From a virus, in IMG/VR virus record IMGVR_UViG_3300009034_000080, positions 1-44,002 of that record: a DNA stretch of 44,002 nucleotides. One strand, 5' to 3'. A model generated the notes under the pieces. That model was given only the letters and a program-made list of their open reading frames with translations, was not told where the DNA came from and did no database searches. How positions within the stretch are numbered: the first letter of the stretch is position 1; every line of letters starts with the position of its first letter. Shown here one piece after another: positions 1 to 44,002 of this stretch. The position numbers were made by a program, and so were the translations under genes.

Positions 1-1068
1 ACCGCCGAATACCGCAGTAACAAGCCCCGCAATGCCTTTCAAGATAGAGAGGAAAGGTGTGGCGATTGCTACAGCAACCTTTATTGCAGACATAACATTC
101 GCTATTGCGGGTACGAGTATATCTACCAGAACTACCACAGCTTTGCCTACAAAGGCGAAGACCTGATTGAAGAAGTCCGTCAGCCACTCTCTATTTTCGA
201 GCACCCACTTGAGCACCCGTTTGAGCTGTTCGACTATCGTGTTGGTTAGGGCAGTGAAGCCAGGGGAGGTGGCGATGACTTCTGCAATGGCCTCCCGTAT
301 GTTTCCCCAAGCGACGCTCACCCTCGCAAGCTGGTCAGCCGCCGTGAGTTGCTCCTCGCCCATGCTCGCAACGGTCGCTCTTGCGCCTTCCATAGTCGCG
401 TTGAAGAAAGCAACCTTCTTTTCGGCATCCGTCAGCTGCTCGGCAGACTTGCCCAGCGTTGCGGCGTATGCTTTATAGGCAGCTTCGGTATCGACTAAAA
501 TACCAAGGTTATCCAGAATCATTCTCGATTGCCGACCGATTCCCGTGGTCAAATCCGCAAGAGCGAGTGCTGCGTCCCGACCGGTCGCTCTGCCTAGCCT
601 CTGTGCCGTGTCCGCCAGCTCCGCCATGCTCTCGGCGGTAACGGGCAGCCCGAGTTGGATTGCCGTGTTTGCCGCCTTCATTATCTCCAAGTCTCCGACG
701 GTGCCGTCCAATGCCGCTCGGGTTTTCGTCAGAAGTTCCTCAGAGAGAATGCCTGCTGTAGATGTCAGACCCTCAAAAGATGTTCGCACACCCTGTATCT
801 CGCCTCCAAGTTTTGCGAATTCCGCTGTCGTGGTGATCATGCCTCTAACAAAGGCAACCACCTTGCGAACGGAACCCGCGACCATATCGTAAGCGGATTT
901 GATGTCGGTAGCGCCCGCGGTGAGTTCCTTGAAGAAGTTGCGGACAGTCTTGACGCGGTCGGAGATGGACTTGGAGACCCTCTTGAAGGAATCGGAGATT
1001 CCTTTGAACGAAGATGTAACTTCGCCCACGCCTACGGCCTTGAAATTTACTGCGACAACTTCCGCCAC
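1..1068 (-). CDS. Tail tape measure protein, N-terminal part (cut by window edge)
   Basis: The frame read leftwards from a GTG at 1068 stays open to the window edge (about 355 codons). The translation is a long helical protein with stretches such as FNATMEGARATVASMGEEQ and a hydrophobic segment near the edge (VGKAVVVLVDILVPAIANV), as in tape measure proteins, which set tail length and line the tail tube. An in-frame TGA lies two codons upstream of the GTG, so this is the first usable start. It overlaps the end of the tail chaperone extension by 22 nt, the usual place for this gene. The C-terminal part lies outside the window. Confidence 0.88.
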   Translation of the reverse strand, partial: MAEVVAVNFKAVGVGEVTSSFKGISDSFKRVSKSISDRVKTVRNFFKELTAGATDIKSAYDMVAGSVRKVVAFVRGMITTTAEFAKLGGEIQGVRTSFEGLTSTAGILSEELLTKTRAALDGTVGDLEIMKAANTAIQLGLPVTAESMAELADTAQRLGRATGRDAALALADLTTGIGRQSRMILDNLGILVDTEAAYKAYAATLGKSAEQLTDAEKKVAFFNATMEGARATVASMGEEQLTAADQLARVSVAWGNIREAIAEVIATSPGFTALTNTIVEQLKRVLKWVLENREWLTDFFNQVFAFVGKAVVVLVDILVPAIANVMSAIKVAVAIATPFLSILKGIAGLVTAVFGG

Positions 1069-1397
1069 TCTTCAACTCTTTTCTGCGAGTAAAATTCTCT
1101 AATGGATTCAAACAGTATCATGGTCTCCGTATCTTGGTCGAGAACGCCCCCGGCTTTTGGCAGATGCCTGTACCCGCCGGATAAAGGATCGTAACACAAA
1201 TGAAACAGTGTGAATACTGCCAAGGCATCCGCGTCCCACTCGAAGCTCTTGAGGCACCCGACGCAATTGGGCTCCTCGCCTTCAGACCTCTTTCTGTGCT
1301 TAACGCCATTTTCATCAACCAGCCACTCCCTGCAGATTACGCAAGGCACCTTGGGCATCGAACCATTCTTCAGGAAGAGCTCGACGCCCCGTTTGAG
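1047..1397 (-). CDS. Tail assembly chaperone C-terminal extension, reached by -1 frameshift
   Basis: This frame is the -1 frame relative to the upstream chaperone gene and is open from the slippery A AAA AAC at 1397-1403 down to a TAA at 1047. A frameshift would join residue N147 of the chaperone to 116 further residues, giving a product of about 263 aa, like the lambda G-GT pair. An internal ATG at 1358 exists but has no convincing ribosome binding site. The extension has two CxxC pairs (CVICREW and CVGCL) that may bind a metal, which is not a feature I associate with lambda T. The expected role is to hold the tape measure protein during tail assembly. Confidence 0.75.
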   Translation of the reverse strand, partial: LKRGVELFLKNGSMPKVPCVICREWLVDENGVKHRKRSEGEEPNCVGCLKSFEWDADALAVFTLFHLCYDPLSGGYRHLPKAGGVLDQDTETMILFESIREFYSQKRVEEWRKLSQ

Positions 1398-1837
1398 TTT
1401 TTTAACGTCTTCTCCGAGGGCTTGTGCGCTTCGAGAAATTCTTTCGTCAGATTCATCAACGACTGCATTGATTCGCCCGTTTGTGTGTTGAATATCGCCG
1501 ACCAGCCCTCCTCCGTCGAAGCATCGAACCCGTTGCTGTTTATTGTGTCCCTCACCCTCTGGCGGAGCGCTTGCGTAAGGTTTCTGTAGAGGTCGAGCGC
1601 CTGTTTGGTCTGCTCGGCCATTATAGAGGCGAGTTTCTTCGCGTATCCCTCGTAGTCCTCGAGGCTTTCACCTTCTTTCTTCACCCGCTCGACGAGGCCG
1701 CTGATGTGGTTGAACGCCTCACCCTTGGAGTAATACACAAAGGCGAAAGATTCAAGTTCGGGAAAGTTCATCTTCTCAAGTATCAGAATAACGTCCGAAT
1801 CCGGAACGCGGAACTCAAACCTGTTCGCAGCGTCCAT
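1370..1837 (-). CDS. Tail assembly chaperone (G-like)
   Basis: The 155-aa acidic, mostly helical protein lies between the tail tube gene and the tape measure gene, the fixed place of the tail assembly chaperone. The N-terminal part (about residues 1-50) looks folded, and the last residues are low-complexity serine. The ATG at 1837 has a GGAGGAGCGA-type ribosome binding site. The slippery site at codons 146-147 lets part of the ribosomes make the longer G-T fusion. No enzymatic role is expected. The assignment rests on gene order plus the frameshift signal. Confidence 0.75.
   Translation of the reverse strand: MDAANRFEFRVPDSDVILILEKMNFPELESFAFVYYSKGEAFNHISGLVERVKKEGESLEDYEGYAKKLASIMAEQTKQALDLYRNLTQALRQRVRDTINSNGFDASTEEGWSAIFNTQTGESMQSLMNLTKEFLEAHKPSEKTLKNSNGASSSS
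1397..1403 (-). other. -1 ribosomal slippery site A AAA AAC
   Basis: Read on the minus strand in the chaperone frame the codons are TTA AAA AAC, so the heptamer A AAA AAC has the canonical X XXY YYZ form in the correct phase. It lies nine codons before the zero-frame stop, and the -1 frame is open for 116 codons beyond it. Programmed frameshifting at this gene is conserved in long-tailed phages. Confidence 0.8.
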
Positions 1838-1850
1838 AGTCGCTCCTCCT

Positions 1851-3404
1851 TTAGGATATTGCCACCAAGTCCAAAGTGATGACCACGGGGTCGTTGCTCG
1901 CGTCCGGGCTGTAAGCCGTGAAGTCGGAATCGAAATCGTCGAACCTGCTTTCAGAGAAAGCAGGAGGTGCGGAGTTTTCGAAGATCACTTTCCCGTAGTT
2001 CATTTTCAGATAGATGGTTCCGAGCGAAAACACCCCCTCCATGCGCATGAACGATAGCGGCTCGGAAATCGCGCTATCGAAAAGTTTCTTGGTCTCGTCC
2101 GAGTATCTCGATTTCAAGTTGCCGCCCACCATTGCGAAGGCTTCCTTGATGAGTTTAATGGGGTACAGACTGTTACCTTGAAAAACCTCGACCTCGTTCT
2201 CCAAGCTGGCGGAGAACTCGCGCACCCCGAACTCGATCTCTGCCAGCAGGACCACAGCAGTCTCACCATCGGAGTACGTCACGTCAACAGTTCCAGAGAT
2301 GCCAGAGTCGTTCTGCTCGGTGAGGCTGATTGTACCGTTGCCCGTCCGCTGGCCTTCCGCAACTTTATCATCTGCTGCTTTGCCGGAATCCTTGAAGATT
2401 TCAACCTTATAGTCGCCCGCAACAGGCTCGGACAGCGTCACGTAAAGTTTGCCATCCGCATCCGTGTTCGTGTAGGGCACAAGTCCGTTCACCACCCAAC
2501 TCGCCAACTCGCCATCCACATCGCCCGACTCGGTCACGGCGGAAGTCCCGTCTCCGGGGTCTCTCGTCAGGGTGAACTTCTTATGGCAGAAAGTATCAAA
2601 CTGGGAAGGAACGCTGAGACCGGCGGAAGCACCCTCAACAGGCTCGCCCTTGGCAAGGAACTCAAGCTCGCACCTCAAGTGCGATTTCTCGGTCGAGATG
2701 AATCTGATCGTCCGAAGAACGCAATCCGCGCACTTGTACTGCTTGATTCCGTCTTCGAACCAAAGGGTAAGATACTTGGTGAAGGTGTTGTCGAGTTTCT
2801 GATACTTGAGTTGGCGCACCTCAAGGTTCACGTCGGTTTCGCCATCGGAATATGCCACAACCACCGAGCCGGAAATGCCAGAGTTATTCTTCTCCGTGAA
2901 GCTGAGGGTGCCATCGCCGACCAGCGTTCCTTCCGCAACCTTGTTCGCTTTTGCGGCATCTTTGTATATCTCAACCTTTCTCGTGCTCACCGCGTTAGTC
3001 AGGTCCGCGTAAAGTTTCCTGTTGGCATCCGTGTTATAGTAAGGAATCACACCCTTGAGAATCCACGATGAGAGTTCGCCGCCTACGTCGCCGGTTTCAA
3101 CGACATCTGAGACTTGCCCTTCCCCGTACACCGTTCTGAGAAGCAGAGGCGCGATCTTTCTCGTCAGGGCGATGGTGGCCGTGAAAGTCGGTGCTATCGC
3201 GGAGCGCAAGGCGGAATAGTGAGGCCTCGCCACAGTTCCGTAGGAGCCGGGGACCTCCTCCTTTTCCGCGTTCCACAACATCTGCCCGTTGCCCGCCCAC
3301 ATGGTTTCGATGGGCGAACTCGCCGCGGTGCCCTCGACATCCTGCACGCCTACCGCGAAACGGAATTTCTTTCCGCACCGGATGTTGTTCATTTGTTTCG
3401 CCAT
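1851..3404 (-). CDS. Major tail tube protein with two inserted modules
   Basis: The 517-aa protein has a tail-tube-like core, with a region around 210-258 (FEDGIKQYKCADCVLRTIRF, then a CELEFLAKG strand) typical of siphovirus tail tube proteins. Two copies of a roughly 92-residue module interrupt it at about 103-194 and 292-386; without them the protein is about 330 aa. The modules share ETGDVxGEL, NTDAxxKLY, KVEI(Y/F)KD and NSGISG-type motifs with a third copy in the connector gene at 4928-5203. The ATG at 3404 follows AAGGAG at good spacing. The modules are probably surface-exposed beta domains; this is inference. Confidence 0.82.
   Translation of the reverse strand: MAKQMNNIRCGKKFRFAVGVQDVEGTAASSPIETMWAGNGQMLWNAEKEEVPGSYGTVARPHYSALRSAIAPTFTATIALTRKIAPLLLRTVYGEGQVSDVVETGDVGGELSSWILKGVIPYYNTDANRKLYADLTNAVSTRKVEIYKDAAKANKVAEGTLVGDGTLSFTEKNNSGISGSVVVAYSDGETDVNLEVRQLKYQKLDNTFTKYLTLWFEDGIKQYKCADCVLRTIRFISTEKSHLRCELEFLAKGEPVEGASAGLSVPSQFDTFCHKKFTLTRDPGDGTSAVTESGDVDGELASWVVNGLVPYTNTDADGKLYVTLSEPVAGDYKVEIFKDSGKAADDKVAEGQRTGNGTISLTEQNDSGISGTVDVTYSDGETAVVLLAEIEFGVREFSASLENEVEVFQGNSLYPIKLIKEAFAMVGGNLKSRYSDETKKLFDSAISEPLSFMRMEGVFSLGTIYLKMNYGKVIFENSAPPAFSESRFDDFDSDFTAYSPDASNDPVVITLDLVAIS
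2247..2531 (-). repeat. Inserted structural module, copy B (tail tube)
   Basis: This encodes residues 292-386 of the tail tube protein. It begins ESGDVDGELASWVVNGL and ends near YSDGETAVVLLAE. Its final part (SGISGTVDVTY, DGETAVVL) is closer to copy C in the connector than to copy A in the same protein. Confidence 0.85.
2823..3098 (-). repeat. Inserted structural module, copy A (tail tube)
   Basis: This encodes residues 103-194 of the tail tube protein. It begins ETGDVGGELSSWILKGV and ends near YSDGETDVNLEV. It is alignable over its full length with copies B and C, with clear divergence, so it is an old or fast-evolving duplication. Confidence 0.85.
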
Positions 3405-3407
3405 TCC

Positions 3408-3881
3408 CTACTCCTTGAAATTATGCTCTTCCAGTTCTATTACCAGTTCGCAGTAGTGGCAGAACACTTCGCTGAGGAACCTGTAACCGAATACCCTGCC
3501 CTGCACCGCGGCCTCAACCTCAGTCTCACATACGTCCCAAATAGTCAGGTTGTTCCTGAACGCCGTCCGAATCTTGTCTATCAAATCGTTGAACTCCGCC
3601 GTGGAATCGGGGTCGTCCTTGAATTCGAGGAAACCTCTAACGACTATCGGCATCCTCGCCACGAATCGAGGCCGAACCTCGACCCCTTCGGAAAACGACT
3701 CTCGACCCACCAGCCAGGTATTGACTTTGTATTTCTGCGAGTTGATCCTTTTCGTGAACAGCCTGTTGAACTCTGCTGGGTCTATAGTGAACTTATCCCG
3801 GATGTACACATTCTCTATCCCGTCTACCGTTTCGAGCAATGTCTTAATTGCACTGAGCTTCGTCTGCGTGTATTCGGACAT
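3408..3881 (-). CDS. Putative tail terminator / tail completion protein
   Basis: The 157-aa protein sits between the HK97 gp10-like gene and the tail tube gene, where tail terminator proteins (lambda gpU type) are found. It has an N-terminal helix (SAIKTLLETVDGIENVY) and then alternating strands including VARMPIVVRGFLEFKDD, as in that fold. It ends in TAG, and only one codon (GGA) separates this from the in-frame ATG of the tail tube gene. The assignment is by position and general pattern, not by strong motifs. Confidence 0.6.
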   Translation of the reverse strand: MSEYTQTKLSAIKTLLETVDGIENVYIRDKFTIDPAEFNRLFTKRINSQKYKVNTWLVGRESFSEGVEVRPRFVARMPIVVRGFLEFKDDPDSTAEFNDLIDKIRTAFRNNLTIWDVCETEVEAAVQGRVFGYRFLSEVFCHYCELVIELEEHNFKE

Positions 3882-4412
3882 CTATTTGTTTACCTTCTGT
3901 ACGAACTTGTCTATATGAAACTGGAAGATGCGTCCAACCTTCGCCAAAGTGGGGCCAGGCTTGAAGGTGTCGCGGAACATATTGGCGGCTGTGACGCCCT
4001 GTGCGGCTATTTTCTTCATGACAGCAAAGGTGAGCCTTTTCAGCAAAGTCGCCGGTTTGATTTTCCTGCCTTTGGCCGCTTTGCGGATTCCTGCCACGCC
4101 TATCTTTTTCTTGACCCATGCGTGAATCGGTTTGAAGGGCGGCAGTGTTGCACGGGGCTTCTGGCCTTCCTCGACGTATGTTCCGTACTCGAGCGGGCTG
4201 GACACTCTGCCGTACATCCCGAAACCGCTGCCCCGGACTTCCGACGCTATCGACTTTCTCAGTTTACCCGTGTTAACCGGGGAACGTTTAGAGACTTCGC
4301 CCTCCAGCATCAGGCCGGACTCCCTGTAGGCGTCCTTGAGCGCATTGAAGAAAGGGGGTCCTGCCTTGCCAGTCGCTATCAGGCCCTTGGTTTCCACTTT
4401 CACACTGATCAT
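3882..4412 (-). CDS. HK97 gp10-like head-tail joining protein
   Basis: The 176-aa protein carries the family signature of a helix with RSPVNTGKLRKSI followed by a strand and YGTYVEEG, as in HK97 gp10-type proteins that act at the head-tail interface or tail completion. The C-terminal 60 residues are lysine-rich and helical. The ATG overlaps the TGA of the upstream connector gene (ATGA), so translation is probably coupled. Confidence 0.75.
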   Translation of the reverse strand: MISVKVETKGLIATGKAGPPFFNALKDAYRESGLMLEGEVSKRSPVNTGKLRKSIASEVRGSGFGMYGRVSSPLEYGTYVEEGQKPRATLPPFKPIHAWVKKKIGVAGIRKAAKGRKIKPATLLKRLTFAVMKKIAAQGVTAANMFRDTFKPGPTLAKVGRIFQFHIDKFVQKVNK

Positions 4413-5377
4413 CTGTTCAACCTTCTATGGAATATTTTGCTTTCGCCCCATGCGAAGTTTACATCAATATCTTTTTCCGCCGATGCCGGTTTGTCAAGTG
4501 CGGCCACGAAAGATTCGAACCTTGCCAAGGATTCCGCGGCCAAGTCTCTATAGATGGTAGACTTGTCCTTGTAATCCACTACGACGGCCTCCATGCTCGG
4601 CTCTACTGTGTTGGCATAAAAATAGGAGAGCACGTGCGCGCAGAAATGCGCCGTCAAGTAGCAAAAAGCTGGTACGTAAGAACTCGGAATGTCTGTCAGG
4701 TGTTCAAGGTCTTTCACCCTGCGCGTGAATGTGATTCGAAATGCCTCGGAAACAGTTGCATAGAACAACAGTCTGTCCCCGTCCTCCGTTCTAACTGTCT
4801 GGACGCCATCGGGTATGTCGAGGTACGTTCGGGGATTATTATCAATCGGAGACTCAACCGTGATCAATTCGGAGAATTCGTCGTCCCAGTCTGCGGGCAG
4901 CTTGTAGGTGTCTGTGGGTCCCCATGTCAGAACTACAGCAGTCTCGCCGTCGTTGTACGTGACATCGACAGTGCCGGAAATACCCGAAGAATTCTGCGCG
5001 GATAATGTCAATGAGCCATCTCCGACTTTCGTGCCCTCCGCCACCTTCGAGGTTTTGGCGGAATCTTTGAACACTTCCACCTTGCGCGTTCCAGCGACAT
5101 CGGACAGGGTCACATAGAGTTTGGCGTTTGCATCGGTGTTGACGTAAGGCTTCACGCCGCTGAGAATCCAATTATCAAGCTCGCCGTCGACGTCGCCCGT
5201 TTCCTCAAGCGTCGCGGTGCTTTCGGTGCCCTTGTCGGTTTGGTAGAAAGGGAGCCGCTTGTTGTAATACTCCAGAGCATCCTCCAAGCAGGAGTCGAGG
5301 TCCGCTGCGTCCAGCTTTGAGGAAGTATCCTTGATTATCGTCGCCACCTTCCTCAATATGATGCTCTTATCCGCCAT
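4409..5377 (-). CDS. Head-tail connector (adaptor) with one inserted module
   Basis: The 322-aa protein starts with helices (residues 1-45, ending ALEYYNKRLPFYQ) and continues after residue 150 with DTYKLPADWDDEF and IDNNPRTYLDIPD, a pattern seen in gp6-type adaptor proteins that sit under the portal. Residues 59-150 are a copy of the module also found twice in the tail tube protein. Removing it leaves about 230 residues, close to an ordinary adaptor. The ATG at 5377 overlaps the previous gene's stop. The identification as connector rests on gene order and the flanking motifs. Confidence 0.65.
   Translation of the reverse strand: MADKSIILRKVATIIKDTSSKLDAADLDSCLEDALEYYNKRLPFYQTDKGTESTATLEETGDVDGELDNWILSGVKPYVNTDANAKLYVTLSDVAGTRKVEVFKDSAKTSKVAEGTKVGDGSLTLSAQNSSGISGTVDVTYNDGETAVVLTWGPTDTYKLPADWDDEFSELITVESPIDNNPRTYLDIPDGVQTVRTEDGDRLLFYATVSEAFRITFTRRVKDLEHLTDIPSSYVPAFCYLTAHFCAHVLSYFYANTVEPSMEAVVVDYKDKSTIYRDLAAESLARFESFVAALDKPASAEKDIDVNFAWGESKIFHRRLNR
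4928..5203 (-). repeat. Inserted structural module, copy C (connector)
   Basis: This encodes residues 59-150 of the connector. It begins ETGDVDGELDNWILSGV and ends at YNDGETAVVL. The flanking host sequence appears to resume directly with a tryptophan-proline segment, so the copy looks like a clean in-frame insertion into a loop. Confidence 0.85.
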
Positions 5378-5745
5378 TAGCGTCTCCCTGGAATGTCTTC
5401 CCGTCTGACCAAGAAGATTCCGAGCTCCATACTGTTGTTCTGAACATCGTAGTCAACACGCAGGTACAGCCCTTTCGTGTTGGTCAATGTGATGCGGCTG
5501 ATTCCGTCAGCACTGATGGCCAAAGCCTGATCGCCATTGTTGGTAAACAGAGTGCCGTCATCAGTCCAAGAATCCTGCAACCGGACATTCAGGACTCCGC
5601 CTGCGCCCTTGTCCTTCAGGTACACGTACACCTGCGAGTAGTCGTTCCTCATCTTCGAGATCTTGAAGACGTTCGACTTCTTGTTGTTGCCCGTAGTGTA
5701 CGTGCTCAGAGGAACCAGCGGCTCTATAGTTCCAAGAAACGCCAC
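5377..5745 (-). CDS. Small virion protein, unknown (beta-rich)
   Basis: The 122-aa protein between the decoration-type gene and the connector gene is mostly predicted strands (SQVYVYLKDKGAGGVLNVRLQD, LYLRVDYDVQNNSMELGIFL). It has no membrane segment or signal peptide. Its place suggests a head or neck structural protein. I recognise no defining motif. It starts with an ATG preceded by AAAGGAGTAGAGG. Confidence 0.6.
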   Translation of the reverse strand: MAFLGTIEPLVPLSTYTTGNNKKSNVFKISKMRNDYSQVYVYLKDKGAGGVLNVRLQDSWTDDGTLFTNNGDQALAISADGISRITLTNTKGLYLRVDYDVQNNSMELGIFLVRREDIPGRR

Positions 5746-5776
5746 CTCTACTCCTTTCGCGTTTTCGCAATCGAAC

Positions 5777-5828
5777 CTTGCCTGCCCCTTGAATCCGCTC
5801 CGAGAAACGAACTCAAGGGGCAGGCAAG
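5777..5828 (-). terminator. Perfect 16-bp stem-loop between structural genes
   Basis: The arms 5777-5792 and 5813-5828 are exactly complementary (CTTGCCTGCCCCTTGA on the plus strand) with a 20-nt loop. The stem starts 13 nt after the stop of the decoration-type gene. No T-run follows on the minus strand, so it is not a classical intrinsic terminator. It may protect or process the mRNA 3' end and so separate high capsid expression from connector genes. Confidence 0.7.
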
Positions 5829-5841
5829 CCGCCCCCTATTG

Positions 5842-6273
5842 TTAGTTCTCTTTCCGATACTTCAGTATTATCTCGACGGCCTTTACGGGATCGGCCAAGC
5901 CCGTGCCTTTTGCGTCGAACTTGTACGCCAGTACCTCGCCTTTGGCCAGCCATCTGTTGGCCTTTGTCGTGGAAACGGTCAGTGCCACTGGCACCCTTGC
6001 GACCCAGTCGACGCCCGCCAACATCTCAGGCCCGGTAGCGACTTCCGTTGTGCCCGTACCAGCAGTACCGACATTCATAATCTTGGCGGTGAAGTTGTTG
6101 GTGTCGACCCCCGTTATTGCGGTGTCGGGTATGACGTTGACTGCGACTATCTCCATGTCCTCTTCAGCCTTGAAGAGCGGCCACTGCTCATCGGTGCCGA
6201 TTACTGCGGCCTTCGGAACCCGGAACAACTTGATGTGCCTGCCGGGTATGTCGGCTAAAAACTGTTCTCCCAT
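5842..6273 (-). CDS. Putative head decoration protein
   Basis: The 143-aa product follows directly after the capsid gene, the usual place of a decoration or stabilising protein. It is beta-rich with many small residues (VGTAGTGTTEVATGPEM) and no cysteine. A longer open frame runs up to 6402, but the ATG at 6273 has a textbook GAGGAGG ribosome binding site, while the longer form overlaps the capsid gene and has none. The decoration role is inferred from position. Confidence 0.6.
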   Translation of the reverse strand: MGEQFLADIPGRHIKLFRVPKAAVIGTDEQWPLFKAEEDMEIVAVNVIPDTAITGVDTNNFTAKIMNVGTAGTGTTEVATGPEMLAGVDWVARVPVALTVSTTKANRWLAKGEVLAYKFDAKGTGLADPVKAVEIILKYRKEN

Positions 6274-6344
6274 GAAAGAAACCTCCTCAAACTGACTTAC
6301 TCCGAGGCGGGGCCGGTTATACACCGGCCCGTCCTCGTTCACTA

Positions 6345-8738
6345 TTATCCAGCAACAACGTGCTTGTAGAACGGCCTGTAATCGAGGACCGCATAACCCC
6401 AAACGTGCCTGATCTTATATGTTATCTTGTCCGAGTTGAACACGGAACCGACGGTCGGCTGATCCTGAACGAAGAGTTCGGGCTCCTGCCTGCCGTTCCA
6501 GAATCCAACCTCGATGGTCGGGATCATCTTCGGATCAGCGACGGCCACCCAGTCTGTCGCGTCCGTCCAGTAGGAGACTTGTATGTATTCCACCCCGTAC
6601 TTCGCCCTGTGTATGTTCGGAATGGTCGCGTCCTTGTTGGAAGTCACAACCACTGGTGAGGCCGTGAGTTCCCACGCCTCGTCTTCCAGTTCCGGCGGGA
6701 CGATGATGTACTTAGGCGCGTTCACGACGCCCAGCCGCTCGGCGCTGATGCCATACGGTGACTGCTGCATCATCAGCTGGCGGGTAGCATTGAGCGCGTC
6801 GGAAGCGAGCGCCGTGGAGCCGAGGTTGCCGTGAGTGGCGTGGAAGAGTGTTACCGTGTCGTAGATAGCGGGGTTGTCCTTGAGTACATTGAAGATAGTT
6901 TGATAAAGAGTCAGCACGGCGGCCCGGCCCATCTTCTGCGGAATTCTTCGCAGAGCGCCGAGATCGTCGTTGGCTATCATCTCTATCGTCAAGTCCTCAA
7001 GCCCGCCTCTCTTCTGAACCTTGTACTTGGCTTCCTCGTCGGTGGGCGATGTCAGGCTTTGATAAGTATCTCTCTCACCAACCACATCGAGCAAACCGTA
7101 TCCGCCGTAACGGACTCTCGGGTTATCCCGGAAATCTTTTATGTTCCCGATGTCGGAAACAATCAGACGCCATGTGTTCAGGTTCTCAAGAGAGTATTCC
7201 CTGATCAACTGGCGATGAATCGAGTCGCCCAGAACCTGCGGCCAGTCGCTCGTAGCAAGAGACTCAAAAAGCTGCTTTCGTTTCCCTTCCGAGAGGAAGG
7301 TGGGAGCGAACTGCGCGGACTCAGCGAGTATGTCAGAGGGCTCAACATCCCTGCGGCCAGTGATAACTTCGAATGCATGGCGAATGCCCCTGAACGCGGG
7401 AACGCCTTCAATCTCCGACTCCTGCTGGAACATTGCGTCCATCGCTTTGTTCCACTTGTCCTTCTGCGATTCCGTTATTTCCGCCCTTGCGCTCGCCACA
7501 CCGGCTCCCTTCTGGTTGAAGAGCTCCGCGAGAACCTCGCGCTCGGTCTCTATGGTCTTCTTGGCGTCTTCTTCAGACATGCCTTCGCACTGGTTCGAGA
7601 GCTTCTTCTGAACAGCGGAAGGAAGACCGGACTCGGTCACGAGCGACCTCACCGCGTTTTTCCTTGCGGACTCGGTGACGTCGGTGAGGGTCTCCGCGCT
7701 CTTCTCGACCTGCTTGCTCAACTCCTCAATTTTCTTTGTGAGCTCAGCAACCTTTTCCGATTCTTGCGCTTCGGGTTTCGGTTTCGGTTCCGGATCCGGA
7801 TCCGGATCTGGATCCGACTCCTTCTCCTTTCGCTCTTCCTCTTCCTTCGCAGCTCGTCTCGGATAAGGGTATGGATACTTACCCACCGCCGGGTAAGGGT
7901 ACTTTGCGAGCTTCTGCAGCATGTCGTCTATCTGCGCGACCGCGTTGTCCATCTGCCCGTCTTTGATCAGATCACGGAGCGAACGCAGGAAAACTGAGAA
8001 GTTGACGGCGTTGGCCTCCTCTACCTTTCCGTTCTCTTCTATCAGTTTGTCCAGCAGTTCCGCAACCTTCGCCTCTTCCGAAAGCTCCTCTTCCTTCAGG
8101 GATTCGAAGAGCTCTTGGTCGAGGTAGCCACACAGCTTGTAAAGCTGTTTCCCAAAATCTGCCATTGAAAATCCTCCAGGTTTCCTTGAGGCCACCAACC
8201 GCATCACCTTGCCTCCGGCCGCTGGCGACGTGACTGCGGTCACCTCGTTTAACTTGTGCAACTCCAAAATCTTGCGGATCATTTTGCCTTGGTGCAGCAT
8301 GTCCGCGGATTCGCCTTCCCCGTCGATGGAGAAACCGATTATGTCAGGCTTGCCCACCTCCCATGCGTTGAGGAGCTTTATCCTGAACCACTCCTCAATC
8401 ACATTTAGATTCGCGGTCAGCCCTTCTCTGGATTGTCCCTGCCAATTGTACTTCTCGAACTGTACATTGTTGAAGAAGCCAACCAGATTCTTTGTGAGTC
8501 CTTCAGGTTGACTCTTCCGCACTTTCAAGGGCAGGTGATCGAACTTGCCCTCGAACTCGTAAGCGAAGCACTTGGCATCCTCGAACAAATGCTTCGCCCT
8601 GATCAAGACCGCCGCCGGGTAATAGCGGTCATTCAGGGACAGTCCAGCTTCAATCATCACGACTTTCCAAACTTTGCCCTTGCCACCTCCTTTCACAGGC
8701 TGAACTATTCTCGCGCCTTCCAAAAATTTTTCTATCAT
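6345..8738 (-). CDS. Prohead protease-scaffold-major capsid fusion
   Basis: This 797-aa polypeptide contains three parts normally seen as two or three genes. Residues about 1-190 resemble a phage prohead serine protease, with a candidate histidine in FDHLPLK (about 68) and serine in GFSIDGEG (about 137). Residues about 192-420 are a charged, coiled-coil scaffold with low-complexity linkers (YPYP repeats about 278-294; DPDPDPDPEPKPKP about 308-321). Residues about 420-797 look like a major capsid protein (RIPQKMGRAAVLTLYQTIF, YIIVPPELE, TIEVGFWNGRQEPELFVQ). The ATG at 8738 overlaps the upstream stop (ATGA). An in-frame start at 8165 with its own ribosome binding site could give a scaffold-capsid product alone. 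Maturation by self-cleavage is inferred. Confidence 0.82.
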   Translation of the reverse strand: MIEKFLEGARIVQPVKGGGKGKVWKVVMIEAGLSLNDRYYPAAVLIRAKHLFEDAKCFAYEFEGKFDHLPLKVRKSQPEGLTKNLVGFFNNVQFEKYNWQGQSREGLTANLNVIEEWFRIKLLNAWEVGKPDIIGFSIDGEGESADMLHQGKMIRKILELHKLNEVTAVTSPAAGGKVMRLVASRKPGGFSMADFGKQLYKLCGYLDQELFESLKEEELSEEAKVAELLDKLIEENGKVEEANAVNFSVFLRSLRDLIKDGQMDNAVAQIDDMLQKLAKYPYPAVGKYPYPYPRRAAKEEEERKEKESDPDPDPDPEPKPKPEAQESEKVAELTKKIEELSKQVEKSAETLTDVTESARKNAVRSLVTESGLPSAVQKKLSNQCEGMSEEDAKKTIETEREVLAELFNQKGAGVASARAEITESQKDKWNKAMDAMFQQESEIEGVPAFRGIRHAFEVITGRRDVEPSDILAESAQFAPTFLSEGKRKQLFESLATSDWPQVLGDSIHRQLIREYSLENLNTWRLIVSDIGNIKDFRDNPRVRYGGYGLLDVVGERDTYQSLTSPTDEEAKYKVQKRGGLEDLTIEMIANDDLGALRRIPQKMGRAAVLTLYQTIFNVLKDNPAIYDTVTLFHATHGNLGSTALASDALNATRQLMMQQSPYGISAERLGVVNAPKYIIVPPELEDEAWELTASPVVVTSNKDATIPNIHRAKYGVEYIQVSYWTDATDWVAVADPKMIPTIEVGFWNGRQEPELFVQDQPTVGSVFNSDKITYKIRHVWGYAVLDYRPFYKHVVAG
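7790..7817. repeat. GGATCC-type hexanucleotide repeat coding a DP linker
   Basis: About four tandem copies of a six-base unit (GGATCC with one C to T change) encode an Asp-Pro repeat in the scaffold part of the capsid fusion. A nearby stretch (7865-7905) encodes repeated YPYP. Both are probably flexible linkers. Confidence 0.6.
8163..8177 (-). promoter_or_regulatory. Internal ribosome binding site and ATG within the protease-capsid gene
   Basis: On the minus strand GGAGG (8173-8177) precedes an in-frame ATG (8163-8165) by 7 nt. The sequence is CTGGAGGATTTTCAATG. It falls exactly where the protease part ends and the scaffold begins, as in lambda C/Nu3, and would give a 606-aa product. Confidence 0.65.
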
Positions 8739-11700
8739 TTCTCTTCTCCCGGAGCCGGTTTGCTTCTCGCCACTTTCCAGAAATCGGCGGTCGGGCTTTC
8801 CCTCTCGAAAGTCCAAACGCCCTTGAACTTTTCCCCCTTGAACCGAATCTTCATGAATACCGGAGTTTTTTCCAACAGCGTCATTTCGCCTTCATCAATA
8901 CTCTCAATCCATGAGCCGCGCTCCTTGTGCGGGTTGCCGACCTGTCCGGGAACGATAAACCCTTCGGCCTTTTCGTCATGATCGTATTCCGGCGCTGAAA
9001 AATGGCCTGATATGACTTCGGCTTCCAACGGGTCCAAGTCGAGTTCGAAATGCTGCTTCTTTCCGTCAAGCAGGAACAGGTCGAAATGCCACTCCGTCGC
9101 CCCTGCCCTTTTCTTCTCACCGACTTTGGAATACCAGTGGTATTTCAAGGCGAAATTCTTGTTTGCCGCCTCCTGAACGGGGATTTTGATCTCGTCTTTC
9201 TTTATCAGTTCGACAAGCTCGTCCCGAATTAGCAGCGCCTCTTTCGCGGTTTTGGCATTCCAGTATCTCAGAGGCTCCGGTATCGCTTTTCGAATTTCTC
9301 TCGGAAGCGCCGATTTGCCCAAAGGCGGCAGTCGCTTCTTCTTGACTGCCTCGTCTGAAAGGATGTAGGGCATCTGCACCACGGGCTTGATGGCGAACCA
9401 TCGAACCCCAATCGTTTTCTCTTCTGAGGGCGGTAGGATTTTCTGTTCGAGAAGAGGGCATATCTCCCGCTTGACTTCCACCACGAAGCTATCGTCGAAG
9501 TATTTCTGCGGCAGCGCCTCCAGCAGTTCGTGTTTGATGCCCTCCCGCTCCAACTCTTCATCCATTAGAGACTCCGCCAGCATCAAAAGTCTCTTCTCGG
9601 TCTGGCTCAGTTCTCTTGATTCCCCGAATTCTTCAGCGCGTAATTGTCTGAACACCACCCTGTAGTTCAGACCTTTGCCGTGGAAAAAATACTCATGTGA
9701 CCAAGGCTGCTGAAAGCCGTACTCCGCAGTGCCTTTATCAGTGATCACAAATACACCAGGGTAACGTTTCGTCGCTCCGACTTCGCCCGGCTCCACAACG
9801 CCTTGGAAGTCAAGCCATTCAATCGGCTCGGGCGCTTTCTTCTGTGTCATGATGGTCACGTTGACGGGTTTCACCGCACCTTTCTTCAGGCGCTGCGCCC
9901 ACTCGCCGGTCTTCCAGTTGATCTTGAAATACTTACCGGGGTTCCTTTCCTTCTCCCGCGCATCCTGTAGAGTCAGCACGGGTTCCTTCACCACTCCTTT
10001 AATGAGATCATTCAGCGTCCACCCAATCAGGGTTTCCTTCTCCACGCTCTCCATCCGCAAATCCGCATGGCAGCTCTTGCCCCGCCAGTGGTGCTGTGCA
10101 ACGAACTTGTAAGTCTTTTTCTCGTCAGGATAGCGTAGATAAGGGTCTTCCTGCTCCGCTAATAAAATTTCCTGCACCCTGTTTCCCGCAATCGTTTTTG
10201 CGTATGCGGGGTTGCGAATGCGGCGGAAATAATGAACCCTGCTCTTCGTCACGTTCGCTTTGAATTTCTTGACTTCGGACTCCCAATCCGTTTGGTCGTT
10301 AGTGCAGACGACTATGGTACTGCATTTATTAGCCAACTTACCCAAGAGACTGACTATTTGCTCCCGAGTCGGTTCCTTTTGTCTAAATTCTTTTTGCAGC
10401 AGTACGGAGTTGCGAGTTTTGTATTCGGTGAATATCCTGCTGTAAGGCGAACCGCCTGCCTGCGGAGGGTCGAAGAAGATCACGTCGGCCTCGGGAATCT
10501 GCATCTTGAATGCATCATTGCAAGTTACTATGCCCTTGCCGCCCACCTGCTCGACCAGCCTGTTTACTTCCGAGATGGAAGCCCTGAGCATTTGTCTGCA
10601 TTTGTCCTTGTCGTAATAATAGTAGTACGCATCGCGCATACTTGAGTGCCTGCCACCGAAGAACCTGCCGAGAAATGCAACCGCGACTGCGCGGGCAGTA
10701 AGCATCTTCTTTCCGCTGAAACAAGATTCGATATGCAGCATCAAACCGTCCACCCACTCGCGTATGGATTTCGAAACGGGGTGCATCGCTTTGTGCTGGT
10801 TGGTAAACCATCCACGCTTTTCCTTTACGGCCAGCAGAGCGTCGACATCTTCCGCGTTGAGAATTTCACCCTCGAAGATGCCCTTCGAGAACCTGTAGGC
10901 GTAAGGATTGACGTCGTTGGCGGTCACCTTGAGTCCCTTGCGGGCGGCGGCCATCAAAACGGCACTCGTGCCACACATTGGATCAAATATGGTTTTCGCC
11001 GTTGCGGGTAGCCTATTGACAATCGCGTTTGCGAAAGGCCTCTTGCTGAAGGAATAGGCGACTTCCTGAATTTCTTCGTTGGAGGCTTCGATGACTTCGA
11101 AACTTTTCGACTCAAGCAGTTTCAGGTTCTTTATGATTACCTGCGGGCCCCGTATATATTGGTAGCGCCGGGGTTTGTGCCACGGCCAGAACTTGACGAC
11201 GTCGTATGCCCACAACTCTCTCTTGTCAGGCCACCACTTCTTACGTTCCGCATCCGATATTCGATGCTTGTTCCTGAGCGTCTCGAATTCCTTCAAGCTG
11301 ATTTTATATGCGGGTCCGAGCCTGATTGTGCCGTACACCAAATCGGAAGCCAGGAACAGCACCTTGTTGAGCGCATCGAACTCTTTCGACTTCACGACTA
11401 TTTTCTTTTCGCCGTTGTAAATGAGTTCGCCGTGCGGCGGAGTTAAATACATCGCGTCCTTGACGGCGTGGGTATTAACCGAGAGCAAGTCGCCGTCCTT
11501 GGGTATGATTATCTCCTTGTTCGGAAATGCGGTTTCAAGCAATCCAAGTATTTTACGATCATCCATCTCGACGGGTCCCTTGCCCTGATGGATGAAGACG
11601 GCCGTGTGGATCCCTTGGTTCTGACACCACTGGAGCTGTTGCTTCATGGACGCATGCCCGACTCGCTCCTCTTCCGGTCCAGTTCGAAAAATGGGCCTCG

Positions 11701-13933
11701 TTACTCCGGAGCCGTCGCCCACGTAAATATCGACATCCTTGAGTTCCTCTTCTTTTATTTCCGCAACGTTGGGGAAGAATCCGATGACGTACTTGTTCTC
11801 ATCGGCAGCGATGGAGATCTTGTAGCCGACCGTGGGAGCGACGGTTGAAAGCTTGACTTTCACGACTTCCAGCTTGACGCCTTCGACAACCGGGTACACC
11901 CCTCCCGGGCGGATTATCTTGCGCTCCTTCATCGGATACTTTTCGGGCGAAAGCTTCTCGGAGGTTTCTTTCGTCATGTAGACGGGAACGCTGATTTCTT
12001 CGCCCTCGAGCCCTTTCACATGGTCGGGGTGTGCGTGCGTCAAGGCGATCCATTTGGGCCGCAACTTGGCGAGCTTTCCCCTCAGGTTTTCTCCGAAGTC
12101 CAACAACCCCTGAGAGCCGTCATATTTGACCAGCATACCCGAGTGGAATTCGTGCCCCTCGGCTTTCTCCTCTATCATGCCGCGGGTGCCCAAGAAGACG
12201 AGGTCGACTCCCGAAAAGGATTCCGAGAAGTTCTGCCTGCCCTTCTTCCGGCCCAGCAATCCCGCATCCTTCGCTATCGCCTCCGCCTCTGCAATCGAAC
12301 TCGGCTCCTTCCGCTCCGGCACTTTCCCGTCGAAGACCGGTTCGTAGAACCGCCCGCTTTTGAATCCCGTTTCCGGGTCTTCGTAAATGTTGAAGGTGTG
12401 GAAGGTCACTCTGAAGACGTCGCCGGGGTTCAGCTTCTCGGTCGTGGCATAGGAAGTTCCCGATTTCGAATACTGCTCGCCTTTGATTTCGATCTTGGCC
12501 TTCGGGTCCAACTGTTCTTTGGGCACTCGAATGGCGTAATCGTAGTTGTACACCCCCTTTGTGGCGGTCTCGTTGCGGCGGTAGACGATTCCGAAGGCCG
12601 ATGCGTATTTCTTTATCTTCGACATGACCGTTGAAGTGCCCGCCAGAGAATACTTGCCGTCCACCTGCTTCACGATAGCGCCTTCGGAACCCTCCGCCTT
12701 GACTACCTTCTCCAGGTGCTTCTTGAGTTCCGCGGGCGTTCGGGCGACCAAGCTCGGGGCTCTGTTGAGCATGGATTTTGTTTTCGTGAACCCGAGTTCC
12801 GATTTCGCAAATGGGAATTCATCAAGAAGCTTCTTCCGCTCGATCCAAGACCTCTCATGAAGGTCTTCGCCATCCTGCCACAGGATTTCGAAGACATTGG
12901 CCACCACCCATTGCTCGTCGATAGGCTCCTTGCCGAGCAGCAAACCCGCGAGCTCTTCCCGCGGCTGATGTTCACCATCGAGCCAGTATTCCAGTTCGGA
13001 ATCAATTATGAAAGAGGTGGGCTTCTTAATCGCTTCCAGTTCCGCCACAAGTTGAGGGAGCCTGTCCGTCACGTCCGAGGCCCCGTCCGTATATGCCTTC
13101 GCCTTCTCGCCGTCTTTGAACATCACGATTCTGAGGCCGTCGTACTTCTCCTCGACGACCAGCGGAAGCAAGTCCTTGATTTCCTCTACTGTTCCGTCGA
13201 ACCGCCAGTCGTTTTCGAAATCTTTCCGCAACACGACCGCGGGGAGCGAAGTCTTCAATGAGTAGAAGAAACGGAACATCTTCAACTCATCTTCTTTCTT
13301 GGACTGCTCCGCCTGCCTCAGTGTGGTTTCCTTCTCAACCTTTTCTGCAGCAAGTATCACGCTCATCTCAGGGTTGATGCGCTCGAACTTCTGGCGGTAG
13401 AGGGGGATGGCATCCGTGAAGGGGCCGTGGTAGGTGTCGTAGCAGAACTGCAGCCTCCCCCGCACGTTCGCGTTCCTGAACTGCCGTTCGATTCGGAACT
13501 CTATCGGTCGACGGATTGCCAAAGGTGTGTCTTCAGGCAGGCGAATCAGGAAATCGACGTCGTTGGCCGATTCGCCGTTGTTGACGATGCCTCCGGTCAG
13601 GTAGACAGTGACGTCCTGGGTGTAGAAATCTTTGAATTCGGGCAAGTCCTCGAGCGTGATCAGATTCCCTTCCGTCCTTTCACCCAATGGGTGAATGGGC
13701 GCGAGCGCTTCCTTGATGCTGATGGGCGAGGCGTGCTCGTCTTTCTTCTCAGCTTCCCGCCTTACTAATTCCGACACCACCAAGTCGTGAACTTTCTTCA
13801 CGAGCTGAATGTCCAAAGACTTGTCCGCCTTCTTCCAGCCGTTGAAGAGCAGGTGGGTGCGGAAATGAAGCCCGGACAGTTCTTCCCTGTCGACTTTCCT
13901 CAATCGCTCCGCTGTGACATCAACGAGTTTCAT
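8735..13933 (-). CDS. 1732-aa fusion: nucleotidyltransferase-like, DNA ligase, MBL, methyltransferase, two phosphoesterase-like domains
   Basis: Seen in order: residues 100-185 have GG (114-115) and DVD (125-127) as in Pol-beta-type nucleotidyltransferases. Residues 225-540 are an ATP-dependent DNA ligase with KYDGLR (K263 as adenylation lysine), DSELE, FEILW, EGAIVK (417-422) and SKIKKY, then an OB-like part. Residues 575-825 are a metallo-beta-lactamase fold with HAHPDH (633-638), D740, H760 and H782. Residues 935-1260 are a methyltransferase with DPMCGTS (984-990) and DPPQ (1155-1158) in place of the common DPPY. Residues 1272-1432 and 1592-1712 resemble the LigD 3'-phosphoesterase (HADLR at 1289; WHFDLF at 1615; final GVWTFERE). 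It is coupled to both neighbours (TAATG, ATGA). DNA end repair or virion-borne processing is inference. Confidence 0.85.
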   Translation of the reverse strand: MKLVDVTAERLRKVDREELSGLHFRTHLLFNGWKKADKSLDIQLVKKVHDLVVSELVRREAEKKDEHASPISIKEALAPIHPLGERTEGNLITLEDLPEFKDFYTQDVTVYLTGGIVNNGESANDVDFLIRLPEDTPLAIRRPIEFRIERQFRNANVRGRLQFCYDTYHGPFTDAIPLYRQKFERINPEMSVILAAEKVEKETTLRQAEQSKKEDELKMFRFFYSLKTSLPAVVLRKDFENDWRFDGTVEEIKDLLPLVVEEKYDGLRIVMFKDGEKAKAYTDGASDVTDRLPQLVAELEAIKKPTSFIIDSELEYWLDGEHQPREELAGLLLGKEPIDEQWVVANVFEILWQDGEDLHERSWIERKKLLDEFPFAKSELGFTKTKSMLNRAPSLVARTPAELKKHLEKVVKAEGSEGAIVKQVDGKYSLAGTSTVMSKIKKYASAFGIVYRRNETATKGVYNYDYAIRVPKEQLDPKAKIEIKGEQYSKSGTSYATTEKLNPGDVFRVTFHTFNIYEDPETGFKSGRFYEPVFDGKVPERKEPSSIAEAEAIAKDAGLLGRKKGRQNFSESFSGVDLVFLGTRGMIEEKAEGHEFHSGMLVKYDGSQGLLDFGENLRGKLAKLRPKWIALTHAHPDHVKGLEGEEISVPVYMTKETSEKLSPEKYPMKERKIIRPGGVYPVVEGVKLEVVKVKLSTVAPTVGYKISIAADENKYVIGFFPNVAEIKEEELKDVDIYVGDGSGVTRPIFRTGPEEERVGHASMKQQLQWCQNQGIHTAVFIHQGKGPVEMDDRKILGLLETAFPNKEIIIPKDGDLLSVNTHAVKDAMYLTPPHGELIYNGEKKIVVKSKEFDALNKVLFLASDLVYGTIRLGPAYKISLKEFETLRNKHRISDAERKKWWPDKRELWAYDVVKFWPWHKPRRYQYIRGPQVIIKNLKLLESKSFEVIEASNEEIQEVAYSFSKRPFANAIVNRLPATAKTIFDPMCGTSAVLMAAARKGLKVTANDVNPYAYRFSKGIFEGEILNAEDVDALLAVKEKRGWFTNQHKAMHPVSKSIREWVDGLMLHIESCFSGKKMLTARAVAVAFLGRFFGGRHSSMRDAYYYYYDKDKCRQMLRASISEVNRLVEQVGGKGIVTCNDAFKMQIPEADVIFFDPPQAGGSPYSRIFTEYKTRNSVLLQKEFRQKEPTREQIVSLLGKLANKCSTIVVCTNDQTDWESEVKKFKANVTKSRVHYFRRIRNPAYAKTIAGNRVQEILLAEQEDPYLRYPDEKKTYKFVAQHHWRGKSCHADLRMESVEKETLIGWTLNDLIKGVVKEPVLTLQDAREKERNPGKYFKINWKTGEWAQRLKKGAVKPVNVTIMTQKKAPEPIEWLDFQGVVEPGEVGATKRYPGVFVITDKGTAEYGFQQPWSHEYFFHGKGLNYRVVFRQLRAEEFGESRELSQTEKRLLMLAESLMDEELEREGIKHELLEALPQKYFDDSFVVEVKREICPLLEQKILPPSEEKTIGVRWFAIKPVVQMPYILSDEAVKKKRLPPLGKSALPREIRKAIPEPLRYWNAKTAKEALLIRDELVELIKKDEIKIPVQEAANKNFALKYHWYSKVGEKKRAGATEWHFDLFLLDGKKQHFELDLDPLEAEVISGHFSAPEYDHDEKAEGFIVPGQVGNPHKERGSWIESIDEGEMTLLEKTPVFMKIRFKGEKFKGVWTFERESPTADFWKVARSKPAPGEEK

Positions 13934-14262
13934 TAAACCCTCGGGATTCTTATCTTCTTGGCGTCGATAGTTACCAGAACGAATTCATCCGCTTTCACGG
14001 CATGTGTGAAAATCTTGTCGGGTGTCAAATCCGCTATTTCAATGGCCTCTTCCAAGGTCGTGGCCGCGGTTTTCTTTGGCGCTGCTGGTGTCTCCTCTTT
14101 CACTTCTGGTTCCGGTTCCGGTGCTGGCTCCTCTCCGTCAACTTCCACGCTCGCCTCTTCTTTTGGCTCGGGTTCTGGTGTGGTAACAGTCTCTTCCACT
14201 TCGATCGCTTCCTCCACCGCCTCACACTTCTCGGGGTCCCATGCTAATCTCTTGTCGTCCAT
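13933..14262 (-). CDS. Small acidic Pro/Glu-rich protein of the head cassette
   Basis: The 109-aa product has a long acidic linker (VEEAIEVEETVTTPEPEPKE and APEPEPEVKEE) followed by a short folded-looking C-terminus (EEAIEIADLTPDKIFTHAVK, DEFVLVTIDAKKIRIPRV). The ATG at 14262 has GGGAGGAATA upstream and overlaps the preceding stop; a longer frame to 14301 is not supported. Both junctions are TAATG, so it is translated between the minor head protein and the giant enzyme. Function unknown; it could be a tether for the giant protein, but nothing in the sequence proves that. Confidence 0.6.
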   Translation of the reverse strand: MDDKRLAWDPEKCEAVEEAIEVEETVTTPEPEPKEEASVEVDGEEPAPEPEPEVKEETPAAPKKTAATTLEEAIEIADLTPDKIFTHAVKADEFVLVTIDAKKIRIPRV

Positions 14263-15155
14263 TATTCCTCCCATTCCGGGTGCAGGTACATCACCCTGCA
14301 CCTGCAGTTGATCACCTGCTCCGGCGGCCCGCCCGGGTCGCCGGGAAATTCCAAAGCAGCGCCACCCACAATAAAAGGCTCCTCGATTGGAATTGGATTG
14401 TCAGGCCCGAACTCCACGCCCGCATCGGCATGGGACGGCCGCACCCTCTCATCTCCCGCCGTCAGCCACCACTTTCGCAATCCCGGTCTTTTCTTTTCAA
14501 CCTGCTCTGCCCTCTGAGCGGTTCCGACCGAGAACGCCCTGTTGACTTCCGTGTTGAGAATGGTCTCCGCGCGGAAGCCCGTACCGATCAGCCTTCCTTT
14601 CCGGCGAACCGGCGACACCCACTTTTCTATTTCGTCTATAGCTTCTTCGGGGCGTTTCACGCCCAAAGCAACTTGCCCGATTTCCGTGTTGATTTTTTTG
14701 CGCGCCTCTTCTGCTACCTCAGAAATCAGATCTGCTGAAAAAGACCGCAGCAGAACCAACTGCTCCTTCGTCAATGCGGGCAGAGGCGGCAGCTTCACCT
14801 TGAACTCCGCCGCCAGCGCCTTGGGAATCTTACCGCCCATCGCGTATGCCTTTTCCTGCTGTACGCTCACCGTGTCAAGCAGCCTTTCCTCGAAATCCCG
14901 CAGGTGCTTCTCGACGTCGGCCTTCAGCGCCCTCAGAGAGCGGGCGCGGTATCTCTTTGCGTCGACCATTTCGCCGCTGATCCTCTTTCCGAGCGTCTTC
15001 AAGAACCGAATCGCTTTTTTCAGCGCGTCCTTCGTCAGCTCGTCCACTTCCTTCGTGGCCCGCTTAACGCGGCGCTTGAACGCCGCCCTTCGCTTCTCTA
15101 CTTCTTTTTTCTCTAACTGCTCAAGAAGCAAAATTACGCAACCTCTTTGCCGCAC
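14262..15155 (-). CDS. SPP1 gp7-like minor head protein
   Basis: The 297-aa protein has the C-terminal signature of the Mu F / SPP1 gp7 family: WWLTAGDERVRPSHADAGV, a PGDPGGPPEQ turn and NCRCR. The first 150 residues are charged helices. These proteins bind the portal and few copies enter the head. The start is uncertain: GTG at 15155 overlaps the portal gene, and a TTG at 15131 has AGAGG about 10 nt upstream. The C-terminus is followed directly by the acidic protein. Confidence 0.85.
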   Translation of the reverse strand: MRQRGCVILLLEQLEKKEVEKRRAAFKRRVKRATKEVDELTKDALKKAIRFLKTLGKRISGEMVDAKRYRARSLRALKADVEKHLRDFEERLLDTVSVQQEKAYAMGGKIPKALAAEFKVKLPPLPALTKEQLVLLRSFSADLISEVAEEARKKINTEIGQVALGVKRPEEAIDEIEKWVSPVRRKGRLIGTGFRAETILNTEVNRAFSVGTAQRAEQVEKKRPGLRKWWLTAGDERVRPSHADAGVEFGPDNPIPIEEPFIVGGAALEFPGDPGGPPEQVINCRCRVMYLHPEWEE

Positions 15156-16467
15156 GGAAATAATTGTCCGAGGCCGTTGGCATCCCTTCGGGCTTTTCTT
15201 TCTTGAATCTCTCGAGCTCGAACCCGAACTGCCCCATCATAAAGTTGAAGAAGGCCGCCGCAGTCTCGTCTTCCACCCAGTCGTTCTCCCGGGCGATCAT
15301 CAGAGCGTTGGTCACCTTCACGAGGAAGTCCGCCTGCTGCGGCAAGTCCCTTTTCAACGAAGCGATGTTTATCGAGAACGAAGTGTTGACATCTTCGGGA
15401 AGTACCTTGTGGAGAATCGCCTGATCGATGACGAACTGGAATATTCGGCGGAACATGTGCTTGAAGAACTTCTGCCTGGTGCTGAGGCGCTTCAGCGTCG
15501 GCACCGACATCTCACCCGCGGTCGCTTTGTTTGTGAATCCGCCTTCGGACATCCAAGTCTCGGGCGTGCCCGCGCCGGTCAGGATGTGCTGACGGATCAT
15601 GCGGGCCTCTTCCATCGCGTCCGAGGCTTTGAACTCCGGGACTATGGCGTTCCAAGTCACTTTCTCGTTGTGGGCGCGGATGGAGCCGGGTTTGGGCTTG
15701 CGGTTCTTCTCCAAGAAGTCTTTGATCTCTTGCGGGCCTGCACCGTCGAGCATGACGTCCCATATGTGCATGTTCCGGAGTTGCGCGTTTTCCAACCGCG
15801 TGTACAGGAATTCGTCGTAGCCCTCGATCCAATCAATCAGCGCCAGAACGTCCGAGTGGCCCCGTGTCGCATTGGTCACCTTGTTGACGGTGAAGAAGAA
15901 GGCGTCGCCCGTCAGCCTTCCGAAAGAGTCGCTGTACGGATTCTCATCGCGCCGGATGACAACCAACTCTTCCTTCTCGGAAACCTGCCCGTTCTGTTTC
16001 AGAACCAGTTTGTCTGGCACGTTTGCGTTTCTGGGAAGGGGCTTGACTTGCTGAATCTGTAGGGAATCCACCGTTTCCAACCTGACCGCCCCGTTGAAGG
16101 GGTTCACGGTCGGCACGTAGGCCTGCTCGCCGTTAAGAGCAAGTTCAAGCGCCATGTTGAACTGGCGGAGATCCATGTTGTTAATCTCATCATCCCAGAA
16201 ATTCTGCAGCACTTTCTGCACCCCGGGATCGACGGCCTTGAACGAAATCCCGTCTCCGACCGCGAAATCCTTCGAGAGCTCTATCAGCCGGAAGCAAAGC
16301 GGGTTGCTGAGGTACAGGTAGTATGCTATCTTCAGGTGCCTTTCCCAGAGGTAGGGCAGCAAGTCCTTTTCCACCTTGCCCAGCCTGCGGTAAAGGTGTT
16401 CGTCCTTGTCTATCAATTCCCCGAACTCGGCGTCCTGCTCCCGGAGGCCCGTTTCGGATTCCGCCAT
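15121..16467 (-). CDS. Portal protein
   Basis: The protein is about 448 aa, right for a portal, and lies between terminase and the minor head protein. It has the typical pattern: N-terminal helices, YYLYLSNPLCFRLIELSKDF, then WDDEINN and LALNGEQAYVP, and the late helical region with TGAGTPETWMSEGG. The portal ring forms the DNA channel and the packaging motor dock. I prefer ATG 16467 (AGGATTAAGAAAATG) over the TTG at 16494, which sits right against GGAG with no spacing. The 3' end overlaps the next gene. Confidence 0.87.
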   Translation of the reverse strand: MAESETGLREQDAEFGELIDKDEHLYRRLGKVEKDLLPYLWERHLKIAYYLYLSNPLCFRLIELSKDFAVGDGISFKAVDPGVQKVLQNFWDDEINNMDLRQFNMALELALNGEQAYVPTVNPFNGAVRLETVDSLQIQQVKPLPRNANVPDKLVLKQNGQVSEKEELVVIRRDENPYSDSFGRLTGDAFFFTVNKVTNATRGHSDVLALIDWIEGYDEFLYTRLENAQLRNMHIWDVMLDGAGPQEIKDFLEKNRKPKPGSIRAHNEKVTWNAIVPEFKASDAMEEARMIRQHILTGAGTPETWMSEGGFTNKATAGEMSVPTLKRLSTRQKFFKHMFRRIFQFVIDQAILHKVLPEDVNTSFSINIASLKRDLPQQADFLVKVTNALMIARENDWVEDETAAAFFNFMMGQFGFELERFKKEKPEGMPTASDNYFRAAKRLRNFAS

Positions 16468-16497
16468 TTTCTTAATCCTGCCCGCCACCCGCAACTC

Positions 16498-16836
16498 CTA
16501 TCCGTGATAGACCGCCTGTTCTATCGTGAGTTTGATGTCTTTCGAGAGATCGCTGTTGTCGCTGCTCCAATGCGCCCTGATTTCCGCGAAGTACACTGCT
16601 GGGTCCTGCGCAAGGTCCGTCTCGTTGAGGATAACGCTGACTATCCCGTTCTCCGCGCCCGACTTGTCGAAGTTCGCATCCGTCTTCTCGATTAAATAGC
16701 TCGTCTCCGCTTTCGAAGATTTCACGACGAACGAGAACGTGGCGCCGGAGACGTCGACGGCATCCCCGCTCAAATCCGTATATGTGAATTTGAGGGTTTT
16801 CGCCTCACCTTTTTTCACGGATATTTCAAGAGACAA
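16498..16836 (-). CDS. BppU N-terminal-like small structural protein
   Basis: The 112-aa protein reads like the N-terminal domain of baseplate upper proteins: a KKGEAKTLKFTYTDLSGDAVDVSGA start, FSFVVKS, and a later SVILNETDL. Such Ig-like domains attach to receptor-binding parts. It overlaps the adhesin-like gene by 11 nt. It ends in TAG, with GAG and TTG of the portal frame following directly in frame. The placement between terminase and portal is odd for a baseplate part and suggests a head-attached fibre; this is inference. Confidence 0.6.
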   Translation of the reverse strand: MSLEISVKKGEAKTLKFTYTDLSGDAVDVSGATFSFVVKSSKAETSYLIEKTDANFDKSGAENGIVSVILNETDLAQDPAVYFAEIRAHWSSDNSDLSKDIKLTIEQAVYHG

Positions 16837-18043
16837 CTTCCACCTCTACCTTGTATTCGTTCGTGATTTCCATCTCCGTCTCAATCTCCGGATCAAGTGC
16901 CGCTTCCACGTTCAATTCGTTTTCGACCTCCACGGCAACTTCAATCCACTTCTTGGGAATCTCTTCGACGATTGCCCCAATGAAGGTCACGGAGGTGAGG
17001 GTCGGCCGGTCTGCACCGCCGGAATTCATTTGCGCCCTGAGGAAATAATACCTGTGCCCGTCGACGGCGCCGCTCGCCAAGAATGTGTCCATCTCCGCCA
17101 CCGAGCGCCATGTGCCGTCCCATGTCGCGTTCCCTTCCGTGGGGGCGCCGCCATCGTAATACCCTATCTTGAACTTCACCGTGGAAGTGCCCGGTTCCGA
17201 GACCACCGCCGAGAAACCCGTGAAGCTGAAGGTGGCTCCGGCTCCCGCATCCAAAGCGTAGTCGACCGCGCCGTCGTCTGAGATTAGAAATTCGGGCGAA
17301 TCATCCCAGAACCGCTCTTCCGCGCCCGCAATCTGGTCGTAGAAGTCAACGTCGGGGTTGAAGCCCACGCTATTGGTGTAAACCGAGATTAGCGGATAGA
17401 GGAGATGGGTTTTGTCGAATGTTGCTCCCGTAATAACAGCTGGACCCCAAAGCGAAATCCAATTCGCGGGGTCGCCGCCATACTTCGCAATCGGGTTGAC
17501 AATTGCATACCAGAGCTGGAAGGTTTGTTGCGCGCCCGAGATGTCGCGCTTGATGCGGAACCATATGTCCGCTTGCGCATCAATAAACGATATTACCAAG
17601 GGGTTTGCCGCCCCCGCGATAACCGAGTATGCAGCCGCATTTCTCAACGCATGGTCGTAACACACGAAAACGGTGTTGCCTTGCGAACGCCATAGATGCA
17701 AATAGTTAGACCTTACCTTATCGCCTATGTAGTTGAGAAAGCTGAAGTAACAAACTACTTCTGCATCCTCGTAACTGACATCCCTCCGCGAACCGCCCGA
17801 CCAAGGAATGGCGGATCCGTTGTCGTTCCAATGGTGCAGACCCGCGCTTTCCGAAATGGTCGCGGTTTTGAGGGTAGGCCACGCCACCCACATCTCCGTG
17901 CCCGACAGTCTCGTCCACTCGGAATAGACTTCCCCGAACACATCCGCATCGGGCGCAAGCTTTGCGACACCCGCGTCGACGACGACCTTGTAGTTGTTGT
18001 CAACCGCCGCGATTTTGAAGTTGTCCACAAGGAAGTTGGCCAT
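16826..18043 (-). CDS. Adhesin-like structural protein, possible head fibre
   Basis: The 405-aa protein is aromatic- and glycine-rich and beta-predicted. Residues about 30-210 (FWLRIKRD-like strands, DADVFGEVYSEW, SAGLHHWNDNG, ADIWFRIKRDISGAQQTFQLWY) resemble a concanavalin/LamG-like sandwich. Residues about 265-365 look like a second beta domain (STVKFKIGYYDGG, GHRYYFLRAQM). The C-terminus is a run of alternating charged strands (VEVAVEVENELNVEAALDPE). It starts with ATG at 18043, overlapping the terminase stop. It could bind host or environmental glycans from the capsid; no enzymatic motif is visible. Confidence 0.55.
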   Translation of the reverse strand: MANFLVDNFKIAAVDNNYKVVVDAGVAKLAPDADVFGEVYSEWTRLSGTEMWVAWPTLKTATISESAGLHHWNDNGSAIPWSGGSRRDVSYEDAEVVCYFSFLNYIGDKVRSNYLHLWRSQGNTVFVCYDHALRNAAAYSVIAGAANPLVISFIDAQADIWFRIKRDISGAQQTFQLWYAIVNPIAKYGGDPANWISLWGPAVITGATFDKTHLLYPLISVYTNSVGFNPDVDFYDQIAGAEERFWDDSPEFLISDDGAVDYALDAGAGATFSFTGFSAVVSEPGTSTVKFKIGYYDGGAPTEGNATWDGTWRSVAEMDTFLASGAVDGHRYYFLRAQMNSGGADRPTLTSVTFIGAIVEEIPKKWIEVAVEVENELNVEAALDPEIETEMEITNEYKVEVEVVS

Positions 18044-19824
18044 TACGCCCCGCCCCCCTTGAACAATGATCGCCCCGTACCGACGCTCCCGAATAGCTGT
18101 CCCTTGTCCCTGTTTCTGCCCATCAACCGTATCTTCAGCCGCGCTCTTTTCTCATCCGGGTCGGCGTCTCCGTCCGCGTCGTCGCTTCCGAACGCGGCGC
18201 TCGCGTTCCCGGAATCCAGGAATTCGAATCCGTATCTCGTCGCGTCGCCCGCGTGAATCTCCTTGTTCTTTAAGGGAACCTCCGACGTGGGCCTGCCTTC
18301 GGGATCGACGGGGTAGCGGGTCTCCTGCAGGTAGCCGAGGAGATGCTTGCATCGCGGATGTACGAGAACCTTGGGCTCGTCCTCCACCAAGTCTTCCAGC
18401 GCCGCGTTCATCAGCATCAATCCGTGCGGTATGGGGTTCTTGCGGGGCGTGCGAATCCTGACGCCCTTCTTGCGAAGCATCGTCACGTCGCTCTCGCCTA
18501 TGACTTCGTGCGTCTGCTTCCCCGCGATGTCGCCCACGTCGATCCAGCCGCCCGCGGGAATATAGGGTTTGGCGTTCACCACGTCCGCGACGTCCTCTAT
18601 TTTGGTGAACGTGAACCAGGACTCGTCGAAGAACCTCAGCTGGCCCGTCACGGGATGCCGCTGCGCGTACTCCACGCACGTCGCGCCGCTCCATCCGAAG
18701 TCCCAGAACCTGTATGCCGGGGTTTGAAGGTTCCACGTCGGATCGAACTCCGCCGTTTTACTCTTGTGGATCCGCTCGTTGAACGCCGGGAAAGTGTAGC
18801 CGCTCAACGACACCCTGTTGCACAGCCAGACAGTCTTGAACTCGTCGAGGGGCAGCATCTTGAATTTGCGTATCACGCCGTCGATTTCGTAGTAGCCTCT
18901 CGATCTGCGCGCCTTGCCCTTGCAGATGTCGCGCCAGCTCACGATCTCCCCGTCCGCGCCCATCTTGACAATCTTCTTGCACGCGTTGCACGACTTTTTC
19001 CTGCAGCGCTTCATGACCTCGAAGATGCACCACTTGTAAACCTTTATCCCGCGCTCCGCGGCGTTCTTGAGAAGGCCGGTCATGATGCCGAAGCGCTTGT
19101 GATGGGTGGAGGTCATGCCTATGGATGCCTTGATGCCGGCAAAAGAGCGGGTGGTGCTGAGGGACTGCCTGAAGACTATCGGGTCGAACTCCTCTATTTC
19201 GTCGAGGCACAGCTTCTGGGGATGCTGCCCCAGCACCGACTTGGAGGACTGCGTGAGAATCGACACCTGCGACCCGTTCCGGAACTTCATGCTCTTCGCC
19301 TGCAGATCCTTCACCGCGGCGGAACATGCGGGGATGGTCATGAAGAGTTGGGAGTACTCGTAGACCCGCTTGGACTGTTCTTCCGAGCCCCCGAGGATTT
19401 TGCTCTGGCACTTGGGCCGGGTGGCCGAAGTTAGGAAAAGGAGGAAGGCGTCGCCCATCGTCTTGTAGCCGTGCCTGTTGGCGAAGCCGAGCCAGTCCCC
19501 GGCCTCTTCGAAGTAAACCTCCGCGAAGGCGTCGAACGGCGCTACGTGCCCTTCGCACACCGCCTTGTCGGGAATGCGCGGGAGCCCCGTGTAGTCGGCC
19601 ATCGCCCAGCAGACGCTTCGGAGCCTGTCCTTCGTTTGGATTCCCTTGGCTAATGCGGATGCGATAATCGTGTTGAGCCTCTTCTCCTCGTCGGTCATGT
19701 ATTCAACCGTTTCGGAAGCGGGTAGCCCGAATCTTTCGGCGTATTGTTTTCTCTGCTCCGGAGGCAGCAGTTCGGCAAGCCTGTCTATCTCGCGTAACTT
19801 GTTGATTGAACGCGTCTTAGGCAC
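18043..19824 (-). CDS. terL: Terminase large subunit
   Basis: The 593-aa protein has a degenerate Walker A (NRHGYKTM, about 117-124), a Walker B with LCLDEIEEF, and the nuclease-like pair FWDFGWSGAT and IDVGDIAG, so it fits the motor plus nuclease layout. A cysteine cluster (CRKKSCNACKK) about 290-300 probably binds zinc. It cuts concatemeric DNA and pumps it through the portal. The start is a GTG with GGAG 11 nt upstream, preceded by a non-coding region of about 335 nt. The C-terminus is acidic, then basic. Confidence 0.88.
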   Translation of the reverse strand: MPKTRSINKLREIDRLAELLPPEQRKQYAERFGLPASETVEYMTDEEKRLNTIIASALAKGIQTKDRLRSVCWAMADYTGLPRIPDKAVCEGHVAPFDAFAEVYFEEAGDWLGFANRHGYKTMGDAFLLFLTSATRPKCQSKILGGSEEQSKRVYEYSQLFMTIPACSAAVKDLQAKSMKFRNGSQVSILTQSSKSVLGQHPQKLCLDEIEEFDPIVFRQSLSTTRSFAGIKASIGMTSTHHKRFGIMTGLLKNAAERGIKVYKWCIFEVMKRCRKKSCNACKKIVKMGADGEIVSWRDICKGKARRSRGYYEIDGVIRKFKMLPLDEFKTVWLCNRVSLSGYTFPAFNERIHKSKTAEFDPTWNLQTPAYRFWDFGWSGATCVEYAQRHPVTGQLRFFDESWFTFTKIEDVADVVNAKPYIPAGGWIDVGDIAGKQTHEVIGESDVTMLRKKGVRIRTPRKNPIPHGLMLMNAALEDLVEDEPKVLVHPRCKHLLGYLQETRYPVDPEGRPTSEVPLKNKEIHAGDATRYGFEFLDSGNASAAFGSDDADGDADPDEKRARLKIRLMGRNRDKGQLFGSVGTGRSLFKGGGA

Positions 19825-20159
19825 TTATCGTTTCGCTCCATGAATACCACACAAAAGGATGTGTCCCGATATTCTCGAAAATGGTTCTGGATTTTTTTGG
19901 GGTCCTCACAACTCTCCCGAAAAATTTTTTCAAAATAAAATTCACACAACATCCCCACCACACAAGAGTACCATCGAATCCCCGACGCCGACGCGAATGA
20001 AAGCGACCATGCCGCCGGACGGCGGAGAGTTTTTCTTCTTAGGCGCATGGTTGTGTGGTATGGCCCTGAGAGTCCGATGTTTATTGAGTTTGGTGGGAGG
20101 CGATTTTTGGATTTCCTCACCGTCCTTGTTTTACCTACAGTTGCAGGCAGAATTTTTCT
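19825..20159. other. Non-coding region between terminase genes (candidate packaging site)
   Basis: No supported gene lies here. It is AT-rich in part (runs of T at 19892-19898 and 19925-19930) and holds three copies of TGTGTGGT in both orientations. It also has a short hairpin with a T-run on the plus strand. Non-coding DNA next to terminase genes often carries the cos or pac site; that role is inferred. Confidence 0.45.
20012..20040 (+). terminator. Plus-strand terminator-like hairpin
   Basis: CCGCC GGAC GGCGG followed by GAGAG and a T-rich tract (20030-20040) reads as a small intrinsic terminator on the plus strand. No plus-strand gene precedes it, so it could end an antisense transcript or be chance. 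Confidence 0.3.
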
Positions 20160-20609
20160 TTACGGTGCAGCACACCTCTCCCGAGGATTATTTTTCAGGC
20201 TGTTGAGGGCATCCTCGAGATACCGAATCTTCTTTTCCAGCTCGCCGACCTCGACCGTCTTCATCAGCGTGGGCATCAGCCCGTTCATCGCGCGGGCCTT
20301 CACCGGCGAGAGTCGGTTCAGCTTGACCTCGGATATGATCATCAGTATCAGTTCGCGCACGTCCTGGGCTGTGGAAATGCGTCTGGCGAGATCCTTCCAG
20401 TAGGTCCTCCGGGAGTTCTCCAGCGCGCCCTTGGGATCCGTCACGATCTTGGAGCGGTCGGGATCGTGCCTCCAGCAGTAGTCCGAATTCTCCGACGCGA
20501 AGTTCTGGCACTCGCCGCCGTCCGACTTGTAGCCTTTGCACTTCTGGGACTCGGAAGGAAGGTCGGGGGAAGAGCCGGACGAAAGCCCATGCGGATTGCT
20601 TTCCGACAT
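20160..20609 (-). CDS. Putative terminase small subunit with N-terminal zinc motif
   Basis: The 149-aa protein lies directly upstream of the large terminase. Residues about 23-50 hold a Cys/His set (CKGYKSDGGECQNF, then YCWRHDP) like the short zinc motif seen at the start of some phage packaging or DNA-binding proteins. The rest is helical and ends in a coiled coil (GELEKKIRYLEDALNSLKNN) fit for oligomerisation. The ATG at 20609 has GGAGG 9 nt upstream. It is the first gene behind the late promoter. Function is by position. Confidence 0.6.
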   Translation of the reverse strand: MSESNPHGLSSGSSPDLPSESQKCKGYKSDGGECQNFASENSDYCWRHDPDRSKIVTDPKGALENSRRTYWKDLARRISTAQDVRELILMIISEVKLNRLSPVKARAMNGLMPTLMKTVEVGELEKKIRYLEDALNSLKNNPRERCAAP

Positions 20610-20654
20610 CTATGCGTACCTCCAAACAGAAGGACATCTTTCCCGGGCACACAT

Positions 20655-20683
20655 ATTAGACGCTATGGAAAGGCAAAAGTCAA
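20655..20683 (-). promoter_or_regulatory. Sigma-70-type late promoter P1
   Basis: On the minus strand TTGACT (20678-20683), 17-bp spacer, TCTAAT (20655-20660). It points into the small terminase gene, whose ATG is 46 nt downstream of the -10. An 8-bp inverted repeat (TTTCCCGG 20639-20646 and CCGGGAAA 20693-20700) brackets the promoter and could be an operator. Confidence 0.7.
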
Positions 20684-20870
20684 CGGAAAAATCCGGGAAA
20701 ACAGATGTGTGGTATGAACGAAAGAACGGCAACCGCAAGCGGGCGGAGGGCTTAAAGAGGGAAAGAAAAGTTTTGCGAAACCGGGCGCAAAGAGGAATTT
20801 AAGAAAAACGCGCGGCGGAAGGGCGGCCGAACGCGAAGCGAACGCCAAGCCGGAAGTCGACGCCGACAAG
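20684..20870. other. Non-coding region upstream of P1
   Basis: No supported gene. On the minus strand it has GC-rich self-complementary sequence after the stop of the 20871 gene, then GTTTTTCTT (about 20800-20808), which may act as the end of the accessory operon. The last copy of TGTGTGGTAT lies here. Confidence 0.4.
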
Positions 20871-21197
20871 TCAGGCGCTGGTGCCCGACGCCTTCGCGAT
20901 GACTGCTTGAACCTGTTTTAACATGTGCCTTTGGCTCTTACGCGTTTGCGTACAGTCCATGCTTTCGTTTACTTGGAGGGTATCGCACACCCGAGTCAGC
21001 GCCGCCAGAAGGTCGTCGTGGCTGTTGCAGGCGCGGATGATGAAGGCGGCGTTAATTTCGCCAGTACTTGCTATTCCACAATCAACAAAGGCAACCACAT
21101 TCTCTTGCGCGTCCCTCAGGGTAATCCTGTAAAGAGCGGGTTCGCCGTAATGCATCCTTCCGCTAATCTTGAACGGCAACTTGCTATGCTTGCCCAT
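20871..21197 (-). CDS. Hypothetical phage protein (108 aa)
   Basis: The middle part (IRACNSHDDLLAALTRVCDTLQ) has the small conserved pattern of common accessory phage proteins in which a short strand domain is followed by a NSHDDLL helix. The ATG at 21197 is preceded by GGAGGCGCAG; the longer frame to 21221 is unlikely. It is the last gene of the accessory operon. Function unknown. Confidence 0.6.
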   Translation of the reverse strand: MGKHSKLPFKISGRMHYGEPALYRITLRDAQENVVAFVDCGIASTGEINAAFIIRACNSHDDLLAALTRVCDTLQVNESMDCTQTRKSQRHMLKQVQAVIAKASGTSA

Positions 21198-21453
21198 CTG
21201 CGCCTCCTTCCGCCTCCGCAATCTTGGCCTCGATGCTTTCCCAGTTGATGTGTTCTTGCCATCCCCTCTTGGTGAGTTCGCAGACCGCCTTCAAAGCCGA
21301 GAGAACATCCGGCGCGGCCGCAATCAGAAAGCCGTTGCCGTCCATTTCGTCATCGGCCACTTCGCAGGCGCTGAGGTCCACGACGAGCCTGCCCTTCTCA
21401 TCCGTTACCGAACCGTCGGCGTACTCCCACAGCCCCGGTGTGTGCTCACTCAT
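21184..21453 (-). CDS. Hypothetical phage protein with GFLIAAAPDVL motif
   Basis: The 89-aa protein has NGFLIAAAPDVLSALKAVCEL, the well-known but functionally unassigned pattern (ARLIAAAPDLLEAL) of many phage accessory proteins. It shares its helix pattern with the next gene. It starts with ATG behind a GGGAGGACGGG site. Confidence 0.65.
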   Translation of the reverse strand: MSEHTPGLWEYADGSVTDEKGRLVVDLSACEVADDEMDGNGFLIAAAPDVLSALKAVCELTKRGWQEHINWESIEAKIAEAEGGADGQA

Positions 21454-21465
21454 CCCGTCCTCCCT

Positions 21466-21669
21466 TCAATCAACATACCGGCGAAAATACACGTCGCGGT
21501 CCCCAGGTTCCTCATCTGTAAATTTAACGTCAAGGTGATATTCGGTGTGTTCTTCACCATCAAGCCATATTGTTTCGCTCTTATAAATGGTAACGACTCG
21601 TGCAGTACCTTCCAACCGCCATTTCGTGATTGGGTCTTCGTGTATTTCTATTTCTTGTCCAACTTCCAT
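21466..21669 (-). CDS. Hypothetical 67-aa protein
   Basis: A small acidic, strand-rich protein (EYHLDVKFTDEEPGDRDVYF) with no membrane segment. It is preceded by AAGGGGGACGGG. Not recognised. Confidence 0.5.
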   Translation of the reverse strand: MEVGQEIEIHEDPITKWRLEGTARVVTIYKSETIWLDGEEHTEYHLDVKFTDEEPGDRDVYFRRYVD

Positions 21670-21687
21670 CCCGTCCCCCTTCCTGTA

Positions 21688-21924
21688 TTAGTCTTGCGGC
21701 CAAAGCTGCGTGTCCACGAAAAGCGTTTTACGCCTGTTCACGCGCCCATCCTTTTGCCACGGGTGATATAGGCTGCGTAGGGTTATCGCCTTAACAATGT
21801 GCGGTTCGCCATCTGCGCCGTCATCTATCAACACTTGGTAGTCATCGAAGCTGCCGCGTTCCGTGCCCACGGCCCTTAACGCAAATAGGTACAGCGACTG
21901 ACTGCTAATTGATTGGCAGTTCAC
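21688..21924 (-). CDS. Hypothetical 78-aa protein
   Basis: The GTG at 21924 overlaps the TGA of the upstream gene (GTGA) and follows GGGAGGCGCAAT; the longer frame to 22002 is a shadow. The protein has YQVLIDDGADGEPHIVKAITL, probably a small mixed alpha/beta fold. Not recognised. Confidence 0.5.
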   Translation of the reverse strand: MNCQSISSQSLYLFALRAVGTERGSFDDYQVLIDDGADGEPHIVKAITLRSLYHPWQKDGRVNRRKTLFVDTQLWPQD

Positions 21925-22124
21925 ATTGCGCCTCCCTTCCGTTCTGCAACCACTTGAGCCAAAGTGACGTCCTCGCCCTCTTTCCACTTGCGGCGGAACC
22001 ACTCTTGTTTTGCTGATTCGCCCTTTTGCTTGCGCTTGTCAAATAACGGGCGTACAATAGCCCGATTAAGAAACTCGCTTTGCTTGCGTAGGTCCTCACG
22101 TTCTTTCTTGGTTAGCTTGGTCAA
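21921..22124 (-). CDS. Hypothetical basic 67-aa protein
   Basis: A lysine/arginine-rich helical protein (KEREDLRKQSEFLNRAIV, then WFRRKWKEGEDVTLAQVV). It could bind nucleic acid, but no motif proves it. It has GGGAGGAGGCAGTC before a TTG/ATG-type start at 22124. Confidence 0.5.
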   Translation of the reverse strand: MTKLTKKEREDLRKQSEFLNRAIVRPLFDKRKQKGESAKQEWFRRKWKEGEDVTLAQVVAERKGGAM

Positions 22125-22138
22125 GACTGCCTCCTCCC

Positions 22139-22159
22139 GATGTTAGAAAATCGAACATC
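22139..22159. promoter_or_regulatory. Inverted repeat upstream of the 22124 gene (operator-like)
   Basis: GATGTTAGA and TCGAACATC, separated by AAA, are complementary with one mismatch. It lies just before the ribosome binding site of the next gene and may be an operator or an mRNA hairpin. Confidence 0.4.
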
Positions 22160-22182
22160 CAATTTCCGTAAAGCCCTTATCA

Positions 22183-22202
22183 GGACGCTCCGCAGAGCGC
22201 CC
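22183..22202. terminator. GC-rich hairpin after the 22213 gene
   Basis: GGACGCTC CGCA GAGCGCCC forms a short stem with a tetraloop. No T-run follows on the minus strand, so it may be a partial terminator or an mRNA stabiliser. Confidence 0.35.
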
Positions 22203-22212
22203 GGGAAAGGCT

Positions 22213-22455
22213 CTATACCTCTGTCATGTCTGCGATGTAGTTCAGTAAGTCCTTGACGGGCCAGCGGCTTGTACCAAAAGCCCGCGCAAGTGCTTGGTCA
22301 TCTTCATCGAGCGATGAATCAGCCCCGGGAAACAGCGTTGTGTACTGGCCAAAGTTATTGGCAAACTGCCGCAACTCATCCACCAGCATGTTAACCTCCC
22401 GATGCTGACCATCAAGCCCTTGCACCGTCTCTGCACACCGATTCAATTCTGCCAT
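22213..22455 (-). CDS. Hypothetical 80-aa protein
   Basis: A small acidic helical protein (VNMLVDELRQFANNFGQYTT, WPVKDLLNYIADMTEV). The ATG at 22455 has GGGAGGATACGA upstream; the longer frame to 22518 overlaps the leader hairpin. It overlaps the 48-aa leader ORF. Not recognised. Confidence 0.55.
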   Translation of the reverse strand: MAELNRCAETVQGLDGQHREVNMLVDELRQFANNFGQYTTLFPGADSSLDEDDQALARAFGTSRWPVKDLLNYIADMTEV

Positions 22456-22558
22456 TCGTATCCTCCCTTCCCTCAAGAAAGAAAAGAACCCCGGAGAGGA
22501 TCGAGGAATCCCGCGCAAAGGCGTGGTTCTCCGGGGTTCTGTAAAAGCTAACGGACAT
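22412..22558 (-). CDS. 48-aa leader ORF containing a terminator-like hairpin
   Basis: It starts with ATG at 22558 behind a perfect GGAGG (6 nt spacing), 25 nt downstream of the -10 of promoter P2. It begins MSVSFYRTPENHAF and overlaps the next gene by 44 nt in another frame. The hairpin at 22485-22540 lies within it, so translation of the ORF would affect hairpin folding, as in leader-peptide attenuation. No known peptide is recognised. Confidence 0.5.
   Translation of the reverse strand: MSVSFYRTPENHAFARDSSILSGVLFFLEGREDTNGRIESVCRDGARA
22474..22540 (-). terminator. Terminator-like hairpin within the P2 leader
   Basis: On the minus strand AGAACCCCGGAGA (22528-22540) pairs perfectly with TCTCCGGGGTTCT (22485-22497), a 13-bp stem with a 30-nt loop, followed by TTTCTTTCTTG. 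This is a good intrinsic terminator or attenuator, about 35 nt after the start site of P2. Confidence 0.6.
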
Positions 22559-22582
22559 CGCGTTCCTCCTCAATCCTACTAA

Positions 22583-22611
22583 AGTATACGATGGGAACGC
22601 GGACCCGTCAA
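22583..22611 (-). promoter_or_regulatory. Sigma-70-type promoter P2
   Basis: TTGACG (22606-22611), 17-bp spacer, TATACT (22583-22588) on the minus strand. It drives the accessory genes at 22.5-20.9 kb. The bases before the -35 (CCGGATTTTCC) closely match those before P1. Confidence 0.72.
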
Positions 22612-22658
22612 GGAAAATCCGGGGAAAAGAAGAAGAAAGATGTGCAGCAATCAAAGCG

Positions 22659-22745
22659 TCAGAAGCGTGCGTTGCTGAAGCCTGAATGCGGAGATCGGCA
22701 AAACTTCTCCATGACATCGCCCTGCATCAGCTTCCAGTCAGTCAT
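22659..22745 (-). pseudogene. 28-codon ORF resembling a methyltransferase N-terminus
   Basis: The peptide starts MTDWKLMQGDVMEKF, which matches the opening strand of beta-class DNA methyltransferases (WKLxxGDCLEVL) but stops before any DPPY motif. The ATG overlaps the stop region of the small membrane protein. It is either a decayed remnant or a chance similarity. Confidence 0.35.
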
Positions 22746-22908
22746 CAGATTCTTTTCCTTTCATTAAGTGCTTGGCGGCACCGAAGAGTGTGGCCATAAT
22801 TATCGGGAACAGAATTATCCCCGTCCACGACCAATTCTCAAGATAACCAACAGTTTTCAGGACTATCAGTTCAAGCAATAGCAAATCCCAAAAATCTATA
22901 TCGCCCAT
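22738..22908 (-). CDS. 56-aa small membrane protein
   Basis: It is read from an ATG at 22908 that overlaps the end of the zinc protein gene. Two hydrophobic stretches (about residues 5-21, LLLLELIVLKTVGYL; and 30-46, GIILFPIIMATLFGAA) are followed by a charged tail KGKESDD. It may be a membrane-active accessory protein; holin is possible but there is no neighbouring lysin. Confidence 0.5.
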   Translation of the reverse strand: MGDIDFWDLLLLELIVLKTVGYLENWSWTGIILFPIIMATLFGAAKHLMKGKESDD

Positions 22909-23081
22909 TTTAGTTCACGCCTTCCTGCATCAGCCTCCTTACTGCAATCGGGACAAACAGGCCACTCAGCCTCTTCATCATATCGCCAGCCCTTCTCATT
23001 TGCCTCTTCTGCGGTACACTGGTCTCTCGCACCACAAACACAGCACTCCAGATGCAGTTCTTTGTCACTTGCCTTGGTCAT
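22896..23081 (-). CDS. Small zinc-ribbon protein (61 aa)
   Basis: Two CxxC pairs (CCVCGAR and CPDC) form a zinc-ribbon pattern. It overlaps both neighbours and starts with ATG behind GGAGGCTGGAG. Likely a small nucleic-acid- or protein-binding accessory factor. Confidence 0.6.
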   Translation of the reverse strand: MTKASDKELHLECCVCGARDQCTAEEANEKGWRYDEEAEWPVCPDCSKEADAGRRELKWAI

Positions 23082-23469
23082 CTCCAGCCTCCTTCCACTT
23101 CAGCGCGGCGCGTGCGCAAAGCAGAACCGCGGGCAATCCGTTAGGTCTTCCGCAAGTGCACCTACCACCAACGTCACACACGTCAATAATTCTATTCAGC
23201 GTCTCCCGCAGCCGCAGCATTTCGGTTTCGAACTTCTTTGCCGTATCCACCGCGCCATCTCGATACCCCACTGCATGTTGCCCGTCCAGCTGCGCCTTCA
23301 GCCGCTCAACCTCGGCTTTGAGGGCGGCTTCACGCTTTTTTGCCTCTTTGAATTCCCACAGCAAGTGTTCACAGGCACCAAGCTCACAACAATCGTTATC
23401 TGCGCATAAGTATCCATCTAACCAGCATTGTGGTGCCCAGTCGTCGTCATCGAATTCATGGTTACTCAC
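23065..23469 (-). CDS. Hypothetical 134-aa protein with cysteines and coiled coil
   Basis: The N-terminus is acidic and cysteine-rich (CADNDCCELGACEH), the middle a coiled coil (EAKKREAALKAEVERLKAQL), the end CTCGRPNG and a helix. The GTG start overlaps the upstream TGA (GTGA). Many phages carry similar coiled-coil accessory proteins of unknown role. Confidence 0.55.
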   Translation of the reverse strand: MSNHEFDDDDWAPQCWLDGYLCADNDCCELGACEHLLWEFKEAKKREAALKAEVERLKAQLDGQHAVGYRDGAVDTAKKFETEMLRLRETLNRIIDVCDVGGRCTCGRPNGLPAVLLCARAALKWKEAGDDQGK

Positions 23470-23690
23470 TCTCCCACCTCCTTCAGCGCGGCACCGAGAA
23501 GCCGCTTTTCCAGTTGGTCGAAGATAGCAGCGGGAGTTTCTGCGCCCCGCCTGTATTGCGCTATCGCCGATTCGATATACGTTTCCAGGGTCTCTTGTGA
23601 TTCCCGCAGCTCGGCGTTCTCGGCTTCGAGGGCGGTGATTTCGTCCACCAAAGCCTGCACCTCGTCATCGGGCACGTTAAACTCGCTCAC
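23466..23690 (-). CDS. Small coiled-coil protein (74 aa)
   Basis: The GTG at 23690 has GGAGGGGGAATC directly upstream; the ATG at 23732 lacks a usable site. Residues about 12-38 form a leucine-zipper-like helix (LVDEITALEAENAELRESQ). Not recognised. Confidence 0.55.
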   Translation of the reverse strand: MSEFNVPDDEVQALVDEITALEAENAELRESQETLETYIESAIAQYRRGAETPAAIFDQLEKRLLGAALKEVGE

Positions 23691-23712
23691 GATTCCCCCT
23701 CCACGCCGACCG

Positions 23713-23925
23713 CTATTCATCCACTTCTTCATAGCCTTTGGGAATTACGCCGTGTATCGCCATCGGCCAGTCCTCGAATTTGCTGACCAATAGCGTTGAG
23801 CCACATTTCGGGCACAGAACGTGTAGAGCATCTAAGCCCATTACAATGCCCTTCTTGCTCACGTCATCTGGCGTAAAATAGACGCCACACTCCTCGTCCT
23901 TGCATTGAAATACAAACGTGTCCAT
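23713..23925 (-). CDS. Small zinc-ribbon protein (70 aa)
   Basis: CKDEECG near the N-terminus and CPKCG in the middle make a four-cysteine zinc site. The C-terminus is acidic. Starts with ATG behind AAAGGAGTTAGGT. Function unknown. Confidence 0.6.
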   Translation of the reverse strand: MDTFVFQCKDEECGVYFTPDDVSKKGIVMGLDALHVLCPKCGSTLLVSKFEDWPMAIHGVIPKGYEEVDE

Positions 23926-23927
23926 AC

Positions 23928-24266
23928 CTAACTCCTTTCTGTTTCCGCCCCGACCGCCTCAAGCGCGGCCATAGTTATTTCGCACGCGGCTTCAGCAACA
24001 TTGAGAAGCGTGATATTGCGGATGCAATGATAAAAAGCGTCCTGAAAATTCGACCAAACATCGTGCTTTTCTTCGCAGTCATCACCAAAATTCTCCGCTA
24101 TTTTCTCCACCAGCATCCAAGCATCGTCGAGGCTGGTGAGCGGAGACCAAGAATAATCACCAACACCGGGACGGCGCACAAGAATGCAAGTTGGCGTAAT
24201 TGCTTTAACTACTTCCCACCCCATCACCCGCGTCGCCGCGAATTCCACAAGCTTGGTGTCAGTCAT
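23928..24266 (-). CDS. ABA-sandwich-like phage protein
   Basis: The 112-aa protein has the pattern of small phage ABA-sandwich proteins: a tryptophan strand (VMGWEVV), WSPLTSLDDAWMLVEKIAENF, and a final AACEITMAALEAVG helix. The ATG overlaps the upstream TAA (TAATG). It shares pattern with the genes at 24475 and 24773. Confidence 0.6.
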   Translation of the reverse strand: MTDTKLVEFAATRVMGWEVVKAITPTCILVRRPGVGDYSWSPLTSLDDAWMLVEKIAENFGDDCEEKHDVWSNFQDAFYHCIRNITLLNVAEAACEITMAALEAVGAETERS

Positions 24267-24469
24267 TAGGGCTTCCTTTCTTTGATAGCTCTCTTCTCAA
24301 TTTCTTTTTTTAACCAATCAGGGTCATACTCAAATTTTTTGAATTCATCAACCATCTCAGGTGGCGGCGGTTGTACAACAACCCTGAATTGACCTCCGCA
24401 GAGAGCAAAATATCGACCAAGACATTTTGTGTTCCGTTTGCAATTTTTACAGGTTTCTATTCGTTGCAT
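24266..24469 (-). CDS. Small cysteine-containing protein (67 aa)
   Basis: The ATG at 24469 has GGGGAATAAGAATA upstream; the TTG at 24487 is less likely. It begins with CKNCKRNTKCLGRYF and CGG, a small cysteine cluster, then a charged helix. Not recognised. Confidence 0.55.
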   Translation of the reverse strand: MQRIETCKNCKRNTKCLGRYFALCGGQFRVVVQPPPPEMVDEFKKFEYDPDWLKKEIEKRAIKERKP

Positions 24470-24474
24470 TATTC

Positions 24475-24780
24475 TTATTCCCCGCAAAACGCCGCGTCGC
24501 AGGCCGCAAGCAAGGCGTCGAGTTCGGTTGTAGCTTTTCCCTCAAAAATACCTGTAGATGCAATGCCGTATTTCCAAATACTGACCCCGCAACCCTTTGG
24601 AGATAACATAAATTGGCAGCAATATCCCCGTTCTACCAGCTTCCCCTTCAGCGCTTCCACCAGCGCGGGGCCGGTGGGGTAGATGGCTGGCATAGGGATG
24701 CCGCCCGAAATATAAGCTGGCGTTATCGGCTCAATCCCCATCGCCTTGCATACCCGCTCGGTTTGTGTTTGGTTAGTCAC
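24475..24780 (-). CDS. ABA-sandwich-like phage protein (101 aa)
   Basis: It ends TTELDALLAACDAAFCGE, has YPTGPALVEALKGKLVERGY and a tryptophan strand, as in small phage ABA-sandwich proteins. GTG start overlapping the upstream stop. Paralogous in pattern with the neighbours. Confidence 0.6.
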   Translation of the reverse strand: MTNQTQTERVCKAMGIEPITPAYISGGIPMPAIYPTGPALVEALKGKLVERGYCCQFMLSPKGCGVSIWKYGIASTGIFEGKATTELDALLAACDAAFCGE

Positions 24781-25132
24781 TTTCCACCCCCAGCTTCAGG
24801 AACGCTTCGCACAGAGCGCATTCTTCGGTTTTGGCAATCTCTACAGCTTTTTGCTTCCACCCATAGTTCTCGCCCCGCTCAATTACACAGAAAGCTTGCG
24901 GCTTATGGTCTTCGTCATATTTCGATATGCCCATCTCCCAGCGATAACCACCACCGAGTAGCCACGCCTTGATTTCCTTGCAAGCGCAGCAGGAGTGGAG
25001 GTAGTCGGGAAGCAAATCTAACGTGCCATTGGGATAACGCCAGTAAACAGCGTTTGTTCCGTGTATATATCTGGTAGTTTCTTCCAACCCCAGCCGCCGC
25101 GCTATCTCGGCGTTCTTCTCTTCGTCAGTCAC
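24773..25132 (-). CDS. ABA-sandwich-like phage protein (119 aa)
   Basis: The N-terminus EEKNAEIARRLGLEE and LLPDYLHSCCACKEIKAWLLGGGYRW are typical of a family of phage proteins that pair a short IAxxLG helix with an ABA sandwich. It ends CALCEAFLKLG. GTG start. Function unknown. Confidence 0.6.
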   Translation of the reverse strand: MTDEEKNAEIARRLGLEETTRYIHGTNAVYWRYPNGTLDLLPDYLHSCCACKEIKAWLLGGGYRWEMGISKYDEDHKPQAFCVIERGENYGWKQKAVEIAKTEECALCEAFLKLGVESD

Positions 25133-25145
25133 GAGTCACCGCCTT

Positions 25146-25355
25146 TCACGCGTTCCATATATGCCCGCACTCCGTACACTGAACCCTGCTTCCCTCTTTC
25201 CAGAAGTAGGTCTCGCATTTAGGACACGACATTACGCCCGGGTCGGCACAGAAAGCAGCCGCCCACGGACGATTAGATTTGAACATAGCATTCATTCGCC
25301 TATCGGCATCTTCCCAATCAAACGGCTTGCCTTCTATGATTTTAACGTTTTTCAT
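25146..25355 (-). CDS. Zinc-ribbon protein (69 aa)
   Basis: CPKCETYFWKEGSRVQCTECG is a clear four-cysteine zinc ribbon at the C-terminus. The ATG at 25355 has AAGGGGCAAGAAA upstream; a longer frame to 25421 is not supported. It overlaps the end of the 58-aa gene by 14 nt. Confidence 0.6.
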   Translation of the reverse strand: MKNVKIIEGKPFDWEDADRRMNAMFKSNRPWAAAFCADPGVMSCPKCETYFWKEGSRVQCTECGHIWNA

Positions 25356-25518
25356 TTTCTTGCCCCTTGTTAGGTTTTCGGAAATCCTTAATGCTTGTGG
25401 AATCTGGTGTTGTTTTCCCATCCCATTGATATTTGGGGCAATCTACATCACACGTAGATGGTGTGGCTTTAACAAGACACTTGCCGTAATGCATGCACGA
25501 ACGTTCTCCCCAGCTCAC
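25342..25518 (-). CDS. 58-aa cysteine-rich protein
   Basis: GTG start at 25518 after GGAAGGCGGTGAGGT. It has CMHYGKCLVKATPSTCDVDC followed by YQWDG, a recurring pattern of small phage proteins with spaced cysteines. Probably binds a metal. Its frame overlaps the zinc-ribbon gene downstream. Confidence 0.5.
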   Translation of the reverse strand: MSWGERSCMHYGKCLVKATPSTCDVDCPKYQWDGKTTPDSTSIKDFRKPNKGQENEKR

Positions 25519-25521
25519 ACC

Positions 25522-25602
25522 TCACCGCCTTCCTAACGCGCAGAACCGCGCAACCATCAGCACCAGCAACACGTAGCAGATTGCCGCAGATAGGTAGGTC
25601 AT
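25522..25602 (-). CDS. 26-aa membrane mini-protein
   Basis: ATG at 25602 overlaps the upstream TGA (ATGA). The peptide is almost all hydrophobic (AAICYVLLVLMVARF) and ends in arginines, a single membrane segment. Small but well placed for translational coupling. Confidence 0.4.
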   Translation of the reverse strand: MTYLSAAICYVLLVLMVARFCALGRR

Positions 25603-25904
25603 TGCTTGCCGCCCTCTCGCTTTTGATATTCTTCCCAAGCCAAGTCGTCAATTACCTCGAAGTCTTTGCCAACACACTCAAGGCCATCTTTTACCGCCGC
25701 CGGATAAGGCTCTCTCAGCATGGCGTCAACCGTGTAGGGATAGCCTTCGGGCTTTTTGCCGAACAGGGGATTGCCGCTCAACAGCACATCCATGTCAACC
25801 CTTATTTCGTCCCACATAATGCCCCAACCGTCAAGGCCGTGATAGACCACTGTTCCTATACGGCCATCAGGCAGCTTGACTATCGCTCCAGGATTTACTC
25901 TCAT
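25599..25904 (-). CDS. Hypothetical 101-aa protein
   Basis: It begins MRVNPGAIVKLPDGRIGTVVY, an SH3-like or KOW-like strand pattern, then an acidic helix. It overlaps the genes on both sides by 4 nt. Function unknown. Confidence 0.5.
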   Translation of the reverse strand: MRVNPGAIVKLPDGRIGTVVYHGLDGWGIMWDEIRVDMDVLLSGNPLFGKKPEGYPYTVDAMLREPYPAAVKDGLECVGKDFEVIDDLAWEEYQKREGGKQ

Positions 25905-26143
25905 TGCTTGCCGCCTTTCACCAAGCCTTCTCCGATTCTGAGAACGCGCCCTCTTTCAATCTCAGCTTGCATGTAGGGGGGAATTCGCGCATCCTTTTTG
26001 AAGATCCAGCAACAACAACCATTGTGATACCGCGCGCTATCATTCAATGTCGGACACGCCTCTTCCCATAGTTGTTCAGGCGTTTTCGAATCTCTAATTT
26101 GCATTTCGGCCTCGCCCATCAAGCGAAAACAGTCGCCCCTCAC
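25901..26143 (-). CDS. Hypothetical 80-aa protein (start uncertain)
   Basis: GTG at 26143 overlaps the upstream TGA; an ATG at 26104 has GCGAGGCCGAA upstream and would give 67 aa. The core has CCCWIFKKDARIPPYM. Not recognised. Confidence 0.5.
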   Translation of the reverse strand: MRGDCFRLMGEAEMQIRDSKTPEQLWEEACPTLNDSARYHNGCCCWIFKKDARIPPYMQAEIERGRVLRIGEGLVKGGKQ

Positions 26144-26589
26144 TCCTCACCGCCTTTCCCACACAGTTCCCGCCACGCCTTGCGGAGCGCGTTCATCAGG
26201 GGGCGCTTGCGCCCCTCCATAGTTGGACGAAAAGGACTTCTTCGTTCGTAACAATCAGGCGTGACACAGCATCTTCCGCAATCTGGGAGCTTGTTGTGTT
26301 TTTTCCATCTATAGCGAAGGCAGAGGGCACAGGTACGATTGTCGTTTCCGAGAGACCATGACCTATTGCCGAAGATGCTTTTTCGCGGTCTATTCGCCCG
26401 CCACTTCAAAAAAGTGAGCAACAGGGCTTCCTTTTCCGTCCCTCGATATTCCCATAGTGCAATCAGCAGTGCGTTCCTGTCTTTTTTGCAGACGGCATCT
26501 ATCGCCGCTTGCGCCTTCTTCGTGAACTTCTTGATGCCCGCTTCCTCACGCAGTTTCTCGGCATACGCCCTGATTTGCTTCTCGGTCAT
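26140..26589 (-). CDS. Hypothetical basic protein with cysteine motif (149 aa)
   Basis: ATG at 26589 has GGGAGG 8 nt upstream. Residues about 1-70 are helical (MTEKQIRAYAEKLREEAG); about 85-120 hold CALCLRYRWKK and CGRCC, a likely zinc site, and the end is basic. It is the first gene after the repeat region, and one 22-bp repeat lies 18 nt upstream of its ATG, so it may be controlled by it. Confidence 0.5.
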   Translation of the reverse strand: MTEKQIRAYAEKLREEAGIKKFTKKAQAAIDAVCKKDRNALLIALWEYRGTEKEALLLTFLKWRANRPRKSIFGNRSWSLGNDNRTCALCLRYRWKKHNKLPDCGRCCVTPDCYERRSPFRPTMEGRKRPLMNALRKAWRELCGKGGEE

Positions 26590-26980
26590 TTCTGCAGCCT
26601 CCCAACAGTTATAGGTTTTTCCCCAATTCCATTGCACTTGTGCCGCTATATAGGGGTATGGGTAATAATTTCCCCAATTAATTTACACGTGATGATACAC
26701 ATACCAATAATTAGATTAATTTTTATAATATATATATATTGTATCTGAGAAGAAAATCGGTCAAACCGCAACCAAAACCCGCCCGCGCAGGGACTTGCGA
26801 AAGTAAAACGCGCAATGGCCCTCCGAAAATTCCGATTTTTGGTTATAAGTATTTCCCCAATTTTGGAGAAAATTGGCGGAATTAGACTAATTCTTACGGG
26901 GTTTGGAGTTGGACGAATTCTTACCCATCCGGGCGATATGCATAACTTGTGCATGTTTTCAGCCCCGTTAGTTATAAAAA
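26590..26980. other. AT-rich non-coding region with repeat array (candidate origin or operator)
   Basis: No gene is supported over about 390 nt. It contains seven 22-bp repeats, a TATATATATA stretch (26727-26739), a CCAATTTT GGAG AAAATTGG hairpin (26857-26876) and an ATGCA/TGCAT palindrome (26938-26954). The make-up fits a replication origin or a multi-operator control region. Confidence 0.55.
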
Positions 26981-26991
26981 TTAGTCCAACT
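26607..26991. repeat. Seven diverged copies of a 22-bp element (iterons or operators)
   Basis: Copies: 26607-26628 (-), 26658-26679 (-), 26709-26730 (+), 26841-26862 (-), 26880-26901 (+), 26907-26928 (+), 26970-26991 (-). Examples: AGTTGGACGAATTCTTACCC (copy 6) and AATTGGGGAAATTATTACCC (copy 2). The first three start exactly 51 bp apart. Copy 5 begins with the palindrome AATTAGACTAATT. Most pairs agree at 14-18 of 22 positions. Confidence 0.7.
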
Positions 26992-27193
26992 TCGCACCGC
27001 AACAGTAGCACCAGAAGCCGCTGGCGCGCCTGCCGAGAAAGGAGCCTTGGATCAGATCACCGACGCGCGAGAGCGTGTAAAAGCAGGTCCCGGCGAAGAG
27101 TCTCGACCCGCACGCGCCGCAGGTGATTACTTGTTCTTGCCGAACTTCATCCCCGGGAGTTTCGGCTTGTCGAGGTTCACCGCCTCCTTCCAA
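26981..27193 (-). CDS. Zinc-ribbon ORF with no clear start
   Basis: The C-terminal 48 residues (CGACGSRLFAGTCFYTLSRV, later WCYCCGAKLD) form a convincing zinc ribbon. The frame overlaps the 27127 gene, and no ATG or GTG is near the domain; a TTG at 27193 is the only candidate. It might be reached by frameshifting from the upstream gene. Confidence 0.35.
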   Translation of the reverse strand: MEGGGEPRQAETPGDEVRQEQVITCGACGSRLFAGTCFYTLSRVGDLIQGSFLGRRASGFWCYCCGAKLD

Positions 27194-27345
27194 GCCTCCT
27201 GGGTCTGCTTGATTATCTTCCGCAGGAGGCGCTTGTACCTCCGGCACGCCGAGCGATTCCTCTTCAGGAAGAACGCCCTCGCCTCCATCTCCGCCATCGC
27301 GACCAGCCTCTTGATCTCGTGCCACTTCGTGTCCTCCAAGTTCAT
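27127..27345 (-). CDS. Small basic helical protein (72 aa)
   Basis: ATG at 27345 with GGAGAGGAAAAC upstream, overlapping the upstream TGA. The protein is lysine/arginine-rich (SACRRYKRLLRKIIKQTQEAW) and could bind nucleic acid. Not recognised. Confidence 0.55.
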   Translation of the reverse strand: MNLEDTKWHEIKRLVAMAEMEARAFFLKRNRSACRRYKRLLRKIIKQTQEAWKEAVNLDKPKLPGMKFGKNK

Positions 27346-27578
27346 GTTTTCCTCTCCAGCTTACGAACCTTTCCTTCCAAGCGAGTCACTTCCCTTTCAA
27401 GCGCGTCCTCGCGGAAATTGATTTCCTCCTCGCCGTGTTCGATGCAGAGCACCTGTTCACAGTCCTTGATGACCTGCGTCTCCGTCATGGGGTTGATGGA
27501 CCTCCCGCACCTCTCGCAGCAGGGATGCTTCGTGGGCGACACGTAGACGTTGTTGTCGGGACTTATGAATTCCCACAC
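27342..27578 (-). CDS. Zinc finger plus coiled coil (78 aa)
   Basis: CCERCGRSI and CEQVLCIEHG give a zinc site, followed by a coiled coil (REDALEREVTRLEGKVRKLE). GTG start behind GAGGGGGG. Function unknown. Confidence 0.55.
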   Translation of the reverse strand: MWEFISPDNNVYVSPTKHPCCERCGRSINPMTETQVIKDCEQVLCIEHGEEEINFREDALEREVTRLEGKVRKLERKT

Positions 27579-27591
27579 TCACACACCCCCC

Positions 27592-27687
27592 TCATATAAA
27601 AAAGATAAGCACCCCCAGAAGAACGCATATCGCCAACACCGCAAGAAAAATTCGAATCGAGATTCTGTCCCAGTCACAGAGTTGCAT
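27592..27687 (-). CDS. 31-aa membrane mini-protein
   Basis: ATG at 27687 overlaps the upstream TAA (TAATG) and follows GGGGAAG. One hydrophobic segment (IRIFLAVLAICVLLGVLIFF) covers most of it. It is coupled to the holin-like gene and may act with it. Confidence 0.5.
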   Translation of the reverse strand: MQLCDWDRISIRIFLAVLAICVLLGVLIFFI

Positions 27688-28028
27688 TACTTCCCCACTA
27701 AATAAGCAAGCGGTGCGACGGCCTGCATCAGTCCCTGAACTGAGAGACCGACACACACTATAAGCACCACACCGCATGCAACCACGCCGATGACTTCGCC
27801 TACCGGGTCTTTCCCGGCATCAGCAACCTCGTATGCCTTGCGTATGAAAAGGTAAAACAGGATGGCCGAGATGATTACAAGAATCGCACTGGCTATTCCT
27901 TGCGCCCACCCCGCCAGTGAAACCTGTCTTACCAATTCCTCACCGAGCGGCTGCAGCTTGTCCGCCGCCACATTAAGCTTCTCCGCCACTTTGTCAATTA
28001 TCCGTTCTATCTGAGTAACGTCGGCCAT
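27687..28028 (-). CDS. Two-segment membrane protein, holin-like
   Basis: The 113-aa protein has an N-terminal amphipathic helix (IERIIDKVAEKLNVAADKL) and two membrane segments (about 45-62 and 78-100). Size and topology fit a holin, but no endolysin is in view. GGAGGATGAAGG precedes the ATG. It could also be an anchor for the neighbouring mini-protein. Confidence 0.5.
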   Translation of the reverse strand: MADVTQIERIIDKVAEKLNVAADKLQPLGEELVRQVSLAGWAQGIASAILVIISAILFYLFIRKAYEVADAGKDPVGEVIGVVACGVVLIVCVGLSVQGLMQAVAPLAYLVGK

Positions 28029-28031
28029 CCT

Positions 28032-28592
28032 TCATCCTCCTCTCCTGTAATTCCTAATCCTCAAAGATCGAACAACGAAAGGCGGGCGCACCGCCGCGCA
28101 CATTTCTTCCGCGGCTCTGAGCGCCGTCAGTATTCTCCTGCGGGGCTCCATTCTTTTCGTGGCGGCCAGAACGCCCAACGCGAAATCCCCTCCGGCACCG
28201 CAGGCTTCGAACTTTCTTCTCGAACTGAGCACCTGGAAGTCATCCACGTCCACCAGAAACAGGCGTCCGTAACAACCCACCAGCAGCTTGCCCTTACTCC
28301 TCCTGACCTGCTCCAAGCATCCGTCGGCCTTGAAACAATCTTTCAAAGCATCCACAAAATCCCTCGCCATGAATTTCAGGGGCGATTGGCGGGATGGTTT
28401 CGGGGGGGCCGCGAACTTGTACTTCAGAAGCTGTATGCCGCGGAAGAGGAAGGCGACCCCGAACAGGTACTCGCCTTTGCGAAAGACCTTCCGCTCCCGG
28501 CTGATGAGGAAGGAGTGCGCGTCGTCAATGCCGATGGAATCCCCGCCCATCCATACTCTTCCTCTGGAGACGCACGCGGTTATGCACGTCAT
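28032..28592 (-). CDS. HslV/proteasome-like Ntn peptidase
   Basis: The 186-aa protein begins MTCITACVSRGRVWMGGDSIG, matching the start of HslV and proteasome beta subunits. After removal of Met, Thr becomes residue 1, with D17-S18 and a lysine at about 34 completing the usual T-D-K set. A later GAGGDFALGVLAA matches the conserved GGG..A strip. These enzymes form rings that cut peptides; no HslU partner is visible, so the host unfoldase or a stand-alone role is possible. Confidence 0.72.
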   Translation of the reverse strand: MTCITACVSRGRVWMGGDSIGIDDAHSFLISRERKVFRKGEYLFGVAFLFRGIQLLKYKFAAPPKPSRQSPLKFMARDFVDALKDCFKADGCLEQVRRSKGKLLVGCYGRLFLVDVDDFQVLSSRRKFEACGAGGDFALGVLAATKRMEPRRRILTALRAAEEMCAAVRPPFVVRSLRIRNYRRGG

Positions 28593-28870
28593 TCTGCTCT
28601 CCTCTTCAGCTTCTCTATTACTTCGCCGAGTTCGGTGCCGCCTTTCTCTTCGTACTCCCGCAGCGCCGCTTCCGCTTCACGCGCCCAGTACCCGTCCTCT
28701 ATCGCGCCGCGTTCGAGGCGGCTCATGGTGACGGCATCGAGGCCGAAGTGTTTGCCCCACCGGCGTAACGTGACGCCCATCGCGAGCCGCAACAGGCGGA
28801 GCTGCTTCCCTGCATGATTGTAAGCTTTGCACAGGCGTTCCGCTGGTATGGAATTTTTACATTTGCTCAT
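28589..28870 (-). CDS. XRE-family helix-turn-helix regulator
   Basis: The 93-aa protein has an XRE-type HTH at about residues 24-56 (LRLLRLAMGVTLRRWGKHFG, then TMSRLERG). It is coupled to the peptidase gene by ATGA. It may act on the repeats at 26.6-27.0 kb or on the phage promoters; no direct evidence. Confidence 0.7.
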   Translation of the reverse strand: MSKCKNSIPAERLCKAYNHAGKQLRLLRLAMGVTLRRWGKHFGLDAVTMSRLERGAIEDGYWAREAEAALREYEEKGGTELGEVIEKLKRRAE

Positions 28871-29150
28871 CCGCTTTCTCGCTCACATCAAATTTCGTTA
28901 CGTAAATTCCGAGATCGGTCTGCGCGCAGATCACCTCGGGGAAAGCGAAAGTTATGTGCTCCTTCGCAAGCTCGTCGGGCATCAGGCGCTCATCCGGTGC
29001 CTTCTCCACCGGAATGTCCGTCCTGTTCATCACGGCGGAGCAGAGCTCCGCGAGACACTGTGCGCACCCGAAGGATGTCTGCCTGCAAAGCTTGTCGGGA
29101 TGCAGACAGGCGAAGGCCGCGTCCACGTGGATTATTTTTCTGATCTCCAA
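28857..29150 (-). CDS. Hypothetical 97-aa protein
   Basis: Cysteines C15, C22, C29, C32 and C37 (CLHPDKLCRQTSFGCAQCL) suggest metal binding; the end is FAFPEVICAQTDLGIYVTKFD. TTG start with GGTGGAG upstream. Not recognised. Confidence 0.5.
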   Translation of the reverse strand: MEIRKIIHVDAAFACLHPDKLCRQTSFGCAQCLAELCSAVMNRTDIPVEKAPDERLMPDELAKEHITFAFPEVICAQTDLGIYVTKFDVSEKADEQM

Positions 29151-29372
29151 TTACTCCACCCCGTTCCTCTGCAGCTCTAAAGCGACCGTGATGAATTGGT
29201 CTAATAACGTTTCCATCTTCTCGAGCTTCACGGCCACCCACTGCTTGCCGACGATTCGGGACCATCTCAGTCTTTTCTTTTCGAGCCTGCCCTTGAGAAC
29301 TTCCGCCTTGCGCTTGATGGTCGACAGCTTGGACGTGCCGGTCCTCGAGGGTTCTCCGAATGCGTTAGTCAC
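29151..29372 (-). CDS. Small basic helical protein (73 aa)
   Basis: Basic N-terminal half (KRKAEVLKGRLEKKRLRWSR) and a helix (LEKMETLLDQFITVALELQ). GTG start with AAAAGGAGCC upstream. It follows the sliding clamp; function unknown. Confidence 0.5.
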   Translation of the reverse strand: MTNAFGEPSRTGTSKLSTIKRKAEVLKGRLEKKRLRWSRIVGKQWVAVKLEKMETLLDQFITVALELQRNGVE

Positions 29373-29384
29373 AATAGGCTCCTT

Positions 29385-30518
29385 TTAAGAAATTTCATCG
29401 GGCATTAGCACGCAGAAGTGCTCCGCATCGAACTCCAACAAGGCGGGTGAGGAGTCGTCTTTCATTTTCACAATCACCGTCTCCTCGGTTCCGGAACCGA
29501 GAATCTCAAGCAGGTAGTTCGAGTTGAAAGCAATCTCAATATCCTCCCCCTTGTACTCCACGTCCGCCTTGACGGACGCCGCGCCCACATCCGGCGATCT
29601 CGACGATAACAGCATTGTAGAACCTTCGATGGAAATCCTGACCGTTGGCGGGGATTCCCCGCAAAGGCATGCTCGCTTGACCAACGAGGCGAAATCCGCG
29701 GGGTCGATTTTCAACGTCTTCTCGAAGCTCTTGGGAACCACCGCCTGCCAATCCGGGAAATTGCCCTCGATTAGTCTTGTATGGAATGATAAAGAAGAAC
29801 CCGTGACGGAGAAAACGTTCTCGGTAATAGAAACTTCGAGTTCGCCCTCCGCTTCCTTCAGGACACCCGCAAGCAAAGTCAGCGCACTCGCGGGCACGAT
29901 GCAGTCGAATTCTCCGGTCTCGGAGTCCGTTTTCAAAGAGGTATATGCGAGCATCTTCCCGTTAGTAGCAACAAGACTGGTTCTGCCCTTGCTAATGGAG
30001 AATTGCGCTCCCTTCAACGCGTACCTGGTGTTCTCGGCGGAAGCGGCAAAAGACGTCTTTTCAATCAGGATGCGTAGTTCCTTCGCGTCCATTTCGATTC
30101 GCTTGCCATCTTCGGGTTCGATGAAGTCCGGAAAATCTTCCGCGTTTTCGCCCAGCAAATCGAAGGAATCCCGCCCCGCTTCGACAACCAGTTTGCCATC
30201 ACGCTTGCTCAGAGTTACGGCCTCTGTAGGAAGGCTGTTGATGATGCTGGAGAGCAGATAGACGGGCACGACCGCTTGACCCTTACCGGTAGACTTTACG
30301 TCGACTTCCAATCGGAGGCTCGTCTCCATGTCCGTGCCCCTGATACTGATTGCCTTCTTATTCCAATCCAGAAGCACGCAGGAGAGAATCGGTCTGAATG
30401 ATTTCCGAGGGCAAACCCGTGCGACCGCTTGAACGGCCTTCAGGAACTGTTTCCTGTCGATTTCGGCCCGTGGCGGTTTGTCGGCACCGCTCTTTTTCTT
30501 TTTCGCTGCCTTAGACAT
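29385..30518 (-). CDS. dnaN: DNA polymerase III beta subunit (sliding clamp)
   Basis: The 377-aa protein has the three-domain clamp layout: FLKAVQAVARVCPRKSFRPILSC in domain 1, GENAEDFPDF at the domain border, LVATNGKMLAY and RLIEGNFPDW in domain 2, and FNSNYLLEIL and VLMPDEIS at the end of domain 3, like the bacterial VLMPMR tail. It encircles DNA and tethers the polymerase. ATG 30518 has AAAGGAGACTCG upstream; the longer frame to 30593 overlaps the clamp loader gene. A basic tail (SKAAKKKKSGAD) precedes domain 1. Confidence 0.9.
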   Translation of the reverse strand: MSKAAKKKKSGADKPPRAEIDRKQFLKAVQAVARVCPRKSFRPILSCVLLDWNKKAISIRGTDMETSLRLEVDVKSTGKGQAVVPVYLLSSIINSLPTEAVTLSKRDGKLVVEAGRDSFDLLGENAEDFPDFIEPEDGKRIEMDAKELRILIEKTSFAASAENTRYALKGAQFSISKGRTSLVATNGKMLAYTSLKTDSETGEFDCIVPASALTLLAGVLKEAEGELEVSITENVFSVTGSSLSFHTRLIEGNFPDWQAVVPKSFEKTLKIDPADFASLVKRACLCGESPPTVRISIEGSTMLLSSRSPDVGAASVKADVEYKGEDIEIAFNSNYLLEILGSGTEETVIVKMKDDSSPALLEFDAEHFCVLMPDEIS

Positions 30519-31194
30519 CGAGTCTCCTTTCTCTGAAGTCAAACTCGCTTGTGAAAATTCTCCGTTTCGAACTGCCAGGCTGCAAGAGTTCATCCTGCAA
30601 AAGCTGGAGGGCGGTTCGCATATTGCTTTGACATCTGTCCCTCACCAGCTTGGCAAGTTCTTTCGCCCGGAAGTTCGGGTGTCCCTCAGCCGCCGACACT
30701 TTCTGCAGTAGTGCCCTGATCTCGGGGACGCTCGGCAGGCTGAAGGGGAGCTCCGTGCACCTGCTTCGCCAAGTCCCTGGAAAGGAATCGGGTTCGGTGG
30801 TCGTGAAGAGTAGTATTCTTTGGGGCGGGATGCGCTCCAGCAGACTCAGGAACGATCCCTGCGCTGCGGGCGTGATTGTGTGCGCCTCGTCGACCAGCCA
30901 GAGTTTATGCCCGCCGGGGGACCAAGAACAAATGTGCATGGCTTCTTGAATGCCGCGGACGGTTTCCACGCTGCACGTCTGCGAAAGCACTTCGAAATAG
31001 TCCATCGGATGGATGTCGAGCTCGCCGCAAAGGGCGGAAGCGAGCGAAGACTTGCCGGTGCCCGACGGACCGGAGGCGAGATAGGCCCCGTCTATCTGTC
31101 CGGAGGCGAGGCGGGAGCGCAGGAGGGACACGACTTCTTTCTGGCCCATCATCTCGTCAAGACATTTCGGGCGGTATTTGCGGTAAAGCTCCAA
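30511..31194 (-). CDS. Clamp loader AAA+ ATPase (DnaX-like)
   Basis: The 227-aa protein starts ELYRKYRPKCLDEMMGQ, has Walker A GPSGTGKSS (about 43-51), Walker B LWLVDEAH and an SRC arginine finger. These features match gamma/tau clamp loader subunits, but the C-terminal oligomerisation domain is short. It should open the phage clamp and load it. TTG start with GGGAGATGAC upstream. It overlaps the clamp gene by 8 nt. Confidence 0.85.
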   Translation of the reverse strand: MELYRKYRPKCLDEMMGQKEVVSLLRSRLASGQIDGAYLASGPSGTGKSSLASALCGELDIHPMDYFEVLSQTCSVETVRGIQEAMHICSWSPGGHKLWLVDEAHTITPAAQGSFLSLLERIPPQRILLFTTTEPDSFPGTWRSRCTELPFSLPSVPEIRALLQKVSAAEGHPNFRAKELAKLVRDRCQSNMRTALQLLQDELLQPGSSKRRIFTSEFDFRERRLDV

Positions 31195-31195
31195 G

Positions 31196-31414
31196 TCATC
31201 TCCCTTGCGTATCCCTGTCCGTCTGCCAAATCTCCCTCAAAGCGTAGAAATCTATCTCGCCCGCCTTTGCCCAAGAGATCATCGTTTTCTGGAATGCCTT
31301 ATAGAATCCGAGCGAGCGGACTATGAATGTTTTGATCAGGCAGTCCCCGGATCGGGACTTGAACCGGCAATTCTCCGGGCAAGGTTTGCTTGCGTCCAAG
31401 TTTTCACAGAGCAT
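31196..31414 (-). CDS. Hypothetical 72-aa protein with cysteines
   Basis: It has CENLDASKPCPENCRFKSRSG, a pattern with four cysteines, then a helix. ATG at 31414 has GGGAGAACCATTG upstream; ATG/TTG starts up to 31435 are possible. Located directly before the clamp loader. Not recognised. Confidence 0.5.
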   Translation of the reverse strand: MLCENLDASKPCPENCRFKSRSGDCLIKTFIVRSLGFYKAFQKTMISWAKAGEIDFYALREIWQTDRDTQGR

Positions 31415-31431
31415 CAATGGTTCTCCCATCT

Positions 31432-31704
31432 TCAAGAAGCATCTGTCGAAAGCGTTTCATCCATTTCGGAAATGTTTTTGCATCTGAAAAATGGACACTC
31501 CCAAACCGGCGTCACAACATCAAACTCGACACACATAGCAAAGAGCTTATTGGCAATTTCGCAGTTCACGATACGAATGGGTGGCTTGAAGTGTTCGCAT
31601 TTATGGCAGAGACAGAATTCTCGATGCCTTCCTTTCATATCCTTTTGAACCCAAACCGGAACATTCTCATTATGGTGCCAGTATCGCATATACTTACTTG
31701 TCAT
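31432..31704 (-). CDS. Cysteine-rich phage protein (90 aa)
   Basis: ATG 31704 with GGAGATGGACA upstream; the long frame to 31995 overlaps other genes. FCLCHKCEHFKPPIRIVNCEIA and TPVWECPFF match a widespread small phage family with a CxxC-HFKP-C pattern, of unknown function, likely metal-binding. Confidence 0.6.
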   Translation of the reverse strand: MTSKYMRYWHHNENVPVWVQKDMKGRHREFCLCHKCEHFKPPIRIVNCEIANKLFAMCVEFDVVTPVWECPFFRCKNISEMDETLSTDAS

Positions 31705-31715
31705 TGTCCATCTCC

Positions 31716-31928
31716 TTACTTGTACGTTCTCTCGTCTCGAACCTTCACGCCCTTCCGCGGCCAAGCGCGCCCAGACATAACCCTCTTGGCCTTGCGAACC
31801 CAGTAGGATTGCGCACCCGCCTTGTAAGCGTTTTTCTTCTTGGACAGGAAAGTCAGGAGGGCTTGCTGGGTCGGGAGCCTGTGGACGATGGCTCCCGAGA
31901 ATCTGAGTCTTACGGCGTAGTGGAGCAT
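31716..31928 (-). CDS. Hypothetical 70-aa basic protein
   Basis: ATG 31928 overlaps the upstream TAA (TAATG). The protein is basic (RKAKRVMSGRAWPRKGVKVR). Not recognised. Confidence 0.5.
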   Translation of the reverse strand: MLHYAVRLRFSGAIVHRLPTQQALLTFLSKKKNAYKAGAQSYWVRKAKRVMSGRAWPRKGVKVRDERTYK

Positions 31929-32143
31929 TAAGAGCCTCCTCGTCCAAGGTTAGCGCACTTTTCGCACATACTCCAAGTATCCCACTGCTCACCACATGAT
32001 CTATAGCGCGGGATTTTTATTTCTTCTTCAACGAACTTGCCACACAATCCGCACCAGTAATGCGGATAAGTTATGTAACTTCTGCTGAACAACTTCCAAC
32101 TGAGTTTTCTGAACCACCACTTGAAATGCCAAAATGGACTCAT
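31928..32143 (-). CDS. Zinc-ribbon-like protein (71 aa)
   Basis: ATG 32143 in an ATGA overlap with GGAGATTGCACAA upstream. CGLCGKF, CGEQ and CEKC form a zinc site after an aromatic N-terminus (FWHFKWWFRKLSWKLF). Function unknown. Confidence 0.55.
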   Translation of the reverse strand: MSPFWHFKWWFRKLSWKLFSRSYITYPHYWCGLCGKFVEEEIKIPRYRSCGEQWDTWSMCEKCANLGRGGS

Positions 32144-32874
32144 TTGTGCAATCTCCTCTCCGCAGCCGATTTCCTTTTCGCCGTCTTCCTTGCAAATAAC
32201 TCCCGCTCCCATTCGTCGAACTCAAGCCAAGTCCCCGGCTCCACGGGGCTCAAAACTCCGACGACCCTTTGGTGAGTCTCCGCGACCTTGGTCCGAATCA
32301 GGATGGCTTCTTCGCCGGAACCCACCTCCAGAAACAAAGGCTGCTTGCCTCGCCTGCCAGTGACCTTTTCAAGGGCGTCCACCATTTTCTTGAGCGATGC
32401 GAGCGAGACGCAGACTCGCCTTCTGTTCTCACCGATTCCCCTGAGTATCGCCGTTATACTTTTGCTCGGATAATTCACATGCGGATCCGGGCGGGAAGCG
32501 CGATCGGCGGCTACGCCGTCGGGAGTCGTGGAGAGTTCGATGGTACTGCCGCACTCAGTGAGGACAGCACATTTATGGATTGCGCGGTAAGGTTTGGACG
32601 GCAGATTTCTGAGCGCCTTCTCCACTACCGCATGGGGAATTCCGATGCCGCTTGGTTGTATTCGGGCCGGGTGCACCGCATCCACGCCAAAGCTTTCGAC
32701 TTGGGCATCGACGGGTGAGACCAGCAGGAGCATCTTGCCGTCGGTCGAAAGAGTGGACCCGTCCTCGGAGAGGAAGACGCAGTCGTAACCCTTGCGCTCC
32801 TTGTCTTTCTTCGCAAGATGGACCACGTTCAAGTTTGCTTTGGTTAGGAGCAACAGGCTACTCCACAGAGTCAA
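32140..32874 (-). CDS. Second sliding-clamp-like protein
   Basis: The 244-aa protein has VFLSEDGSTLSTDGKMLLLVSP, the same turn as the clamp's LVATNGKMLAY, then SKSITAILRGIG, RRVCVSLASLKKMVDALE and RTKVAETHQRVVGVLSPV, as in DnaN-like repeats. It is shorter than a full clamp (two rather than three domains) and lacks the usual C-terminal tail. TTG start overlapping the upstream TGA; alternative starts cannot be excluded. It might be a clamp decoy, partner or accessory factor. Confidence 0.6.
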   Translation of the reverse strand: MTLWSSLLLLTKANLNVVHLAKKDKERKGYDCVFLSEDGSTLSTDGKMLLLVSPVDAQVESFGVDAVHPARIQPSGIGIPHAVVEKALRNLPSKPYRAIHKCAVLTECGSTIELSTTPDGVAADRASRPDPHVNYPSKSITAILRGIGENRRRVCVSLASLKKMVDALEKVTGRRGKQPLFLEVGSGEEAILIRTKVAETHQRVVGVLSPVEPGTWLEFDEWERELFARKTAKRKSAAERRLHK

Positions 32875-33452
32875 GACGTTTTCTGCTTTGCTCTAAGGAA
32901 CTCTTCTGCTTCTTCTGTTACGTTTGAGAATCGTGGACGGTATTCTGGATCATAATCCGGGGACGATCTGTTAAGTGCCGCGAAATCTACCTGCCAAGCT
33001 CGGTGTTCATTGAGAACTTTCAAAAGCATTTCTTCAGTGCGGTTCTTTTCCTCCTTCAACTGTGAAAGTTCTATGTGTACAATTCGGCAAGTTTCAGGAT
33101 TCGCGCACCACTTAAACTCCGTTCCAATGCCTTCGCAACTTGCAACGGGCTCATAAGTTGCTTTGAAAATATCCGGTTTGCAGGGATAGAGTTCACCTTC
33201 TATGCCCTTGATAATCCAGTCTCCCCAAGTAACAATATGGGCGCCCTCAAGCGTTCCGAGATAAAGTTGCTCAGGCACCCATTCGCCTATCGTTTTAGAA
33301 GGCGGCTCTTTGTCGCACCAAAGTCCTCCTTCACCAGCGCCTTGCTGCCATGCTTCATGCAACCAGTTAGGCCATTCTGAATTATCCCATCTGCGCTCTT
33401 TCGTCATCTGGAACGCTTCAATAATCACTGGCTTTTTCCTAAACTTAGACAT
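32871..33452 (-). CDS. Conserved phage protein (GDWIIKG family)
   Basis: The 193-aa protein has MSKFRKKPVIIEAFQMT and HIVTWGDWIIKGIEGELYPC, the signature of a widespread phage family of unknown function. Residues after 120 form a helix-rich extension. ATG 33452 with GAGGAGGATGCA upstream. Confidence 0.7.
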   Translation of the reverse strand: MSKFRKKPVIIEAFQMTKERRWDNSEWPNWLHEAWQQGAGEGGLWCDKEPPSKTIGEWVPEQLYLGTLEGAHIVTWGDWIIKGIEGELYPCKPDIFKATYEPVASCEGIGTEFKWCANPETCRIVHIELSQLKEEKNRTEEMLLKVLNEHRAWQVDFAALNRSSPDYDPEYRPRFSNVTEEAEEFLRAKQKTS

Positions 33453-33463
33453 TGCATCCTCCT

Positions 33464-34144
33464 CTATATTCGCAACTTATTCTTCCAATCAAACCTCTTT
33501 ACCATCTCACCTTTCTCCCCTATCTTCATCCATTCTTCTTGACTCACGCGCGGCAGTATCAGCTTGTACGCATACCTCTGAACCTTGAAGAACTGGTCAG
33601 CCTTCCTTGTAAGGGATTCAGCGAAGGATGTCAAGACTTTCTTGCCCTCGCCTCGTTCCTTCCGCGCGGAAATCTCCAAGAGGCCCGTGTCCCTGTTCCA
33701 CCTCAGCCACAGGTTTCCGATTCTGCACTTCTCGAATTTCAACGCATACCCGGCCCGTCTGCTCCCCTTTACCCTCGCCGCTCTCCGCAACTCCTTTCTG
33801 CATATTCCGCAGACCCAAATCGCCTTCCCCGCTACGGGCACGAGCGGTTGCAGTTCGACTTCCCTCCAGCAGAACGGGCAGACTTTGGGTTTGATCACGC
33901 GCAACTTCGCTGCGTGCGCCGCCTCCTCGGGGGGTGTGAATCTTTTTCCCATCGGCGTGAACTCGTTCAGCAATTCAGTATTGCGCTCCCAATTTGCAAG
34001 TATTTCCCCTGCTTCCTCGTCCGAGATTTCCGAAGGGAAGGAGCCTCGATGCCTGTTGCTGCAGTGTTTGCATCGTTTGGATTTCGGGTAGTATTCCGTG
34101 AGTGGCTTTCTCTTTCGGCAGGCCGCACATTTCTTTTTCTTCAT
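33464..34144 (-). CDS. Zinc-finger protein, unknown (226 aa)
   Basis: First gene behind promoter P3. It starts KKKKCAACRKRKPLTEYYPK and KRCKHC, an N-terminal zinc motif; CPFCWREVELQPL and VCGICRKEL make a second. The end is basic. It may bind DNA or RNA as an early regulator. GAGGACATAAGT precedes the ATG. Confidence 0.6.
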   Translation of the reverse strand: MKKKKCAACRKRKPLTEYYPKSKRCKHCSNRHRGSFPSEISDEEAGEILANWERNTELLNEFTPMGKRFTPPEEAAHAAKLRVIKPKVCPFCWREVELQPLVPVAGKAIWVCGICRKELRRAARVKGSRRAGYALKFEKCRIGNLWLRWNRDTGLLEISARKERGEGKKVLTSFAESLTRKADQFFKVQRYAYKLILPRVSQEEWMKIGEKGEMVKRFDWKNKLRI

Positions 34145-34167
34145 ACTTATGTCCTCGTCTGTTGCGC

Positions 34168-34195
34168 ATTATACACAGGCGCAAGGAAAAGTCAA
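34168..34195 (-). promoter_or_regulatory. Sigma-70-type promoter P3
   Basis: TTGACT (34190-34195), 16-bp spacer and perfect TATAAT (34168-34173) on the minus strand, 24 nt before the ATG of the 33464 gene. A palindrome ATTTTCCTGAAAAT (34201-34214) lies just upstream of the -35. Confidence 0.75.
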
Positions 34196-34264
34196 GGACT
34201 ATTTTCCTGAAAATTCTGATAACCTAATAAATGACAAATAGGGTCTCATTATCTGAATCTCCAT

Positions 34265-34459
34265 CTAATAATTCCCCAAATACAAAACACACAGTACACT
34301 CCAAACAAAGCAGCCTGCTCCCAAATATGCGCTTGCAAATCTATTATAATCCATAGGATGTTTGGAACATAGCCAAATTGCATGTCCTTCCCACCGTTTC
34401 TTGACTACAAAGAAATACCCTAATAGCGATAGTGCAATGGCGATTTTTGGAAGTATCAT
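34265..34459 (-). CDS. Small membrane protein (64 aa)
   Basis: ATG 34459 with GAAGGTGTGAAA upstream. Two hydrophobic segments (LPKIAIALSLLGYFFVV and AYLGAGCFVWSVLCVLYL) suggest two passes. Not recognised. Confidence 0.5.
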   Translation of the reverse strand: MILPKIAIALSLLGYFFVVKKRWEGHAIWLCSKHPMDYNRFASAYLGAGCFVWSVLCVLYLGNY

Positions 34460-34461
34460 TT

Positions 34462-35262
34462 TCACACCTTCAAAATGCTTGCAGGAACTTCGCCCCAATC
34501 CATAATCTCCTTGCCCACGTCCCAGTCACCGGGACCACGAATATCAAACCACATCACACCGAAATCTACAGTATTCTCGCACATTAACGCGCCGTATTCA
34601 TCTCCAAGTCCCTCCAGAGCTGGTAAGGTAGCCGCGTAATAACGTGTATCTCCGCAGTATACATGATAGTGGACATGTGACCGGAGTATAATATCAGCAC
34701 GCGGGCGCTGGTTTCTTTCTGCCCACAGTAGGTTCCAAAGCTCTGTTCTTGCCAACGCGGTGAAGCGGCCATGTGGAATAGTACTACGGCCTATTTTGTG
34801 TTTGACGTCGACAATAACACCGTTAACGTCGGCAGTTTCGTGATTACCGATTTTGATGTTGCGTTTGTTTAACTTGAGTTCATGGCGAATTTCACGGGTC
34901 AAAAGAGTTTCCCATCTTTCGGAAATACCAGCATGGTAAGGTGTGCCATAGGTAAGCATCACCTTCTTGGGCCGCCACGGGCGAATACATTCAACCGCCA
35001 TCATCACCTGCTCATCACGGTCTTGTGTGATAAGCTGGCGCCCACCTTTCTTGGGCTGTTTGCCATCTATACAATCGCCGTTGACAATTAGCAGTTCAAT
35101 AGGCTTTTTGCGAAGTTGTCTAACTACACGAATATAAAAATTCCAGTATAACCGTTGTAATTTTGCTAACGGTTTTGATTCGTCTTGCAACCACCACGCA
35201 GGTGGCGTCAATCCCATTGCATGTCCACAGTGAAAGTCTCCTATTGCTGGTACTCGTTTCAC
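34462..35262 (-). CDS. Calcineurin-like metallophosphoesterase
   Basis: The 266-aa protein has GDFHCGH, NGDCIDG, a YGTPYHAG segment in the place of GNHD, GNHE and SHVHYH, the metal-binding set of this superfamily. Phage members may act on nucleic acids or nucleotides. GTG start overlaps the upstream TGA (GTGA) with AAAGGAACACAAA. The GNHD motif is altered, so substrate is uncertain. Confidence 0.78.
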   Translation of the reverse strand: MKRVPAIGDFHCGHAMGLTPPAWWLQDESKPLAKLQRLYWNFYIRVVRQLRKKPIELLIVNGDCIDGKQPKKGGRQLITQDRDEQVMMAVECIRPWRPKKVMLTYGTPYHAGISERWETLLTREIRHELKLNKRNIKIGNHETADVNGVIVDVKHKIGRSTIPHGRFTALARTELWNLLWAERNQRPRADIILRSHVHYHVYCGDTRYYAATLPALEGLGDEYGALMCENTVDFGVMWFDIRGPGDWDVGKEIMDWGEVPASILKV

Positions 35263-35510
35263 TTTGTGTTCCTTTCATGACAACGCCGACGATAATTTTC
35301 CTGCATCTGCATATGACAATTCCGGCACATCCCTTGCTTACCATCAGGCCGTCCCCGGTTGGTAGCGAAGCAGGCAAGCGGCAAATGCTCCTTACAAGTT
35401 GGACAATATTTTGTGGGTTCGGGTGGGTTGGTGATATGCTCTTTGCGAATCTGATTGGTCAATGAGACTACATCTTCAACTTTTTTAATATGGGTGCATT
35501 GTGTAATCAT
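35259..35510 (-). CDS. Small zinc protein, HNH-like N-terminus
   Basis: CPTCKEHLPLACFATNRGR and CRNCHMQMQ is the start pattern of many HNH endonucleases, but no HNH catalytic part follows in 83 aa. ATG 35510 overlaps the upstream TGA. It might be a truncated nuclease or a DNA-binding protein. Confidence 0.5.
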   Translation of the reverse strand: MITQCTHIKKVEDVVSLTNQIRKEHITNPPEPTKYCPTCKEHLPLACFATNRGRPDGKQGMCRNCHMQMQENYRRRCHERNTK

Positions 35511-35926
35511 CCCACTATTCCTCTCCCATGCCAAGGCCGAGTCGCCTTCAATTCCTCCACGCTCGGAAACCGCCCTTCGAAACGAACCGCCCAGTCATCG
35601 AGAATCAAACCGGGCGGTTTCTGGTTGGTTATCGTAATCTGTTTCAGCTCTTGCGCGGACAAACCGTTCTCAATCAGGAAGGCGGCAACAGCGCCTACCA
35701 CGGCGGGCTTGGCGCAGCGGGCGGAGCAAATGACGAGATGGAAGCATTTCATATACTCCCTGAGTATATCTATTGCGTTGGGGTGGATGGAGCCCTCGAT
35801 GATGGCGGGGCTGGGCCTGCTGATAACGGTCTGCGCGATGGTGCCGTCGAAGTCCACGGACAGAAAGGGTTTTTCCCTCAAGGACCTAAGCAGCACTTCC
35901 CAACTTGTTCGCCATTCGCCTTTCAT
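35507..35926 (-). CDS. HAD-superfamily phosphatase
   Basis: The 139-aa protein has FLSVDFDGTIAQ (DxD), ICSAR, and LILDDWAVRFEGRFP, the HAD motif set seen in small phage members. Likely a phosphatase acting on a nucleotide or sugar. ATGA overlap with the methyltransferase stop. Confidence 0.75.
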   Translation of the reverse strand: MKGEWRTSWEVLLRSLREKPFLSVDFDGTIAQTVISRPSPAIIEGSIHPNAIDILREYMKCFHLVICSARCAKPAVVGAVAAFLIENGLSAQELKQITITNQKPPGLILDDWAVRFEGRFPSVEELKATRPWHGRGIVG

Positions 35927-36714
35927 TCAAATAAACTCCTGCATCCCTTCTTGTACTCTTTCAGACTCAGACTTTTCTTAGCGGCCCGCACCCTGTCCGC
36001 GGCGAGCTCGCAGTATTCGCGTGATATTTCGATGCCGATGAAGCGGCGGTTGAGCTGGACGGCGGCGACCGCGGTCGTGCCGGAGCCGAGGAAGGGGTCG
36101 AGGATAAGTTGCTTTTCATTCGACAATATAGTTACCAGTTTGCCGAATAATCCTACTGGTTTCTATGTAGGATGTATCGGTATGTGCGCTCTGTTACATC
36201 TGATTGTATTTGGTGACGCCCCACCGCCATTCCAAATATACCTCCGTTTGGTTGCAAAAGATGCCATCTCTATTGTATTGACAAAATTACGTCGAGGGTT
36301 TATACCACCATCCCCTTTATACCAAAAAAGATAATGTCGGAAATGATAATTTGCTTTTTGCAATTCTTCATGCACCGTAGTTGCATGTTTTTGGTCATGG
36401 AACATAACTAAAGAAGTGGCATCTATCAATTTCACCCAAGTATGGTCAGCAATCAAATCCCAGTCACCGTAATCTGGTTTGCAAATCCCATCATTACGTA
36501 ATTGCACTTTACCTGTTCCATCACCAACGAGGCCATACGGCGGATCCGTCAGCACCAAGTCCACGCTCTTGGCCGGGAACTTCGGCAGCACATCCCGGCA
36601 ATCCCCGCAGATAATCAGCCCGTCTGGTTCGTCGTACACAATGTCGCCGTGTCTAAATGGAATACGCCAGTCGGCCTTTCTTACCGCTGCCGTTTTTTTC
36701 TTAATTTTGCCCAT
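35923..36714 (-). pseudogene. DNA methyltransferase interrupted by an in-frame amber codon
   Basis: N-terminal part (36163-36714) has CGDCRDVLPKFPAKSVDLVL and DPPYG; C-terminal part (35923-36162) has DPFLGSGTTAVAAVQLN and GIEIS. They are in the same frame, split only by TAG at 36163-36165. The TAG stands exactly at the glutamine of the conserved HPTQKP motif (HPT*KPVGLFGKLV). One C to T change would give it. It could be a recent nonsense mutation, a suppressed stop, or an assembly error. ATG 36714 with GAGGATAA upstream. Confidence 0.75.
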
Positions 36715-38717
36715 TTATCCTCTTCCCTGTAAATATCCGCTTCCTTCACCAGTCGCTTGATTCTCGCGGAGAGCTTCCACATCTTCTCCTGGCTTTTCAC
36801 AACCTGCAGTAACGCCAAGTCCTCCAAGATGATTTGCGTGGAATTGAAATCGAAGTGCGTCCCCTGCGAGATTTCCTGTATAGAAGTGCCGTCCGGATGC
36901 AGCCACAAAAACTTGACGATCTCTTCGCGCCTGTCCTGCGCTGTGTTGCGAGCCACCCGCGTAATGATGTTGTAGATTTCATTGGTGAGTTTGGGCTCCT
37001 CCCGGAACGCGGCAATGCCCATGCCGAGCTTGGTGAGTTGCTTGGCGAGCCGGGTTCCCACTTCGGCGGATGGCTTAATCTTGATTTCCCGCGTATACTT
37101 TTCCCTGACTACAGCGCCCCGCAAGTTCGCCACCCACTGCGCGAGCGGGATTATTTTCTTTCGCCAAGCTTCATCCGGTTCGGGCACCGCGCAGGAATCT
37201 CTGTCAACCACGTAGCCCGCCACTTGCTGCAGCTCCTCCCGCATCTCCTCTTCCCTGTTGATGTTGCTCAAAGCCCTGCGAATCAGCGTTTTGCTGCCGG
37301 TGATGAGAGGCATGTCCCTGACATTGAACTTCAGGAACCGCTCGCCCAGCATCGTGTCGTTGAAGGCGTTGATGGCGTGCGTGACGCCCGCGATTATCCC
37401 GAACTTGCTCTTGTACACGCGAGTGCCGGTGCCGAAAACCCGTTTGCACTTGCCGTCGTAGGCGTCCCTCAGCGTCCCGAAGATTTCCTCCCTCGCGGTC
37501 TGGTTCAGCGACAGGATGGTCGTAAAGTCCTTAACGACGAGAACCTTGCCATCCAATATCGGAATCAGCGAGGGATCGGCCCCGCCGCTGGCGTAAGAAC
37601 CGCTAATAAGCGCGGCGGGTGTCAACGACGATAGGGTTTCGATGTATTCACTTTCGGACAGCGACATCAGGAGTTCGGTCTTCGTGCCGCCCGGAGGCGC
37701 GACGATGAAAATCCAGAGCGGATCGCCGCTGAGGAACCTGTTTGCGAAAATCGTCCCGAAGAGGACGTCGAGCACTTCGGACTCGGGAAGGTACAGCCAT
37801 TTTTGGAATGTTTTGATGGTCTCTTCGCGGCTGGTTGCCTTTGTTCTCTTCTGGGCGGCGGGTTTTCTTTTGGCCTGTCGACTTTTCTTATCTTCCGGGA
37901 ATTGTGGGAATTCTTCCGTCAGCAGGGATTGGAGTTGTTTCCAACCTCGCAGAGGTTTCTTCCTGTTCTCTTGGTAGAGGTCCCTGAGATCGTATTTCGG
38001 CGGAGAATCCGCAGGCCACTGCACGTATTGTATCTTTCGAACGACGGGCGTGAGCACTCTTGTGGCTCGTTCCGCGCCTTCCTTACCGCTCTTGTCATAA
38101 TCGTAAGCGAGCACTACTTTGCGGCTGATGAAGAAAGAGTTCCACTTCTCCGGAAACGAGTTCGCCCCGGGTACGCCCACCACATCCGTATTTCTGACCT
38201 TGGCTCTTTCGATCCACTCCCTGAGCGCGAGCACGTCCCAATGGCCTTCGCATACCCACACAAGGTTCCTGCTGCTCAGGCGCTCGTTTCCGTATAGCGC
38301 CGCCTTGCCGCCTTCGGAAGAATAGAGCTTTCGCGTTCTGATGTTGTATCTTCTCAGGTTCACGAGCTTGCCATCGCAGTATTCGGGAAGGGTGTACTCC
38401 CCATCAAAGTAGCCGATTTCCGCATCCCTGAGCGTGGACACCAGCAAACCCCTGTCCGAGGCGAGAGCCTCCAGGGCTTCGCCGAGCGCGTATTGCTGGT
38501 TGCGTTCCGAAATTGCGGAAAGAAAGTCGAAGTATCCCCCCTGCTCCCCGCACACCCAGCACTTCCAGGCGTAGTTCTCGGAGTGCACGTAGAACTTATC
38601 CCTGCGCCCGCAGAACGGACAAGTCCCCACGCCGTTTTCGCCGGAAGTCTTCGTGAAGTCTACTCCGTGAACGGCGAAACGTTTCAGCTCTTTTTCGAAT
38701 TCGAATCCTGTAGACAT
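36681..38717 (-). CDS. Primase-helicase fusion protein
   Basis: The 678-aa protein has a zinc-binding CPFC/CWVC (33-36, 53-56), a TOPRIM domain with CEGHWD (E157) and YDYDKSG (206-211), a linker rich in K/R (280-297), then an ATPase with Walker A PPGGTKTE (341-348) and Walker-B-like VLVVKDF (392-398). The C-terminus looks like a winged helix (TSIQEISQGTHFDFN). It should make primers and unwind or recruit at the fork. It overlaps the dNMP kinase gene by 34 nt and the methyltransferase by 34. Confidence 0.83.
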   Translation of the reverse strand: MSTGFEFEKELKRFAVHGVDFTKTSGENGVGTCPFCGRRDKFYVHSENYAWKCWVCGEQGGYFDFLSAISERNQQYALGEALEALASDRGLLVSTLRDAEIGYFDGEYTLPEYCDGKLVNLRRYNIRTRKLYSSEGGKAALYGNERLSSRNLVWVCEGHWDVLALREWIERAKVRNTDVVGVPGANSFPEKWNSFFISRKVVLAYDYDKSGKEGAERATRVLTPVVRKIQYVQWPADSPPKYDLRDLYQENRKKPLRGWKQLQSLLTEEFPQFPEDKKSRQAKRKPAAQKRTKATSREETIKTFQKWLYLPESEVLDVLFGTIFANRFLSGDPLWIFIVAPPGGTKTELLMSLSESEYIETLSSLTPAALISGSYASGGADPSLIPILDGKVLVVKDFTTILSLNQTAREEIFGTLRDAYDGKCKRVFGTGTRVYKSKFGIIAGVTHAINAFNDTMLGERFLKFNVRDMPLITGSKTLIRRALSNINREEEMREELQQVAGYVVDRDSCAVPEPDEAWRKKIIPLAQWVANLRGAVVREKYTREIKIKPSAEVGTRLAKQLTKLGMGIAAFREEPKLTNEIYNIITRVARNTAQDRREEIVKFLWLHPDGTSIQEISQGTHFDFNSTQIILEDLALLQVVKSQEKMWKLSARIKRLVKEADIYREEDKWAKLRKKRQR

Positions 38718-39226
38718 TGCAGCATCCGTTTCACCGAAGCCCGGAGTTCATCAAGCGAGCCATCATTAACAATTTGATAATCCGCAACTATCCCATCCTG
38801 TTCCGTTTCGGATTTGTGGTCATCGCCCTTGAAACCTGGCCGGATAACCCTGACTATTTTGAAACCCATTTTTCGTAAATGTTCCTCTTCATTTAGATAG
38901 CGGCAATCGTCAATCACGATTGGCTGATTCGGATTGTATTCGTCGTCGAACTCCGATTCCTCCAGTTCCCTCTGAAATGCTCGAATGAAAACCAGTGGGT
39001 CTTTGCTTCTAAGATACTCGCCCAATGCTTGCATCAGAGTCCGCGATTTGGGCGATTTCCGAGCCGAATAAAAATCTTGCGTATCATAAGGCAATCCCTC
39101 AGACGCCAAGCCCGAAATCAATGCGCCTTTCAGCGGTTCCGCGAGGTTGTAGAGCCAGCAGCGGGGAATGAACTTCGCGCTGGAAGTCTTTCCAGAATTC
39201 TTTTTGCCTGTGAAAGCTATTCGCAT
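38684..39226 (-). CDS. Deoxynucleoside monophosphate kinase
   Basis: The 180-aa P-loop protein begins MRIAFTGKKNSGKTSSAKFI, then PIVIDDCRYLNEEEHLR, as in phage dNMP kinases (T4 gp1 type). It would supply dNDPs for phage DNA synthesis. ATG 39226 with GGAGG 8 nt upstream. Confidence 0.78.
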   Translation of the reverse strand: MRIAFTGKKNSGKTSSAKFIPRCWLYNLAEPLKGALISGLASEGLPYDTQDFYSARKSPKSRTLMQALGEYLRSKDPLVFIRAFQRELEESEFDDEYNPNQPIVIDDCRYLNEEEHLRKMGFKIVRVIRPGFKGDDHKSETEQDGIVADYQIVNDGSLDELRASVKRMLQCLQDSNSKKS

Positions 39227-39229
39227 TAC

Positions 39230-39538
39230 TCAGACCTCCACTTGAAAATCTTGGTTAATCAACTTGCCGTCGTTCGTTGCATAAAAGCAGTACGCTTTAT
39301 CATCGGGCATGAAAGGATACTCGCCACCTGCAAGCTGGCGGACTTTGAATTTCCTTCCCTCTTCCTTGCTATTGACCTGCGAGACGATATCCTCAATTCC
39401 GAGACGATTACAAGTTGTAATGACTATCAGGTTCTCGCCGTTCTCGAAAGCTACCCACCACACGAATCGTGGAATATTTCTGACAGGCTCAGTTTCTGAA
39501 TAGGGAAACCGTTTACGTTGCGCTGCTGACTTTCTCAT
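39230..39538 (-). CDS. Hypothetical 102-aa protein
   Basis: ATG 39538 with GGAAGGATCGTA upstream; overlaps the radical SAM gene end. It has ENGENLIVITTCNRLGIEDI, a strand-helix pattern, and no known motif. Confidence 0.5.
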   Translation of the reverse strand: MRKSAAQRKRFPYSETEPVRNIPRFVWWVAFENGENLIVITTCNRLGIEDIVSQVNSKEEGRKFKVRQLAGGEYPFMPDDKAYCFYATNDGKLINQDFQVEV

Positions 39539-40262
39539 TACGATCCTTCCACCACTCAAATAGTCTCTTGCAATTCCCGCAATCCCGGCAGTACGAACTC
39601 TCCCTTGTGGTGCAAGTCAAAACCTTCTCGCCGTCGATCCCGAGATCTTCCTCAAGCTTGATTCTCGCCTCCGGCTTTATTTTCCAGTATTCGTTCAGGG
39701 TGCGCTTCTGCCAAGCGTAGTCTTCCGGTTTGCGAACGGTCTCCTTGTAATACGCCATGAAAGTCAGCAAGACCGGCACGTTCAGCTTGCCGTAGTAGTC
39801 AATAACGTACTTGCAAAGCTCGACGTTCCAAGTGTTCAACCTGAACCTCACCGCCATCAAATTCCCGATGTCGTCGAGTACGAAGAGGGAAGAAACATCC
39901 GTGTACTCGCCGTTCACGGTCAGAACCACGGGTCCCAAACCCTCGAAATCGAGCCGAGGCAAGCGGGTGTTGAAGAAGACCCGGTGATACTTACGTGCGG
40001 TTCTGAGTACAACCTCCCTGAGATGGTTGCTGTCGTTGCCGTCGTTCATCCTCACGATGTAATGGTTGTCGCTGGCCCAAATCGGTTCCGGGATGTGCGG
40101 CGAGAAGATGTCCTCGTAATACCGCCCGCCCGAGAAATAGCAATCCTTGCATCTGCCTTCGCAGGCACCAGCCTGCGGGCGGCAGGCGATAACGCCCGAA
40201 CCCGCCATCTTGGGGTTGCAGGGACGCCATTCATGGGAGACGTCGAAGTATTCAAATTGCAT
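39513..40262 (-). CDS. Radical SAM-like protein
   Basis: The 249-aa protein has GACEGRCKDCYF (C34, C38, C41), the CX3CX2C cluster of radical SAM enzymes, within a MAGSGVIACRPQ context. The C-terminus (CTTRESSYCRDCGNC) could bind a second iron-sulfur cluster. It could modify DNA bases, RNA or a protein; no substrate can be read from the sequence. ATG 40262 with GGAGATTCAGG upstream. Confidence 0.7.
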   Translation of the reverse strand: MQFEYFDVSHEWRPCNPKMAGSGVIACRPQAGACEGRCKDCYFSGGRYYEDIFSPHIPEPIWASDNHYIVRMNDGNDSNHLREVVLRTARKYHRVFFNTRLPRLDFEGLGPVVLTVNGEYTDVSSLFVLDDIGNLMAVRFRLNTWNVELCKYVIDYYGKLNVPVLLTFMAYYKETVRKPEDYAWQKRTLNEYWKIKPEARIKLEEDLGIDGEKVLTCTTRESSYCRDCGNCKRLFEWWKDRNEKVSSAT

Positions 40263-40626
40263 CCTGAATCTCCTCTTCCGTCCACAAGCTTTCCTTCACG
40301 ACTTTGCCGTCGGCATCGACGAGGCAAAGGAAGATGCAGGGACCCGACGCCCAGGGAGCGCATTGGACGATTTCTTTGTAGACAGTGCCGTTTGGCAGGG
40401 TGTGTTTGTGCAGGCAAGTCCGTTCGCCGCATTCCGGGAACATCACTGATTTCTCATCCTCCTCGTAGACTTCGCATTTCGTGTTGGGTTCCTCACCCCC
40501 GGATTCGAAATCTTCAGTCCGACCGTCTTCGTAATATCGGGTGCCTTTCATCTTGTACTTTATGAGGCCGGTGTCCAAGAGCTTCTGCGCTCTCTCGTTC
40601 AGGCCGATTAATTGTGTGCATCTCAT
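40252..40626 (-). CDS. Hypothetical 124-aa protein next to radical SAM
   Basis: Cysteines in MFPECGERTCLHKHTL and VQCAPWASGPCIFLC. It overlaps the radical SAM gene by 11 nt and the zinc gene by 4. It could be a partner or substrate of the radical SAM protein, without direct evidence. Confidence 0.5.
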   Translation of the reverse strand: MRCTQLIGLNERAQKLLDTGLIKYKMKGTRYYEDGRTEDFESGGEEPNTKCEVYEEDEKSVMFPECGERTCLHKHTLPNGTVYKEIVQCAPWASGPCIFLCLVDADGKVVKESLWTEEEIQDAI

Positions 40627-40844
40627 GTGAGTGCTTCTCCCTTCTTATGTTTCAACCAGTATTCTGCGGCTAACGGAAAAAATGAAGTAAGGCATGTAGA
40701 ACAAGTTTGCTTGCATTGTTTCTGACATTCATTGCACGCACACTCACTGACCTTCCCATCCATCGTCATCATCTTTCCGCAAATGGGGCATTGAATTTTA
40801 TTGGGCGCTGCGCATTCAAGACCTCCACTTTCTTCTCGCATCAT
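40623..40844 (-). CDS. Multi-cysteine zinc protein (73 aa)
   Basis: CPICGKM, then CACNECQKQCKQTCSTCL: about nine cysteines, probably two zinc sites. ATG 40844 in an ATGA overlap with the polymerase gene. Not recognised. Confidence 0.55.
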   Translation of the reverse strand: MMREESGGLECAAPNKIQCPICGKMMTMDGKVSECACNECQKQCKQTCSTCLTSFFPLAAEYWLKHKKGEALT

Positions 40845-42571
40845 ATCTTCACTTCCTCCTTCTCGCTCCACCTCTCCTGGCTAATCTTGCACTCGACTTT
40901 GAGCGGCACCGAGAACTGTGGGAAATCTTCCATCAAGTCTCTTATGCCTCGCAGAATTCCTTTCTTGTCTTTGAGCACTTTCGGGATTTCGATTACCAGC
41001 TCATCGTGTATTGGGAATATCAAACGCGCATCCGCCCCGACCTTTTCTAAGTAACTATGGATGCGAACCTGCGCCCGCTTGATGATGTCCGCGCCCGTGC
41101 CTTGAATCAGATAATTGACGCCCACGTAAGGTTTGTTCGGGTTGACTTTGATTTTTCTTCCGAACTCCGTCGTAACGCTTCCTTGAGAGCGCACCTGCGC
41201 GGTCAAGCGCTTGGCCATCGTTCTCGCTCTCGGAAATCTCGCATCGTAATCTTTCAGCCTCATGCGCATCTCGCCTTCGCCCAGACCCAACACCTGCGCG
41301 ACTTTGCGAGCGCCCGCCCCGTATCCGAGAGCGAAGTTGGCGTTCTTGGCCGCATCCCTATACCGTTTCTTGGCCGCTTTGGTCTTGCCGTAGAAAACGA
41401 CGGCGGCTTCGTAGTGCGCATCTCCGTTCGCGAGCAGTATTCTTCGGAACTCTTCATCTTTGTGGTAGTGCACAAGAAGTCTCAACTCTTCGCCCGCGTA
41501 GTCGAAATGGTAGTTCTCGTATCCCTCCCTGGGCGTGAACAGCCTGCGCGCGGCGACCGGGTATGGGTTCAACAGGACTTGCTCTTTCGAGACGTTCATC
41601 AGGTTCGGGGTAGTGCACGCCTGCCGCCCGGTGTCCGCGCCCGTCAGGAGTATGTTGGGGTGTATGATATTGTCTTCGCCCGCGAAATCCAAGTAACCCC
41701 TTATGATTGGAATGGCTTTCGAGTAGCTTCGGTATTTCAACAACGTGTTTATTATCTTGTGCTTGCCTCTCAGTTGCAGCAAGACCGGCTTGCCGGTGCT
41801 CGGCTTGCCAGTCGGCGTTCTTTGCAGCACGGGAAGATGAAGATTGTCGAACAGAATCCGGGCGAGTTGCGGATGCGAGTCAACGTCGAACCGTCCGCCC
41901 GCATACGCCCAGAGAAGATGCTCCAACCGCTTGCAATCCTGCGCAAGCTGTTCGAGCATTTTCTCCGTGGCTTCGGGGTTGAGGCGCACGCCCCGCTTTT
42001 CCATAGCCATTGTCGGCCTTATCAGTGCTATTTCCGTATTGTAGGCGTCGAACGCCCCTTTGTCTTTCTGTATCTCCTTCCACCAGAGAAGGAACAGCAG
42101 CATCGTCCGCTCCGCGTCGTTGGCAGCGTACTCGTCCATCTCGTCTTGGGGCACTTTCGAGTAATCCACGCCGTGACCCTTGACGGCGACTTCGTCCTCC
42201 CTCGTGTACCCGCACAGCACCCAGCAGATGTGCTTCAGGGCGTGGGAGTGCGCGAGATTCTGGAGGATTCTGGACATGGCGAGCGTGTCGTGGATTTCGC
42301 CTTTCATTCTCCTTCCGAGAAAGCGCTCGGTGAAAGTCAAGTCGAACTTGGCGTTGTGGAATATTTTCGCCGTGTTTTCGTCGAGCCAGAGGTTTTTGAG
42401 TTTGCGCGTGTTCAACAAACGCCGGGTTTTCGGGCCGTCGATCCTGCGGGCGGACTTGAGTCCCTCGGTCGTGCAGGTGGAGTAGCAGAACATCCGGTCG
42501 CCGTCGTAGGGGCGGAGGCCCGTCGTTTCGGTGTCGTATGCTATGTACTGTTTACCTGAAGAGGTCTTCAA
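40841..42571 (-). CDS. Family A DNA polymerase with 3'-5' exonuclease
   Basis: The 576-aa protein has exonuclease motifs YDTETTGL (about 12-19), FHNAKFDLTF and YAANDAERT, then polymerase motif A FDYAGEELRLL (in place of DYSQIELRLL), motif B AAKNANFALGYGAG and motif C IHDELVIE. There is no 5' nuclease domain. It is the replicative polymerase and probably uses the phage clamp. TTG start at 42571, overlapping the methyltransferase gene by 20 nt; its ribosome binding site is weak, so translational coupling is likely. Confidence 0.9.
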   Translation of the reverse strand: MKTSSGKQYIAYDTETTGLRPYDGDRMFCYSTCTTEGLKSARRIDGPKTRRLLNTRKLKNLWLDENTAKIFHNAKFDLTFTERFLGRRMKGEIHDTLAMSRILQNLAHSHALKHICWVLCGYTREDEVAVKGHGVDYSKVPQDEMDEYAANDAERTMLLFLLWWKEIQKDKGAFDAYNTEIALIRPTMAMEKRGVRLNPEATEKMLEQLAQDCKRLEHLLWAYAGGRFDVDSHPQLARILFDNLHLPVLQRTPTGKPSTGKPVLLQLRGKHKIINTLLKYRSYSKAIPIIRGYLDFAGEDNIIHPNILLTGADTGRQACTTPNLMNVSKEQVLLNPYPVAARRLFTPREGYENYHFDYAGEELRLLVHYHKDEEFRRILLANGDAHYEAAVVFYGKTKAAKKRYRDAAKNANFALGYGAGARKVAQVLGLGEGEMRMRLKDYDARFPRARTMAKRLTAQVRSQGSVTTEFGRKIKVNPNKPYVGVNYLIQGTGADIIKRAQVRIHSYLEKVGADARLIFPIHDELVIEIPKVLKDKKGILRGIRDLMEDFPQFSVPLKVECKISQERWSEKEEVKI

Positions 42572-43934
42572 AGTATTTCACCCGCGCTTTCGCAATCTTC
42601 ACGTATTCTTCCGATAGCTCGATTCCGATGCTATTGCGTCTCAGCATGACAGCTGCGCACAGTGTCGTGCCCGAACCCACGAAGGGGTCGAGGATGGTGT
42701 CGAATTTCCTTGAGCCGAGCGTTATTAAATAAGACATCAGTTTGATGGGTTTGCATGTGGGGTGGAAATTATGGCGTGGTTTTCCGAGAGGTGAAGTTCT
42801 ACCAACAGCAGGCTTGCTTCGTGCAGTAGCAGGAGGTTCACCTAAAGGTAAGAGTCCACATCCAAGGTTCTTTTCCTTCTTGGACGGCTTGGGAACCAGC
42901 AGGAAGGGGAACGTCTTTCGCCCGCTTTCGGGAAGTTCCTTGAGCTTCTCGGCGAACCAGGAGTCGAGGGAGAAGAAGCGACTGAAGGAGCCAGAAGATG
43001 CTTCACAAGTAGAACCAAGATTGGTCTGCCCGCTTAAAAATCCTTCTTTCATTTTCGATTTTTCAAGAGTATCTTGAGAGACTCGCCCCGATTTGTGATT
43101 CTTACTATCATCCAAGACATCATCACTCACCAGCAGGTTCGCCGGGAAGCGTCCTTGCGAGCTGTAAAACCCCTCATCCTGTCTTGCTCTTGTCCCAGTT
43201 GTTCTATGCATCTTGAATCCTGACCTATCTTGATGGAATTTGTGTTTCTTGGCGTTTGGACGATAACCTGGTTCGCTTTTCAAATCAAAGATAGGAATCT
43301 TACAATCGTCCAACCACGTCACGCCCTTCCCGTTCTTCAACGCTTGGTCTACGAAGGTTTTCTCCGAGAGCGGTTTCATCGCAACAATGATTTCCTCAAC
43401 CGCAGGTTTTGGCTGAAATCCGCCGAATGCGCCGTTAAGTACTTGGGCATCAGGATGTGTAAGCTTGTCGAAGTGTTCGTGATGCTTTGTCACGTTGTAA
43501 CCCTTATCAGGCGTCATGCCTCCGCAGCCTTTGACTTCTTCAACTGAATCGGGCTTTCGATGTCTCTTTTCGATTGCCTTTGCTACGTTTCCCGCTTTCG
43601 GAAATCCACTTGCATAAGCCCAATAGATAGGCGTGAAGTTTATCCGGAACCCCGCCTCCTCCAGCCGCGCCATCATCCTCCAGCTCAAATCGGCGCGAGG
43701 CAGGGACATTACGAAAGCGAACGCGCCCGGCTTGAGAACTCGCAGGCATTCCTTCCAGACCTTCTCGGATGGCATCGCCGCATCCCAGTCTTTGCCCATG
43801 AACTTGGCTCCGTAAGGAGGATCCGTAAGAACCAAATCCACACTCTCCGACGGAATATCTTTCAAGACCTCGAGGCAATCCCCGCGCAGGATCTTTGTCG
43901 TCACTTTTCTCGGCGGCGCTTGTTTCTTCGCCAA
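42552..43934 (-). CDS. Beta-class DNA methyltransferase (N4-C or N6-A)
   Basis: The 460-aa protein has LRGDCLEVLKDIPSESVDLVLTD-type start with DPPYG (about 38-42), then late HPTCKPIKLMSYLI and DPFVGSGTT (motif I), the order of beta-class enzymes. The middle (130-330) is long and charged, likely the target-recognition part. It may protect phage DNA from restriction or mark it. TTG start with GAGGAAGAC upstream. HPTCKP here keeps the motif that the second methyltransferase lost to an amber codon. Confidence 0.85.
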   Translation of the reverse strand: MAKKQAPPRKVTTKILRGDCLEVLKDIPSESVDLVLTDPPYGAKFMGKDWDAAMPSEKVWKECLRVLKPGAFAFVMSLPRADLSWRMMARLEEAGFRINFTPIYWAYASGFPKAGNVAKAIEKRHRKPDSVEEVKGCGGMTPDKGYNVTKHHEHFDKLTHPDAQVLNGAFGGFQPKPAVEEIIVAMKPLSEKTFVDQALKNGKGVTWLDDCKIPIFDLKSEPGYRPNAKKHKFHQDRSGFKMHRTTGTRARQDEGFYSSQGRFPANLLVSDDVLDDSKNHKSGRVSQDTLEKSKMKEGFLSGQTNLGSTCEASSGSFSRFFSLDSWFAEKLKELPESGRKTFPFLLVPKPSKKEKNLGCGLLPLGEPPATARSKPAVGRTSPLGKPRHNFHPTCKPIKLMSYLITLGSRKFDTILDPFVGSGTTLCAAVMLRRNSIGIELSEEYVKIAKARVKYFEDLFR

Positions 43935-43949
43935 GTCTTCCTCGGAATA

Positions 43950-43995
43950 AAGAGGCGGGCAAGCCCCCTTTAATAGAGAGTGGCCTTTCGGCCCG
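43950..43995 (-). terminator. Two small hairpins before the methyltransferase gene
   Basis: GGCC GAAA GGCC with a tetraloop lies near the window edge (about 43982-43995), and GGGC TT GCCC with flanking AAAG/CTTT (about 43950-43974) follows. They may be the end of an upstream gene or part of a 5' leader. The edge of the window prevents a decision. Confidence 0.35.
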
Positions 43996-44002
43996 AATGC
44001 CC

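Follow-up and report, generated by a model that had tools for sequence, protein, structure and literature searches.

What is an ATP-dependent DNA ligase doing among the genes for a virion head? We examined this question in the window, by which we mean the whole 44,002-nucleotide stretch of DNA analysed here, which covers almost all of a 44-kb IMG/VR virus record (IMGVR_UViG_3300009034_000080). On its minus strand, where the neighbouring genes and all the domains described below also lie, a single frame without internal stops (8735..13933) starts with ATG and encodes a giant polyvalent protein of 1732 aa, exactly as the original prediction had it. Upstream are genes for a probable terminase large subunit (18043..19824, a partly weak match), a portal protein (15121..16494) and a MuF-type minor head protein (14262..15155), followed by an ORF of 122 aa (13933..14301). 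Downstream is a gene for a head protease-scaffold-major capsid fusion (6345..8738), whose true start is 8738 and not 8816. The start of the ligase gene overlaps the stop of the 122-aa ORF in a TAATG (13935-13931), and its own stop overlaps the ATG of the protease-capsid gene in an ATGA (8738-8735). Because of these two overlaps, translation of the ligase gene is very probably coupled to the ORFs on both sides. The gene had been placed between the minor head protein and the capsid gene and coupled to both; the overlaps are real, but the upstream partner is the 122-aa ORF, which stands between the MuF gene and the ligase gene. Proteins with the same domain order and 53-55% identity to the window protein come from two independent assemblies (1745 aa in L005, 2011 aa in L006), so the giant gene is not an assembly artefact.

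The protein begins with a helical module (residues 1-66; 13736..13933) in which alignments reveal an LHxRxH...HDLxVxExxRR motif; a similar motif is visible in the aligned relatives L012, L015-L017, L025 and L026. The next region (residues 70-215; 13289..13726) had been read as nucleotidyltransferase-like. Its sequence score is weak (NTP_transf_2, E 0.009), and the reading was upheld by the fold of a relative: in an AlphaFold2 model of L007 covering the NTase and the segment before the methyltransferase (mean pLDDT 71), the NTase resembles MNT/HI0073 folds with a modest score (Z 5.9 to 1no5). Backed by a GG...D-x-D motif that is invariant in 29 relatives, this modest score supports assignment of the region as a minimal, MNT-like nucleotidyltransferase. 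The window protein keeps the motif, as GG(x)9-13DxD, and lacks the third carboxylate, having R180 where others have D. The ATP-dependent ligase adenylation domain follows (residues 245-450; 12584..13201), with a Pfam DNA_ligase_A_M match over residues 258-441 (E 2.8e-22) and the predicted K263 as the lysine of a KYDG motif. Ligase motifs I, III, IIIa, IV and V are conserved, and K263, E313, R325, R366, E417 and K439 are invariant among the relatives described below, in 36 of the 36 covered diverse members and in 49 of the 49 halovirus-like members. By position, conservation and analogy with other ligases, residues 450-570 (12224..12586) are assigned as the OB-fold part of the enzyme.

Three modules lie between the ligase and the C-terminal region. 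The first is a metallo-beta-lactamase-fold (MBL) hydrolase (residues 575-845; 11399..12211), which carries HAHPDH (633-638), DG, GHAS and H motifs and matches Pfam Lactamase_B_2 over residues 627-782 (E 2e-9), in agreement with the earlier call. The second, which that call had missed, is an ASCH (PUA-like) domain (residues 845-955; 11069..11401). A profile search of this segment against the PDB returned no usable match, and the assignment was settled by the folded relative: the L007 model matched the ASCH fold with a Foldseek probability of 1.0, and the Zymomonas ASCH protein 5guq with a Z of 8.7. Their likeness is one of fold; the viral ASCH differs in being a module of a polyprotein or fused to portal proteins. 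The third is a D12/Dam-type methyltransferase (residues 955-1262; 10148..11071), likewise as expected, with a MethyltransfD12 match over residues 963-1160 (E 3e-10) and the motifs DPMCGT (984-989) and DPPQ (1155-1158). The latter, motif IV, departs from the [DNS]PP[YFW] pattern, with DPPQ instead of DPPY; relatives have DPPM (L005), DPPN (L006) or DPPY (L007 and L021). L006 (8001-14033) encodes two D12 domains in tandem, the extra one matching Pfam at E 6e-18. The window also contains a separate N6_N4 DNA methylase gene (42552-43934, E 1e-29) beside the gene for PolA.

The C-terminal 471 aa (residues 1262-1732) had been proposed to hold two regions like the LigD 3'-phosphoesterase (PE), and both stand, the first by profiles and the second by fold. 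They are PE1 (residues 1262-1436; 9626..10150) and PE2 (residues 1591-1732; 8738..9163), separated by a linker (residues 1437-1590; 9164..9625). In an AlphaFold2 model of this region (mean pLDDT 81), all six Foldseek matches at E <= 0.001 were LigD PEs (E 3.7e-6 to 1.5e-4); the structure-comparison list is taken up by PE2 and contains no separate PE1 match. A structural aligner placed residues 1591-1726 on the archaeal LigD PE 3p43 over 117 residues (Z 15.2, rmsd 2.4), the next unrelated row having a Z of only 4.4. PE1 was instead assigned from sequence profiles: Pfam LigD_N matched 14 of 26 relatives at this position (best E 1.5e-4), and the only PDB chains found with the PE1 profile were LigD PEs. 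A search of the BFVD structures gave no match at E <= 0.001. The HxRGxxxHxDxR motif of PE1 (H1282, H1289, D1291, R1293) is kept in most members. Residues H84 and Y88 of the LigD PE, which we take to be the His/Tyr pair of its second half, have no counterparts in PE1, whose active site is altered in part; in place of the pair, PE1 carries a family-specific GxQKxxxHEY signature (H1413-E-Y in the window). PE2 of the window keeps H1599, H1616, D1618 and H1652, and is degenerate in ANMV-1 and several other members. Segment by segment, profile and structure checks support the folds claimed for the non-ligase parts, with ASCH as an addition.

The conservation of residues in the ligase and PE1, as against the motif losses in the NTase, methyltransferase and PE2, makes the former two the best candidates for active enzymes, and the other three may be altered or inactive. 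These losses, together with the position of the gene in the head module, would also suit a structural head-core protein made from former enzymes. We think this very improbable, given that the catalytic residues of the ligase do not vary among the covered members of either group of relatives.

An ATP ligase joined to a 3'-phosphoesterase domain recalls LigD and the split archaeal NHEJ system, which combine PE, LIG and POL with Ku, and the viral PE fold best matches the archaeal PEs 3p43, 3p4h and 5dmp. The viral protein differs in several respects: no Ku or POL was found, it has an MNT-like NTase, two PEs and extra MBL, ASCH and methyltransferase modules, and it is encoded in a viral head operon. 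Ku was absent from the window record, as had been noted, and from all 15 viral records searched with a positive control that worked, records that may be incomplete and whose hosts could still provide Ku. Scans of Pfam and NCBIfam gave no match to the primase-polymerase (AEP) POL domain, the only other nucleotidyl-transfer domain being the MNT-like one. Since neither the POL domain nor Ku was found, the viral protein is not a LigD, yet by analogy it may work like part of one, healing 3' ends and then sealing them.

How widespread is this arrangement? We searched viral contigs with an alignment of the core and took the best 80 of 323 encoding stretches; the same search of archaeal MAGs yielded six contigs (Methanophagales, Methanosarcinales, Archaeoglobales and Euryarchaeota). 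The survey suggested along with the original prediction found, among the matches listed, related genes in about 35 diverse viral loci and 49 halovirus-like contigs, most of them at the same place. The diverse loci encode an NTase-LIG-OB-PE1-PE2 core and include that of ANMV-1, a virus of methanotrophic archaea. The statement that no described system has the exact order of domains needs qualification: the order occurs also in L005 and, with a second D12, in L006, and the smaller core is widespread. The MBL, ASCH and D12 modules are exchangeable among core loci, where they may be present, absent or moved. An MBL-ASCH pair is N-terminal in L015-L017, L026 and L030, D12 is placed between the NTase and the ligase in L013, and in L026 and L030-L032 the core is divided between separate LIG and PE genes.

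The ANMV-1 protein annotated as "ATP-dependent DNA ligase" (KP703175.1, AJP62006.1) is a true member of this family, with the complete core and an adjoining portal gene; it differs from the window protein in having 868 aa and no MBL, ASCH or methyltransferase, and is undiscussed in the ANMV-1 paper. Its neighbour annotated as a "MutT-like phage hydrolase" (L004 1913-3193, KP703175.1) proves to be a portal protein by its match to a PHROG portal family (E 2e-30), and directly after the ligase gene is one for a 1166-aa protein (L004 5868-9368) with cysteine repeats of EGF-like appearance and a MuF-like C-terminus. Elsewhere, the N-terminal extension of L014 (4270-5910) resembles pyrimidine dimer glycosylase of the T4 type weakly, at an E of 4e-4 that falls slightly short of the Pfam cut-off. 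In L033 (8424-13840), L089 (620-6916) and L019 (2-10565), the ligase gene is broken, within or between domains, by 2-7 kb with other ORFs; introns were considered as the cause of these splits and gave no Rfam match.

The proteins of the halovirus-like group consist of LIG and a PE-related C-terminus, and are mostly about 840 aa long (about 700 aa in L034-L038). Profile-profile comparison relates their C-terminus to PE with a probability of 95.6 and an E of 1.2e-8, over just 40 columns, and the GxQKxxxHEY signature is the only PE signature that it keeps. Together with the altered motifs of PE1, PE2, the NTase and the methyltransferase, this loss suggests, at the level of sequence, that some domains may be inactive. 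The portal, protease and capsid proteins of the tested member resemble those of haloviruses. Magroviruses have halovirus-like head proteins (PMC10160649), and we infer that these 49 contigs are magroviruses.

The position of the ligase gene is conserved in both groups. In the diverse group, a terminase or portal gene lies upstream, and a head-protease homologue lies just downstream, no further than 1-3 small ORFs away, in 18 loci by one profile; related profiles add L014, for about 19 in all. In the halovirus-like group, the protease is directly downstream in 48 of 49 contigs, the remaining one ending at the ligase; a major capsid protein gene is found in 39 of these loci and a portal gene in 37. 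Altogether, about 67 loci among the matches listed retain a head protease beside the ligase, and the neighbours match many differing portal and capsid PHROG families. We had considered whether the low-scoring matches L034-L083 were ordinary ligases outside head modules; these too adjoin the head protease. Microcystis phage Mae-JY22 has a 36% identical protease-capsid fusion in the same neighbourhood and a slot without a ligase, and the ligase is therefore best seen as an accessory gene inserted at a fixed site. Between the portal and protease genes of HVTV-1, an archaeal virus, this slot is occupied by other large proteins of polyvalent type (L118 4230-12564, genes 113 and 115), one of 1048 aa with a zincin-like HExxH and one of 1313 aa annotated as a zeta toxin, whose C-terminus looks ART-like on inspection. 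They were rejected as homologues, having no LIG, PE or NTase match.

Two further observations link the family to virion proteins. First, ORFs of L023, L027, L028, L033 and L087 end in ASCH modules that match the window ASCH in single-sequence searches (E 1e-11 to 4e-16); the ASCH-bearing ORFs that were scanned (L023, L027 and L087) are portal proteins by PHROG, with E down to 1e-22. Second, a single frame of L007 runs without interruption through both PE2 and the protease (leave-one-out E 1e-32 for the latter); an internal Met in it could allow separate initiation, and a frameshift may account for the break before PE2.

Could the protein simply be the replicative ligase of the virus, misplaced among late genes? 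No other ATP ligase is encoded in the 44-kb window record, and magrovirus papers file "DNA ligase" under replication (PMC10160649). The replication genes of the window virus are bacterial in type (PolA, a DnaG-like primase, a beta clamp and a delta'-like clamp loader), and neither PolB nor TBP was found in the window record. Three relatives of 90-96 kb (L049, L050 and L055), however, encode a second, conventional ligase of 515-520 aa, which is separated from the head-module ligase by 39-51 kb and from PolB by 8-9 kb. This second ligase and the retention of the other at the head protease mostly refute a replicative role, to which we give very little weight.

The location of the gene is better compared with that of phage polyvalent proteins, which also join unlike enzymes in one large polypeptide and are encoded beside portal, MuF and capsid genes (PMC5512222). 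A site by virion genes is typical of them and late-gene location a hallmark, and their known domains include Pol-beta NTases and methylases (Iyer et al. 2017, PMC5512222). The main text of that study names neither DNA ligase nor LigD PE as a domain, and describes archaeal cases, those of more than 1000 aa included, as rare. We found no description of a head-encoded LigD-like viral protein in the freely accessible literature searched. The single parts are of known kinds; a LigD-like repair protein without Ku and with a link to virion assembly appears to be undescribed.

On balance, we lean slightly towards the view that the window protein is a polyvalent, head-associated DNA end-healing and sealing protein built on the NTase-ligase-OB-PE1-PE2 core, made late, situated at the portal or in the head, and acting on ejection or packaging. 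Its gene, coupled to those for MuF and portal at one end and to those for head protease and capsid at the other, would be expressed late in infection as part of the head operon, and the protein would come to lie at the portal or within the head. During ejection (or packaging) of the genome, it would heal and then seal DNA ends, with PE clearing 3'-phosphate or 3'-ribonucleotide blocks and the ligase sealing nicks or closing ends. The exchangeable modules (MBL hydrolase, ASCH, D12 methyltransferase and the glycosylase-like extension) might act on this same DNA, either processing it or shielding it, from restriction for example. We infer its packaging into the virion, its substrate and time of action, and the activity of the NTase, MBL, methyltransferase and PE2. 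That dozens of distant viruses have the same ligase gene in the same place suggests that the protein is loaded with viral DNA to mend or protect it. Because a repair enzyme is kept in the head operon while a second ligase is kept for replication, delivery with the genome is the most economical reading. The earlier proposal of a virion-borne protein acting on DNA ends thereby gains comparative support, from its position across unrelated head modules, the ASCH-portal fusion and the second ligase of some genomes, with its presence in the virion still conjectural; the suggestion that it attacks host DNA found no specific support.

By itself, the position of the gene would also fit action at the packaging motor, with no packaging into the virion. 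This is the main rival: the protein would act in the producing cell only, repairing nicks, gaps and blocked ends of concatemers at the procapsid portal so that packaging does not stall. The same position evidence and the portal-ASCH fusion speak for it, and a repair enzyme would be equally useful before packaging and after ejection. Against this, the size of the protein and its exchangeable modules (MBL, ASCH, D12 and the second D12 of L006) are more like those of delivered polyvalent proteins, and we regard repair confined to packaging as rather unlikely. A delivered protein might also be an injected anti-defence effector, whose ligase, PE and methyltransferase undo or prevent nuclease damage by the host to incoming DNA and whose MBL and ASCH act on defence nucleotides or RNA. 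The recurrence of D12 at differing positions (L006, L011, L013 and L021), as in the polyvalent proteins of PMC5512222, would agree with this, but no defence target was identified, the window methyltransferase has DPPQ, and the core that is always kept is one of repair and not of defence. We therefore find an anti-defence role improbable.

Extending head-associated end healing and sealing to the family, we propose tentatively, and with a little less assurance than for the window protein, that tailed viruses of a widespread class, with archaeal and bacterial hosts, may pack a Ku-independent LigD-like end-repair enzyme of their own into the head, at the portal, for delivery with the genome; healing and sealing of the DNA ends would then precede viral gene expression. 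If true, viruses of archaea, and probably those of bacteria too, would possess a DNA end-joining toolkit without Ku, tied to virion assembly. The "replication ligases" of marine archaeal viruses and the nameless ligase of ANMV-1 would thereby acquire a function and a new location. The proposal is also a testable one on what accompanies viral DNA into the cell, and it offers biochemistry a new natural ligase-phosphoesterase.

A minor feature of the downstream gene is an odd YPYP(A)V..YPYP motif (KYPYPAVGKYPYPYP) common to the linkers of the protease/scaffold proteins of the window (6345-8738) and L003 (3221-4588); a linker motif of the same type also occurs in L007 (YPKPYPYPQAGKYP).

Follow-up and report, generated by a model that had tools for sequence, protein, structure and literature searches.

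The question raised by this locus is what function is served by a 22-bp motif that occurs in seven copies, four on the plus strand and three on the minus strand, at 26608-26992 of the window, by which is meant the whole stretch of DNA analysed here, 44,002 nt long, from a virus record of 44,003 nt that is classed as linear and is probably a fragment. A preliminary description of this DNA, whose span of 26607-26991 for the repeats is correct to within 1 nt and whose seven copies in both orientations are recovered at four plus-strand and three minus-strand starts, called them an “origin or operator array”. This proves to be the right pair of readings, with the origin favoured and the operator a close rival.

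The seven 22-mers were aligned by anchoring on TCCAA, which yields the consensus nTTATAAGAATTnnTCCAATTn. Site a (GTTATAGGTTTTTCCCCAATTC, plus strand, 26608-26629) scores 24.1 bits with the PWM built from the alignment and 17.2 bits in leave-one-out scoring; the corresponding values are 25.0 and 18.8 bits for site b (TGGGTAATAATTTCCCCAATTA, plus strand, 26659-26680), whose centre is 51 bp from that of site a, and 26.1 and 18.9 bits for the inverted site g (ATTATAAAAATTAATCTAATTA, minus strand, 26708-26729), whose centre is 51 bp from that of site b. Farther along lie site c (GTTATAAGTATTTCCCCAATTT, plus strand, 26842-26863; 28.3 and 24.4 bits), site f (CCCGTAAGAATTAGTCTAATTC, minus strand, 26879-26900; 23.9 and 16.1 bits), site e (TGGGTAAGAATTCGTCCAACTC, minus strand, 26906-26927; 24.6 and 18.6 bits) and site d (GTTATAAAAATTAGTCCAACTT, plus strand, 26971-26992; 28.0 and 23.8 bits). 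Any two copies are identical at 11-19 of the 22 bases, and two subtypes can be distinguished, with TTTCCCC in sites a, b and c and TTNRTCY in sites d, e, f and g.

When the model is rebuilt without one site at a time, just 6-8 of the 87,962 places in the window score as high as or higher than the omitted site, a count that includes the site itself and its sister copies, so that a model made from any six of the sites finds the seventh. The sites score 23.9-28.3 bits, and outside them the highest score in the window is 14.9 bits, at 24188, which bears out the earlier statement that this is the only such array present. Comparison with shuffled sequence had been named as a check on the array, and in this comparison the copy number was never reproduced: within 7 mismatches, six copies are observed in 26590-27010 against at most three in dinucleotide shuffles of the same DNA (0 of 100 reach six), while at 6 mismatches four are observed against at most two, and at 8 mismatches six against at most five. 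When the window is divided into 218 overlapping stretches of 421 bp, six copies are reached in the array stretch alone, and 215 have three or fewer. The existence of the array is thereby confirmed.

The right part of the motif resembles a dyad, AATT-5-AATT, with a best column complementarity of 0.61 (p 0.016 against permuted columns), and site f contains a perfect dyad, AATTAGTCTAATT (7/7). This modest evidence, drawn from the letters of the sites, suggests that the motif may be bound by a dimer. The ATG of the downstream gene occupies 26589-26587 on the minus strand, and site a, the copy that had been reported 18 nt before this ATG, does start 18 nt upstream of it, with GGGAGG between, and ends at the Shine-Dalgarno region of the gene. 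At the other end, site d overlaps the TAA of a reading frame ending at 26981. That frame (26981-27325) overlaps the gene at 27127-27345 and ends in a zinc-ribbon-like peptide of the form CxxCG...CYCCG, with its TAA within site d; near its conserved part, a good start codon was not seen.

The AATT centres of the sites are at 26617.5, 26668.5, 26719.5, 26851.5, 26890.5, 26917.5 and 26980.5, and the centre-to-centre distances are thus 51, 51, 132, 39, 27 and 63 bp, in agreement with the report that the first three copies are exactly 51 bp apart, the third of these being inverted. The sites show no helical phasing (period 10.5 bp: p 0.68). All of the spacings are, instead, multiples of 3, and the sites keep a common 3-nt phase (p 0.0012; six periods were tried), which leaves a stop-free minus-strand frame in the gap. 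Read leftward from 27011, this frame meets its first stop, a TAG, at 26646-26648 and then continues to a TGA that overlaps the next ATG, and it includes a stop-free run of 110 codons, a length matched in 18 of 1000 shuffles. The common phase and the open run are what could be said for regarding the copies as chance matches or as remnants of coding DNA. That explanation is nevertheless highly improbable, given the significance of the sites, the codon score of the frame (-0.14, compared to 0.1-0.65 for most genes) and the flat GC content of its codon positions (0.39/0.42/0.37, compared to 0.55/0.41/0.64 in 24 genes); codon usage and codon-position GC likewise rule out the gap as coding DNA.

The gap itself (26590-26980) is 391 bp long and has an AT content of 60%, compared to 47% in the window. 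It is the longest internal gap of the ORF map; the longer ORF-free stretch at 1-1369 is the contig end. Whether the 44 kb is scanned in stretches of 40, 60, 100, 150 or 200 bp, the least stable one falls within or overlaps this gap. The least stable 40 bp, at 26706-26745, have a mean duplex stability of 0.900 kcal/mol per step, 5.4 standard deviations below the mean for all 40-bp windows (1.456, sd 0.102), and are a candidate DNA unwinding element. They take in the TATATATATA run mentioned in the preliminary description, which begins at 26729, and they are flanked by the sites, with a, b and g on one side or at the edge and c, f, e and d on the other. The hairpin with an 8-bp stem that had also been mentioned is a perfect inverted repeat, CCAATTTT-GGAG-AAAATTGG, at 26857-26876, where it overlaps site c. 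Next in order of instability in the window is another AT-rich gap, at 34145-34264 (120 bp, 62% AT), which has no copy of the motif. Scans of 26400-27400 found one weak terminator-like site, on the minus strand at 26791-26778 (1.0 expected), and, with a sigma-70-like consensus, no promoter on the minus strand and one on the plus strand (0.7 expected by chance). Two other kinds of element were considered for the gap and set aside. Matches to the DnaA box consensus amount to only three, each with one mismatch; as for structured RNA, the window has no Rfam match, and the minus strand of 26560-26990 folds only slightly better than shuffled versions of it (z -1.67), 9 of 100 of which do as well.

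The array stands between two blocks of genes. All 63 ORFs assigned, which were chosen from a mechanical ORF list, are read leftward on the minus strand. Genes of replication type lie at 29-44 kb and encode a sliding clamp like the beta subunit of DNA polymerase III (29385-30593; phrog_947, E 5.2e-69), a clamp loader (30511-31194), a 678-residue primase fused to an AAA-like ATPase (36681-38717), a dNMP kinase (38684-39226) and a family-A-type DNA polymerase (40841-42571). Virion genes, at about 5-20 kb, include those for the portal (15121-16494), a head morphogenesis protein (14262-15155) and the major head protein (6345-8816). Between the virion and replication blocks are small genes of mostly unknown function, and the array has the early block on one side of it and the small-gene block on the other, the first gene downstream of it (26140-26589) encoding a Cys-rich protein of 149 residues with no family match. 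Elsewhere in the record, ORFs 36163-36714 and 42552-43934 match DNA methyltransferase families (phrog_67), and the product of 28032-28592 is HslV/proteasome-like (phrog_1040, E 1.5e-12), with 42% identity to a protein of Moorella phage MTATph1.

The reading to which we give most weight, at a little short of an even chance, is that the array is the replication origin of the phage, composed of iterons and an unwinding element. Its starting points are directly observed: seven sites that cluster at a single place in the window, a minimum of duplex stability that lies between them, and replication genes in the same record. The locus has the clustered sites of initiator size and the adjacent, easily melted AT-rich element that characterize iteron-type origins. 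We infer that a phage-encoded initiator, for which the primase-ATPase is the candidate, would bind the seven 22-bp iterons, which lie to either side of 26706-26745, and would wrap or loop the DNA, so that this AT-rich segment melts; the primase-ATPase would then enter at the melted element before the polymerase and clamp of the phage take over. The origin is favoured because the window-wide stability minimum falls inside the array and the record carries a replication gene set, and this coincidence of a unique array of protein sites with the stability minimum, in a record with replication genes, is the strongest single fact in the analysis. Support also comes from the confinement of seven significant sites to one gap, from the lack of a sigma-70-like promoter on the minus strand of 26400-27400, and from the extension of the primase into a region that aligns with the AAA ATPase of a protein from locus L176, described below. 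Moreover, one origin fits better than a regulon, since there is no copy of the motif anywhere else. Against the origin, no initiator or helicase loader was recognized among the proteins of the record and the primase gene is about 10 kb off; the sites lack the helical phase of the iterons of plasmids; and promoters, too, typically lie in AT-rich DNA between genes. The cumulative GC skew, about which the preliminary description had asked, does not turn at the array and is negative on both sides of it, which again counts against an origin, although a skew turn, while frequent at origins, is not defining for phages that replicate in one direction. An origin here would offer an experimentally tractable point of replication start in a phage lineage for which this analysis found no cultured relative, together with a specific candidate for the initiator.

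It is also quite possible that the array is a cluster of operators, at which a phage HTH factor, XRE or other, would bind as dimers to imperfect dyads and would repress or activate the leftward block of small genes and virion genes that begins at 26589, several sites permitting looping and graded control. The array is directly upstream of the first gene of that block, and its placement before the Shine-Dalgarno region and the dyad-like cores, which are of the sort found in dimer-bound operators, are explained equally well by an operator as by an origin; operators would also account for sites that are out of helical phase, and a gene for an XRE-like protein lies 1.6 kb upstream. The absence of a recognizable minus-strand promoter leans the other way, with the proviso that host promoters may differ, as do the absence of copies at the XRE gene or at other gene starts and the number of sites, seven over 385 bp being many for one promoter; these checks are weak ones. 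An operator array would mark the switch between the early and the later gene blocks, and on either reading the locus is a compact, well-defined, putative protein-binding region of a kind already known.

The two functions might be combined if transcription through the origin fired or licensed it and a single protein acted as both initiator and autorepressor. There is a precedent for such a protein in the iteron plasmids, and the anatomy would be the same as for an origin or an operator alone; we regard this combination as unlikely, nothing here separating it from the two simpler readings. Slightly less likely still is some other multi-site element, such as a partition centromere or the arm sites of an integrase or end sites of a transposase. 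Elements of these classes also hold several sites of 10-22 bp in both orientations, but no ParA/ParB, integrase or transposase was found among the proteins scanned, an absence that carries little weight in a record that is a fragment.

The primase (36681-38717) matches CHC2 and Toprim_2 above the Pfam cut-offs (Zn_ribbon_DnaG 29.3 bits, Toprim_2 27.6 bits), and over 636 columns it is 27% identical to a protein of locus L176 whose second half has a clear AAA match; the same locus encodes, just before its primase, a polymerase with 25% identity to that of the window. The ATPase half of the window's protein has a degenerate P-loop (APPGGTKT) and no AAA match of its own, and this second half has no match in 50,697 phage records. 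Near residues 596-643, both the primase and the L176 protein give weak, sub-cutoff Pfam hits to small families of DNA-binding, winged-helix type (two, E 0.14 and 0.09). The full 678-residue structure model has a mean pLDDT of 34 and is unusable; a model of the C-terminal 103 residues reaches 66, and Foldseek matches nothing to it with an E of 0.001 or lower, a second look giving only helical bundles and no winged helix. That the winged helix depends on two sub-cutoff hits, with no such match from the fragment model, weighs against the origin reading, although the structure prediction by itself speaks neither for nor against such a fold. Of the “primase-helicase” in the preliminary description, the primase domains therefore stand, as does an AAA-like half by alignment with the L176 protein, while its DNA-binding domain is putative, and an initiator like P4 alpha is a lead, rather than a result, taken from protein sequence comparison. 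A fuller version of this proposal would give the task of reading the seven iterons to the C-terminus of a fused primase and AAA ATPase whose lineage has no sequence relationship to P4 alpha; a single polypeptide would then recognize, open and prime the origin, in a phage that also has its own clamp, clamp loader and polymerase. We consider this version doubtful. The alternative candidate binder is the XRE-like HTH protein at 28589-28870, which matches HTH_31 with E 1.7e-4 and 22.3 bits, below the cut-off of 27; the PWM scan of the window found no copy of the motif at its gene or at the start of any other gene.

If it is an origin, the array would work like known iteron systems and would belong to a known kind, with a putative binder. 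The lambda origin has four iterons, which lie inside gene O. It is described, in the passages cited here, as a dyad-like iteron array beside an A+T-rich region, with O bound as dimers (PMC5043065), and the same passages state that plasmid iterons are usually in helical phase. The window likewise has dyad-like sites beside A+T-rich DNA, but there are seven of them, and they are widely spaced, non-coding and not beside an initiator gene. In SPP1, gp38 binds oriL and oriR, which are described as direct repeats next to an AT-rich element that unwinds, and oriR is situated among the late genes with transcription signals on either side (PMC6316719). In the window, too, repeats adjoin an AT-rich element, a candidate for unwinding; here, however, the sites are in both orientations, and no gp38, gp39 or DnaB-type helicase was recognized. 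P4 alpha, as outlined in the cited part of PMC4234260, combines a Toprim primase with a helicase and binds origin repeats through a winged helix. The window's protein also has a primase part and, by alignment, a putative ATPase part, but the repeat is a different one, the ATPase half is without a match in the phage records searched, and the winged helix is seen only below cut-off. For a phage satellite (PLE RepA), gel shift confirmed an origin that contains semi-palindromic iterons (PMC7145576). On the side of repressor sites, the portion used of PMC6550527 describes the stoperators of cluster A mycobacteriophages as 13 bp long, present in up to about 30 copies per genome, spread along the genome and mostly in one orientation. 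Both cases have many copies of one asymmetric site in one phage, a repressor site in cluster A, but here all seven are in one gap and in both orientations.

Conservation of the array, the other check that had been named for it, was looked for among relatives of the phage, of which none found carries the genes that flank the array. The region 26140-27345 has no match in the 50,697 phage records. Protein scans of viral_contigs found 40 loci for the major head protein and one for the primase, and none for the clamp, the downstream gene, the polymerase or the HslV-like protein; in genome_contigs the clamp has one weak match (33% over 86 residues, E 7e-6). The clamp and the downstream gene were not found in 21 of 21 head-protein relatives, where an empty answer is no proof of absence. 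The nearest relatives found, G001 and G002 (IMG/VR, 62 and 68 kb), have most of the virion genes in common with the window, with top hits at 35-66% identity, and share none of its early genes except 32871-33452, part of which has a match in G002 with 63% identity. The fetched pieces of these two contigs and the other fetched loci yielded no cluster of the motif. In the 59 fetched loci, once the window's own array (L001) is set aside, the PWM exceeds 15 bits at three single sites, in L005, L010 and L044, the best being the 15.8-bit match in L044; the L005 site was inspected and dismissed as a lone match. In DNA pattern scans of viral_contigs (IMG/VR), one form of the site gave 0 matches and the other form 110 stretches, of which 80 are among the matches listed. 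The stretches fetched contain no cluster like that of the window; what they do contain, in contigs low in GC, are isolated pairs or sets of three matches that overlap. A pattern allowing two mismatches gave 3 single matches in 29 records, compared to 5 for a reversed control pattern, and these were put down to chance. The start of the G001 contig (L042:1-140) has a different tandem array, made up of AAAAGTGAC units with a 28-bp period.
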